Assembly: GCA_009937025.1 (NCBI GenBank)
Contig: JAACDG010000070.1
Span: 1-54,769, forward strand
Length of the DNA: 54,769 nt
From: Methanobacteriota archaeon
Lineage (GTDB): Archaea; Thermoplasmatota; Poseidoniia; Poseidoniales; Poseidoniaceae
Reading direction: 5' to 3'
Made by a program: the position numbers and the translations under genes. The notes below the pieces were generated by a model. The model ran no database searches, had not been told where the DNA came from, and saw only the letters and a program-made list of their open reading frames with translations. The stretch's first letter is position 1. Every line of letters starts with the position of its first letter. Below are positions 1 to 54,769 of this stretch, one piece after another.

Positions 1-190
1 CACACACCATATGAGTAACCCTTCGGTATCTAATTCATGCCAATTCGGCTTCCACAGAAAACCGCCTCCTCAGGGACGGTTCTCCTCAGCCCTTCCCCCG
101 ATACATGGCGTACCAGGGTGCTTAAGCATCCTCCCGACTTACCACCTCTATATCAACGAATCGGTATGAGCACCGGAGAATACCCGTAAA
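1..190 (-). ncRNA. Candidate structured non-coding RNA, truncated by the left window edge (SRP RNA or RNase P RNA are possibilities; identity not established)
   Basis: No long ORF. GC-rich relative to the flanking AT-rich 191-340 region. Minus strand shows nested hairpins, e.g. GGATGC-TTAA-GCACCC and ACCG-TCC-CTGA-GGA-GG-CGGT. A T-rich segment lies just upstream of the putative 5' end. Confidence 0.35.
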
Positions 191-336
191 AAATGAACTG
201 TAAAAAGCATCATTGCTCTCCATTTGACTGTTGTAAAAATTTCTCATTCTCATGTATAAATTAAGGGCTAATTTTCAACCGATTTTCTCTTAAAAAAAGG
301 CAAAATATTCTCATGAAATATACTCAAAATCGAGAA

Positions 337-1689
337 TTAATATTTCAATTTTAGCAGATTTGAGCGGATTGTTTCATCCTGTTGAACAAGATTGAGTATT
401 TTTACGGCCTGTCCACTTTCCCCAAGACTGACTAAAGATGCAGCTTCTAAATTTGCACTTTCAGAAGTCTTTGAATGGCTTTTCTCAAACATGTTAAGCA
501 GCGATAGAGCCTTCTCAGCACGTCCGCTTACAAGTAAAGCATGCGCTAAGTTGAGCAGTATTGTGGGGTTGGTTGGTGAGGTTTTTGCCGCCTCACGAAG
601 GGCAAGAATTGACGATTCAAATTGTGTTGAAGCAAGTTGTTGCACCTCAAGGTCCGTACTCTTCGCCATGACCAATGCACGTTGAAGCAATGCAAGACCA
701 TAATTGTTGAACACCGCAGAATCACCCGGCATTTTTGCAGCCATTTTTTGGAAAGCAATAGCAGCTTGAGCCCAAGATTCTTGACCGATGGCATAGAACC
801 CTTCAGCCAATGTATCTTCCAATTCAGGGAGGCCATCCAATCGAACGCCTATTGCCTTTGCAGGGTGAAGGTCAAGTGAAATAACTCCCGAATCTGGATG
901 TAAATCTTCACTGCTTGTCGTGTGAAGATATGCTTCATGGTGTTCATCAGTCGTGTGAACAACTTCGACAACTTCATCGTCCATTGCATAAATTTGTTCC
1001 ATGTCAACAGGTGAAGCATCAATACGCCACATATCAGGCACCTCTTCAAATGATGAGGGAACCTCTACTGGTTCTACAACCGAGTTCAGTGGGGCGAGAT
1101 CAACCGCAGCAATCCGCATAGGCTCTGGCTCCATGATTGTAGGTGAAGATTGAGGTTCAACGACTATTTCTGGAAGATTGACCATTACAGGTGCTTCGTC
1201 AAAGACAGCGGATTCAGAAGGGTGGGGAATTTGCGTTGCATCCTGTTGGCCCATTGCCGCAGTTTGAACAACTTCTTCCGGTGCGACCACTTCTTCAGCA
1301 ACCCTTGGTTCAATGGGCTTGGACTCGGATGCACTTGTGTGTTCACTGATGAGTGGTAGGGCTTCTTCAGTTTCATCAAATGGCATACCTCCAGAATAAC
1401 TACCGACACCAAATGGTAGACGTGAAATATGTGTGTTCGACTCTCCAGAATACCCAAACGGTAGGGCCCCTCCTGCCGTAGTGGATGTTTCCTCTTCTGA
1501 TTCAGTAGGTGCTTCGATTCCTTCGAGTTCATACCAAGAAGCAACAGCTTCATCCAGACCAGGCACTTCGCTAGGTAGCGTGGTTGTATCACCATCTTCC
1601 ATGGTCAAATCTACGAGAAGTAGACTCCCGCATGCAGGACATGCAGAACCTCCAAGCGAAAGTAATCCACATATTTTACACTCAAACAT
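337..1689 (-). CDS. N-terminal zinc-ribbon, long acidic disordered linker, C-terminal TPR-like helical repeats
   Basis: MFECKICGLLSLGGSACPACGS zinc ribbon at the likely start; C-terminus with TPR-like repeats (AFQKMAAKMPGDSAVFNNYGLALLQRA; TSPTNPTILLNLAHALLVSGRAEKALSLL). Start trimmed from the ORF track. Confidence 0.75.
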   Translation of the reverse strand: MFECKICGLLSLGGSACPACGSLLLVDLTMEDGDTTTLPSEVPGLDEAVASWYELEGIEAPTESEEETSTTAGGALPFGYSGESNTHISRLPFGVGSYSGGMPFDETEEALPLISEHTSASESKPIEPRVAEEVVAPEEVVQTAAMGQQDATQIPHPSESAVFDEAPVMVNLPEIVVEPQSSPTIMEPEPMRIAAVDLAPLNSVVEPVEVPSSFEEVPDMWRIDASPVDMEQIYAMDDEVVEVVHTTDEHHEAYLHTTSSEDLHPDSGVISLDLHPAKAIGVRLDGLPELEDTLAEGFYAIGQESWAQAAIAFQKMAAKMPGDSAVFNNYGLALLQRALVMAKSTDLEVQQLASTQFESSILALREAAKTSPTNPTILLNLAHALLVSGRAEKALSLLNMFEKSHSKTSESANLEAASLVSLGESGQAVKILNLVQQDETIRSNLLKLKY

Positions 1690-1744
1690 GCACTGCCTCG
1701 GTACAACTAACGGGGTTAAGCACTTCAAATCAACGCTTCTGAGT

Positions 1745-3481
1745 TCATTCCTCAGAGTCAGAACGACCAGGGACATGGCGTGCCACGATGTCGACTAGAT
1801 TGTCGACAGCATCCATAAATTCCTCCGCATCATTGTCAACCAAGGAATCTGCGAAGTTCTTACCCTTCGAGCGGCCTCGGGCTACTTGCCAAATGATGCC
1901 AAACAGAGCCACTCCGATACAAACGAGTTTCCATACTGTCGCACCACCATCAGCACCCACGACATAGACGAGAATCATATAGAAAGACACGATTGTAGTT
2001 GTCAAGATCATAATTGGGAATCCGGCTTTGAAAAATTCATTAAATGAAATTGGGTAACCTGCTTCTTCAGCCATACCGGCTGTTACTACATTTGCTGAAG
2101 CGCCGATGAGCGTTCCATTACCCCCCAAACAAGCACCGAAGGCAAGCGCCCAAATCATTGGGCCAAGGTCGATGTTGAGGTCGTAAGCAATTTGCATGAC
2201 GACGGGTATCATCGTCGCGGTATATGGAATATTATCGATGAAAGCAGATGCAATTGCAGAAACCCAAAGGATGATTAAAACAGCTGCAGCGAGACGAACG
2301 TCATCTCCTTCTGCATCGGTTCCAAACATAGCAATACCTTTTGTCACATTGTCGCCAATAAACGTGATGACCCCTAGGAATCCAAGAGCGCCTATGAGGA
2401 CAAAAAGACCTGCAAAGAAGAGCAAGGTTGACCATTCTACGTGCTCGAGAGGTGCTTCCAATTCATGTCGATCTGTTGCCAGAAGCATAATTACAGCACC
2501 GACTAAAGCAATCCAAGAAACGGCAATGTGAGTGATTGGGTGGAGGAAGAAGTTCAGTACGACAAGGAACAAGATGGCCCCACTGACCTTGAGCATTGCC
2601 GCGTCTTTAATCCCATACTTTGATTCCAGTTCTGCAATATCTCGGATACGGCTTCCAGAAAATTCTTCTGCGTAAAACCACTTGAGAAACATGAAACTCG
2701 GCACCACGGTCATCAAAATACCTGGTGCCATTTCGATAATGAAATCGTTGAAATTTACTCCGGCACTTGCTAGGTCAGGATAACCGGCTTTCTCTATTGC
2801 AGCGGCTGAAAGACCTGAACCAATCATGATATTTGGCGGGTCACCGATCATGGTTGCTGCACCGCCAATATTCGAAAACAAGACTTCGGAAATGAGCAAA
2901 GGTATTGGCTTTATGTCAAGTACTTTAGCCAACTGAATAGTGACTGGAGTGAGCAGGAGCATCGTTGTAACATTATCTAAAAATGCAGAAAGGACAGCAG
3001 TGACGCTGCACAAAATAACAACGAGCGTCCATACCGAACCGCCGCTCTTTTTGTATGCTTGAACTGCAAACCATTCAAACAAACCAGTATGTGAAAGTAT
3101 TCCTACCATCACCATCATTCCGAGAAGGAGGCCGATTGTTTCCCAATCGATGAGCGTCGTGGCTTCTCCAAGAGTAAAGGCTTGTTCCGAGTAAAAGCCA
3201 AGAGCAATAATTGCAAGTAATCCACCAACTGCAGCGGCAAGTGTCCTGTGAACAATTTCAGTGATAATGAGTGCATACACGCCAAGTAAAATTCCTAAGC
3301 CGACCAGAATGGCTTGCGAATTTTCGATAGGTTGAAACGAAGCAGATGCCGAACCGCCACCTCCTGCCATAGAGGAAGTGGTAAACATCATAGTCCCAGT
3401 AAACGCTAACAGCCCGAGTCCAATGTATTGGGAGATGTGCCGACGGTTTCCACCAAGTACAATACTTGCCTTCATGAACAC
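1745..3481 (-). CDS. nhaD: NhaD/ArsB-family (ion transporter superfamily) Na+/H+ antiporter-like permease
   Basis: 578 aa, many TM helices; motifs SAFLDNVTTMLLLTPVTIQLAK, IGGAATMIGDPPNIMIG and ASAFIDNIPYTATMIPV are typical of ArsB/NhaD permeases. Confidence 0.85.
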   Translation of the reverse strand: MFMKASIVLGGNRRHISQYIGLGLLAFTGTMMFTTSSMAGGGGSASASFQPIENSQAILVGLGILLGVYALIITEIVHRTLAAAVGGLLAIIALGFYSEQAFTLGEATTLIDWETIGLLLGMMVMVGILSHTGLFEWFAVQAYKKSGGSVWTLVVILCSVTAVLSAFLDNVTTMLLLTPVTIQLAKVLDIKPIPLLISEVLFSNIGGAATMIGDPPNIMIGSGLSAAAIEKAGYPDLASAGVNFNDFIIEMAPGILMTVVPSFMFLKWFYAEEFSGSRIRDIAELESKYGIKDAAMLKVSGAILFLVVLNFFLHPITHIAVSWIALVGAVIMLLATDRHELEAPLEHVEWSTLLFFAGLFVLIGALGFLGVITFIGDNVTKGIAMFGTDAEGDDVRLAAAVLIILWVSAIASAFIDNIPYTATMIPVVMQIAYDLNIDLGPMIWALAFGACLGGNGTLIGASANVVTAGMAEEAGYPISFNEFFKAGFPIMILTTTIVSFYMILVYVVGADGGATVWKLVCIGVALFGIIWQVARGRSKGKNFADSLVDNDAEEFMDAVDNLVDIVARHVPGRSDSEE

Positions 3482-3525
3482 GCCTAATTAAATCATCATT
3501 TGAGTATTTCCTTGATAGCGCTTGC

Positions 3526-3801
3526 CTAACGCCAAAGAACGCCGACATTTCCTCGAGCCAAAACGACAATAGAATTCGTCTCTTCAGCCAAATGAGACCA
3601 TACATTTGCAATGTCTTTTCGTTCAAACAAACCTCGGTTTATTTTGATTTTTACCAAACTACGTTTTTGTAATTGTGCATCGATTTCCGAAATTAGAGTT
3701 TCAGTAATCCCAGACTTCCCAACACGGATACTGGGTTGGAATTCGCGCGACATAGCCTCTCGACGAATAGATTCTGGGATGTCCTTAGCCATGATAACCA
3801 A
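3526..3801 (-). CDS. CRM-domain (YhbY-like) RNA-binding protein
   Basis: FQPSIRVGKSGITETLISEIDAQLQKRSLVKIKINRG matches the CRM/YhbY fold signature; located next to rnp4. Confidence 0.85.
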   Translation of the reverse strand: MVIMAKDIPESIRREAMSREFQPSIRVGKSGITETLISEIDAQLQKRSLVKIKINRGLFERKDIANVWSHLAEETNSIVVLARGNVGVLWR

Positions 3802-3855
3802 ACCTTCCGAGTCGCCACTTGTTCATGTAGGTGACCGTTGTTCATGCTACCAAAT

Positions 3856-4203
3856 TCATGGATTCTGTATACGGTGATGTTGAGGGCCACCACCGTATCT
3901 CCGGATACTTGAACATTCTAAGCAGGTAACAACACGTTGACCTGCTAAAATTCGAACACGAATATTTTCGCCATACCGATGGGGTGCCAGGCAACGTCGG
4001 CAGAACAAGTGTCGGGCCTTTGACGGTATTGGGAGGCGATGTCGTTGAGATATCTTGACTAAATGTTGTGCGCTTGAAAGAACGATTTGTTCATCGTATT
4101 GCGAAGGGTTTTCGAGTATATTAATGAGCCGAACTTGGCTTGAACGGGCAATTGCTCGTCGGTCGATTTTACTTTGACGACGACGGTTGTTTCGAGAACT
4201 CAA
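3856..4203 (-). CDS. rnp4: Ribonuclease P protein component 4 (Rpp21/Rpr2)
   Basis: RHLFCRRCLAPHRYGENIRVRILAGQRVVTCLECSSIRRY: Rpr2/Rpp21 zinc ribbon; neighbour of the CRM-domain gene. Confidence 0.85.
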   Translation of the reverse strand: MSSRNNRRRQSKIDRRAIARSSQVRLINILENPSQYDEQIVLSSAQHLVKISQRHRLPIPSKARHLFCRRCLAPHRYGENIRVRILAGQRVVTCLECSSIRRYGGGPQHHRIQNP

Positions 4204-4212
4204 ACCCTCACC

Positions 4213-4842
4213 TCATTGATTTAATGCGACAAGAATATCTCCCGTTATCTCATCGATTGCACGGTCGCCATTTACTGCGTGGAAGATTCCTTTTGAGCGG
4301 TACCAGTCGGCGAGAGGTGAGGTTTGTTCGTGATAGGCGCCAAGACGTGAATTCACGGTTGTTTCGTTATCGTCAGCTCGTCTTTTCTCTTGCCATTGAC
4401 CACAATTACACCCACCACTTGCAACTGGATTGAAGGTGTCGTGATAGACACTGCCGCAACCTGCACACGAGTATCGCCCACAGATTCGCTCGACGATTCT
4501 CTCATCAGGAACTTCAATCGCAATAACATGCGTGACAGATGTGATTCCAGCCAAGGCTTCTGCTTGTGGAATAGTTCGAGGAAATCCATCAAACATGACG
4601 CCATTGGCTGCATCAGGCTCGAGGATTCGATCCTTGATCAAGTCGATGATGACTGCGTCAGGAACCAATTGCCCAGATTCCATGAATCCTTTCGCTACCA
4701 TACCAGTTTCTGTTCCTGCTTTGACTGCAGCACGTAACATATCGCCAGTAGAGACTTGAGGTAAACCAGTAGCGACCATGATTCTTTCTGCTTGAGTGCC
4801 TTTTCCAGCACCGGGTGGTCCAAACAATACAATACTGCTCAT
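4213..4842 (-). CDS. adk: Adenylate kinase
   Basis: IVLFGPPGAGKGTQAERI P-loop, FDGFPRTIPQAEAL, and zinc-type LID region CGRYSCAGCGSVYH. Confidence 0.95.
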   Translation of the reverse strand: MSSIVLFGPPGAGKGTQAERIMVATGLPQVSTGDMLRAAVKAGTETGMVAKGFMESGQLVPDAVIIDLIKDRILEPDAANGVMFDGFPRTIPQAEALAGITSVTHVIAIEVPDERIVERICGRYSCAGCGSVYHDTFNPVASGGCNCGQWQEKRRADDNETTVNSRLGAYHEQTSPLADWYRSKGIFHAVNGDRAIDEITGDILVALNQ

Positions 4843-4887
4843 GACACGCCCTAGTGGTGCATCATATTAGAGATACGCCCCGGAAAG

Positions 4888-7800
4888 TTACTGCCGGTCT
4901 AACCATTGTTGGCCATAATGTTGCCACTGTTCCATTGTCCAACCTTCGGGCAATCCAGATGCTGGCAAAGGCGGACCTATCGAAGGTGCTGGCTCTTGAA
5001 GAGCAACAGGTGTTGGCATTGGCATCGGTTGTGGAATTGGAAGTAATGGCAGAGCCTTCGGTGGCATTCCTGCTGGAGGGAGTCCTTGTGGCATTGGGAG
5101 TGGCTTGAGAGATGCTGCTCCAGGTGGAAGCCCCATAGGTACGGCAGCAGGAGCAGTTGGCAAAGGCATTTGCAACGATTGAGCAAGCGCCGCTGCAATT
5201 TCATCAGACGATACTTCTCCACTCGCTATTTCATCAACAGCGTATCCAATGTCCAAAGCATCATCTCTTCGAGTGCCAAGATGATCTGGATTGACAAAGG
5301 CATCCGGTGCCACAAGTTCTTCTCCAGAGTCAGTTAATTCACCACTCTTTTTCATTCGTAGGGCTAGTACGACTGCACCTATGATGACAACACCTACCAA
5401 CGGCAAGGAAAGATAAAGTGGTAAGAAACTGAACAATCCTTTTGTCCCGGTCGCAGAATCGACAGATGATTCAATGGACAATGTTCCATAAACCGAATCT
5501 CCTGAATTCAATGTTATGGTCGTCATGACCTTTCCTTTTTGGGCGTTTTCGCTTGGTGTAAGTTCGACAACAAGAATTAGAACTTCGCCAACTGCAATTG
5601 AATCAACATTATTTGGTGTGCATGAAACAGACCAAGCCTTGGAAAGGTTACCATCTGCGTCTAAAACTTCACTGAGGACATCACCGCTTAACGGCACATT
5701 TCCGTCGTTTCGAATGACAATATTTTGACGGACAGTTTCTTCTCTTGAAACAAGGATAAACGGAGTGATGCTGGCATCCTCAACCGTAATATTCGCAAAG
5801 GATGATGCAAGAACTGAGACTTTGACGGACACTGAATATTGAATCATGCGCCCATCGTTATATCCAGATGCTGTGACAACCAATTCGAACGCCTCGGAAG
5901 TTGCAGGTGCATTGGCAGGAGGAATAAACCCAAGACGTACTGTTCGATTCTCTCTTGGCTCGAGATAGTTGCTTGGGTTTGCAAAACCGACTGTCCAACC
6001 ATCAGGAGCAAGTCCATTGCTCCAATTTAGCGTCAATGGAGCGTTACCTGTATTCGTAACGTTAAATTCTCCGAAGGAAAAGTCTGAGGAAATAACGGTT
6101 TCAATAACGCCAGATTCAGGACCGGTTAATTCCATTGAAAGGTCGTCTTTCACCTTGAGAACGGTCGTATTCGAAACAAATTGCTGGGCATTGAGTTCCG
6201 TCCGTATGACGAAATTATTTGTTTCGCCTTCCTCGGCAACGGGTGGTACTCCCAATACAAAATTGACTGTTGTAACTTCTCCGCCGGCCAAAGTAAGAGA
6301 AATCTGGCGACTGTCGAGTTGATCTTGATACTTGACCTGAATCGGCCAAAGAGGGTTGGAGGGTTGTATTATTACATCCAAATCTATTGCGGTATTGCCA
6401 GTGTTTTCAACAGTTAGATTGAGTGAAACTTGTTCGCCTGTATCAACCATGCAATTCCGATTGATTGCTGAAGGGCCAATTGGTCCGAGGTCATCATACA
6501 AATCTCCTTCAAAAGATTCCTGAGGAAGTACCAAGACATCAACGGATTGAGTAAAATTCATTTCAGCATCATTTTGTGAATTGACCCAACACGTTACTGT
6601 ATCGGTCGAACCAGAAACAGGAGCACCGTTAGAAACAGGGGGGACAAAGATGCGAATATACATAGGAAGAGACTCTTTGATGTTCAAAGGTTCAAATTCA
6701 AGTGTCGAAGAATTCGATGAGCCAAGCATAACTTGCCAACGATTTTCAGAGGTGCAAGATACGACATACTGCCCAGGAGTATTTCCAATGTTCATCACGG
6801 AGATAACGAAACCTGTTGAGTCTCCTGGTGCTGCAGATAAACCGCTTATTCCTGCTGCGCCAATGTTGACTGCATTCACTTCGGGAACAACGATGGTTAC
6901 ACGTTGTGTGTGAGATACAGTAGGTTGTGCCTGATATCGAGCGATGATATCAACAACAAAAGTTCCTGCCCGTGCATAACGAGGCGCAGAAGAATCAGAC
7001 AAGTCTGCATATTCATTCTCAAGGTGAACTGTAAGCATCTTGAAATCGCCTTCTTCACCTTGTCCTTCCACAATGTAAGGGCCAATCTCAGAAACCGTCT
7101 TGGTCCAATAATCTTCAGGAGCAAGTAAGAAATCGGGTCGCCCCGGTTGAGGCATTTGTACATTGGTTACCGAAAGAGTAACACTTTGTTGGCCTGTTCC
7201 TTCATGAAGAATGTGTATTGGAATATCAATGCCAGTGTCATTGAGTACATCGAAGACTTTCATTGCTGAATCTGCCCGTGCTTCCGGTGTCGTTGGGGCA
7301 ATTCCTGAGGCATCTAAAGCGACAACACGGACCCCAAGAGCTGTTACTTCTATGTCTTGAGTCCACACATTGTTGTTTACACCATTGACACCATCGTTCA
7401 TTTCTGGTACTTGATTGAGCGTATCAATACTGAGTCGTAATGAATGAGTGCCTGTTGAAGTAAACTGATGCTGAAGTAAAAACGAATCAACAATTCCTGG
7501 CCCAAGTCCTGGGCGGTCAGCATCGAATAATGTTTCATTCGTAGTAAGGTCTTCAAGGGTAACATGGAAGGTTCCAGAGGATAAAGTACCTTGATTAATC
7601 CAACCTAATTGTAAGGTGATTAAATCATTCTTGAGTGGTTCTTGTGATGAAGGAACGATGCTTCCATTATATGTTGCCAAATCGGATTGTGGGTTTGATG
7701 TAGCATTCGCAACCAAAACGAGTCCAAAGGATTGGGTGGTGCCTCCTCGATGCATTACTTTAACCTGCCATTGCCCAGATGCAGTAAGAACGCCTGGTGC

Positions 7801-9837
7801 AACTTTAATCCGTTCGACATTGTTGATGGTATCAGCAACACCACCTGTTGTCGAAAAGCCAGATGTGAAATCGTTACCAAGCCACTCGTTTCCAGATGGG
7901 TCAACGAGAATCAAATCCAAGTCATTCACCAATCGAGAATTCGCTTGAGCAGCGTTTGCACTCCCCTCCTCATCAGACCATACCAGCGTCATATCAATTC
8001 CATGACTTGGGTCAAGAGTAAATGCATAGAGTAATCCAAATCCAGCATCCAATTGTTTGTTGTGATCGATGAAAGTATCCAGAGGGGTTGCTCCATCCAT
8101 TGGTAAAACCGTTCTTTCAAGGTCGATTTGACCCCATCCTTCGAGAGCGTTTGGAATATCAGGAGCTCCCAAATCCGTTGCTCCATTGATGACAACTGCT
8201 TTGATTAAAGCTGCAGAGGGGGAGTTAATTCCCAGTTCCTCGCGCAAGAATTCACGCACAAGTGCTGTTGCTCCTCCAGCAATGGCAGTCGCATGTGAAG
8301 AACCAGAGAGCGACATGTAAAGACTACTACCGTCGGAATGTGTACCTGTGCCACATCCAAATCCAGTGGGGGATTTGGCTTCTTCTGCAAGTCCCGAACA
8401 AATGTCCATTCCCGGGGCAACAATGTCAGGCTTAATTCGACCATCGAGGCTTGGCCCTTGGCTCGAGATATTAGAAACACTGCCGGTTAATGCACCGGTA
8501 TGAGTTGTCCCAACTGCAAGAACGTTTTTCGCGGTTGCTGGAGCAGATACTTGAGACGACCCTTGGCTACCCCGGTCTCCAACTGAGAAGAGAGGTAGAA
8601 CAGTATTTTTGTCACTTACAAGCAAATCTACAGAACGTGAATCAGCGGTATAATGCCCATAATTTCCATTTGAGCCCCAAGCATTGATGGCGATACGAGC
8701 AGTTTTCTGTTCTGCATCGTTAAGTAAGTCGTAGATTGAACCAAGCCGACCAAAAACTCCGGTTGGGTCGTGTTCAAGTGCATACATGACGAGGTTAGCA
8801 GCAGGTGCAATACCTTGTGCTGATGTATCACCTGAGCCATCTCCAAGAGCGGAAAGAGTAACGTGGGTTCCATGCCCAGTATTGGTATCGGACGGTGAAG
8901 GGTCAAGTCCAAATTGGGTGTAAACACCTGCAACTCGACCGACGATATCAGGGTGATCTTGGTCCAACCCTGTATCTGTAATGGCAATTGTTTCACCAGA
9001 GCCGTCAAGAGTGAAAGGCGCATTTGTGGCGATACCAGTTTGGCCAATTATAGCACCAGCAACTGCATTGTGCAGGACAAGACCCGTTGTTGGCTCGGTC
9101 CAAATAATACGACCATCGTGCATGATATTGTTGAGAAGAAGTGATTGGAATTGAGAGTCAAAGTGTATTTCACACAATCCTACACCGCACCATGCCTCAT
9201 TCGCACCCATTTTGACTAAGTCGAGACTGAGGGTGTCAAAACCTCCGATAGCAAGGTCAGATGAAGGCACGAGTGCCAAATGGGTTACTGATGATGGTTC
9301 GAGAAGCGAGGAATGTATTCGCCAACCAGGGTGCTGTACGCCAGCCCAACGTACACGTTCATCGTTTTGTAACTCTTCAAGAGATGAGAGAGGGGGTGAA
9401 GCGAGGCGAATGAGCCAGCCTTCATCGGCAATAAAGTCCAAAGGCGTGATGGAATATTCCTTCACCAGTTGCTCAAGAACGACACCATCATGCTGATGCA
9501 ATTGAATCAATGCAAGAGCCGATTGAGCCGGGTCGTTCAGGTCCGTATATTGTGAATGCAAGTTTGGGCCATCAGAAACCAAAGGGTCAAATTCGCCGGA
9601 TTGGAGACGCAAAATCCCACTTGATGGACGCAATTCTACATCCAAAATGGGGATAGGTTCTGCTCGGTTCCAAAGAGTTGTAGCAAGTTCAAGGCGTTCC
9701 GATTGTGAAGTCTTGTTTGGCTCATCGAGTTGTAAATCCAAGACAGGAGTTGGCTCGGATTGGAGAACTGGACTTAGAGAAGTCAGTAACAGCAAGAAGA
9801 GCATCAAAACTGGGCGCCGCATTTCTTGCATGGTCAT
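4888..9837 (-). CDS. Giant secreted, membrane-anchored subtilisin-like (S8) protease with CARDB/NEW3-like repeats, C-terminal TM, Pro-rich cytoplasmic tail and GLPxGWT motif
   Basis: Signal peptide MRRPVLMLFLLLLTSLSP; S8 triad contexts AITDTGLDQDHPD, GHGTHVT and SGSSHATAIAGG; TM LPLYLSLPLVGVVIIGAVVLALRMKK; C-term SGLPEGWTMEQWQHYGQQWLDRQ. Confidence 0.9.
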   Translation of the reverse strand: MTMQEMRRPVLMLFLLLLTSLSPVLQSEPTPVLDLQLDEPNKTSQSERLELATTLWNRAEPIPILDVELRPSSGILRLQSGEFDPLVSDGPNLHSQYTDLNDPAQSALALIQLHQHDGVVLEQLVKEYSITPLDFIADEGWLIRLASPPLSSLEELQNDERVRWAGVQHPGWRIHSSLLEPSSVTHLALVPSSDLAIGGFDTLSLDLVKMGANEAWCGVGLCEIHFDSQFQSLLLNNIMHDGRIIWTEPTTGLVLHNAVAGAIIGQTGIATNAPFTLDGSGETIAITDTGLDQDHPDIVGRVAGVYTQFGLDPSPSDTNTGHGTHVTLSALGDGSGDTSAQGIAPAANLVMYALEHDPTGVFGRLGSIYDLLNDAEQKTARIAINAWGSNGNYGHYTADSRSVDLLVSDKNTVLPLFSVGDRGSQGSSQVSAPATAKNVLAVGTTHTGALTGSVSNISSQGPSLDGRIKPDIVAPGMDICSGLAEEAKSPTGFGCGTGTHSDGSSLYMSLSGSSHATAIAGGATALVREFLREELGINSPSAALIKAVVINGATDLGAPDIPNALEGWGQIDLERTVLPMDGATPLDTFIDHNKQLDAGFGLLYAFTLDPSHGIDMTLVWSDEEGSANAAQANSRLVNDLDLILVDPSGNEWLGNDFTSGFSTTGGVADTINNVERIKVAPGVLTASGQWQVKVMHRGGTTQSFGLVLVANATSNPQSDLATYNGSIVPSSQEPLKNDLITLQLGWINQGTLSSGTFHVTLEDLTTNETLFDADRPGLGPGIVDSFLLQHQFTSTGTHSLRLSIDTLNQVPEMNDGVNGVNNNVWTQDIEVTALGVRVVALDASGIAPTTPEARADSAMKVFDVLNDTGIDIPIHILHEGTGQQSVTLSVTNVQMPQPGRPDFLLAPEDYWTKTVSEIGPYIVEGQGEEGDFKMLTVHLENEYADLSDSSAPRYARAGTFVVDIIARYQAQPTVSHTQRVTIVVPEVNAVNIGAAGISGLSAAPGDSTGFVISVMNIGNTPGQYVVSCTSENRWQVMLGSSNSSTLEFEPLNIKESLPMYIRIFVPPVSNGAPVSGSTDTVTCWVNSQNDAEMNFTQSVDVLVLPQESFEGDLYDDLGPIGPSAINRNCMVDTGEQVSLNLTVENTGNTAIDLDVIIQPSNPLWPIQVKYQDQLDSRQISLTLAGGEVTTVNFVLGVPPVAEEGETNNFVIRTELNAQQFVSNTTVLKVKDDLSMELTGPESGVIETVISSDFSFGEFNVTNTGNAPLTLNWSNGLAPDGWTVGFANPSNYLEPRENRTVRLGFIPPANAPATSEAFELVVTASGYNDGRMIQYSVSVKVSVLASSFANITVEDASITPFILVSREETVRQNIVIRNDGNVPLSGDVLSEVLDADGNLSKAWSVSCTPNNVDSIAVGEVLILVVELTPSENAQKGKVMTTITLNSGDSVYGTLSIESSVDSATGTKGLFSFLPLYLSLPLVGVVIIGAVVLALRMKKSGELTDSGEELVAPDAFVNPDHLGTRRDDALDIGYAVDEIASGEVSSDEIAAALAQSLQMPLPTAPAAVPMGLPPGAASLKPLPMPQGLPPAGMPPKALPLLPIPQPMPMPTPVALQEPAPSIGPPLPASGLPEGWTMEQWQHYGQQWLDRQ

Positions 9838-9895
9838 TCGTACTACCCTGCCCTTTTCAAAACGCCCCTTGGCTGTGCCCTATGGGGCACACAAA

Positions 9896-10933
9896 TCAAA
9901 GATTATTGTACTTTGAAATCGCTGCATCAGTTTTGTTTACTGAAACCAACCAGTCCTCTTCAATTCCGGTCAAGGCCCGAATGGCATCGACATTTTCAGG
10001 AATTACATCAGATTCCTGGTGAATGGCTTGGAAATAGTACAATGTATTCCCTTCGAGTTTAACTCCGTCTTCCCAGATGAAAATTTCATGCAAGTCGCCC
10101 CATTTTCGCCCAATATCTCGAGCAAATTCCATCACTTCTGCTGTCGTGGTAATTCCAGTCTCAGCCCCGTTCATAATGACTAAACGTGGATTGCTTGACC
10201 ACATTTTGAGAATTGATTCAGTCGTCAGCCCATGACCCTCAGGCAAACTCGCCGTAATCACGTGAACGTGCATGATTGTCGTTGGAACAGCAACTGCCAT
10301 TGAATTAATTTGAATTTCTGGCTTCACAGTCATCACATCCGGACCATGGTGCGATGGCACTTTGAGGACAGGCTTGATAGCATTAATCGGGCCTTTGCTT
10401 GAGTCTCCGGGATCTGCGGCTCTCCGAATCATTGTGCATTCAACTTTCAGTTCGCCACAGTGCTCATACAATGGAACCAATGTTCGAGAGAGTCCAGTGG
10501 TATTGCAGGAAACAACACGAGTACCTTGCACATTCAAATTCTCCCTATGGTTTGCAGATGAGGTGTATGACATACCAGTCATTGCATGTTTCTCACCACC
10601 TTGGAATATCCACTTAACGCCTGCTTGGTCATAGGTTTCCTTGTTTGAAGCACCGACTTTTCCAGGTGAACAGTCGACAACAATGTCTGCAATTTTGAGT
10701 AAATCGGATAATCCCCCATGACATGTGTATCCTGCATCTGCGAAAGAAGCGATTCGCTCTGCATCATCGAATGTGCAGTAAAGCGGGTAGCCTTTACGAA
10801 CTGCTAAGTCGCAACCAAACGCTGGACGTGTTTTAGTAACTCCCACAATTTCCATATCGTCTTGAGCGTCGACTGCATCTGCAACTCGCTTTCCGATTGT
10901 ACCGTATCCGTTAATAGCCACCTTGATTGTCAT
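9896..10933 (-). CDS. gap: Type II archaeal glyceraldehyde-3-phosphate dehydrogenase
   Basis: MTIKVAINGYGTIGKRVADAV; CHGGLSDLLKIADIVVDCSPG; VVSCNTTGLSRTL active-site Cys context. Confidence 0.95.
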   Translation of the reverse strand: MTIKVAINGYGTIGKRVADAVDAQDDMEIVGVTKTRPAFGCDLAVRKGYPLYCTFDDAERIASFADAGYTCHGGLSDLLKIADIVVDCSPGKVGASNKETYDQAGVKWIFQGGEKHAMTGMSYTSSANHRENLNVQGTRVVSCNTTGLSRTLVPLYEHCGELKVECTMIRRAADPGDSSKGPINAIKPVLKVPSHHGPDVMTVKPEIQINSMAVAVPTTIMHVHVITASLPEGHGLTTESILKMWSSNPRLVIMNGAETGITTTAEVMEFARDIGRKWGDLHEIFIWEDGVKLEGNTLYYFQAIHQESDVIPENVDAIRALTGIEEDWLVSVNKTDAAISKYNNL

Positions 10934-11064
10934 GGTTCTCAATATACCTGCCTTTGAAGACCCTCTATTAACACATCGTTGAAACGGTGAAAAATATCAT
11001 GGCGGTTTTAACGCTCATACGAAACCTCAATAATTCTACATTTGACACGGGAGGCTATTTGGAT

Positions 11065-12669
11065 ATGGAGCAACAGCCGAGCATCATGGCCGAACCACGA
11101 GAGGTTGTTGAACGCTCTTTCAATATCAACAAGAAACTCGGCCCCAGATTGATTGAAGCAGCCAAACAGGATGCAATTCTTCGCATTGGTTGGACCAGTG
11201 CAGGGGACCCGGTTCCGAAGAACGGAGAACTTGGCCTATGTCCGAACTTGCCTGCAGGTTCTCGAATGCGTGCCCTTGGAATTCTCGGCTCTTGGGTCGC
11301 TGCTTTTGGTAGCGGCGGTCGATTCACAATACAAGGCGATGTAGGTTCTTTCCTCGGTGCCGGAAATCGTGGAAATATCATCGTGTGTGAGCAGCTCGCA
11401 GGAAATTACACGGGTTATGCAATGCGTAGCGGAGAAATTAGTGTATTGGATGGTGTTGGCGATGATGCGGGTGCTATGATGAGTGGTGGATTGTTAATGA
11501 TTCGAGGTTCTGTTGGCGACCGTGTTGGAGGTGGAATGAAAGATGGAATCATTGTCATCCATGGAGATGTTGGCCGCAACCCAGGCGCTGGTATGACCGG
11601 TGGGAAAATTATCATCAATGGCCGATACCCAAGCCGACTTCCTTCAGGGGTAGAACAAAGACTTCTCACAGCTGCAGAAGTCAAATCAATTAATTCTCAA
11701 CTCGGAAATGAAGATATGGAAATTCCAAAAGATGCTGCATGTTTGGTGCCTTCAGAACGTCTTTACATCGAGCAAACTGAAATTCCAGTTTCTTCATCAG
11801 ATTTGTCAAGCATAGGTTTGGTTGCTGGAGATTTGCATCATACAGCACCTTACCAAACCTGCGACATTGCTGTATTGATACCTGAAAAGAGTGAGGAAAA
11901 AGACCCACTCGCATTCCCTTTACCGCTTCTCCCAGTAATTTCGAGTGGTGAATTGCTCCATCCCGCCAATCAAGAGGAATTCGACGTTGCCCAAATTCTA
12001 GCAAAACAACCGTTCATCACTCGAGAACAACCACGACGAATAGATTTATCACTCATCGATACTTCTAATTTAGCAGATGCCCCGGAACTTTTGGAAAACA
12101 GCAGCGGAATGGTTGTCGACCTCGACGACTTACCTGCAATGAATTCTGAAGAAATTGATGGATTTATCGTTGCTACTCGAACCCTCCTAGGGATGAAAAA
12201 ACCTATTTCTTTCCTCAACTCAATATCAAGAGTTGAATCACTGCATGTTCGCTCGTCCCACCATGAAATTGATTTGGCAATAAGTAGAATTGAAGACGGT
12301 TCGGGCATTGCCGAGGCTGCTGCCCTCCCAATGATTGGACGGTCAACTAAATCTCATTTATCAGGCTCTGCAACTCAAACTGGAATACTCCTTGGACTCT
12401 CAGCCAGTGGTCAAGATTTAGCAATTTTACGGGCTTCCGGCATCGAAATGATTTGCTGTGAAGTCCCTATGCAGGACCCTCAAGATTTAGCACATTGGCT
12501 ACAGAGTGTTGGAGATGAATTAACGGCTATTCTTCGACGACTTGGCTTAGATTCTATCGAACAACTTCAACGCCAACATCTACGGGCCCTTGACTACGAA
12601 ACCGCTTCTATCAGTGGATTGCGTCTCGTTGGATATGACCGGCCATTGCCACACTGGTTCGCACGCTGA
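11065..12669 (+). CDS. GXGXG (GltB C-terminal/FwdC-like) beta-helix domain fused to a degenerate GltB-like FMN-binding-type domain
   Basis: Repeats GDVGSFLGAGNRG, GVGDDAGAMMSGG, GSVGDRVGGGMKDG, GDVGRNPGAGMTGG. C-terminal half ends GDELTAILRRLGLDSIEQL..., resembling the tail of the GltS synthase domain. The ORF is open from 10987; start uncertain. Confidence 0.75.
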   Translation: MEQQPSIMAEPREVVERSFNINKKLGPRLIEAAKQDAILRIGWTSAGDPVPKNGELGLCPNLPAGSRMRALGILGSWVAAFGSGGRFTIQGDVGSFLGAGNRGNIIVCEQLAGNYTGYAMRSGEISVLDGVGDDAGAMMSGGLLMIRGSVGDRVGGGMKDGIIVIHGDVGRNPGAGMTGGKIIINGRYPSRLPSGVEQRLLTAAEVKSINSQLGNEDMEIPKDAACLVPSERLYIEQTEIPVSSSDLSSIGLVAGDLHHTAPYQTCDIAVLIPEKSEEKDPLAFPLPLLPVISSGELLHPANQEEFDVAQILAKQPFITREQPRRIDLSLIDTSNLADAPELLENSSGMVVDLDDLPAMNSEEIDGFIVATRTLLGMKKPISFLNSISRVESLHVRSSHHEIDLAISRIEDGSGIAEAAALPMIGRSTKSHLSGSATQTGILLGLSASGQDLAILRASGIEMICCEVPMQDPQDLAHWLQSVGDELTAILRRLGLDSIEQLQRQHLRALDYETASISGLRLVGYDRPLPHWFAR

Positions 12670-12678
12670 GGTGAAAGA

Positions 12679-14427
12679 ATGCCAACAATATCCATCGAAC
12701 AAAAATTACTGAGCCAACTTTTGGCCCGCCATGGTTTACAACATGATGTTGAACAAATGGCCTCTCAATTACCATTACTTGGCACTGATATTGATACCTG
12801 TGATGAAAGCACACTCGACATTGAGATTTTTCCCGACCGCCCCGACCTCTTGTCAGGAGAAACTCTGGCCAAAGCGATTCGGCCCTTTTTGCATGGTGCT
12901 AAAAGTGAACCAAGTCTAAACGTAGAAAAGGGTGCAATCCAAATGCACGTCGACTCAGCACTTGAACACATTCGCCCAGTCATATTGGGTGCAGTAGTCC
13001 GAAATGTCGAAACTGGAACGAATGCAGAAGAAAAAGATGAATTTATCAAAGCACTCATGGAACACCAAGAAAAATTGCATTTCGCCTTGGGACGTGGTCG
13101 TAGAAGGGCTTCTATTGGCGTACATGACCTCGCTAAAATCGCTCCACCATTCTATGTAAAAGCGGCACCAGGCTCAACCAGTTTTTGCCCCTTAGCCATG
13201 ACTGAAGAATTAACTCTAGATGAGATATTATCCACTCACCCGAAAGGAATGGATTATGCACATTTGCTTGAAGGGATGGAATCCTATCCAGTTATTTTCG
13301 ATTCGAACAACGAGGTTCTTTCCTTCCCACCAATCATCAATGGCAATCATACTACTGTAAGTCATGCTACATCCGATTTCTTCATCGATGTCACAGGCTG
13401 GGATCGTCGTGCTTGCGAATCGAGCCTCATGCTTATAGCGCTGCAATTGGCCGAACGTGGAGGTCAAATTGAATCGGTTGAAGTCTCTGGTTATGATGGA
13501 AAAATCGAACACCTCCCCATAGCACATCCAATTGAACATCAGGTCACTCAACGGCTTCTTGATGGATTATTAGGCCGAAACCTTACCGATGAAGAAATAA
13601 GTGCTTCAATCAACAGAATGGGTGGTGAATATTTGGGACGAATTCCGGCTACAGAATTCACATCAACAACCGTAACTAAAATGTCTGATGTAGTTGAAGG
13701 CGATTCAATTCTCACTTTTGCAATGCCTCGATGGAGATTTGATATCCTCCACCCGGTTGACTTGGTAGAAGATGTTGCTATTGGACATGGGTATGAGGAT
13801 TTGGGTAATGATGTACCCAAAGCACCACTTACCGCAGTACCACGTGGCGACACGCACATTCGACGCCGACTTCGAGAATCGCTCCAAGGACTTGGTTTCA
13901 TGCAGATTCAATCTTTAACATTGTCAAATGATTTTGACCAATTTGAGGCAATGCGCTGGCCACCAATGGGAGAAGTTACTCGGATTACAAATCCCATCAC
14001 AATTGACCACACATTACTTCGCCAATATCTCCTTCCAGGACTCTTCCGACTCATGGCATCAAACCGCCATCATGATTTGCCCCAAGCGGTCTATGAATTA
14101 GGAACGGTTATTCGCGACCACAAAAATGGAGATCGCTTTGCCTTCCTCGTCGCTGAACAAGGCGGAGGGTTTGCAGCAATCCGTGGACGAATTCAAGCTC
14201 TCTTAAGGGACATGGGCGCAACAGAATATACGATTAAACCATTGAAAGGTACAATGGGCCCTTGGCTTACTGGCCGTTGCGCTAAAGTCGTCATCAATGA
14301 TGTTCATGTCGGCTGCTTTGGGGAGATGGACCCCGCAGTGAGTGCACAATACGAGTTACGCGTGCCTTTGAACGGGGCCGAGTTCGACATCGTTGCTTTA
14401 CGATCTGTACTTCCAGACCCTGTTTAG
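12679..14427 (+). CDS. pheT: Phenylalanyl-tRNA synthetase beta subunit
   Basis: MPTISIEQKLLSQLL...LDIEIFPDRPDLLSGETLAKAIRPF; B3/B5 domains and class II core-like region; preceded by an aGGTGA ribosome-binding site. Confidence 0.92.
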   Translation: MPTISIEQKLLSQLLARHGLQHDVEQMASQLPLLGTDIDTCDESTLDIEIFPDRPDLLSGETLAKAIRPFLHGAKSEPSLNVEKGAIQMHVDSALEHIRPVILGAVVRNVETGTNAEEKDEFIKALMEHQEKLHFALGRGRRRASIGVHDLAKIAPPFYVKAAPGSTSFCPLAMTEELTLDEILSTHPKGMDYAHLLEGMESYPVIFDSNNEVLSFPPIINGNHTTVSHATSDFFIDVTGWDRRACESSLMLIALQLAERGGQIESVEVSGYDGKIEHLPIAHPIEHQVTQRLLDGLLGRNLTDEEISASINRMGGEYLGRIPATEFTSTTVTKMSDVVEGDSILTFAMPRWRFDILHPVDLVEDVAIGHGYEDLGNDVPKAPLTAVPRGDTHIRRRLRESLQGLGFMQIQSLTLSNDFDQFEAMRWPPMGEVTRITNPITIDHTLLRQYLLPGLFRLMASNRHHDLPQAVYELGTVIRDHKNGDRFAFLVAEQGGGFAAIRGRIQALLRDMGATEYTIKPLKGTMGPWLTGRCAKVVINDVHVGCFGEMDPAVSAQYELRVPLNGAEFDIVALRSVLPDPV

Positions 14428-14428
14428 A

Positions 14429-14803
14429 TTAGTATGGAGCATACGTACCATCAGACTTTTTCTGATGGGGGACTGAGTCAAATCGGCCATCGGCAAATTG
14501 TTTGTAGTGATATCCATCAGTATGATGAATCCATGTGAACTTTTCAACAGCAGCAGGGGTTGTTGCCGAATCAATGATTCCTTCATAGAATTGAGATTGT
14601 TCTTCAGCACGTTTCACAGTTGTAGCACCGTTGCCAAAAAGAGAGACTGCTGCTTTGTAATCCACTGATTCACGATGGGAATTATCCGCCAATACTTCTT
14701 GGCTGGGATCCGCATCTTTACGATAAACAATCGGTTCAGGTTCAGGTTCATCAAGCATCAGCGGTTGCTTCTTTTTCCCAAAGGGCCAAAGGGGTGGCAT
14801 ACC
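14429..14803 (-). CDS. Uncharacterised small protein with conserved-looking aromatic/Asp-Gly-rich C-terminus
   Basis: Probable start MPPLWPFGKKKQPLMLDEPEPEP; ends WIHHTDGYHYKQFADGRFDSVPHQKKSDGTYAPY; back-to-back stop with pheT. Longer upstream ORF extension would overlap the divergent gene. Confidence 0.6.
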   Translation of the reverse strand, partial: GMPPLWPFGKKKQPLMLDEPEPEPIVYRKDADPSQEVLADNSHRESVDYKAAVSLFGNGATTVKRAEEQSQFYEGIIDSATTPAAVEKFTWIHHTDGYHYKQFADGRFDSVPHQKKSDGTYAPY

Positions 14804-14893
14804 TTTCCGAGATTCATCTGCTTCATGAAGACTACGAACATCTGCGATGCATACATTGAGTGATGTTGAAGTGCATGATGATATGGACGGGTT

Positions 14894-17320
14894 ATGCGCA
14901 GAGTGTTCATTGTGATGATCCTCCTGCTGCATTCAACGGTAGCGGTTGCTGTTGCAGGTGCTGATTCTTCATCGACACATCCTCGTAGCAGTGAATTGGA
15001 CGTGATTGGGCTCAACCAAATTACACTTCACCAAAATGAATTGGTAGAAGTCTTGTTCACACTGCACAACATTGGTGAAGATGATGATTTCTATTCCTTT
15101 GAACTCGAGTCGGAAGTGAGTGGCTTGAATGCAACAGGTTTGCCGCACACTAAATTCGTTGAAAGCGGATATCTTCGGCAAGTGAAATTTAATCTGACCT
15201 CTGATGCAACTACACCTTTCGGGGTGTATAATTTTTCATTGAACTTTACCTCTCAAAACGACCAAAATTGGCATCAAATCGAAACGTTTCAAGCCCTTGT
15301 GGCGCCTTATTCAAATCTCAACTTTGGGGTGTCGGGAATCTCATCATTTATCGTCACACCAGGAACAAGAACTTCTGTTGCCATGAACATTACAAACAAT
15401 GCCACATTAGAAGATGATATCACCTTCAACTTGTATTCTCAAACGGGGTGGAATTGGGGGTGGACAATGGATTCTACCGAAGGCGTCAACGCATTTGAAA
15501 CGCTCCAACCGGATTCATTGACGTATGTATTTTTGTGGATAGACGTCCCCCCAATTATCGATGGGGCTCCACTTGCAAATACTGGGCCACGATTTCAATT
15601 GAAAGCCGTATCTGGCATAGATGGTGCGATATCACAATGGTCTTTTGACCTTTTAATGGATGATTTCTACAATGTTTCTATTGATTCAGGTGGCGACAAT
15701 CTCTTGCTCAAACCTGGAGGGAATGATCGAATCCCCATCTCTGTTCGAAACACGGGTAATACGCCAAACTTGGTCAATATTACGCTGGAAGCAGTATCTG
15801 AAAATGGTGAGCCAATCGTTGGCATCCCAATCAGTGACAGAATTACATATGAGGGTTGGACAATGGCTCTTTTCGGAGGATTAGAAGGAAATATGCTCCA
15901 ACCAAATGAATCGAGAACTCTTGAAATTGGATTCCAAGCGCCACTGGAATATTCAGGGGACATCGATGTTCGTTTGCGCATCTTTGCCAGCGGTGCGCTT
16001 GCTCGAATGCAAACGATAGATGTCAGCGCATCCATTGATTGGCAGCGAAGTGGGTCTGTGCAATTGCTTACAGATTCATGCCAGTATTTGTTACCAAATG
16101 AAACGTGTGATGCACGTGTTTCAATAGAGAACTCAGGAAATGCGGTTGATAGTTATGAATTCACAATAATACAGGTACCTACATTTGTTGAAGCAGAACT
16201 TCTTCTCTCAACGACTGAAATTGAACCAAATGGTATTGTCGAACTCACTTTGCTTAACATCACTGCAAATGCATCTGCTTATGCTTTTGAATTAGATGAT
16301 GTCGTTGTAGAAATTCGATTACTTAACACAGATACTCTCGTTGGAATTGCTCGAATACCGGTAAAAATAGCTCCAGTTATCAAATGGGTATTCACCGATA
16401 TCGTTGAAGAAATTGACAACCAAGGGCGTCTATCAATCGCCATGACTCTTCGAAATGAAGGGAATACTGCTGACGGTTTATTGGTTCAATTGCAATCATC
16501 ACATTCGACAGACATGTCGTTTATTCCTCCCTTCATAGCCATCTATGAAGAAGACATTGAGTACCCTCGTTCCTTCGAAGTAAGTGATATTCCTATCGGC
16601 TATAATTTCACTGTTCGTGCTTGGGTTGATTTACCAATCGACCAACTGAGTAACGGCACGGTATGGGTTAACACGAGTGTTCGTTCACAATTTGAGCCAA
16701 GTACTCTCTTTACCTACACCTGTCAAGGGGATTACAAAGGAATACCTTGGCAAGAAACAGAGGTGGATGATTCCTTTGACTTTGCTGCTGCACTCAATAC
16801 CGGCTGGGATTTTTTCAAGGCATGGTTTTTGATGTTCTGTGCAGTTTTGTTTTCTGGAGCCATTATTTACAAATCGATTACTGCCCGTAATCAAAGGAAT
16901 CTTGAACAAAAGCAACTCGAGGAATTGTATCGTGAAAAAGAACCTGAAGTTGTTGGGGACTGGATGGATAAATTCAGTGCAACAGATAAACAAGTGCCTG
17001 AAGATACTGCTCTGAAGGTTCATCCAGACCATTTCCAGGAGGCTTTCCAAAATCGAGCAGGAACATACAAGCCGGTCAGTGAGCCGGTCAATCCTGCACT
17101 CACTCAGGCAGCCAATACGGTGTTAGATTTTCATAGTTCGAACGAGTTGCGTTCTTCAGCGGATTCCTTGCTCGAAGATATCCAATCCGGAAAAGTTTCA
17201 GTTCCGCATGAAGGGAATGAAACTCTCAAAACTACTGCACTGGATACGGATGAAACGAAATCTGTTGAATCACAATCGGTTCCTCTCCCGAACACCGAAA
17301 ATGATGACCTCGATATTTAG
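14894..17320 (+). CDS. Large secreted/membrane-anchored protein with CARDB/NEW3-like Ig-type repeats and one C-terminal TM
   Basis: Signal peptide MRRVFIVMILLLHSTVAVAVAG; repeated 'N(T/S)GN...' beta-domain motifs (ISVRNTGNTPNLVNITLEA; VSIENSGNAVDSYEF); TM AWFLMFCAVLFSGAIIYKSI. Confidence 0.8.
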   Translation: MRRVFIVMILLLHSTVAVAVAGADSSSTHPRSSELDVIGLNQITLHQNELVEVLFTLHNIGEDDDFYSFELESEVSGLNATGLPHTKFVESGYLRQVKFNLTSDATTPFGVYNFSLNFTSQNDQNWHQIETFQALVAPYSNLNFGVSGISSFIVTPGTRTSVAMNITNNATLEDDITFNLYSQTGWNWGWTMDSTEGVNAFETLQPDSLTYVFLWIDVPPIIDGAPLANTGPRFQLKAVSGIDGAISQWSFDLLMDDFYNVSIDSGGDNLLLKPGGNDRIPISVRNTGNTPNLVNITLEAVSENGEPIVGIPISDRITYEGWTMALFGGLEGNMLQPNESRTLEIGFQAPLEYSGDIDVRLRIFASGALARMQTIDVSASIDWQRSGSVQLLTDSCQYLLPNETCDARVSIENSGNAVDSYEFTIIQVPTFVEAELLLSTTEIEPNGIVELTLLNITANASAYAFELDDVVVEIRLLNTDTLVGIARIPVKIAPVIKWVFTDIVEEIDNQGRLSIAMTLRNEGNTADGLLVQLQSSHSTDMSFIPPFIAIYEEDIEYPRSFEVSDIPIGYNFTVRAWVDLPIDQLSNGTVWVNTSVRSQFEPSTLFTYTCQGDYKGIPWQETEVDDSFDFAAALNTGWDFFKAWFLMFCAVLFSGAIIYKSITARNQRNLEQKQLEELYREKEPEVVGDWMDKFSATDKQVPEDTALKVHPDHFQEAFQNRAGTYKPVSEPVNPALTQAANTVLDFHSSNELRSSADSLLEDIQSGKVSVPHEGNETLKTTALDTDETKSVESQSVPLPNTENDDLDI

Positions 17321-17328
17321 GTGAAGTC

Positions 17329-18051
17329 ATGTGGCATGTGGGTATCGATGAGGCGGGAAGAGGGCCTGTTCTGGGTCCACTTGTCGTAGGTGCCGTAGCA
17401 ATGCCATCGGCTGACCTCGAAATGTTGGTTGAACACGGCGTCAAGGATTCGAAAGATTTGACGCATAAGAAACGGGTGGAATTAGTGGACTGGTTTTATG
17501 TCCAAGCCAAGGAACGTGGTTGGAAATTCTCATTGATTGTCTGTCAAGCTGAACGTGTCGACCATGGTGTTCAAACCACTGGATTAAATGTACTTGAGGT
17601 CGAACTTTTTTCCGAAGCTTTGATTGAAATACGACAACAAGTGAAGGAACCACTTACGGTATTGAACGATGCTTGTGACGTGAATGAGCAGCGATTCACT
17701 GACCGAATAGCGGCTCGGATGCCACAATGGCCTTGGGATGATTCATCTATTCATTCAGAACACAAAGCCGACTCTACATATCCAATTGTTGGGATGGCAA
17801 GTATTCTGGCAAAGGTTCAACGAGACATACAAATTCAACAAATTACAGATGAAATCGGACATCCGCTGGGTTCGGGTTATCCAAGTGATCCAAAGACAAA
17901 GGCAGCCTTAGCCATGCTCCTGCTTGAATCAACTCCACATCCGGAACTCCGCTGGTCGTGGAAGACCGTGTCTCGTGCTTGGATGGAGATGTATGGTGTT
18001 GAACCGCCAAAACGCCCTTTTACTGTACAAAATCAAAAAACCCTTTTTTGA
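17329..18051 (+). CDS. rnhB: Ribonuclease HII
   Basis: MWHVGIDEAGRGPVLGPLVVGAV; HKADSTYPIVGMASILAKVQRD; preceded by taGGTGAag. Confidence 0.95.
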   Translation: MWHVGIDEAGRGPVLGPLVVGAVAMPSADLEMLVEHGVKDSKDLTHKKRVELVDWFYVQAKERGWKFSLIVCQAERVDHGVQTTGLNVLEVELFSEALIEIRQQVKEPLTVLNDACDVNEQRFTDRIAARMPQWPWDDSSIHSEHKADSTYPIVGMASILAKVQRDIQIQQITDEIGHPLGSGYPSDPKTKAALAMLLLESTPHPELRWSWKTVSRAWMEMYGVEPPKRPFTVQNQKTLF

Positions 18052-18078
18052 CATAATAGGCGCTCATCAAGCGAGCAG

Positions 18079-19827
18079 TTGATGAAGCAAAGGCTACAGG
18101 AAAGGTTGAGCCCCATGACTTGGACACCCGATGAAGAAACGCTCACCGCTTTCCGGCACCTTGCTTTGCAAAATGCAATTGAATACGAAGGAAAGGCTGC
18201 CCCAGGTTCTGTCATTGGCCGACTTATGGGGAGTCGAAGTGACTTGCGAGAGCACGGAAAAATCATTTCACCTCTCATCGCTAAAGCAGTGGCAGAGGCG
18301 AATAAAATGGCAGCGGAACAAGGTATTGCTGCTCTGCAAGCAATCTTAGAAGTCGAAGCACCACATCTTCTCGAAAAACGAGAAAAGAAGGAACGTCGAG
18401 AAGGTCTTCCCGAACTCAAAAATGCTGTTAAAGGGAAAGTCGTACTTCGCTTTGCCCCAAATCCAAACGGTCCACTTTCATTTGGCCATGCCCGTGGGAT
18501 TGTCATCAATGGAAATTATGCGAAGGAATGGGATGGGGAATTGATTCTTCGATTCGATGATACCGATACGGTTGTCAAGCCACCGCTACCAGAAGCTTAT
18601 CTGCAAATTCCTGAAGAAGCAGAATGGTTACTTGGTTTCAAACCTCACCGAATAGTCATTGCAAGTGAACAAATGCCGCACTATTATGAACATGCAGTCT
18701 TAATGTTGGAAAGAGGCTTTGGTTATGTCTGCCAATGCAGCGGTGAAGCATTCAAGGAATATAGAGTCAGCAAAACTGAGTGTCCATGTAGAGCGAATGA
18801 TGTTGAGTTAAACCTCGAACTATGGAGCAAAATGACAGATGGCACTTTCGTCCCTGGCGATGCTGTCGTTCGAGTGAAAACAGCAATGGATTTGAAAAAT
18901 CCTGCCCTCCGTGATTGGCCTGCTTTGCGAATTCAAAATACGCAAGAGCACCCACATCCACGCAAATCTATTGGCTCCAAATACCGTGTTTGGCCGCTGC
19001 TTGATTTCCAAAGTGCTGTTGAAGATTATATCCAGGGTGTAACTCATATTATTCGAGGAAAAGACCTCATGGATTCAACTCGTAAGCAAACTTTGCTCTA
19101 TCAGCACTTTGGCTGGACATACCCCGAAACGATGTATTGGGGCCGAGTTAAAGTCCATGAATGGGGTGGTTTTTCAACCTCGCAAATGCGAAGAGACATA
19201 GAGGCGGGATTGTTTTCCGGATGGGATGACCCAAGGTTACCCACATTGACTGCTCTGCGAAAAAGAGGCATAACAGCCAAAGCCCTACGAGATTTTTGGG
19301 TGGAATTAGGTGTGACTCAAAAAGACATTTCAGTTCCACTTTCAACACTCTTTTCTCACAATACCAAAAGTATCGATGATGATGCACCTCGTCTTGCTTT
19401 CATTCGCCAACCTGAAAAATTGCATCTGGAGGGCGAACACCCTTCGAATGTGAGTGTTGAAGTTCATCCAAACCATTCCAGTCGGGGTATGAGAACTTTC
19501 GATGTTTCGAATAAAGCCATTTGGATTGAGCATGAAGATGCTGTCAAAAACGAAGTGCGTCTGAAAGGATTTTCAAACATTGAAATCAACGGCAATCTTG
19601 CTGGAATTGGCTCGATTGAGCGAAACGACCGACGGCCAATCATACATTGGATTCCAGATACAAATGCCACCCCTGCTGTTCTTCTTGTAGCCGAAGATGG
19701 TGAAATAAAAAGATTCGAGGGGTTGATGGAAGCACACACATATCCAGCCGGAACGATGGTCCAACTCGAACGTATTGGATACGCTCGAATCATAGATAAT
19801 TCAACGCTCATCTTCACTCATTCGTGA
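18079..19827 (+). CDS. gltX: Glutamyl-tRNA synthetase (archaeal type)
   Basis: RFAPNPNGPLSFGHARGIVINGNYAKEWDGELILRFDDTDT; class I HIGH-like SFGHA; archaeal/eukaryotic-type C-terminal beta-barrel. Confidence 0.95.
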   Translation: MMKQRLQERLSPMTWTPDEETLTAFRHLALQNAIEYEGKAAPGSVIGRLMGSRSDLREHGKIISPLIAKAVAEANKMAAEQGIAALQAILEVEAPHLLEKREKKERREGLPELKNAVKGKVVLRFAPNPNGPLSFGHARGIVINGNYAKEWDGELILRFDDTDTVVKPPLPEAYLQIPEEAEWLLGFKPHRIVIASEQMPHYYEHAVLMLERGFGYVCQCSGEAFKEYRVSKTECPCRANDVELNLELWSKMTDGTFVPGDAVVRVKTAMDLKNPALRDWPALRIQNTQEHPHPRKSIGSKYRVWPLLDFQSAVEDYIQGVTHIIRGKDLMDSTRKQTLLYQHFGWTYPETMYWGRVKVHEWGGFSTSQMRRDIEAGLFSGWDDPRLPTLTALRKRGITAKALRDFWVELGVTQKDISVPLSTLFSHNTKSIDDDAPRLAFIRQPEKLHLEGEHPSNVSVEVHPNHSSRGMRTFDVSNKAIWIEHEDAVKNEVRLKGFSNIEINGNLAGIGSIERNDRRPIIHWIPDTNATPAVLLVAEDGEIKRFEGLMEAHTYPAGTMVQLERIGYARIIDNSTLIFTHS

Positions 19828-19876
19828 ATGTTGACCCAAGGGAAGAATCATAGGACAAAACTCTAACCGGAAAGCA

Positions 19877-20296
19877 GTGGCGAGTATGTCGAAGACAGTA
19901 GCAGATTTGAAACTTGATGATGAACACATGACCATTGGCATCGACGACTCGATGGCTGAGGCCTCAAGACGATTATTGACGATATCAGGTGGAATCCTTG
20001 TCGTTCTCGACGATGATTCAAAAACGAAAGGCGTCATTGGACAGCGCCAATTCCTCAAAGCCTTTGCAGAGAATATTGATTCGAATGAGGCTAAATGTTC
20101 AGAGTGGATGGAAATGGATTTCCTTGAAGTTCAACTTAACCAGACTCTCAAATCAGTTCTCGCAGATATTCAAGAAAGAGCACCACAAGCCGTTGTTGCG
20201 GTACAAGAAGATGGTGAATTTGCAGGTTATTTTTCACCGACAGACTACCAAGAAGCGACGAGAATTGTTAGTTCTCTCAAAGGGCTCAACCTTTGA
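19877..20296 (+). CDS. CBS-domain protein
   Basis: Two CBS-like halves: MTIGIDDSMAEASRRLLTISGGILVVLDDDSKTKGVIGQRQFL and VLADIQERAPQAVVAVQEDGEFAGYFSPTDY. Confidence 0.8.
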   Translation: MASMSKTVADLKLDDEHMTIGIDDSMAEASRRLLTISGGILVVLDDDSKTKGVIGQRQFLKAFAENIDSNEAKCSEWMEMDFLEVQLNQTLKSVLADIQERAPQAVVAVQEDGEFAGYFSPTDYQEATRIVSSLKGLNL

Positions 20297-22345
20297 TTAG
20301 GCTACAATTTTGATTACCCGTTCGCAACCAACACATGCGAATCGCAAAGGCCTTTGTTGACTCATGATAGGATTCGGAGTTGAACAAGCAGGACATGGTA
20401 TGACGGGTGTGCTCAGCGTCATGGCTTCTTGAACCAATTCGGTCCTTGAACGGGGGCTTGTAACTGCTGTAACCCACCAGATCATAACTGCCATAGCAAC
20501 TGCCCCACCAACGAAAGGTGGTTGATAGCCAAAGAAATGGATGAGAACAACAAGTGGGACCAAGACAAGTTCAACATACACAATCTTTCTTTGCCGGTTT
20601 TTCGTCAGTTTCAAAGCCACCAGGAATCCAAATCCAAGGCCAAAGATGACCAAGAGAAGTAACGGGAGTGGACTGTGAATTGGATCCTTGGTTGGAGTTG
20701 CTGTGAATTTGAATTTATCATCTTGACCGATATCATCGCCTTTCACTTCAAATATTTCCCCCCAAGGCAAGCGCGAATGGCTGAGTGATACAGATTCACC
20801 GGGGTCCATTGTGGCACCTGCGAAAGAACTCATTGCAGAAGATGTTCCGCTCAACGAAAGTGTATATCCACTCCATAACGGAGAAGGTTGGGCTGTAATG
20901 AAATTTTCAAAAAGAGAAACGCGTTCTCCATTGGGAATGATTATTGTCGACGAGATAATCAATGTGATTGGGTGGTTCACCACATTTGCCTCACCATTCA
21001 AGTCAACATCAACATCGAAAGTGTTGAAATCTTTTGTTTGAGCTCCGAGTAAATCTTCCACTTCAAAACCAAGCCCTACTCCAAGGTAATAAGCAGCCAA
21101 ACCTGCACCATTTGTACTCAACATTTGACGTTCAAATTCGTTAACTTCTGTGTCTTCAATAGTACGACTCACACGTTGTTCATCGCCGACGCTTCCTGCA
21201 TCGAAACTTTTCAGGACATCGGTAAGTGGTGTTACTTCATCTCCAAGATGGTCCATTCCCCATCGCATCCAAAAAGCCATTTCTCCACCGATCTCAATTC
21301 GTGTTTGACGTTCAAGTTCAAGACCTTCATCCGAAGATACAAGTGAAAACGTTCCAGTGATAGTAAGTGGACTTCCATCTCCAGTGGTCTTCAAAGGTTC
21401 ATCGGGTGGATAATAGGTTCCTGTTCCACCGTTCGAGTCAAATGTTTCGATTTCAAAAGAGGTCGAACCAGAGAGTGAAGCACCTCCGGTCTCGAGCGTG
21501 AGGCGGGTTTCAACTGACACTGTTTCAATACCTCCTGCTGCACCCTCCCAGGTCCAAGTAACACGAACACCATCTCCTTGAGAAGTTTCAATTGGATCAC
21601 CAGTAAGTATCGTCGTCCCTACCAACATTTCAAGAGATTCAGATTTTGAAAGAATGTCCATGCCCCAATTTGAATTGATAACGACTGAGAAATACACTTC
21701 AGAGCCTTCAACTTCTGGCTCAAGTAGGGTCAGGTCAAAGAGTGGAATATCCGCCTCAAGAGTTGAATCACTTTCTTCCGAACCCCACTTAAACTCCAAC
21801 ATCGCATCGCCAGTAGGCAATGAAAAGACGACTGTACTAGCAGTGAGCGTAAGTTCAATAAGCCCATTATTAGAAATTGCAGTTTCATCAACATCGATAT
21901 CCAAGGTTAGTGTCCCAGTACCTTGGCCGAGGAAGGAATTTCCCGGTTCTGTTGAAGCACTGAAAGTCTGACTTCCAATCTTCAAAGTAGCCGTTGCATT
22001 GACTTGTGCACTTGCTGCATCACTCACTTCGTATTGAATCGAAACTTTCCAGGTATGGGCAGGAACTGTACCCGGCCAGACATGAGGCAACACCCATTTT
22101 CCAACCGTTTCTTCTGAAGTAACTGCATTTGCAATGGTTGCAGTGGTGGTCGTATCAGTCAAATCTTGAGAAAAAGGCGACATGGAACCCGCTGAAGCAG
22201 AGCCCAGTAAATGCAATTCCACTTCAGCAGAGTCGCAACATACAACTGTATCTTCAGCAGTTGCATCGCCAATAAAGGAATCAACCAAAGGCGTCATCAT
22301 CGAAGCAATGAAAATCAAAACAAATACGAATGGACGTACAGTCAT
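20297..22345 (-). CDS. Secreted/membrane beta-rich protein with C-terminal TM helices and terminal cytoplasmic zinc ribbon
   Basis: Signal peptide MTVRPFVFVLIFIASMMTPL; TM helices LPLLLLVIFGLGFGFLVALKL and VELVLVPLVVLIHFFGY; C-term IPCPACSTPNPIMSQQRPLRFACVGCERVIKIVA. Confidence 0.75.
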   Translation of the reverse strand: MTVRPFVFVLIFIASMMTPLVDSFIGDATAEDTVVCCDSAEVELHLLGSASAGSMSPFSQDLTDTTTTATIANAVTSEETVGKWVLPHVWPGTVPAHTWKVSIQYEVSDAASAQVNATATLKIGSQTFSASTEPGNSFLGQGTGTLTLDIDVDETAISNNGLIELTLTASTVVFSLPTGDAMLEFKWGSEESDSTLEADIPLFDLTLLEPEVEGSEVYFSVVINSNWGMDILSKSESLEMLVGTTILTGDPIETSQGDGVRVTWTWEGAAGGIETVSVETRLTLETGGASLSGSTSFEIETFDSNGGTGTYYPPDEPLKTTGDGSPLTITGTFSLVSSDEGLELERQTRIEIGGEMAFWMRWGMDHLGDEVTPLTDVLKSFDAGSVGDEQRVSRTIEDTEVNEFERQMLSTNGAGLAAYYLGVGLGFEVEDLLGAQTKDFNTFDVDVDLNGEANVVNHPITLIISSTIIIPNGERVSLFENFITAQPSPLWSGYTLSLSGTSSAMSSFAGATMDPGESVSLSHSRLPWGEIFEVKGDDIGQDDKFKFTATPTKDPIHSPLPLLLLVIFGLGFGFLVALKLTKNRQRKIVYVELVLVPLVVLIHFFGYQPPFVGGAVAMAVMIWWVTAVTSPRSRTELVQEAMTLSTPVIPCPACSTPNPIMSQQRPLRFACVGCERVIKIVA

Positions 22346-22414
22346 TACTTCTCCTCGAGTCGAACCCAGCGCGCATGGCACATAAGCGAAGCGCTTTGCC
22401 GACTACAGAGAGCC

Positions 22415-22765
22415 TCAAATTGCCTTCTCGAGAAGTGCGCCAAGTTCCTTTTCGAAAAGAGAAACGACGGCTTCACCAACTTCACCTTGTAAATCATCAG
22501 GCAAGAGGCGTAAGCCAAGCCGGGTTGCTGCTCGGGTCGCTTTCAATTCTGCATATACAGTTCGTGCTTTGGTATGGAAATAATAGGCAACTGCTTCCTT
22601 AATTTCTGCCTTAAGTTCAGGGTCCTCATCGACTTTACTTCGGATGTGAGTTTTGAGTTCATCCTTGACCAAATCACGAAATGCTTCGATAACTAAATCT
22701 TCAGTTGACATCAAATCTTGGACTTGGTCTCGAATACTACCGGTAAGCAATCGTTCAATGGCCAT
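22415..22765 (-). CDS. Small conserved-looking helical protein of unknown function
   Basis: 116 aa, highly charged helical composition, directly downstream of a co-directional gene pair with normal spacing. Confidence 0.6.
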   Translation of the reverse strand: MAIERLLTGSIRDQVQDLMSTEDLVIEAFRDLVKDELKTHIRSKVDEDPELKAEIKEAVAYYFHTKARTVYAELKATRAATRLGLRLLPDDLQGEVGEAVVSLFEKELGALLEKAI

Positions 22766-22790
22766 GACAATCCCAGAGTGTTATGAGGTT

Positions 22791-23795
22791 TCAACCCGTC
22801 GATGGCTCAGATTGAAAGAGTAAACCTGTTTTGAGAAAAGAATCGGCCAATTTTGAAGCGTGGGTTTTGGCTTTAAGCGCATCACTTGGCCATGCTTTCT
22901 CCGCCAAATGGACTTGGCTCATAACATCGATATCTGAAGTTCCAATCATTAACCGATGCCAAACAAGTTCTTCGAGTCGAGGTGTGGAGAGAGAAGAATT
23001 TTCTAGAGTCGGAAGAATCAATTCACTCAAAGCTGATGAACGAGATGTGACATCCATTTTCATCCACCCTTTTTGCAATCTCGATAACATTCGTTCGGAG
23101 AGGTCGGGAATCATTCCTGGAGCAGGTGATGGCACTTCTGGAAGCGGAACCATTCGAAAAGAGCCTTCGTCTCGCAAATGGTCTCGTATGGCTGTATGAA
23201 TCGCGTCAAATGTGGTATCCAAGGCTTCACGTAACCAAAGTCCCGTACCAGCAAATGGCCGCAATAAACGTACTTTTTGGCCATTTGGAACCAATTCTGC
23301 TGCTAATGCTGCACATTGTGCAACAACATCTAGTGCCCCACGTCGCTCAGATTGATTTGCTCCCAAACGTACCACGACCGATAGCGGTGTGATGTGAATA
23401 TATTCTGTTTCGGGAAGTTCATTCATCTCCCAGGTGTCTTCGAAAGGAGCAATAAATATCAGTAAACCATCCTGAATGTTTTCAGGTTGTGCTCGTTCAT
23501 CCCGGGGTAGAGATTTGTGTGAAGGGAGAAAACGGCGCCGATACTTCACTCCAGTATCGAGAAAGGCAGATTCTAACATCGAAAGGGAAAGAAGTCCAGA
23601 TAAATCTGCAGGAGCATGAATATGAACCATGGAGGCATCTCTAATTTGCTTTGAAAGGTTCTGTATTCTTTCTTTAACCTCAGAGAAGGATGAAATGAGA
23701 AGTAAGTCGTTCATTGCCCCACCGATTGATTCGAGGAGGTTACCATTGATGAAGTCTCCACATGAGGTGGGACGAAGCAATGAATGAGAACTCAC
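22791..23795 (-). CDS. Degenerate DHH/RecJ-like protein (Cdc45/GAN-like candidate), coupled to rps15
   Basis: N-terminal VHIHAPADLSGLLSLSMLESAFLDTGVKYRRRFLPS resembles the DHH motif I region (SHxDxDGxxSA) with key Asp residues altered; GTGA overlap with rps15; archaeal rps15-recJ linkage is known. Confidence 0.55.
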   Translation of the reverse strand: MSSHSLLRPTSCGDFINGNLLESIGGAMNDLLLISSFSEVKERIQNLSKQIRDASMVHIHAPADLSGLLSLSMLESAFLDTGVKYRRRFLPSHKSLPRDERAQPENIQDGLLIFIAPFEDTWEMNELPETEYIHITPLSVVVRLGANQSERRGALDVVAQCAALAAELVPNGQKVRLLRPFAGTGLWLREALDTTFDAIHTAIRDHLRDEGSFRMVPLPEVPSPAPGMIPDLSERMLSRLQKGWMKMDVTSRSSALSELILPTLENSSLSTPRLEELVWHRLMIGTSDIDVMSQVHLAEKAWPSDALKAKTHASKLADSFLKTGLLFQSEPSTG

Positions 23796-24250
23796 TCTAC
23801 CATGAGGCGGAGTTCATCACGCTTGTAGCGCCATTCAGATGGCAAGCGGCCCTCTGATTTGTAATAATTTGAAAGGCGACGGATTTTTGCTTCCGTGATT
23901 TCGAGAGAACGCTTGTTGTGAAGGTCCTTGTGGTTTCCACTTCCAAGATGGTTGATAATTCCAACAGCTTGTTGCATGAGGTTCATCATATCTTCAGGAT
24001 AAGTCCCGCCAATGTTGTTTTCTGCCAAAACTCTTGCAATACGCTTGCCAATGACAAGACGGACGCTTGGAACGGCATGTTTGTCTCGAAGAATAGTGCC
24101 AATGACTGCAGAGGAATGTCCTTCCTTTCCGAGGTCAATGATGAGTTGAGTTACCGCTGCAGCATCTGTGTTTGACCCCTCTGGTGCTTCGTCGACATGG
24201 GGCTTACTTGACCCACTTTTTCCTTTTCGAGACTTATACATACGTGCCAT
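23792..24250 (-). CDS. rps15: 30S ribosomal protein S15
   Basis: MARMYKSRKGKSGSSKP...GHSSAVIGTILRDKHAVPSVRLVIGKRI...LHNKRSLEITEAKIRRLSNYYKSEGRLP. Confidence 0.95.
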   Translation of the reverse strand: MARMYKSRKGKSGSSKPHVDEAPEGSNTDAAAVTQLIIDLGKEGHSSAVIGTILRDKHAVPSVRLVIGKRIARVLAENNIGGTYPEDMMNLMQQAVGIINHLGSGNHKDLHNKRSLEITEAKIRRLSNYYKSEGRLPSEWRYKRDELRLMVE

Positions 24251-24364
24251 AAGGACAACTCCAAGGAAAACGGCGACTTGTCGCCCCTTCTTAACCGCTC
24301 CGCTTCATCCAAGCGCTTTGAGAATCAAATATTCGATGGATGGCGAGCCATACAGTCCACTAAA

Positions 24365-26137
24365 CTACAAGCGTTGATGTGATTTTGCTAACCGGCCGGG
24401 AGTGGTTGGCCATTCCCATCCCGGGGCATTTGCACGAGCAAGGCCAATGACAGTACCGCCTTGATAAACAAGTAAATCTGAACCTGCGCGAAGAGTCGGG
24501 TCGAACGATTTGATCAAGGCTCCAAAGATATCTCCCTTCCACACAACATCAGGATGAAGATGGACTTCAGGAAGTGCGTTGAGTTCAGCAAGTGTTGGAA
24601 TGACTGCCTTGGGAAGGGAAAAACCACTTCGTTCAATCGACCAAAGTGCCATTTGTGTTTGACCATCCTCCAAACGATAACGCGGTGGTTTTCCTCGAAC
24701 CTTCAAACCCTCAAGCCAAGCATCACTTTTCATTTGTTTTCGAGCAATACTGGCAAAGTTATCGAGAAGAATTTTCTCAGTTTTTCTACCTCGTGCACTG
24801 AACGCATCAACTGCACTGCGCACGGTCTCTGTCAAACGTTCAAGTGCACCATGGGACCCTGCAGAATCCCCTTGGCGCGTGTCGATAATTTCAATCGAAT
24901 CATGCGTGAATTCAATACCTGAGTGGTTGATAATTCGCTGGTACTTATGTCGGTGAACCAGTGATTTGAACATGCGTTGTATGCGGGCCAATTCATCACC
25001 TGTCCAGTCCCCAGTAACCGGGACATCATAGTGGCCTGCTGGCCAAGCCTCTTCCAAATCTCGAGGGACCAATCCCAGAGGAGAAGTAACCATGACTTCA
25101 TGACAAGCACTGGTCCCAATTGCACGAATAAAACGTCCATGAGATTTCGAAAGTCGATATGGCTTACGTGCAGAACATGGGAGAAGTATGAGGATAGAAT
25201 CCAAACCAGTCGGCGCCTGATATTCAGTGGAGATGAAAGATTCCCAATCTGAAATAATCGGGTCAGACTGAATCGAAACCGAATGGCAAGGGAATGTGAA
25301 ATCAACAGCAACATGTGAAGAAAGAAGTCCTGGCATATTTTGACACAAGATGTCGTGCCGACGAAGATGTTCGACCAAGCGAGGGCTGGTGAGTGATTGG
25401 CGGTCTGCAAGAGAACGCATTTGGTCTGAAACCAGTGCTCCTCGAACTGCAGCAATAGCATTTTTCCAGTGTGAAATCTGAGCGTCCATGTCTGCAGTTT
25501 CGTTCATTGAGTCAACAACATGTCTCGGTCCCTGTTCAGTGAGAAGAACTCCTGCTGCAGCTGCTTGACGTGAACGTGCCAAATCAAACAAATCAACACC
25601 AAACCATGTCAGCACAGCGAGATTATCGGGGCCGCCAAGACCGGGAGTCCAAAGAAGCGCCCCTGGGAATCGGCGTTTGAGGGTCGTAATCGCTTCAACT
25701 AATCTACCAGGCTGAGCAGCGAGTTGAATGGCATCAACAAGAACCACAACGTCCGGGTTCAGTGTTGTATCGGTTAAAGTCGCATCATGGTTCAGTCGTT
25801 GCCAAGAGACAGGTAAAACTTGAGCGGTTCCAGCGGGCTCGCCAGCATCCGCTTCATCCAGAGAAGGAGGGAGGACATGGCCAATCGAAACGCTCCACTT
25901 TGGTGAAGGTTCAAGAAAATCTGGCGGGGAAAGTGGCAACCGTGATTCAAAAGTCAGCGTAGCTGGGATTTTGTCGTTTGTTGCAGAGCGGAAAGGAGCA
26001 AAATGTGCATCAATATCTTCATCACCATCGAGCAAAACGAGTGCTGGTGTTGATGCGACTGGATTTTTCCTATCTCCGAGCGCCCAGAGCCGAGCAAAGC
26101 GATAACGCGCCGTAACGGTTCGACCCAGCCCTGCCTC
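24365..26137 (-). CDS. arcS: Archaeosine synthase-like (ArcS/TgtA2) protein with PUA domain
   Basis: TGT-like N-terminal half (GLGRTVTARYRFARLWALGDRKNPVASTPALVLLD); ILLPCSARKPYRLSKSHGRF signature; C-terminal PUA. Start trimmed (ORF extends to 26200). Confidence 0.8.
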   Translation of the reverse strand, partial: EAGLGRTVTARYRFARLWALGDRKNPVASTPALVLLDGDEDIDAHFAPFRSATNDKIPATLTFESRLPLSPPDFLEPSPKWSVSIGHVLPPSLDEADAGEPAGTAQVLPVSWQRLNHDATLTDTTLNPDVVVLVDAIQLAAQPGRLVEAITTLKRRFPGALLWTPGLGGPDNLAVLTWFGVDLFDLARSRQAAAAGVLLTEQGPRHVVDSMNETADMDAQISHWKNAIAAVRGALVSDQMRSLADRQSLTSPRLVEHLRRHDILCQNMPGLLSSHVAVDFTFPCHSVSIQSDPIISDWESFISTEYQAPTGLDSILILLPCSARKPYRLSKSHGRFIRAIGTSACHEVMVTSPLGLVPRDLEEAWPAGHYDVPVTGDWTGDELARIQRMFKSLVHRHKYQRIINHSGIEFTHDSIEIIDTRQGDSAGSHGALERLTETVRSAVDAFSARGRKTEKILLDNFASIARKQMKSDAWLEGLKVRGKPPRYRLEDGQTQMALWSIERSGFSLPKAVIPTLAELNALPEVHLHPDVVWKGDIFGALIKSFDPTLRAGSDLLVYQGGTVIGLARANAPGWEWPTTPGRLAKSHQRL

Positions 26138-26224
26138 CATGGACAGGCCAAAAGCCATTGCTTCTTCAAGCATTGGACACCATGCAAGGCCTAAGTTCAA
26201 AGCAAATACTTTGCAGGCAATGTC

Positions 26225-28465
26225 ATGGACGGGGGAAGAGATGGATACACTTTTTCCTCCAGCGTTGCGATGGCATTGCTTTTCACAGTGATTATGTTGA
26301 GTCCTCTCGCCACTTCTTCGGCGGAAGATTCCCCTTCATCTACAACCCTCATCGATGGACGTATTGCTGGTTTTCAGGCTGAACCATCTGTAGATTATAC
26401 CCGAGATTGGATGGTAGAAGAGGGTGAATGGTTGAGCCTGAATCTTGATTGCAATCAATGTCAAGCCCAACTCACCCTTGATGGAAATACAACGACCAGT
26501 TCTTCGGGAATCACGCTACAAGCTGAAAGCAACGGCGCTGTACAGTTGGTTATTTCTTCGACTATCCAAGAATATGTTTCTTTCTCACTCGTAGAAAATA
26601 TACATGAAGATTTTAGCCACCTCCGCCCGTCCCCAACTGAAAACATTACGTTTGTAACGAGCAAATATTGCAATGACGTTCTGACGTGTATCAACCCAAC
26701 ACAGGGCAATCTCGATGGAATTCCACATGGCGAATACAATTCAAGTGATTACATTCGCGGTATTCTCGAACTGTCAACACCTGAATATATTCCTCTCGAA
26801 GTAGCCGCTGGAGATACACTTGAACTTCAATTTGTACATACGACGGATGAAATTTCATTGTCAGTCTATTTTCAAAATACCACATCTGAACACCTACACG
26901 AACAAACTCTTGAGCAATCACTTGGACTGGTAGCAAATGTTGCTGGTGATGCAAAACTCTGGCACTTTTCTGAAGATGGACGAGTTTTGGTTAAAGTTGA
27001 AAGTGGTGGAGTGGATACTGCATGGGTTCTCAAAAAAATGATGTATGAAAATCATTATTCCAATACGCTCATTGAAAGTCATGACAATCTCAAGTTAGTT
27101 GGCCACTCCTCTACATCAGCGACTATCGAAATGAACGATACTCAGAAATTCACTCTCGAAGCATTTCATACTTCACCTCGACTCCAAATTGACCAATTAG
27201 TTAGCGGCACATGGATAAACGGCCAATTCCAAAACATGACGGCTGAACAAGCAACAGTCTTCTATCCTTATCCAAACATCAGCGCAGTCCGAATCCATGC
27301 TGACTCTCCAGTCCATTGGATTGAGATTGAAGTTTCAGACATATCAGACCTCCACTCTGGTGAAGAGGCACCGTCCTATCGCCCTTCAACAGCCGCGAGT
27401 GTCAATACATCATGGCCTCTCATGCCGATGCAATCAGCACCACTTCAGGCTGAATTGACGCTTTCTATACATGATACTGCAGATGTCTATCGTTTTGAGA
27501 TTGAAGGATGGGATGAATCGGAACATCTTGTTCAAATCTTAGTCGAAGGAAGTAACATCGAATCTCTTCAACTTGAATTGTGGAGTCTTGATCAGGAATC
27601 TTGGGAGGTCGTTGAATCAAAACAAGCTATGTTTTCAAATGGTAAAATTCAACTTGCAGTCGAAGTAAGTAGAGGAACTCACTTTTTCCGTGTATCACTG
27701 CTCGATTCTGTCAATCACACTCAACATTCTTGGGGAGAAGAAGTACCAAGCATTTCTTACTTTTTGTCTTCAGGATACACACTCATTGATGAAGGGGATG
27801 AACCCTATTTCCCCCCTGATGAAAATGCTGAGAAGTGGGGGGTTCGTGCTCGATTCTTCCTTGGTGCCTTGTTCCTTATTCCAGTTGCTTTCTTGGTGAT
27901 TCAGCAATATCGAACAAAGAGGACTGCACAACAACTTCTACTCAAATCCGAACAATTGGTTTGGTTCAAAAGCCAAATGGATTCTGGAAAATTCACACCA
28001 CAGCAATCTCGTAAAAGTTTGGCGAATGCACTTCAAGCCATTACACTTCTCAATTGGGAAGAGGCAAACAAGGCTTGGGGGAAAACAGACCTCGAATACC
28101 GTACAGAAAATATTGCCTTGGCTGTATGGAAGCTCGACCGCCGGATGGCTGGACATGAGGGGGCTGTCCCACTCATGGTCGGCGTTCATATCGTTGAAGG
28201 CAATTGGGATTTAGCAGCCTTGCGGTTCGATGCACCTGTTGGACAAGCATGGAAGGTTGAGCGTGTCGAACCACGGTTCCTGCACCGTGGGGAAGAAGTA
28301 TTCTTGGATACTATGGCGAAAGGAAATCGGACCTTTATCATGGCTGAATTAAGCGGTGGGGCAACTTCTGTTGATATCGAACTCAATGGCCGATTAGAAG
28401 GAGAACCAAGTGCAGCACGAATTCCATCTACACTCATGCTTGAGAGTGCCAATGAAGAGGAATGA
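26225..28465 (+). CDS. Secreted/membrane-anchored protein, N-terminal signal, C-terminal TM and long cytoplasmic domain
   Basis: Hydrophobic N-terminus MALLFTVIMLSPLATSSAEDS; TM FFLGALFLIPVAFLVIQQY; ~200-aa cytoplasmic C-terminus ending in a beta-rich region. Confidence 0.75.
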   Translation: MDGGRDGYTFSSSVAMALLFTVIMLSPLATSSAEDSPSSTTLIDGRIAGFQAEPSVDYTRDWMVEEGEWLSLNLDCNQCQAQLTLDGNTTTSSSGITLQAESNGAVQLVISSTIQEYVSFSLVENIHEDFSHLRPSPTENITFVTSKYCNDVLTCINPTQGNLDGIPHGEYNSSDYIRGILELSTPEYIPLEVAAGDTLELQFVHTTDEISLSVYFQNTTSEHLHEQTLEQSLGLVANVAGDAKLWHFSEDGRVLVKVESGGVDTAWVLKKMMYENHYSNTLIESHDNLKLVGHSSTSATIEMNDTQKFTLEAFHTSPRLQIDQLVSGTWINGQFQNMTAEQATVFYPYPNISAVRIHADSPVHWIEIEVSDISDLHSGEEAPSYRPSTAASVNTSWPLMPMQSAPLQAELTLSIHDTADVYRFEIEGWDESEHLVQILVEGSNIESLQLELWSLDQESWEVVESKQAMFSNGKIQLAVEVSRGTHFFRVSLLDSVNHTQHSWGEEVPSISYFLSSGYTLIDEGDEPYFPPDENAEKWGVRARFFLGALFLIPVAFLVIQQYRTKRTAQQLLLKSEQLVWFKSQMDSGKFTPQQSRKSLANALQAITLLNWEEANKAWGKTDLEYRTENIALAVWKLDRRMAGHEGAVPLMVGVHIVEGNWDLAALRFDAPVGQAWKVERVEPRFLHRGEEVFLDTMAKGNRTFIMAELSGGATSVDIELNGRLEGEPSAARIPSTLMLESANEEE

Positions 28466-28697
28466 AAAGTTACTCTTCATTCAGTTGCTTTACTTGCATT
28501 TGCTTGGAAGACTGTTAATTCAATGGTGATGTTGACTTCTTCCTCGTTATCGTTTTGACCTGGGATCGGTGATGATGCCCAGGATAAGATTTGTAATGGC
28601 AGCAACAGGAGCGAGGGATTCCTGTGCCATGACTGACCCTCTTTGTTCCATCCATATAATTCATTTCCGAAAGATAGGGTGCAGAAAGGATTTTCTT

Positions 28698-31463
28698 TCA
28701 TTCACGATTCTTAAGGTAATCTTCGCCATACCAAGCCCATTGGTCCATTGTCCAGCCAGCAGGAAGGCCTTCAGGGGGCAAAGGCGGAGTTGATGGGACA
28801 ACGGGAGCGGTGAACTGAACTGGAGCGTTCACGAGAGGAGGACTGTTCAGTGCATTGGATGGACTTCGACGACTCATCAGAGCAAAACCAACGAGCACCA
28901 TGAAAACAACTCCGAAGGCCACCAGAATAAATGTGGTAGGGAAGGACGAATCTTTCGAAGCAAGATGCCGTGAAGCATCCAGTGGGAAAGCGTCTGCTTC
29001 ATCTGACCAACCATCTCCGTCGCCATCAGGGCAACCGATGAGGTCTTGTTGAGAAGTCCCAGCGACTTCAGGACAATCATCACTCATATTCGTGCCGTTT
29101 TGGTCGGGATATCCGTCCTCATCGGAATCTGACCAAAATCGTTCATCGCTCGGGAAGATATCGAGATTATCATCCCAACCATCACCATCTGTATCAGGGC
29201 AGCCTAGACGTTGTTCACTTGAGAGACCAAAAAGTCCAGGGCAAGCATCGGGTAAATCGCCTGTTATTGAATCTCCATAACCATCTTGGTCAGCATCGAG
29301 GTGTTGAGTTGCGTCGTTTGGGAAAGCATCGATGGCATCTGACCATCCATCGCCATCTGTATCAAGACATCCAAAGACATCTTCTGATGAATTTCCTTCA
29401 ATCATTGGACAAGCATCGGGTTGAAATCCATCCGCAGCATCCCCGTAACCATCACCATCTTGGTCAGCATGCTGAGTGCTGTATGTAGTGAAGGCGTCAG
29501 CCCCTGAAGCCACAGTCCAATCCGCATCCGGATTAGACCAACCATCTCCATCTGAATCAATACAGCCAAGGCGGTCTTCTGTAGAGGTGCCTGGAACTGA
29601 TACACAGGAATCACCCTCAAATCCATTGATTTCATCTCCAAAACCATCACCATCAAGGTCGGACCATTGAGTTGCCTCGGCAGGGAATTCATCAACTAAA
29701 TCTGAATAACCGTCGTCATCCCAATCAGCGCAACCTATGAGGGTCCCTGCATCGCTGGTACCAGCATTTACTGGACAGTCATCAATACTGTCGGAAAAGC
29801 CATCATTGTCGTCATCAAGGTCTTCTGAGATATCTTCACAACCGTCTTGGTCGAGGTCATTGGTGGTGGAAGAAAAGAAAGAGGATGGGCTTGTTGGACA
29901 GAGGTCCATTTCGACGGATGAAATACTACAGAACCAAAACCCTTCAGATATTGATGCATCACAAATACGGTCGTTATCATCATCATAGTCTTCTCCAGAA
30001 TCTCTGCAACCATCGAAGTCATAATCGGAGGATGTGGTCGAAGTCCATCCAAGGTCGCCGGTCGCACAATAGTCTACAGAATCAAAAACACCGTCGTTAT
30101 CATCATCGGAGTCTTCGGTGAGGTCGGCACAACCGTCCGTATCATGGTCTGTTGCCGAAGAAGAAATCCAACTCAAATTACCAATATTACAGTCATCGGC
30201 AAGGTCAAGGATACCATCGTCGTCATCATCATCATCACACACATCTCCAAGTGCATCGCCATCGTAATTGGCTTGAGAAGGATTAGCGATCAATGGGCAA
30301 TTATCAACATCATCTCCAATTCCATCTCCATCTTCATCCATAAAGGGGTCGATTCGAACGACTTCATCTTGGCCATTATCGACGTAGTAGAGATGACCAT
30401 TTGGACCAATTTCAAGACCCATTATGGATGATGCTGTGGTTTGAATCGTATCGGCCACTGAAGCACTTTTTCCATCGGAATTCAGGTCATATGCAACGAT
30501 CTTTCCATTACCATTGAGGGAAACAAAGAGTTGGTCGCCATCAAGAGCGATTCCTGAAGGTCGGTTGAGCCCAGAGGCCAAAACACCCCATTCAATTCCA
30601 GTAATGCTTGAATATTCTTCAAGTGGTTCCAATCGTGATGAATCGCTCATGATGTCCTGAGTATTGTATGATGTATCATCGGTATTGACCCATAACACAC
30701 GGTTTGCTCCCGCATCTGCGATGTAAAGAATTCCTGAATCTTGGTCCAAAATCATGTGTCCGGGAACTCCAAAAGAATGTGTGAGCTGAACATCGACATA
30801 TCGACGAACAATTCCATCCGAGTGGTCGTCATAGCCTGTGTCATGGTCCATTTGGAAATCATAATACACGAGTTCCCCGTAATAGCCATCATTGTACCAA
30901 TATTTGTTGGCAGAGTCGTGAGCAATACCAACCCCATATGGAGATTCATGATTCATATCAATATGACTGCCAAGAAGACCATTGCCATTGTTTTGATTTT
31001 CCACCGCAAAGTGATTCAATGAAGATGGCCACAATGTTGGACCCATGAAATTGTTCGGCGCGCCTTGACCGCAAAATGTATTTCGCGTTTCTTGGGCAGA
31101 ACCCCATTGCCAATCGAATTCGGGATGATATGCCCCAAATGCAATTGAACTTACTTCTTCGAGGAAATGATTTCGATTCGAATCTTGACGATTCTGGGAA
31201 GTTTGGTTTTCAAGCCCTGTGTTTTGGACAATCGTTATGCTGTCTGTTGCTCGGTTAGCCACCCATAATTCGTTTGCTCGACCAGGATGGAATTCCAAAT
31301 CACGTGGGTCAGAAAGGGCATCGGAGGAGTCTGCTATGACCACTTCATCGAAGCCTACACCAAATTGAGATACAACCGGTGCATCTTTTGAAGCAAAGGC
31401 ATGTGAAGGAATAGAAAAAAGCAGAAGGCTTAGGAGAATTATGCCGATTTGCTTATTCATCAT
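28698..31463 (-). CDS. Surface protein: NHL/beta-propeller-like region, tandem thrombospondin type-3-like Ca-binding repeats, C-terminal TM and GLPxGWT motif
   Basis: Signal peptide MMNKQIGIILLSLLLFSIPSHAFA; repeats DTDGDGWSDAIDAFPNDATQHLDADQDGYGD...; TM FILVAFGVVFMVLVGFALMS; tail EGLPAGWTMDQWAWYGEDYLKNRE. Confidence 0.88.
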   Translation of the reverse strand: MMNKQIGIILLSLLLFSIPSHAFASKDAPVVSQFGVGFDEVVIADSSDALSDPRDLEFHPGRANELWVANRATDSITIVQNTGLENQTSQNRQDSNRNHFLEEVSSIAFGAYHPEFDWQWGSAQETRNTFCGQGAPNNFMGPTLWPSSLNHFAVENQNNGNGLLGSHIDMNHESPYGVGIAHDSANKYWYNDGYYGELVYYDFQMDHDTGYDDHSDGIVRRYVDVQLTHSFGVPGHMILDQDSGILYIADAGANRVLWVNTDDTSYNTQDIMSDSSRLEPLEEYSSITGIEWGVLASGLNRPSGIALDGDQLFVSLNGNGKIVAYDLNSDGKSASVADTIQTTASSIMGLEIGPNGHLYYVDNGQDEVVRIDPFMDEDGDGIGDDVDNCPLIANPSQANYDGDALGDVCDDDDDDDGILDLADDCNIGNLSWISSSATDHDTDGCADLTEDSDDDNDGVFDSVDYCATGDLGWTSTTSSDYDFDGCRDSGEDYDDDNDRICDASISEGFWFCSISSVEMDLCPTSPSSFFSSTTNDLDQDGCEDISEDLDDDNDGFSDSIDDCPVNAGTSDAGTLIGCADWDDDGYSDLVDEFPAEATQWSDLDGDGFGDEINGFEGDSCVSVPGTSTEDRLGCIDSDGDGWSNPDADWTVASGADAFTTYSTQHADQDGDGYGDAADGFQPDACPMIEGNSSEDVFGCLDTDGDGWSDAIDAFPNDATQHLDADQDGYGDSITGDLPDACPGLFGLSSEQRLGCPDTDGDGWDDNLDIFPSDERFWSDSDEDGYPDQNGTNMSDDCPEVAGTSQQDLIGCPDGDGDGWSDEADAFPLDASRHLASKDSSFPTTFILVAFGVVFMVLVGFALMSRRSPSNALNSPPLVNAPVQFTAPVVPSTPPLPPEGLPAGWTMDQWAWYGEDYLKNRE
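28990..30345 (-). repeat. Coding tandem array of TSP type-3-like DxDxDGxxD repeats
   Basis: Repeated minus-strand codons for D(T/S)DGDGW(S/D)D..D.FP.D and D.DQDG(Y/W)GD; each unit ends ..CP...G.S...RLGC. Confidence 0.85.
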
Positions 31464-31636
31464 GTCAATCCGAAAATGCACTGTGCTTTGATACCTTTCA
31501 TTATTAAATCTAAATGACATCAATAACAATCCTTCCAAAGAGACTACTTCCGACCCCATTCACATTGGAATTCTCGCTAATAATTGATTGAAAGTAGGGG
31601 ACGAAACTTTAACTAAAACTCTTCTCCGAAGTATAT

Positions 31637-32248
31637 ATGAAGTTATCAATGAAGATTTTTATTGTATCTTCAGCTCTTTCCTTTTTGCTCTCGAGTATAG
31701 GAATGGTATTACTTGTTTCATTCGCTTCTGAAGAAGAAAATATCGCAGTATCAGGCTCAGCACCTGGTGAACTCCGCTTTGAAGGTTCAACATTCCAATA
31801 TTATGACATCTATGCTGAGGATGCAGAGATTTCTATCGAGTTAGGCAATTTTAGTTACGACTCTCAATACACCTATGTCAAGATGTGCACTGTTGAGGAT
31901 GAACAAGTTCCTGCGTGTGGTTCGATGAAGGGCTCACAAACATTTGTAGGGACACTTACTGTGGGTGCAGGGGATAATGGAATTCTTGTATTGAACCTTG
32001 AAGGAAGTGGCGAAGTTAGTATTGTCGAAACTTCTGTCGGAAGTATTGCTGGAATAATGCTATTGCTTTGTGGGGGATTCTGTTTCTTCCCGCTTCTGGT
32101 CTTGATTTCAGCAATAAAGGCCTTCAGTGGTGATTCAGAGAAGCAAGTCGTTGCAGTTGAGCAAGATTCGGAAACCGAACAGTTGGAACCTGAGGATGAG
32201 GTTTCCGAATCACACAAAACCAATTTTCCGACAAATGCTCAAAAATGA
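31637..32248 (+). CDS. Small two-TM membrane protein of unknown function
   Basis: TM near the N-terminus (FIVSSALSFLLSSIGMVLLVSF) and in the C-terminal third (IAGIMLLLCGGFCFFPLLVLI). Confidence 0.65.
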   Translation: MKLSMKIFIVSSALSFLLSSIGMVLLVSFASEEENIAVSGSAPGELRFEGSTFQYYDIYAEDAEISIELGNFSYDSQYTYVKMCTVEDEQVPACGSMKGSQTFVGTLTVGAGDNGILVLNLEGSGEVSIVETSVGSIAGIMLLLCGGFCFFPLLVLISAIKAFSGDSEKQVVAVEQDSETEQLEPEDEVSESHKTNFPTNAQK

Positions 32249-32267
32249 ATGAACCATCAGTGAAACA

Positions 32268-33404
32268 TTAATTTCGACGCTCTTTAGCATCGTCTTTTAT
32301 TCGTTCAAGAAGGTCTTTAGGAGCGAGAACTTCTTTCAATTCTTGAAGAGATTTCTTTGATTTCTTATCGACCTTTTTCGGCATATGTAATTTGAGAAGA
32401 ACAATGACATCACCACGTCCGGAACCTCTGCTACGAGGCAATCCGCGCTTTTTGATTTCAATTGTGTCTCCCGAATTCGAATATGGAGGGATTTTGACAA
32501 TCAAGTCTTTGCCATCGATATGCTCGAGGTTCACACTTGACCCAAGTACCAAGTCGGAATAACCAAGAGGCAGAGACATGATTAAATCAGAATTCGAACG
32601 TTCGAACCATTGATGCTGGTCAACATCGATTTCGATGAAAAGGTCTCCATCCTCTCCTTTGCCATTTGGTGCTGGTTCACCTTTCCCACGCATGCGAAGA
32701 CGGGTTCCTGCTTCAGCACCTGCTGGAATATTGAATCGTAATGTAGATGTTTTGATTTCTTTTCCGTTGCCACGGCAAGGGCTGCACCGCTCAACAATTT
32801 GATGTCCTGTACCATCGCATGTTGGGCAATCACGAACGACATCTTGAACGAAGGGTCCAACTTGTCGCCTCATTCGAACTCGACCTTGCCCACTGCAATC
32901 ACCACAGTCAGAAATTGCTCCATCTTTGGCTCCAGTCCCTGCACAGAGAGTGCAAGCCACAGGTAATTCAACTTCCACTTCTTCAGTGCTTCCTCGGTAG
33001 ATTCTCTCTAAATCCACTGTATGGAACATCCGAATATCGCTGCCTCGGCGTCGAGAACGACGCCCTCCGCCACCACCACCGCCAAATATATTTGAAAAGA
33101 AATCCCCTCCAAGTATATCTTCAAGATTGATATTGAAGCCTCCGCCTCCAAATCCTCCGAACGGTGAACCTGAAGGTCCGCTGTGTCCAAATCGGTCGTA
33201 TTGAGCGCGCTTTTCGTCATCAGAAAGAACAGCATAGGCTTCTTGAATTTCCTTAAACATATCCTCAGCATTATCTTCTTCGCTTCGGTCGGGATGGTAC
33301 TTCCGGGCGAGGCTGCGGAACGCATTTTTCAGATCAGATGAAGTCGCATCTTTGGCGACACCTAAGACCTCATAATAATCCCGCTTTTCCGACATTGCAC
33401 TCAC
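32268..33404 (-). CDS. dnaJ: DnaJ (Hsp40) co-chaperone
   Basis: J domain YYEVLGVAKDATSSDLKNAFRSLARKYHPDRS; G/F region; four CxxCxGxG-type zinc motifs (CTLCAGTG, CGDCSGQG, CPTCDGTG, CSPCRGNG). Confidence 0.96.
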   Translation of the reverse strand: MSAMSEKRDYYEVLGVAKDATSSDLKNAFRSLARKYHPDRSEEDNAEDMFKEIQEAYAVLSDDEKRAQYDRFGHSGPSGSPFGGFGGGGFNINLEDILGGDFFSNIFGGGGGGGRRSRRRGSDIRMFHTVDLERIYRGSTEEVEVELPVACTLCAGTGAKDGAISDCGDCSGQGRVRMRRQVGPFVQDVVRDCPTCDGTGHQIVERCSPCRGNGKEIKTSTLRFNIPAGAEAGTRLRMRGKGEPAPNGKGEDGDLFIEIDVDQHQWFERSNSDLIMSLPLGYSDLVLGSSVNLEHIDGKDLIVKIPPYSNSGDTIEIKKRGLPRSRGSGRGDVIVLLKLHMPKKVDKKSKKSLQELKEVLAPKDLLERIKDDAKERRN

Positions 33405-33462
33405 CGAACAAAACGAGGGGATTCAACGACCTCTTTGAACATCTCGCATGAAAACACTCTTC

Positions 33463-34440
33463 TCACGCATCAAGGCCGCATTGAAGACAAAATGGTTCAG
33501 ACTGAGGAATTGCGGCATTACAACCCCGACATAACGTGCCAGTTGGTGATTGAATCACTTCAGTTGGTTGTGTTGTTTCAAATTGAGGAACCGAAATCAT
33601 AGCCATGGATTCGATGCTTTCAGAAGAGTTTTCAGCAGGTGAATTCGAATCCCACGCATAGGTTTTGGCAATTTCGGATTGAGATTCAGTGGCAACAGCA
33701 ACTTCCGTTTCCGACATGACGGAGTCAATCCCACCATCATCACTCATCGAGGTGATTTTCAATTCAACATCATTACGGGGCGTCTCGGTTCTCATTGGAG
33801 CGACCGGTCGTTGAGCGATAACAGGGTCTGCATTTGCTGCAGCCCGTAGACTTGCTCGTCGCTTTTCTTCACGTCGTTCGACTGAATCTCCTCGGCCGAA
33901 TATTCGATTTATTGCATCGAGGAAGGAGTCCATCGGTGAGTTCTTTCGCGTCGCTCCAATGGTTGAATCAACAAATTCGTCATCAAAAGTTTCATCACCG
34001 GAAATCCTGCGATTCGCCTTACGGATGCGTTCTGATTCAAGCAGAAGGTCAACTTCGACTTTCTCATCTTCATCAAGTTCGAGTTCTGGTGATTCTTTAT
34101 CAAATGATGAAACCTGTTGCTGAAGGGCTCTTTCACCCTCTGGACTGAGATTACTGTCAAGAGGAACATTGGTTTGCCAAACTCCATCTTCTTCCGCCTG
34201 GTATACTTTTTTCATCGATTTCATTGCTTTCGAACGATGAAATTCATGGTCGCGAACAGTACGGGTTTTTCGAAACAAAACTACGCCGATTACCAAGCCA
34301 ATTCCATACCAGCCATACATGAGGTTCGGTTCAATCTCAAACATTTTTTTAAGTGGAGTAACTGTAAAATGTGTTACGCCCATGAGGAGTAAAGGCAAGA
34401 CTGCAACGCCTCGAGCAATTACAGTACGTTCTGATGCCAT
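33463..34440 (-). CDS. Membrane protein with N-terminal TM helices, disordered linker and C-terminal zinc ribbon
   Basis: MASERTVIARGVAVLPLLLMGVTHF...YGWYGIGLVIGVVLF; ends TLCRGCNAAIPQSEPFCLQCGLDA. Confidence 0.7.
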   Translation of the reverse strand: MASERTVIARGVAVLPLLLMGVTHFTVTPLKKMFEIEPNLMYGWYGIGLVIGVVLFRKTRTVRDHEFHRSKAMKSMKKVYQAEEDGVWQTNVPLDSNLSPEGERALQQQVSSFDKESPELELDEDEKVEVDLLLESERIRKANRRISGDETFDDEFVDSTIGATRKNSPMDSFLDAINRIFGRGDSVERREEKRRASLRAAANADPVIAQRPVAPMRTETPRNDVELKITSMSDDGGIDSVMSETEVAVATESQSEIAKTYAWDSNSPAENSSESIESMAMISVPQFETTQPTEVIQSPTGTLCRGCNAAIPQSEPFCLQCGLDA

Positions 34441-34503
34441 AATACTCATCCCTCGCTCTAATCCGATACTCAAGTATGTTGTCATCCATTGTACGAATCA
34501 ATA

Positions 34504-35535
34504 TCATCGGTCTTTAGGTGCTCGACCTTTTCGGAGAAGTCCATCGATTAGCCCTATCGAAAAACTGGAATGAAGCATGAAGAGACAAAGCGGCACACCG
34601 GCAAGAGAGGATATGTGTTTTGAAAAAAGACTACATCGGACCCCTTCGAAGAGGAGTACTGCAGCATAACAACCCGGAAGGAGCAAAGCAAAGGTTGGTT
34701 GAAAAAAAGAAAATGCAAGTGTTGCTAACAATCCGAACCACGGCAAAAACTCTCTCCAACTGATTCGCTTGGGATGTTTTCTTAAAATTTTCATCCGCCA
34801 AAAACCATATCTATGGCCCATTTTCCACCACTTCATAAGACCCGAACGCTTTACCATATGCACCGAAGTAGCAGGTGTACGATGCAGTGCGAAACCCGCC
34901 TCAATAAGACGCATAGAAAGGTCGCTATCTTGACTCGTAATGTACGTTGTATCCCAACCACCTATCTGTTCCAATGCCGAACGGGAATGCATGGCAAAAG
35001 CAGGGGTATTTGTCGGCCCCGAAGCGGTGAAGTTGTCAAATTGCCCACTCCCACTTCCTAAAGGCGAGGAAAGTGTTCCTTCAATCCATGATTCGACCAT
35101 CCCATGGTCTCCTTTTCGGGGTTTGACGCGTGTTCCAACAGCTGCTAATGGAGCAGTTGATGAAGATTCAATACGTTTCCATTCCTCCATACGTATTTCT
35201 AAATGGTCTGCATCAACTGTCGAATGGCCAATCAGTTCCACGGTGAACTGGACCGAATCAGGAAGGAGTGAAAGTGCCAAATTCCGTGCGTCAGCAACAT
35301 ATTTTTGAGGGTTTGAATGCAACTCAATAACTGGTCCGTTAACCTTTTTACTTCGTTTAATGGCTTTGGATACTTCGACTTGAGTTGTATCGGTAGACCC
35401 ACCATCCAATACCAACACGATATGTTGTTCTGCTGGCAAAGTTTGAGCAATGAGCGAATCTAAACATTCCCCGATATGCGATGCTTCATTGAAGACCGGA
35501 ATAACCGATGCTATCAACGGCTGTCCATCACTCAT
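34504..35535 (-). CDS. Glycosyltransferase family 2
   Basis: ASVIPVFNEASHIGECLDSLIAQTLPAEQHIVLVLDGGSTDTT; C-terminal hydrophobic segments. Confidence 0.9.
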   Translation of the reverse strand: MSDGQPLIASVIPVFNEASHIGECLDSLIAQTLPAEQHIVLVLDGGSTDTTQVEVSKAIKRSKKVNGPVIELHSNPQKYVADARNLALSLLPDSVQFTVELIGHSTVDADHLEIRMEEWKRIESSSTAPLAAVGTRVKPRKGDHGMVESWIEGTLSSPLGSGSGQFDNFTASGPTNTPAFAMHSRSALEQIGGWDTTYITSQDSDLSMRLIEAGFALHRTPATSVHMVKRSGLMKWWKMGHRYGFWRMKILRKHPKRISWREFLPWFGLLATLAFSFFQPTFALLLPGCYAAVLLFEGVRCSLFSKHISSLAGVPLCLFMLHSSFSIGLIDGLLRKGRAPKDR

Positions 35536-35600
35536 AGTCTTGCCAACATGGCTTTGACTTTCACCTCTTCGCCCCTTTTCTCGAAGAAAGGCATGTTCAT

Positions 35601-36140
35601 GTGCAAGTGATGGCTGGCGAGTTCATGCAAGAGCCTATGCTTCGCCTCAACGGTGTTAATGAAAACTTGCGTATCCTCATAGAAACGGTATTAGAAGGCG
35701 CAGACTCCCCACAAAAAGTAAAGGGAGCCCTCCTCGAGATTTTTCCTGAATTCCCTTTTGGAAAAGAATCCGCTGAACCCATGCTCGGAAAGGCGAGCAA
35801 TGAGACCTGGTCCGGTGAGAAGGTCTCCCTTGAGACCTTTCTGAAATTACTCCATGACCAAAGAATTCTCGATACAGCATTGGATGCAATGACGGTAAAT
35901 TTTGATGGCAAGAAAACTCAATTCAGTCTCCTACGACAAGCGGCCATTGTTGGGAAAGTTGCTTTCCCTTTGTCAAATGAACAACCACTTGGTGGAGTCA
36001 TAACCATCACCTTACAAGGTGAAAATCTCGCTGATTGGCTTGAAGCAGCGACATGGCATAAGGGACGAGATATCGCCCCACGTTCAATTAAGGATGAACA
36101 TTCAATGGACGAAGATGGTGAAGCAGTCACATGGTTGTAG
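35601..36140 (+). CDS. Uncharacterised protein
   Basis: 179-aa ORF fills the divergent/convergent gap with coding-like composition; no family recognised. Confidence 0.6.
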   Translation: MQVMAGEFMQEPMLRLNGVNENLRILIETVLEGADSPQKVKGALLEIFPEFPFGKESAEPMLGKASNETWSGEKVSLETFLKLLHDQRILDTALDAMTVNFDGKKTQFSLLRQAAIVGKVAFPLSNEQPLGGVITITLQGENLADWLEAATWHKGRDIAPRSIKDEHSMDEDGEAVTWL

Positions 36141-37173
36141 ACAGGTAATCTGTTTGTTTCATCCATTCGACAACTGCTCGGTCATTTCCGAGCCAATCAA
36201 TGGGCAATGACTCAGAGAGCGTCCTCCATGCAATTGCATCGTGTGCAGTCCACTCAGCCTTGTTCTCGAAATTTGGTTGTTCACCAAGAAATGATGTTGG
36301 TAAAATGTGAAGAGAAATGTCGATGTGTTCAAGTGCGTGGTACCAAGTTCCAACAGGATGTTTACACACAACATGCCATCCAAACTCTTCCTTCATCTCA
36401 CGCTCTAATGCCTGAATCATAGACTCATCACCCTCGATTTTCCCTCCAGGGAATTCCCATTTACCAGCATGGCTCTGATTCGGTGCGCGTCGAGCAACAA
36501 AGTAGTGTTCATTACGAGTTATGAGGGCGCCGGCAACAGATAGAACTGGCCTGAACATCATTCTTTGTAGGACTTCATGAACAAAAGAAAGAGCAGAGGG
36601 AAGGGGACAATTTTCATGCGAAGGAAGATGGAGGAAAAAACATGGAGTGGTCAACTCGTCATGTACTGCTGTTTCGGCAAGAGCCGAAAGGGTTCGATAC
36701 AGCGTTTCGTTGCAGAGGAAGGTTCCAGCGTCAGTTGAAATCTCACACTCAATTGGCCAAGTCCGCGTCATCCACGATTTTATCGGGGCTTTGACCGAAA
36801 GGTCTCCCTGCCCAGTGATTTCTTGTTCGAGGATTTGTCGACCGCTGTTGTCAGGTATTCGCATTTCAATTCGGTCTTGGGCACGTGTTTCCAATCTGGG
36901 TATCGTACAGGTTTCACACAACCCAACATGAAGAATTGCATCCCATTCTATCCCCTGCTGAATCGAGGTAGAAATTTCAACCGAACCTGGCTGATCGACT
37001 GTGAGAATACGTGTGTCGATTGAGGCATCAAGTGGTTCGACACTGTGCTCACGGATATCTGACCATGGGTCATTCAACAGAAGGCGGTCTGGTAATGCTT
37101 CAACCAGTTCGCTGGAAATATTCCGAAGATGCCCTCCAAACGGCTCAAAACCGGTCACCAATATCCGAACCAT
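36127..37173 (-). CDS. Fusion: N-terminal pyroglutamyl-peptidase I (Pcp/C15) plus C-terminal Nudix (MutT-like) hydrolase
   Basis: Pcp: ILVTGFEPFGGH, RLETRAQDRIEMRIPDN, STDAGTFLCNETLY, FFLHLPSHENCP. Nudix box GKIEGDESMIQALEREMKEEFGW fits GX5EX7REUXEEXGU. Confidence 0.85.
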   Translation of the reverse strand: MVRILVTGFEPFGGHLRNISSELVEALPDRLLLNDPWSDIREHSVEPLDASIDTRILTVDQPGSVEISTSIQQGIEWDAILHVGLCETCTIPRLETRAQDRIEMRIPDNSGRQILEQEITGQGDLSVKAPIKSWMTRTWPIECEISTDAGTFLCNETLYRTLSALAETAVHDELTTPCFFLHLPSHENCPLPSALSFVHEVLQRMMFRPVLSVAGALITRNEHYFVARRAPNQSHAGKWEFPGGKIEGDESMIQALEREMKEEFGWHVVCKHPVGTWYHALEHIDISLHILPTSFLGEQPNFENKAEWTAHDAIAWRTLSESLPIDWLGNDRAVVEWMKQTDYLSTTM

Positions 37174-37267
37174 GGTACTGCCTTGCCGAGGGGGTTTTTG
37201 ATACCCTTGCCGCTTGACCTCCCGTCATGTTGACAAATAAGGACCAACACGACAGTCTGCGGGGGGC

Positions 37268-37609
37268 ATGGAAATAGAATCTGAATTGACCGTTACTCTT
37301 CCCGCTGAAGAGAAGAGCGGGGTACTTGAATGGCGACCCATTCGATTAGTACGAGCTATCTGGAAAGAAATCACATTTGGAGTAGGGGCATGGGGAACAT
37401 TACGTCCGTTGATAACTGCACTTCTTGCTGCGGTTCCATTCCTTTTCCTTGGCCAACATTTTAATCGTCAACATCGCAGAGGATTTGACTGGACATTACT
37501 GCAAATACCCCTTGCCTTAACGGTCGTTCTTTGGGTGGGGTTGTGGGGCTATTCCATTTTTGATGCGTGGAAAGAAGCAACACAAAAAGTAGCTGCGCAA
37601 CAGGATTAA
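37268..37609 (+). CDS. Small two-TM membrane protein of unknown function
   Basis: LRPLITALLAAVPFLFLGQHF and LLQIPLALTVVLWVGLWGYSIF hydrophobic segments; shares TTAA stop with the convergent neighbour. Confidence 0.6.
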   Translation: MEIESELTVTLPAEEKSGVLEWRPIRLVRAIWKEITFGVGAWGTLRPLITALLAAVPFLFLGQHFNRQHRRGFDWTLLQIPLALTVVLWVGLWGYSIFDAWKEATQKVAAQQD

Positions 37610-38397
37610 GGCCGCCATAACTGGTCTGTACATGGAATTGAACCGTCTGCTAAACCTTGTAAATCCTGTTTATCATTAATGTCAAATTCAGTTGGTAAAT
37701 CATTGTCAAAGAAATTTGCGATGCTTGAAGATTCAACAGCCCAGTACATCACTGAATCTTCATTATTCGAATGGTGTGGATGTTCGCTGTCTTCATGGTC
37801 AACTGGTGAAGTATAGACTATATTCACCAAGCCCAAGAGATGTCCAATCTCATGAACAAGAACGCTGTTTTCGATTTTTTCTGCAGATGGCCTCCGAAAA
37901 ATATTCTCGGCATCGTCGATTGAATCTTTGAAGATCGAAACGGTTGATGCATCAACAGCCACACCAAGAACACTTGAATCCTCATATGTGCCTGCAGGGA
38001 ATATGGCTTGCCAATACAGTGTTGAACCTTCTCTTGGGTCATTCGCTTTTTCATCCCAACTCATCGTACGGACATCTTCAGAACTCCATACTGCATCGTT
38101 TTCGAAATTTGTTTCAGTGAACACAAAGTCAATGCCCTGAGGTTTATCGCAGACGGATTCCAATCGTTGTTTTAGCAAATCTGTCGAAGAAGTTTCAGGT
38201 CTGTATCCGGGTTCGTAATCGATTTCTACAACCATTGAGGTATAGGTTGAGTCATCAAGGCAAGCCAATGTCAAGCCGCCGGGAATTCCGTGATTTAATC
38301 CCAAATCCCCAAGGTCATCTACTCCCAAACAACCGGAAAGTGTAGGTGTAAGGAGGACTGTGATGATTGCTAAACAGACATGGACGCCTCTCTTCAT
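37606..38397 (-). CDS. Predicted secreted lipoprotein, metzincin-type metallopeptidase
   Basis: Lipobox-like N-terminus VCLAIITVLLTPTLSGCLG; zinc motif VLVHEIGHLLGLVN followed by Met-turn-like SVMYW. Confidence 0.75.
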   Translation of the reverse strand: MKRGVHVCLAIITVLLTPTLSGCLGVDDLGDLGLNHGIPGGLTLACLDDSTYTSMVVEIDYEPGYRPETSSTDLLKQRLESVCDKPQGIDFVFTETNFENDAVWSSEDVRTMSWDEKANDPREGSTLYWQAIFPAGTYEDSSVLGVAVDASTVSIFKDSIDDAENIFRRPSAEKIENSVLVHEIGHLLGLVNIVYTSPVDHEDSEHPHHSNNEDSVMYWAVESSSIANFFDNDLPTEFDINDKQDLQGLADGSIPCTDQLWRP

Positions 38398-38434
38398 GGT
38401 ATGCGGTAGAGGTGGTTATTTTCAAACCCACTGT

Positions 38435-38887
38435 TTACCAGTCTTCTGGAATCTCAAGAGGAGAGAATAATTGTCCAGGGCCTTTGGCCTTTGACAACTG
38501 AGTTCGAGAGAGGGCCTCCCATGGACGAAGTGCCAGCAACCCCTCTGCTAATGATGCATCAATCTCTACGAGTGTTACGCGAATGAGTGTTGCCAAAATA
38601 TCCATTCGGTCAGCATCGATTATCTTGAAAATTTTTTCTAAGTCAAATGTAAACTCATTGCCATCATCATCTGGAGTTTCAATCACCCATGGGTGTGTAA
38701 CCGTATCAGGGAATTCTTGCTGAGTCGCAGTAATGTGTTCGTCTAATGAACGGGAAAGGCCCGCTATGTGCTTACTTAAGACAAGGCTCACTTCGATTAA
38801 TGGCATGTTCAATTGGTTGATGAGGTTGACCATGCGTTCTTGCAAAGTCACCATACCATCTATGGCCGAAGCCTTCTCGTTCGTCAT
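38435..38887 (-). CDS. Uncharacterised helical protein
   Basis: 150 aa, ends just 9 nt downstream of the giant gene stop, same strand; no family recognised. Confidence 0.6.
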   Translation of the reverse strand: MTNEKASAIDGMVTLQERMVNLINQLNMPLIEVSLVLSKHIAGLSRSLDEHITATQQEFPDTVTHPWVIETPDDDGNEFTFDLEKIFKIIDADRMDILATLIRVTLVEIDASLAEGLLALRPWEALSRTQLSKAKGPGQLFSPLEIPEDW

Positions 38888-38896
38888 CTCAACAAC

Positions 38897-41800
38897 TCAC
38901 TTTTTCATTGCTTCAACGTATTGCCAGCCAAAGTGGTTCCATTGGTCTTGGGTCCATCCCTGAGGCAGTCCAGTCGGTGGAATTGGAGGTGGAGCCGGTG
39001 TTGTAACTACAGGTTTTGGCTGCGCTATTGGTGCAGGAGACGCTTGTGGTAGTGGAAGGGCCAAGCCAGGCGGAGGAGGTAAATTTTCATCGATATCAGG
39101 TAATGTTTTCGAGTGATTAAGTTCATCGAGAACTTCAGCAGTTTGGTCTTCTGCACCGCCTTCAAGTTCACCTTCACGGATTCGGCGATTCATGACTAAG
39201 AGCCACATGGCAAGGCTCAGAGAGAGCAATGCAATCAGATAGAGAACGATACTAAACGTTCCTTGCTGTGCTTGAAGGGCAAGAGCCTCCCCGTCACGGA
39301 TAGTCTGCTCTTTCACCAGCAATGGGTCGAGCGTCTTACGGTCCATTTCAACTTCATCAACAAGGACTAAAAGTCGGAATTCAATACTTTCACCAGCCTC
39401 GACATTGGCGATTGTTGGGAGTGTTCCTGTAATAACTGCGCCCGCTGTAGCAACCAAGTCCACCCGTGCTGTGTCTTCCCAGAAACCACCGTCAACTGCA
39501 CGCTGTAAGACAAAGGCTACATCGCCTTTCCCACCGAGATTACGAACTTCAAAGTTAAGTTCGACGGATTGTTGAGTTATTGGACTTGGGTCATCCCAAG
39601 ATAAAGAACTGGTGGCGGCATTCAAATCAATACTTGGCCCTAGAAGAGCTAATGACCAAGAGGCAATAGGTTGGGAAAGCGAGTTTCCAAGCGTGTTGAA
39701 AGGATTACCTGCTGAATCAGAACCAGAAACCCAAACATCCACCATATAGGACGGCAATAATGTCGTTGCTCCTGCATCGGTGAGGTCGAGTGTACCTGTC
39801 CAGAAAAATTGCTGCTCGAAAGGAGTCGTGTCCGGCAAAGGCATACTGCCCCGAGAAATTTCTGCTTCTCCTGCTCGAACACGATAATGCAAAACGGCAG
39901 GCTCATCAAGCGCAAAGCCATGGTCGTCAATTGTTTCAAGCATAACTAACAAGTCTCCACAAGCCCCAATTGACAACTCTGAACCTGCTGAAACTTCATC
40001 CAAAGCAACAGTTGCAATCGTTGGACGAGAACTGTCGACTGCAAGACGTACACGTTGTAGCGTAGGTGTTTCATCCATAGCTAAACCAGGTAAATCATCC
40101 AGTTCGAGACGGAGGTCGAGGTGGCCAGAAGGAACAGAGGGTATCAAGAGGTCGAGGCTAAACTCTCCATCTCCACGGGTAGAAGTTTTCCAGGTGTTAT
40201 CATAATCTCCAAAGACCACATCAAATGCACCCGCCGGAGCAGGTGTTTCATCTTCGGAAAAGAGAACTCGACCATTAACTCGTAATGCTTGTCCTGCACC
40301 AATCAACGTCTCTTCGAATTCAGGATTATAGTGGTTTGTTCCATCTCGAAGTTCTACAGCACGAATATGCCCCTCCATGGTATCAAATCTGAAATCGTTG
40401 TCAAGACTCCAAGCATCGTTTCCTAAACCAGCAGTAGCTTCGAAACAAGGTGTTTCTTCACCTTCATTACATGGCAAATCAGTAACAAGGATTTTTGGAA
40501 TAATTTTACTTATCCCATTTGTATCAAAGGATTCAGGGAATGTCCATGTTAATTGGAAACGTGCCAAGATTTTGATGATGCTGTTGTTATTTTCATCTAA
40601 ATCTACACTTGAATACAGATTTGAAACTGCTATATTGGCTGAACCAGACTCCATAACCGCAACAGGGTTCCCATCTGGTCCTTTCATCAAGGAAATGAAG
40701 ACTGAAGTTTCATCGTCATTAAAATTGCCACCAAGTGCGAGTTGAATATACTGGATATCTTGCCATCCATTCCGGTCGGAAAGAACAATTTGAGCAGTAT
40801 AAGGGATTCCTGGGTGCAATGGTGCTTGGTCATCATGCCCAAGAATTGTGGAATTATCAAGGTCGAGTTCAGGCTCAAATTCAACGCGTATTTGGTATGT
40901 ACCCAAATCATTATCCCAATTTGGAACTTCTTCTCCAGGCACATATCCGCATGCGATATTGCTGTCAGGACAGACGGGTCCACCACCCATTGCAATGGCA
41001 TTGTCTTGAGCGTCTTTACCGGTGATAAAGTAGGATACTCGTTGACCATGTTGAAGCATTGAATCATCGATGAGACCGTCAAAAATATGCATTCCACCGG
41101 CTTGAGTATCGGGGGATGTGAGGATTTTCATTTCATATTCGTCTGAATTTGGCAGGCCATCAAAATTATAATCGCTGCAGCCAAGAGATTCACTTGCTTT
41201 ACAACCAATCCAGTAATTGAGAGTCAATTGGTTTGGAGGGTCAACCGAATCTTGAACGAAGATACTCACTGCTTGGCCTCCAGGCGCAGGAGGTCCCGCA
41301 TGTCGTTCACTTCCATCACCCGGGGTCGAGGACAACACAAGAGGAGAATTACCATCCAAAACCAGTCGGATTGTATTGTATCCTGGGTTCGAATAAACTG
41401 AACCGTTCTGCATTTGTATTGCTTCGACGTAGAAGATCATTCCACCTGGAGAGGATTCCAGTGGAGACTGGAACGTAATATTGTATTCTCCAAACGCAGG
41501 GTTTTGTTCTTGTGCCAGAAGAATCGGTTCGCCTATTGGAACTCCGTCATATGTGACATTTTGTCCTAATATGCGCAAGAAGAATTGTCCTGCAAGTGGA
41601 GTAAGTTGAGAATTCTGGAAATAGATTCCTCCTGTGAAAGAGAGATTAAATCCACCTCGAACCCAATCTTGAGAATACAATTCTCTACCTGTTTCTTCAA
41701 AGACTCGCAAGCCATCGAGTTGAATATCATTTTCTACTGTTATGTCCAAATCTTCAGTTTCCCATGCAGCGACTGCTTGACCTAAGTCATCTTCGACCGT

Positions 41801-44302
41801 GATAAGTGCCTGCATTTTAAATTCATCATCCCAAGTCCAATTCACGGAAACTGGTATACGTATTGAGACTATACCATTGGAGTCTGTTGTCGATGTACAA
41901 TTTGCTGTATCGAATTGGACGATACCTCCCGCATCGCTGACAACCGAACATGTATCTCCACGTTGCCAATCAAATGCAGGGTTTTCCCCATAGGAATTGT
42001 TCAGTGCAATAAGAGACTCAGTTACTCGGTCGACATCATCGCCCGGTGCGATACGTACCTGTAAATTACGAGAGACACCGTCTGGAGAGAGAAGACCCCC
42101 CTCCAATGATGCATCAATCGCACGGGTTTGCATCTTGTAAGCAATATCGATGTTCGAGATTTTAACTCTGCCCGAAGTTGCTGCTTTCACAGCGATTGGG
42201 ATGAGCACATCTCCATCACCGTTTTGTGGAATATGTGAATTAAACGCTTGAACAAGTGTAGGTTGGTTCTTCACATCGACATTCACTACTGAATTATCAC
42301 TGGCGACCACCGCTGATTCATTGAGGAAGAGGAGAGACTCCCAATCCCAAATTAAATCGTTCCCGATGTCTAATTTCGGGCGGTCAGGGTAACCTTCCTC
42401 ATATTCCATCACAATCGAATCAATAAGAGGGGATAAAGTAACATCTGTGGTTGACAAACTGACAGCATATCGAATCGTATCTCCTGCTTCAGTTGATGGA
42501 AAACTGACTTCCTGATTATTTAATGCAGGAAGCCAAGTAGAACCGTTATCATTTGAAACTTGAACAATCATGGATGTGCCCGAGGGAATATCTGCGACCC
42601 AATTAGGCCTTACTTTACCGACTTTAGTGCCCGTATTATGGGGCGGTGAAGTCCAACTACCTGTCGGGGCATATTCAGTTGAATATTCAACATCCACCCA
42701 CCATGAAACTGCAGTGGAACCAATTAACTGCGCTTTCCAAACTAATTCAGTTCCGGGGTAGTCAAAGTGAATAGTAGAATTCGAAGTAACAGATTCCCAA
42801 TGAGTGCCATTGTCAGCCGAGACCCAGTAATCGACACGGTCTCCGATGGATGCTGCAGACCAATAGGTTTGCATATTTACACTCAAAATTGGGTCTCCTG
42901 ATTCAGTAACAGGTCCAAACCATGTTGTCGTTCCTGGGGCTGGAGTTGTTTTGTATTGCCATCCAGTACCATATTCTCGATAATATAATGTTGCTGAGGA
43001 CCATGTCGAGTATCCACAGTCAACAGTCACGAATCGTGTACCGTCGAATTGAAGTCCATACCCTAGAGCAGAAAGCAAACGTGTTCCCGATTGAGGAACC
43101 AGCGAAGTCGAAGTTCCGGAAATAGTCCAAGCTTCGAGTTGATCTTTGTCTTGACTGGAAGAACCCTTTTGGCAACGCATGAAGAATGTGCTTTCATTGA
43201 CTTCTAAGCCACGAACTTGTTGGCCAGTTTTACCACATTCCCATGAACTACCGGATGAAGAGGAAAAGGAAAACATGTCTTGTCCACGGGTATATTGCCC
43301 ATCGGCTTGGTCTCCAAAGGTGTAAGGCACAATTCGGCGTTGGGCGTTATGAACAATCCAAACCTCTTCTGTATCTCGGTCATAAGCAATGGCGGTATAG
43401 TCGGAATATTGCGGTGAAACATCATATGAATCAATACATTTCCAAGTATCGTCCCTCGAAATATCCATCTCAAGAACACGGTGATATTGTGTCGGAGCAG
43501 ATGAAGAGTAGTGGTAACGGTAGCCAGAAAGAATAGCGAACATTCGTTCATCATCGGTAATGGTCCAATCTCGGAAACCATAACTACCATAGTATGAACT
43601 TGAATGTAAATTTGGAAGAGTGCACTGTCCTTGATCTAAAGTTATAACCGATTCTTTCGTTGCATTATTTGGATAAAGTCGATGAACGATGTTGTGGAAA
43701 GAAGATGAACTCCACGTTGACATGAAAAGCCAATCATGGTGTTTGAGAATTGCACCTTGACCTTGTTTCATGAGGCCGGATGAAGTCTTGAGCGCTTGTT
43801 GTGAAAATCTGTTTTCAGTTGAGTTTGAGGTGTGTGGTTGGCGAACTGCATAGGAGCCATTGTCAAGCCATGCATCGGAAGCAGAATGTTCAACTTCATC
43901 GTAACCATGTGGGAAAAATGTTGTTGAACGATTGGAAAAGGCAAGACTCAAATCACCACTTCGCGCATCAGTTGCTGAAGTTGAACCTTCAATCCATTCA
44001 TCTCGATCATCGGTTACGGTTTGACTCCATCCGGTAGCAGAGGCGCCAGAAAGCGTCATTGAAACATCGGTAACCAATGCCCCCTTGGGCAGTGAAATCA
44101 TAGCCCCAGTATCGGGGTTTGCACCTTGATACAGTGCAACATATTCACTTGAACCATCATGAAGGGAATAGATATGTCTCGAGACTCCACCTGCCTCTGC
44201 AGAACCAACAACAACATCGGCCATCGGCCCCATAGGTGCTAAAACCATGATGAAAAAGAGCACGAACATTATTCCGCGGCCGTTCGATAATTCGTTCTGC
44301 AT
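38897..44302 (-). CDS. Giant secreted, membrane-anchored surface protein with C-terminal TM, Pro-rich cytoplasmic tail and GLPxGWT motif
   Basis: Signal MFVLFFIMVLAPMGPMADVVVG; TM TFSIVLYLIALLSLSLAMWLLVMNRR; tail PPIPPTGLPQGWTQDQWNHFGWQYVEAMKK. ORF is open to 44374, giving an ATGA overlap with the upstream gene. Confidence 0.85.
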   Translation of the reverse strand: MQNELSNGRGIMFVLFFIMVLAPMGPMADVVVGSAEAGGVSRHIYSLHDGSSEYVALYQGANPDTGAMISLPKGALVTDVSMTLSGASATGWSQTVTDDRDEWIEGSTSATDARSGDLSLAFSNRSTTFFPHGYDEVEHSASDAWLDNGSYAVRQPHTSNSTENRFSQQALKTSSGLMKQGQGAILKHHDWLFMSTWSSSSFHNIVHRLYPNNATKESVITLDQGQCTLPNLHSSSYYGSYGFRDWTITDDERMFAILSGYRYHYSSSAPTQYHRVLEMDISRDDTWKCIDSYDVSPQYSDYTAIAYDRDTEEVWIVHNAQRRIVPYTFGDQADGQYTRGQDMFSFSSSSGSSWECGKTGQQVRGLEVNESTFFMRCQKGSSSQDKDQLEAWTISGTSTSLVPQSGTRLLSALGYGLQFDGTRFVTVDCGYSTWSSATLYYREYGTGWQYKTTPAPGTTTWFGPVTESGDPILSVNMQTYWSAASIGDRVDYWVSADNGTHWESVTSNSTIHFDYPGTELVWKAQLIGSTAVSWWVDVEYSTEYAPTGSWTSPPHNTGTKVGKVRPNWVADIPSGTSMIVQVSNDNGSTWLPALNNQEVSFPSTEAGDTIRYAVSLSTTDVTLSPLIDSIVMEYEEGYPDRPKLDIGNDLIWDWESLLFLNESAVVASDNSVVNVDVKNQPTLVQAFNSHIPQNGDGDVLIPIAVKAATSGRVKISNIDIAYKMQTRAIDASLEGGLLSPDGVSRNLQVRIAPGDDVDRVTESLIALNNSYGENPAFDWQRGDTCSVVSDAGGIVQFDTANCTSTTDSNGIVSIRIPVSVNWTWDDEFKMQALITVEDDLGQAVAAWETEDLDITVENDIQLDGLRVFEETGRELYSQDWVRGGFNLSFTGGIYFQNSQLTPLAGQFFLRILGQNVTYDGVPIGEPILLAQEQNPAFGEYNITFQSPLESSPGGMIFYVEAIQMQNGSVYSNPGYNTIRLVLDGNSPLVLSSTPGDGSERHAGPPAPGGQAVSIFVQDSVDPPNQLTLNYWIGCKASESLGCSDYNFDGLPNSDEYEMKILTSPDTQAGGMHIFDGLIDDSMLQHGQRVSYFITGKDAQDNAIAMGGGPVCPDSNIACGYVPGEEVPNWDNDLGTYQIRVEFEPELDLDNSTILGHDDQAPLHPGIPYTAQIVLSDRNGWQDIQYIQLALGGNFNDDETSVFISLMKGPDGNPVAVMESGSANIAVSNLYSSVDLDENNNSIIKILARFQLTWTFPESFDTNGISKIIPKILVTDLPCNEGEETPCFEATAGLGNDAWSLDNDFRFDTMEGHIRAVELRDGTNHYNPEFEETLIGAGQALRVNGRVLFSEDETPAPAGAFDVVFGDYDNTWKTSTRGDGEFSLDLLIPSVPSGHLDLRLELDDLPGLAMDETPTLQRVRLAVDSSRPTIATVALDEVSAGSELSIGACGDLLVMLETIDDHGFALDEPAVLHYRVRAGEAEISRGSMPLPDTTPFEQQFFWTGTLDLTDAGATTLLPSYMVDVWVSGSDSAGNPFNTLGNSLSQPIASWSLALLGPSIDLNAATSSLSWDDPSPITQQSVELNFEVRNLGGKGDVAFVLQRAVDGGFWEDTARVDLVATAGAVITGTLPTIANVEAGESIEFRLLVLVDEVEMDRKTLDPLLVKEQTIRDGEALALQAQQGTFSIVLYLIALLSLSLAMWLLVMNRRIREGELEGGAEDQTAEVLDELNHSKTLPDIDENLPPPPGLALPLPQASPAPIAQPKPVVTTPAPPPIPPTGLPQGWTQDQWNHFGWQYVEAMKK

Positions 44303-44370
44303 GCCTGCCCCCCCATACAGGCTTAGGACCTTTGGTCTTTGAACCATGCGGATACCGGTGAGACGTAAAA

Positions 44371-47300
44371 TCATCCAGTTTGACGAGAATCATAGCGTAG
44401 AGGCGATGAGTCGCCACGGATGCCGTCTTGCTCATCATCATGCACCTCGAACCAATCTACCATCCAATCACCGTCTGTATCCCAATTGGTTGGGTCCGTT
44501 CCTTCCGCAATGTGGTCATTGTCTAAATCAAGTATATACCAACCGAATTCGTGTTCCCCAACTGCTCGAACTGGAGATGTGTCGGGTGAACCAACATAGT
44601 AAATATCCCAAGCATCTGTTCTGTTACCTGCCATCAGAACTTCATCATCGCTTGAATCAAGAACAAGGAAGTTGGTATCTTTGTCGTCGACCAGGTAGGC
44701 AAAGCGTATATCATTCGCAAAGGATTTGTCCAGCTTCATGTAATTTTCAGTACTTGTGCCAGAGGAATCGATTTTCAAAAGAGCAGCTCGTAATTGCCAC
44801 CATTCCAGTACGATTTCACCATCATAAATCATGCCACTAAGGCGAACAGCATTCGGAGACGAAAGATCTGAGTCTGTAATACCATAGAATTCTTGGAAAT
44901 TCGTATATGGCTCATACACACATCCAGCACCGCTACAGTCCCAGTTTCCATCTTGGTCGGGATCGTAATTTGCATCAACCGGGTCTGCAGGATTCAAAGT
45001 AAACCAAGAGGAAGAAAAATCAGGGCGAGAAAGAATTCCACCGGCGCCTTGTTGGGATAATGGCAAACAGGAACTTGTGTCTGTAGAACAAGCGCCACCA
45101 GTCGCAGCATCAATCCAAATCACTTGAATTTGTAACAAAGAACTGTAATTATCATTTGATTCATTCCACCCTCTCGAATATTCATACCAGTCAGGCAGCA
45201 TGTCTCCATCCGAATCGTTGTCACTTGGATTGATTCCATACTTGAAAACTTCACGTCCATCTGACAAATTGAAATCTTGTTCGTGGTAGACTACCACGCC
45301 ATTGGATACAACGGTCGAATAAGACACACTGTCGCTGTCCGAATCATTTGAATCCGGACGTGTTTGATTGTCCCATTCCATCCAATTTGTGAATGGTAAA
45401 TCTCCGAGACCAGATTGAATAATTGACGAACCTGGGGAAAATACCCGGCCCGACCAAGTTCCTTGCTCGGCAGGTTGGTCGAATACTGTGCGGTCATACC
45501 AACCATCATGGTCTCCATCATAATCTACATCCCACGGATTCAATGGGTTCGCAGCCCAATGGTTGATTGTAGTTACATCTTCCATTCCATAGAGTGCAAA
45601 GCAATATTCCCAGCCATCTTCGATTCCATCAGAGTCCGAATCGACATTTGTTGGGTCAGCAATTCCGAGTAAAGTTCGATTAAAGTTGTCTTCATTGTAC
45701 TCATTAATCATCTCCATACGGTCAGCACTTGATTGACTCTTTGAAGTAAAATCAGTATAGAGCGCTTGCTGTGCTTGTTGCGGTGATAATCCGAGTTCTT
45801 CCATGTAAGCATCCATGGCATCATCTCCGAAATTGATAATTCCATCTGCAACAGGAACTGAGAAACGCTCAGTGTATTTACCATATGTGCGTGATTCCCA
45901 TTCACGTAAATTCGAGAAACGTTCATCCATAGAAATATTGCCATCACCGTCGCAGTCGAAACTATCCCCATCTGTGTCAAGGTTGACATCACTGTCGATA
46001 AGTGGGTTCATGCTCCAACGGTTTTGCTCTAAGTCCCACTCGGTAAACCAGTATTCAAACCCGTCATACATTCCATCATCATCAGTATCTGGATTGGTTG
46101 GGTCTGACATGCCAAGAAGTGTCGAAAGAATTGCATTTGGAGGAACTCCTGCCTGCCAATCGTTGAAATCACTTAACAAACGCTTACCTCGAGTTTCTTT
46201 GGTAATGAGAATATTAAACACTCGTTGAGCCTTTTCTGTTGGTTGTTGAGCATCTCCATCAATGTGCAGAAGTGGGGCATCAGAAGGATGGTCTAATCCA
46301 TTGACTGGCGCCTCGATTGCGATAGCAAACTCTTGACTATCCGTGAGACCATCGCCATCACCATCAAACCCTCCATCACCCGGTACAAGCGGGTTGAGTG
46401 TCCAAGTTTCGGCGGTCAAATTCCACGATGTGAACAATTGCTCAATTCCATCGATCATACCATCGCCATCTGTGTCAACATTATTCGGGTCCGAAGTCCA
46501 TCCCGTCAAATTTACTTGGTCAGAAGTGATGAAAGAGCCAAAAGAGAATTCAACAGTATTTCCAGGCCATTGTTGCAGGGCAAACGCAGAACCAACCGTC
46601 GTTACAAACCATTGCGGTGATGACCGGTTCTGGTCGGTTTCACTGTATTCCGGTGCGATTGCATTGTATTCCTCCCAATTGGCCATTCCGTCATCATCGG
46701 CGTCTTCCCATCGGTCTGCAGGGTCCAAAGGATTCAGAGTCCATGCATCCTCGAGAACATTCCACCGAGCAAACCAAACTTCCCAGCCATCAGGCATTCC
46801 ATCTGAATCTGAATCTGCATTCAACGGGTCTGAAGACCCGACGTCGGTCAGGGACTGAAGGGCCGTAACCGAACCAGAGGCTCGTTCTCCAAAGTTTGCT
46901 TCAGGGATTCCAAACGAGCTAACATTGATGAATAAATCAGTGGAAAATCCTTGTGGGATAGGCACACCATCGAGTGTTTGATTCCCATTAAAAAGGTCAG
47001 AACGAATGTGGAATTCAAGATAGTTTACAAAGGCTTCAGAATCTTCCAAGACTCCATTGTGATTGATATCATAACCATCACCATCGGGATTTGCAAAGAG
47101 ATCAGATGCGTTGAGTGGATTCACACCTTGCCGTGATGGGTCCCAAGTACAGGAGCCACCGGATTCCCAACCGTCCGGCAATGTATCACCATCTGAATCA
47201 ATATTATTTGGGTCTGGCTCAAACCACTCGAGACTTGAGTTAATCGTTTCACCATGTGATTCGAGCAAGAGGCCTTCGATGGCTGCACCACGGACAAGCG

Positions 47301-50124
47301 ACCATTGGTATTCACATAGATTTGCGAGACCGTCGCGGTCCGCATCCCAAAATGCGTCTTCAGCACGATTAGGGTCAAGTGTCCAATTATTTCCTCCGGT
47401 AAATGAAGAGCCAACCCAGCGACGGTGCTCAATTTCCCAACCATCGGGCATACCATCTTGGTCGCTGTCGAAATTTGTCGGGTCCGTGCCTCGGTCGTTG
47501 CTTGAAAGACCCAGATACGTGGCATTTGCTGCTTGACCTGCTGCATCATCACAAATATATTCCATTTGGACGGTATAGTGGCACCAAAGAGTTGAGTTTT
47601 CATAGAAGAAGCCGAAATATTCGTTTCCATCTCCTAAGCCATCCCCATCGCTGTCGCCGACACGAGGATTAGTGGAATTGTAACCATTTGGGGTTTGGCT
47701 GACAAATCTATATTCATCCAAATTTGTCCAAAGTCGTTCTAAAAAGCCATCACCAGATTGGTCAAGGTCGATGCCATCTCCGTCGGTATCAAAAATCGAA
47801 TCCCAAGGATCTGTTGGATCCAATCCATTGGCAACCTCCCAACCATCAGGCATTCCGTCGTTATCGGAATCATTCGCGCCTGGATTCATCAATTCAAGAT
47901 TTGCATATTGTCCTGGTGATGAACCCGTGAAGATGGTCGTATTGCCGTCGAGAGTCAAGGTTTGGAGTGCGACGATTTCACCAAATACTGCTTCCTGTTT
48001 CTGGAATCCGTATACGGCAGAATAATCGCCTGAAATAGCCCACAAGCCCTTGTCTGAACCAACGAGAATTTCATCTCCAGTTGGAAGAAGAGAATGGATG
48101 TTATTGTAGTCGCGAATATATCGGCCATCGATACCCGGATGTTCGAGTAAACCGCTGTGAGAAATTGTATTATCAACGAGGTGGAGCATATGGACGCCTG
48201 AAGGAGTTCCAAACCACAAGACCTGTGCATTGCTTGAAGTCGGCCCGTCAAGAGTCATACTCCGTACTTCAGCAGGATTCGCTACTGTTCCAAGAGAAAG
48301 TGAGCGCAATTCATCGATTGCTGTAGGAAATGGTGTTGATTCAGGAGTGTAATAAAACCTCCACGTTGGTTCAAAAGCACCACGAGCGGTCGTCGTTTCG
48401 CCAATGATCAAGCCTCTATCTGTGCCGACATACAGTGTGTTGTTCCCCCCACCTGCAGAACCATGTGCAATTCCTGTAACCTTTGCATTTGATTGACTCA
48501 AAGCGGTTTGCAGTCCAATAGCAATTTCATATTGTTGTGCAATTTGAGAAGAGGAAGAAATCTCGAATACAGAACCTTCACCGGCTTGACCTAATCCAAG
48601 AATATGTTTGTTTTGCCCTTCAATATTCAAAAGGGTGAGCGCAAAAATTTCTTCTGAAAGAGACCATGCCCATGTTTCAAGAGGACCAAGGTCGCCATCT
48701 GCTTGAAGTGGAGCAATCGCAATACCCACGTTTGTAGCAATCGCTAATGCGAAACTAGAATCTTGGATGGATAGAAGGGTTGAATCGTGTAATTCTACGC
48801 CTTGAGGCATCCAATGGTCGGAACTCGACATCTCTTCATAATTGAAAACCGTCAAACCATACCGCGTAGTAGCATAGAGCATTGAACCATCTTCATCAAG
48901 GTCGCGTATGTCATGATGAATGAGACTCATATCATCTGCTGTTGCAACAAAACTCAACGGGAAAAATTGATGTGTATTTTCTTGATTTCCAAGTGAAACC
49001 GATTTCATACCGGGCAACACAGAATTGCCATTATCCTCGTGAACAAAATATTCTTCCAATGTTGAAAGTGATTCTCCAAGGGCAAGAGCTGTCAACGTCC
49101 GACTGACGTCAGGAGATATGCCGCCATCACGGTTGGCATCCCAGCCATCCAAGTCAGGGTCAAGCAAGGCATTGGTGCGATTAAGTGGTTCAAGACCAAA
49201 ATGAACTTCCCAACCGTCAGGAATTCCATCGCCGAATGAAGGGAATAGGCGACGAATCGAAAATCCATCCCAATGGTAGCGGTCCGAATCTGCGAGCAGC
49301 GGGTCGGTTCCAAGCCAAAGGTCTTCGTCAATGACCATGGTAGCGTTTTCAGTACAAGCAGAGAGTAAATTCTCGAATGTCGCATTTGGACCGGTCGGAA
49401 TAAATGGCCAGTTCTTGAACACAGAGCCCTCTGGTAGACTTGCCGAACACCACATTCCATCCAATTCCGTCGTATGATTTAACGGCGCTCCATGAATATA
49501 TTCTTCCGGTGAGGAATAACGTTCCGTCGTCGACAAAACTCCATCTCTATTGACGTCGAAACCATCCTCGTCGGGGTCGTCATAAAGATCTGAACCATTG
49601 AGAGGGTCAAAGTTTTGGCATTCATATTTCAATGAAAAGATGTTGAAACCACCAACTCTCTCACACATGTAAGCTTCATACCCGTCAGGCATTCCATCGC
49701 CATCCGTATCTGCAATTCGAGGATCCAGGTAGCTCCGTTCACCTTCGTTGTCAACTGTGCCTGTGAGCCCACGTGGAAATCCAGGGGCTGTACAATTTGC
49801 TGGATATGGCCAACAATACTCCTCTGTAGCATTCAAACCATCACGGTCAAAATCAACAAAAGCATCCGAGGCATTGTTACTGTTCATGCCCTGCATAACA
49901 ACTGCACGACCATCAACAGAACTCCAATTCATCCATTCTTCAAAGAGGTTTTCGTGGACATCGGGAATTTTATCTCCATCGCTATCGGTGGAAGGTGGTT
50001 TAGAACCGTCAGTGGTATCTGGATGTAGATTTGATACCGATGAAACAGCCGGAAATTGTGACATAAACACTAGACTTGCAACAACTGCAAGAGTAGTTAG
50101 AAGAGTGGTTAAACTTCGACGCAT
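44371..50124 (-). CDS. Giant secreted surface protein rich in DxDxDGMPDGWE (TSP3-like/Ca-binding) repeats with an internal beta-propeller-like region; no C-terminal TM
   Basis: Signal MRRSLTTLLTTLAVVASLVFMS; many D(S/T)DGDGMPDGWE repeats; ends DWFEVHDDEQDGIRGDSSPLRYDSRQTG without hydrophobic anchor. Start trimmed from 50325. Confidence 0.85.
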   Translation of the reverse strand: MRRSLTTLLTTLAVVASLVFMSQFPAVSSVSNLHPDTTDGSKPPSTDSDGDKIPDVHENLFEEWMNWSSVDGRAVVMQGMNSNNASDAFVDFDRDGLNATEEYCWPYPANCTAPGFPRGLTGTVDNEGERSYLDPRIADTDGDGMPDGYEAYMCERVGGFNIFSLKYECQNFDPLNGSDLYDDPDEDGFDVNRDGVLSTTERYSSPEEYIHGAPLNHTTELDGMWCSASLPEGSVFKNWPFIPTGPNATFENLLSACTENATMVIDEDLWLGTDPLLADSDRYHWDGFSIRRLFPSFGDGIPDGWEVHFGLEPLNRTNALLDPDLDGWDANRDGGISPDVSRTLTALALGESLSTLEEYFVHEDNGNSVLPGMKSVSLGNQENTHQFFPLSFVATADDMSLIHHDIRDLDEDGSMLYATTRYGLTVFNYEEMSSSDHWMPQGVELHDSTLLSIQDSSFALAIATNVGIAIAPLQADGDLGPLETWAWSLSEEIFALTLLNIEGQNKHILGLGQAGEGSVFEISSSSQIAQQYEIAIGLQTALSQSNAKVTGIAHGSAGGGNNTLYVGTDRGLIIGETTTARGAFEPTWRFYYTPESTPFPTAIDELRSLSLGTVANPAEVRSMTLDGPTSSNAQVLWFGTPSGVHMLHLVDNTISHSGLLEHPGIDGRYIRDYNNIHSLLPTGDEILVGSDKGLWAISGDYSAVYGFQKQEAVFGEIVALQTLTLDGNTTIFTGSSPGQYANLELMNPGANDSDNDGMPDGWEVANGLDPTDPWDSIFDTDGDGIDLDQSGDGFLERLWTNLDEYRFVSQTPNGYNSTNPRVGDSDGDGLGDGNEYFGFFYENSTLWCHYTVQMEYICDDAAGQAANATYLGLSSNDRGTDPTNFDSDQDGMPDGWEIEHRRWVGSSFTGGNNWTLDPNRAEDAFWDADRDGLANLCEYQWSLVRGAAIEGLLLESHGETINSSLEWFEPDPNNIDSDGDTLPDGWESGGSCTWDPSRQGVNPLNASDLFANPDGDGYDINHNGVLEDSEAFVNYLEFHIRSDLFNGNQTLDGVPIPQGFSTDLFINVSSFGIPEANFGERASGSVTALQSLTDVGSSDPLNADSDSDGMPDGWEVWFARWNVLEDAWTLNPLDPADRWEDADDDGMANWEEYNAIAPEYSETDQNRSSPQWFVTTVGSAFALQQWPGNTVEFSFGSFITSDQVNLTGWTSDPNNVDTDGDGMIDGIEQLFTSWNLTAETWTLNPLVPGDGGFDGDGDGLTDSQEFAIAIEAPVNGLDHPSDAPLLHIDGDAQQPTEKAQRVFNILITKETRGKRLLSDFNDWQAGVPPNAILSTLLGMSDPTNPDTDDDGMYDGFEYWFTEWDLEQNRWSMNPLIDSDVNLDTDGDSFDCDGDGNISMDERFSNLREWESRTYGKYTERFSVPVADGIINFGDDAMDAYMEELGLSPQQAQQALYTDFTSKSQSSADRMEMINEYNEDNFNRTLLGIADPTNVDSDSDGIEDGWEYCFALYGMEDVTTINHWAANPLNPWDVDYDGDHDGWYDRTVFDQPAEQGTWSGRVFSPGSSIIQSGLGDLPFTNWMEWDNQTRPDSNDSDSDSVSYSTVVSNGVVVYHEQDFNLSDGREVFKYGINPSDNDSDGDMLPDWYEYSRGWNESNDNYSSLLQIQVIWIDAATGGACSTDTSSCLPLSQQGAGGILSRPDFSSSWFTLNPADPVDANYDPDQDGNWDCSGAGCVYEPYTNFQEFYGITDSDLSSPNAVRLSGMIYDGEIVLEWWQLRAALLKIDSSGTSTENYMKLDKSFANDIRFAYLVDDKDTNFLVLDSSDDEVLMAGNRTDAWDIYYVGSPDTSPVRAVGEHEFGWYILDLDNDHIAEGTDPTNWDTDGDWMVDWFEVHDDEQDGIRGDSSPLRYDSRQTG

Positions 50125-50357
50125 TTTGTGACCTGCCTGCAAAGCATACGCTTCGCAAGTGAGCAACCCTCTCAAGCCACTTATGAGGATGATGGAGCGA
50201 TGTTCGGACAAGTCATCATTCATTGACTGCAAAAAATCCATCCAAACCATCGAATATTGAGCGTCGAATCTTAAGAGAAAGTGGGCGAATTCAAGAATTG
50301 CAACGAAGTTATGCGGTTTCTTCAAAGGCCGCTCGCGACCGGTGGATGTTGATTGAG

Positions 50358-51176
50358 ATGGTCATGACGCTAACGCACCTTGGTACAGGCAGTCGCGGGA
50401 ACGCGACTTTGCTTGAAACCGAACATGCAAAAGTGTTGATTGACCAAGGTTTCAGCGGAGCACAACTCGAGAAAAGACTTGGACGATTGAACATTCATCC
50501 GACAGATATCGATTATATCTTCATCAGCCACCATCATGGAGACCATGGCGGCGGTGCTGCTGTCGTGCAAAAACGTTGGAAGATGAAGGTGCAAGCAAAT
50601 CATCGAACCGCAGAAGAACTCGGCTTACTTCCTGAATTGACCCATAACTTTGAATCTCTCGACATGATTCATGTTAGCCAAGACCTCGCCATCCTACCAG
50701 TCCCAGTACCCCATTCGGGAGCAGATAATGTCGCGTTCATAGCCAGCCATAACGGGGGGCGTGCCGCAGTGATAACTGACTTGGGATCTTGGACTGATGA
50801 ATTGGTCACCCACGTACGGGGTTGTGAACACATTGCCATCGAAGCAAATTATGACCATGACAGGCTAATGAATGGACCTTACCCCTACTCCCTTAAAGAC
50901 AGAATTAGCGGCCGTGGGGGACACTTGTCAAATGAACAAACGGGTAGGTTTCTTGCCCAAGTATGCACTCCCGCTACCAAGAGCATTTCATTAACCCACC
51001 TTTCAGAAAAAAATAACCAACCGCATCTCGCTGAATCAACAGTGTTGTACCATATCGATGGAATCTTTTCGGGAGACATTACAATCTCTCTCCAAGATGG
51101 TCCTGAAGACTCCCATTATATTGGCAGAACAGTACATGCAAATGATGCTGAGTTCGTTCACTCGAAGAAACAGTAA
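50358..51176 (+). CDS. MBL-fold metallo-hydrolase (YycJ/WalJ-like)
   Basis: MTLTHLGTGSRGNATLLETEHAKVLIDQGFSG; HHHGDHGGG metal-binding motif. ORF open from 50223; start uncertain. Confidence 0.88.
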   Translation: MVMTLTHLGTGSRGNATLLETEHAKVLIDQGFSGAQLEKRLGRLNIHPTDIDYIFISHHHGDHGGGAAVVQKRWKMKVQANHRTAEELGLLPELTHNFESLDMIHVSQDLAILPVPVPHSGADNVAFIASHNGGRAAVITDLGSWTDELVTHVRGCEHIAIEANYDHDRLMNGPYPYSLKDRISGRGGHLSNEQTGRFLAQVCTPATKSISLTHLSEKNNQPHLAESTVLYHIDGIFSGDITISLQDGPEDSHYIGRTVHANDAEFVHSKKQ

Positions 51177-51186
51177 TTCCTCAAAT

Positions 51187-51207
51187 CACCCCCCTAAGGG
51201 GGGGGTG
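51187..51207. other. GC-only inverted repeat/homopolymer hairpin (CACCCCCC-TAA-GGGGGGGGTG)
   Basis: Perfect short inverted repeat directly after the MBL stop and ~18 nt before the first possible pilin-operon start; no T tract follows. Confidence 0.8.
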
Positions 51208-51224
51208 CGAGGGTCAATTGCTAA

Positions 51225-52310
51225 ATGATGCCGAAGTGTGTGCCGACTGTGAACGCACAAGCAAGCACTGTTTTGCGCCCGTCCCTCCGTCGGGACCAAA
51301 GGGCAGTAAGCGAAGTGCTTGGAGTCATCATGATGCTGGCCATGGTCATCACAATCATGGGAGGGGTTTGGGTCTTTTTGAGCCCTTATGTTTCCGATTT
51401 TGAAGACAATACAAATTGGAACAGTGCAAACGGAATTGCTGAGCGATTTCAAGACCGAATCGATGTTGCAGGAAGTGCACCAAATGGGACGGGCATTCGA
51501 CATACACTTGCTCTACAGTCGACCATGATTCAACCGATTGAAAAAGTCGAAACTTGGACGATTGCTGCTGATTTGACACCTTACGATTCGGTGGTTGTAC
51601 GTGATGTGAACAGTACGGCATTTGGTATTATGTCAATGAATGAAACTGCACGCAGCATCACGATTGAATCCGAACTGGGCATGGAAAGTTATCTCTTCGA
51701 AGCATCTCACTTAGAGGTCATCGTGAACCACACATCATCTCAGCAACATTGGCGGTCAGTTACGGTTTATGATGCGGATGGAAATGCAATTCACCGAAGC
51801 GTAACCTATCTTATCTCAGGCATTCAGATATCAACATTCTTGGGAATGGGAGAGCATGAGATTGCTTTGATGAATGACGCCCGTGTTGAACGTTTTCCGA
51901 ATGAGCCCTGGAAAGTCTCCCAATTTCCAAATATTGAAATCGATACTTTGGTCAATGGTGAACTCCGTCTTTCCTTAGTCCTTAATGATGTTCGAATTAA
52001 TGGCACACTCGGTTCGGGGAGCAGGGTCGGCATGAACATGCTTTCACTTGGCCCAATGACCTTGTTTACTGGACAAGCATACAATGTGAAATTCACAGTT
52101 GTTAACTCTCTTAATGACTTGATTACCCCTCAATACCATGACCGATTTTTGGAGGAATATACACTGAACAGGGCCTCTGGAACTTTGGATTCCTATATCG
52201 GCTATGCGCCTTACATGAGAGCAAGTGGCGCTGACGGATTTACTGTGGAAACGCAAGGGGCACAACTGTTCTTAGAAGTCGATGTTAAACGCGTGGAGGT
52301 CTCCAGATGA
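51225..52310 (+). CDS. Archaeal type IV pilin-like protein with class III signal peptide
   Basis: RRDQRAVSEVLGVIMMLAMVITIMGGVWVFLSP: archaeal pilin N-terminal signature. Precise start (ATG or a downstream GTG) uncertain. Confidence 0.85.
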   Translation: MMPKCVPTVNAQASTVLRPSLRRDQRAVSEVLGVIMMLAMVITIMGGVWVFLSPYVSDFEDNTNWNSANGIAERFQDRIDVAGSAPNGTGIRHTLALQSTMIQPIEKVETWTIAADLTPYDSVVVRDVNSTAFGIMSMNETARSITIESELGMESYLFEASHLEVIVNHTSSQQHWRSVTVYDADGNAIHRSVTYLISGIQISTFLGMGEHEIALMNDARVERFPNEPWKVSQFPNIEIDTLVNGELRLSLVLNDVRINGTLGSGSRVGMNMLSLGPMTLFTGQAYNVKFTVVNSLNDLITPQYHDRFLEEYTLNRASGTLDSYIGYAPYMRASGADGFTVETQGAQLFLEVDVKRVEVSR

Positions 52311-54517
52311 GGTCCACTTTACAGCGAGATGAACATGCAGTTTCAGCTGCTGTTGCTACTGTCCTACTGTTTGGTGGAGTTTTGTCAATCATTGCAATGA
52401 TGATGGTATCAATGATTCCGGTTATTGAAGAACTCGAAGGCTCAATCGAACGGCATGATATGTCCTCACAAATGTCTCTTCTCGCACATCAAACATCAGC
52501 ACTTAGCGAAACTGGAATGCCTGGTGATTCAACTGAAATCGAATTGATTCCAGTCGATGGCACCCTGAATTGGGACATGATGCAATCAAGCATGTGGTAT
52601 TCAGCCACATGGGCTGATGAAACGAGTTTTCGCGTGCAAGGAGCTTTGGATTATGATGATGCATTCAGTATCCGACATCCTGAATCAATGAATACTGCAG
52701 TATGTATCGATGACCTTCGACTTGGGCCAGCAAACCCATACATATTCACCATACCCGAATGGGTGGAAAGTGTGTCGATGACAGCATCGCCTGGACTTGC
52801 ACTTCCACTCGGTCCAATCGATATCGATATTTGGAATCAATCGACGAAGATTTCAGAGGTTGAACTTATGGTTGATGGAATGTTTACGTTGGACACAAGT
52901 TCTTCAGGCGAAATTGCAATCCACTCGTCTCACCAACTCCACCTACTGATTTCCACAGGTGTAGGGGGTACTGCACTTATGCAGGCAAACGATCCAAGTC
53001 CGATAGATTCCACAGGTACTTCTTGGTCCCTTCCTCTTCCAAGTGGGACCAATCAGATTCATGTTGTGAGTGAAGTGGCGAATCAAATTACGATTACGAA
53101 CCAAACATCAACTTCATACTATGCTTTGCCATCGAATCAAAACCGTGTTGGCGTCACATTCAGTCATCAACTCACACTCGACGCCACTGAAGTCGTACAT
53201 GTTACGACAAGTTCTCCTTCACGTTTGATTCTTCAAACAACCCTCGATACAGATGTTGGACAAATTGCATGGCCAAGTGTCGATGGCCAGTATCTTGGAC
53301 ATTCATTCATAGCACCGTCTCTTGAAGGTGAGGTCGTCTTCACGAACCCTGGCCAAAACAGTGTGACGGTTACATGGAGAGGTGGCGGTGTTTCTGTAGC
53401 ACCAAACCAAAGTATGGTTTTTGATTGGCCACCTGCAGATATCAACGGTGCTCCAATGCTGGATGCAAATGGCGACCTGTTTGTATCATGGAGGGCACAT
53501 ACCAATGGCTCAGGCATGCAAGTTGTTCCGGCTGATGACACTGGTGCATTATCTGGTAAAGACCATTCATTCCATGTTGATGGAATTAGTGCCAGTCAAA
53601 TTCACCTCGCACGGGCAGGAACTTCTGCTGAATGGAACATGACCGGAAGTACGATTGCCAATGGTACTCTTTTTGATGAACAAACCCAATCCACATTAGA
53701 CATCAACCAAGGTACAAGTCAAATGGAACTTGAAGCCGGTCATGCCCTACGATTGTACCATTTACGAGGCCAAGATGGTCTGATGCAAATACATCATGAT
53801 GGTGCACAACGTTGCCTGTCCATCGGTGTTCAAGCAAGCGGTTGGATTACCACGCAACTGCCATGGGAATCAATGGGTGGAAGAAGTCAAGTCGATCTGA
53901 AAAATGCTTGGAAGAGCGGCACCCACCCAGCGAGTATGCAAATTACACTCATTGGTGTTGAAGGAGCCTCTACACATGCGAATTTAGGAACTGTCTGGGG
54001 ATTCCACCTATCGAGACTCAGTTACCAATTCTCATCTTCTATCGTTGGGATGGAAGTAGCCTATGTAGGCGGTGCTGTGGTGACCAACCATCCTGAATTT
54101 GAATCATACATTGTTGTCCCACCATCAGACAGAGGTGGTCCTGGGCCGAGATTTGCCGCAACTATACCCTCACTTCATCCAACACAGAACAGCGTGAGTG
54201 GAGCAGGTTCAATGAACTTAGATATTGAATTAGTTGACCGTTCATCGCTTGCTTCTGCAACAGCATTTGAGGTTCGACGAGGATGGTCAAACCCCTATGG
54301 AGTGGCGATAGCGGATGCCTCGGCTGACGGACTGGAATCAAGTGAAGATTGGACTATTTATCCTGGGCGTATCGACTTGCTTACCGATTATGTAGGATGG
54401 GTTCCTGACCCGTCATACGCTACATCCGAAGCAGTCTGGCATACCAATGGAGAACCGATTCAATTTACCCTTCAAATGGCGGCATTGAATGCACATATGA
54501 CGGAGGCGATTTCATGA
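52307..54517 (+). CDS. Large pilin-like surface protein with class III-like signal peptide
   Basis: MRSTLQRDEHAVSAAVATVLLFGGVLSIIAMMMVSMIPVIEELEGS; ATGA overlap with the upstream pilin gene. Confidence 0.8.
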   Translation: MRSTLQRDEHAVSAAVATVLLFGGVLSIIAMMMVSMIPVIEELEGSIERHDMSSQMSLLAHQTSALSETGMPGDSTEIELIPVDGTLNWDMMQSSMWYSATWADETSFRVQGALDYDDAFSIRHPESMNTAVCIDDLRLGPANPYIFTIPEWVESVSMTASPGLALPLGPIDIDIWNQSTKISEVELMVDGMFTLDTSSSGEIAIHSSHQLHLLISTGVGGTALMQANDPSPIDSTGTSWSLPLPSGTNQIHVVSEVANQITITNQTSTSYYALPSNQNRVGVTFSHQLTLDATEVVHVTTSSPSRLILQTTLDTDVGQIAWPSVDGQYLGHSFIAPSLEGEVVFTNPGQNSVTVTWRGGGVSVAPNQSMVFDWPPADINGAPMLDANGDLFVSWRAHTNGSGMQVVPADDTGALSGKDHSFHVDGISASQIHLARAGTSAEWNMTGSTIANGTLFDEQTQSTLDINQGTSQMELEAGHALRLYHLRGQDGLMQIHHDGAQRCLSIGVQASGWITTQLPWESMGGRSQVDLKNAWKSGTHPASMQITLIGVEGASTHANLGTVWGFHLSRLSYQFSSSIVGMEVAYVGGAVVTNHPEFESYIVVPPSDRGGPGPRFAATIPSLHPTQNSVSGAGSMNLDIELVDRSSLASATAFEVRRGWSNPYGVAIADASADGLESSEDWTIYPGRIDLLTDYVGWVPDPSYATSEAVWHTNGEPIQFTLQMAALNAHMTEAIS

Positions 54518-54769
54518 GATGCCATGAATTGAAGCAAGACCAACGTGCTGCAGCAACAGAATTGGGGTACATTTTTACTTTCCTTCTTGGGGTGCTGCTT
54601 CTCACAATGTTCAGTCTGTGGGCGTATGAAATTGAAACTGCAACACGTGAACGTTGGAATGAAAATGCAATTCAATCGAACATGGATGACCTCGCTGCTG
54701 CCGTGGAAAGAGCTGATGAAGCAAGTCGAATGGGTTCAGTTGATTATGCCGAAAAAGTAGTTTGGCGAC
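54514..54769 (+). CDS. Third pilin-like protein, truncated by the right window edge
   Basis: Not in the ORF track because it has no in-window stop: MRCHELKQDQRAAATELGYIFTFLLGVLLLTMFSLWAYEIETATRERWNE...; ATGA overlap with 52307..54517. Confidence 0.75.
   Translation, partial: MRCHELKQDQRAAATELGYIFTFLLGVLLLTMFSLWAYEIETATRERWNENAIQSNMDDLAAAVERADEASRMGSVDYAEKVVWR

Follow-up and report, generated by a model that had tools for sequence, protein, structure and literature searches.

Eleven proteins of the genome that contains the window (the whole stretch of 54,769 nucleotides that was analysed; Poseidoniaceae, Marine Group II archaea) end in PP[LIV]PxxGLPxGWTxEQWxxYGxx[WY]L, as found by a search with a profile of this tail. 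The peptide, hereafter the GLP tail, forms a mini-domain family not described before and, throughout the order, tags about 10 giant surface proteins per cell as one group. With a probability of about one half, we take it to be a small cytoplasmic docking module for one common cytoplasmic partner, a role that is likeliest because the roughly 10 unrelated type I giants of each cell have no other recognisable cytoplasmic feature in common. In ocean surface waters, no planktonic archaea are more abundant than Marine Group II, which lacks cultured representatives (PMC6461757), and the tail bears on how these archaea deploy proteases and adhesins. The results are evidence that archaeal surface proteins have modular cytoplasmic tails, and of this level of envelope organisation we found no description; nor was the tail itself found described in a search of mainly open-access literature.

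GLP Tails in the Window

The preliminary description had reported one short motif at the ends of three surface giants. Re-reading of the window ORFs returned exactly the three C-terminal sequences then given, all on the minus strand, with the motif as first quoted at 4891-4956 in the S8 protease, 28701-28772 in the NHL/TSP3 protein and 38903-38974 in the 1825-aa protein. The conserved block proved longer than first given, as it starts at PP[LIV]P, and the claim was confirmed and enlarged to the 11 proteins of the genome, in which each strong copy lies at or near the end of a long open frame.

The S8 (subtilase) surface protein (1649 aa, 4888-9837, minus strand; PF00082, E=4e-38) has CARDB/NEW3-type repeats and a single C-terminal transmembrane (TM) helix (5362-5418, minus strand), identified from hydropathy and sequence and followed by RMKK (positive inside). 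A cytoplasmic linker (4975-5361, minus strand), first acidic and then Pro-rich and poorly conserved among orthologs, leads to the tail PPLPASGLPEGWTMEQWQHYGQQWLDRQ at the extreme C-terminus (4891-4974, minus strand), which is the feature first described plus its Pro leader. The 953-aa NHL/TSP3 surface protein (28698-31559, minus strand) has its C-terminal TM helix at 28875-28931 and its tail, PPLPPEGLPAGWTMDQWAWYGEDYLKNRE, at 28701-28787 (both minus strand), for which AlphaFold predicts an extended Pro part and a helix. In the 1825-aa surface protein (38897-44374, minus strand), whose Thalassarchaeaceae orthologs carry other tails, the C-terminal TM helix lies at 39194-39250 and the tail PPIPPTGLPQGWTQDQWNHFGWQYVEAMKK at 38900-38989 (both minus strand). 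Next to the S8 protease gene lie the adenylate kinase gene and one for a SecY-sized protein with 11 TM helices (1745-9837, minus strand), and the order of these genes is similar in the near-complete relative CM001443.1, a Marine Group II chromosome in a single contig of 2,064,136 bases in which 1,741 ORFs were called.

Anatomy, Topology and Carriers

The consensus of 151 distinct copies is P P [LIV] P x x G L P x G W T M [ED] Q W x [HY] Y G x x [WY] L. Positions P-7, G-4, P-2, G0, W1, Q5, W6 and G10 are invariant, the two Trp being spaced 5 residues apart; the invariance of GW..QW..YG is partly owed to the way in which the copies were collected, a bias from which the Pro and Gly positions before GW are free.

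A TM helix was found 30-149 residues ahead of GW in each of the 159 distinct tail proteins, and the 12 residues flanking it contain on average 2.7 K/R inside vs 0.3 outside. An N-terminal hydrophobic segment is present in 69 of the 73 tail ORFs whose start is inside their locus, both kinds of segment having been called by simple hydropathy and not by a trained predictor. Given the TM helix upstream, the positive-inside flank and the N-terminal segment, the tail is therefore cytoplasmic on type I membrane proteins, which upholds the proposed order of extracellular part, single TM helix and cytoplasmic motif. The location at the extreme C-terminus, also proposed earlier, holds for most copies, as the motif is 3-9 residues from the protein end in 125 of 163 copies and is followed by no more than 35 residues in 158. 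It fails for the family of g1441 (with a copy on own contig C18), in which the protein runs on for 35-82 residues past the motif, with a second conserved acidic motif, LLDDLDL, as its end. No soluble or internal occurrence of the motif was found among CM001443.1 ORFs or the sampled tail proteins.

The ectodomains of the carriers include subtilase, NHL/TSP3, CARDB-, PKD- and NEW3-repeat, beta-propeller and arylsulfotransferase-like types. Consistent with the preliminary description, they are mostly unrelated: among the CM001443.1 carriers, BLAST linked only the g1440/g1441 pair and one repeat of g1253/g1674. The former is a tandem pair of GLP-tail genes whose products are 33% identical in CM001443.1 (the pair also lies at L003 and L340, own contig C18).

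Distribution of the Tail

The full motif was found in 10 of the 1,741 ORFs of CM001443.1 (tail HMM, E<1e-3), near the C-terminus and after a single TM helix in every case, and at the same threshold the reversed and shuffled CM001443.1 proteomes gave 0 matches. All 10 ORFs fall within the 103 type-I-like membrane proteins of this chromosome (hypergeometric P ~3e-13). The motif recurs far beyond chance.

The expected recurrence in related genomes was borne out by a class-wide search with the tail HMM, in which 223 of 244 genomes matched, all 223 being Poseidoniales. Copies per genome varied from 5 to 12 in the family of the window and from 1 to 7 in the second family of the order. Twenty of the 21 genomes without a match are listed, and all of these fall in a third family, one that is not part of the order and is probably Marine Group III according to GTDB taxonomy. 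A phylum-wide sample gave matches in 24 of 116 genomes, only members of the order; among the genomes sampled, the tail was not found in the sister lineage of the class or in other Thermoplasmatota. The named matches listed are Marine Group II/Poseidoniales, except for some labelled only Euryarchaeota or Thermoplasmatota, and weak matches elsewhere may exist. A viral origin was rejected, as the viral contigs searched contained no relative of the tail.

Selection on the Peptide

The preliminary description had suggested selection on the peptide from synonymous differences between copies. Synonymous sites in the tail codons indeed vary freely (pS 0.82, near saturation; pN 0.19), the invariant Gly, Pro and Leu of the motif being encoded by 4-6 codons. 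Among orthologs, identity is 66-92% in the motif, 31-64% in the ectodomains and mostly 25-50% in the linkers. Because the linkers diverged and pN/pS is ~0.23 at near-saturated synonymous sites, the motif is under purifying selection: it is constrained, and the linker is not.

Predicted Fold and a Tandem-Unit Relative

With a 64-row alignment as input, AlphaFold predicts an extended Pro segment and one helix (42-56), without strands, for the GLP tail (pLDDT ~87 over the motif), at a pTM of only 0.43 for the single unit. The helix is amphipathic and aromatic-rich with the invariant Gly in its middle, and its conservation covers ~200 degrees rather than one narrow face.

A sister protein with a Laminin-G/PA14 ectodomain, ~1,710-1,790 aa long in most family members, ends in two PxGWTxEQ units, which read IPEGWTSEQYRLWLEGEMPEGWTLVQWVLFSDEQLELL in the genome of the window. 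A tail of the pattern PxGWTxEQYxxWLxGxxPxGWTxxQW was noted within the C-terminal 60 residues (L301-L330) in 72 of 97 genomes of the window's family. The tandem-unit and GLP tails were aligned by hhalign with a probability of 95% (E=2.7e-8), and a tandem-unit HMM ranked the GLP tails of the proteome directly after its own members. A two-helix mini-domain is confidently predicted for the tandem-unit tail (pLDDT ~91 over the folded part, pTM 0.61). Judged from sequence, the two tails share a PxGW[ST]xEQ[WY] unit, by which the GWT-unit family is defined here. We take PxGW[ST]xEQ[WY]xx[YW] as the elementary unit, with the Pro leader of the single-unit tail standing in place of the first helix of the tandem tail. 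This relationship is based on the tandem-unit comparison, as an earlier profile comparison that had matched the GLP tail to further GW tails was partly circular, those tails having been chosen by eye for GW.

No Pfam or NCBIfam family fits the GLP or tandem-unit tail (Pfam scan of 11 GLP tails at E<=10), and Foldseek returned nothing from the PDB for either model. MbtH was rejected as an identity of the tandem-unit tail; its matches were below the cut-off and look like chance Trp matches.

Exchange of Tails among Orthologs

At 44% identity, the 1825-aa protein has an ortholog in one Thalassarchaeaceae genome whose tail is an EF-hand plus GYTDEQLLSSGWTQEQIDTARANGQI; the ortholog in a second genome of this group has an EF-hand-like end. 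Such cytoplasmic tails, seen in L248 (C-terminus, to 3690) and L250, hint that calcium might act from within the cell to control a surface protein. The orthologs of g1440 (32-39% identity) have acidic helical ends such as LDxEDIEALFEE or retain the GLP tail, and the S8-type tail is retained in Thalassarchaeaceae. The tail is present on the arylsulfotransferase-like protein in the genome of the window and at eight other loci; the CM001443.1 ortholog of this protein, g0886, ends 24 residues past the TM helix with no tail remnant downstream, and the tail is therefore not essential for every carrier. Tails are thus exchangeable, with orthologous ectodomains joined to a GLP tail, an EF-hand + GWT tail, an acidic tail or none.

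Most type-I giants of CM001443.1 have other tails or none. The further short tails among its ~103 type-I-like proteins are W-rich, helical GW/GY, zinc ribbon and acidic LDDL, classes that are rough patterns and not curated families. In the sister lineage, giants end 2-7 residues past the TM helix, in two cases only. Poseidoniales giants have several cytoplasmic tail modules that can stand in for one another, and the GLP tail is one of these.

A Proposed Docking Module and Its Alternatives

As a docking module, the tail would be a mini-domain of ~25-30 residues in which the predicted order is a Pro-rich leader, PP[LIV]PxxGLP, that is probably polyproline-II, and then a single aromatic helix with a Thr cap, WTxEQWxxYGxx[WY]L, on which the leader may pack. 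It would lie just inside the membrane on a flexible linker, and one common cytoplasmic partner would grip the ~10 giants and thereby anchor, cluster or position them. EF-hand + GWT, W-rich, zinc-ribbon and acidic LDDL tails are further interchangeable tail modules; since there are several, different tails would mean different partners. Docking is the best fit because the carriers are unrelated, conservation extends over most of the surface, the linker is disposable and the tails are exchangeable. We start here from the observed sequence, position, topology signature, taxonomic range, purifying selection, tail exchange and tandem-unit homolog and from a predicted fold, and infer the existence of the partner and its anchoring or clustering role.

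The preliminary description had proposed a recognition tail for a dedicated adaptor. The proposal is reasonable and tail exchange between orthologs fits it, but no adaptor was identified: the neighbours of the ten CM001443.1 tail genes have no family in common except the g1440/g1441 pair and one weak match. The tail peptide is a ready bait for partner finding. Directly downstream of the 1825-aa gene, the window encodes a 150-aa cytosolic protein ending GQLFSPLEIPEDW (38435-38887, minus strand), which is kept in both families (also L248:3708-4187) and has no Pfam family. It was rejected as the partner, as it stays beside the ortholog that has an EF-hand tail instead.

A broader and more tentative proposal is an address code inside the membrane, in which interchangeable cytoplasmic mini-domains (GLP-GWT, tandem GWT, EF-hand + GWT, W-rich, zinc-ribbon and acidic LDDL) would be read by lineage-specific cytoplasmic scaffolds, through which adhesins and exoenzymes such as proteases would be given their places on the cell envelope. 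Such a code, if true, would be an archaeal counterpart of the organisation of eukaryotic receptors via cytoplasmic tails.

Rather unlikely, in our judgement, is self-association, in which the aromatic helices of many tails would bind each other and the giants would co-cluster in the membrane without an adaptor. It would account for an amphipathic, aromatic-rich helix with an invariant Gly in its middle and for tandem units that are predicted to fold together in one protein, and it needs no partner gene, of which none was found. However, the aromatic face may already be covered by the Pro leader, the conserved surface is wider than one self-contact face, and the SHOCT domain, a comparable short C-terminal domain, was negative in an experimental oligomerisation test (PMC3581485).

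A little more doubtful still is a tag for sorting, an assembly checkpoint or turnover, by which a cytoplasmic chaperone, an AAA protease or an export factor would recognise a complete giant. The tail occurs only on large exported membrane proteins and mostly within 3-9 residues of the end; being C-terminal, it is made last and therefore marks the full-length protein. In one family, however, the motif lies 35-82 residues ahead of the end, the majority of a cell's type-I giants have a different tail or lack one, and the tail is swapped or lost among orthologs.

Some WW domains are known to bind ligands of the PPLP class. A network in which the PP[LIV]P leader binds W-rich tails on a cell's other giants, of which there are ~10 short ones in the same genome and also some in Thalassarchaeaceae (L342), is nevertheless very improbable, as the W-rich tails match neither the WW nor the DUF2510 model and conservation is equally strong in the leader and in the helix, although a simple Pro ligand could do without a helix. 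Passive inheritance, by which ten proteins would have one recently duplicated anchor cassette with a motif of no selected function, would explain the TM-linker-motif order common to all copies and is largely refuted by the selection data given above and by the retention of the tail across two families.

Comparison with Known Domains and Tags

Membership in a known mini-domain, WW or SHOCT, is hardly tenable. The preliminary description had suggested a WW-like mini-domain, and the tail is indeed short, contains Trp and has an LPxGW like that at the start of WW domains; this likeness amounts to a short, chance-level PDB match (E=0.7). The proposal was abandoned, as no WW profile match was obtained and a three-stranded sheet with two Trp ~20 apart differs from a tail predicted as one helix with Trp 5 apart.

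SHOCT (PF09851) is a domain of unknown function for which localisation and binding have been proposed (PMC3581485). Like the GLP tail, it has ~30 residues and mostly lies no more than ~50 residues from the C-terminus, in proteins that have little else in common, and by eye the helix register of the tail (cap, acidic, hydrophobic) is that of SHOCT helix 2. Where SHOCT has two amphipathic helices joined by a short turn, the GLP tail combines one predicted helix with a Pro-rich leader that takes the place of helix 1, and only the tandem-unit relative has two helices. SHOCT was rejected, as comparison with its alignment by hhalign gave a probability of 0.1% and Pfam gave no match. The SHOCT profile scored below the cut-off in 9/9 Poseidoniales genomes tested and above it in 3/3 of the sister lineage (L289-L291, L300).

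In PP-fold peptides and the Trp-cage, which are secreted hormones or designed peptides, a polyproline-II segment packs on an amphipathic aromatic helix. The tail may have the same architecture, its model giving an extended Pro part and a helix at pLDDT ~87 and no PDB match in Foldseek; unlike the GLP tail, these peptides are not membrane-protein tails.

In PGF-CTERM/archaeosortase, MYXO-CTERM and LPXTG tags, a motif is followed by a TM helix and a few basic residues. These, too, are short C-terminal tags common to many unrelated surface proteins, but they are processed at or outside the membrane. MYXO-CTERM-tagged proteins number dozens per genome (PMC11980579). A sortase-type tag was rejected for the GLP tail, as the motif would have to precede the TM helix, whereas it follows it in the cytoplasm.

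Eukaryotic adhesion receptors are type I proteins with short conserved cytoplasmic tails (PDZ ligands, NPxY) that are read by an internal adaptor. They serve as a working analogy for the GLP tail, to which they have no sequence relation and whose own adaptor is presumed.

Other Tail Classes

W-rich tails such as DGHEYLEYPTGSGAWYYRRSSNAEWNEWAQ are found on the CM001443.1 giants g0021, g0987 and g1054 (L144-L247). They had no match in Pfam and were rejected as WW or DUF2510 domains. In the window, a 694-aa membrane protein (20297-22381, minus strand) has a four-cysteine zinc-ribbon-like tail, CPACSTPNP...FACVGCERVIKIVA, with similar tails in L279 and L284-L288. An 808-aa membrane protein (14894-17320, plus strand) has an acidic DDLDI tail resembling the LLDDLDL end of the g1441 family.
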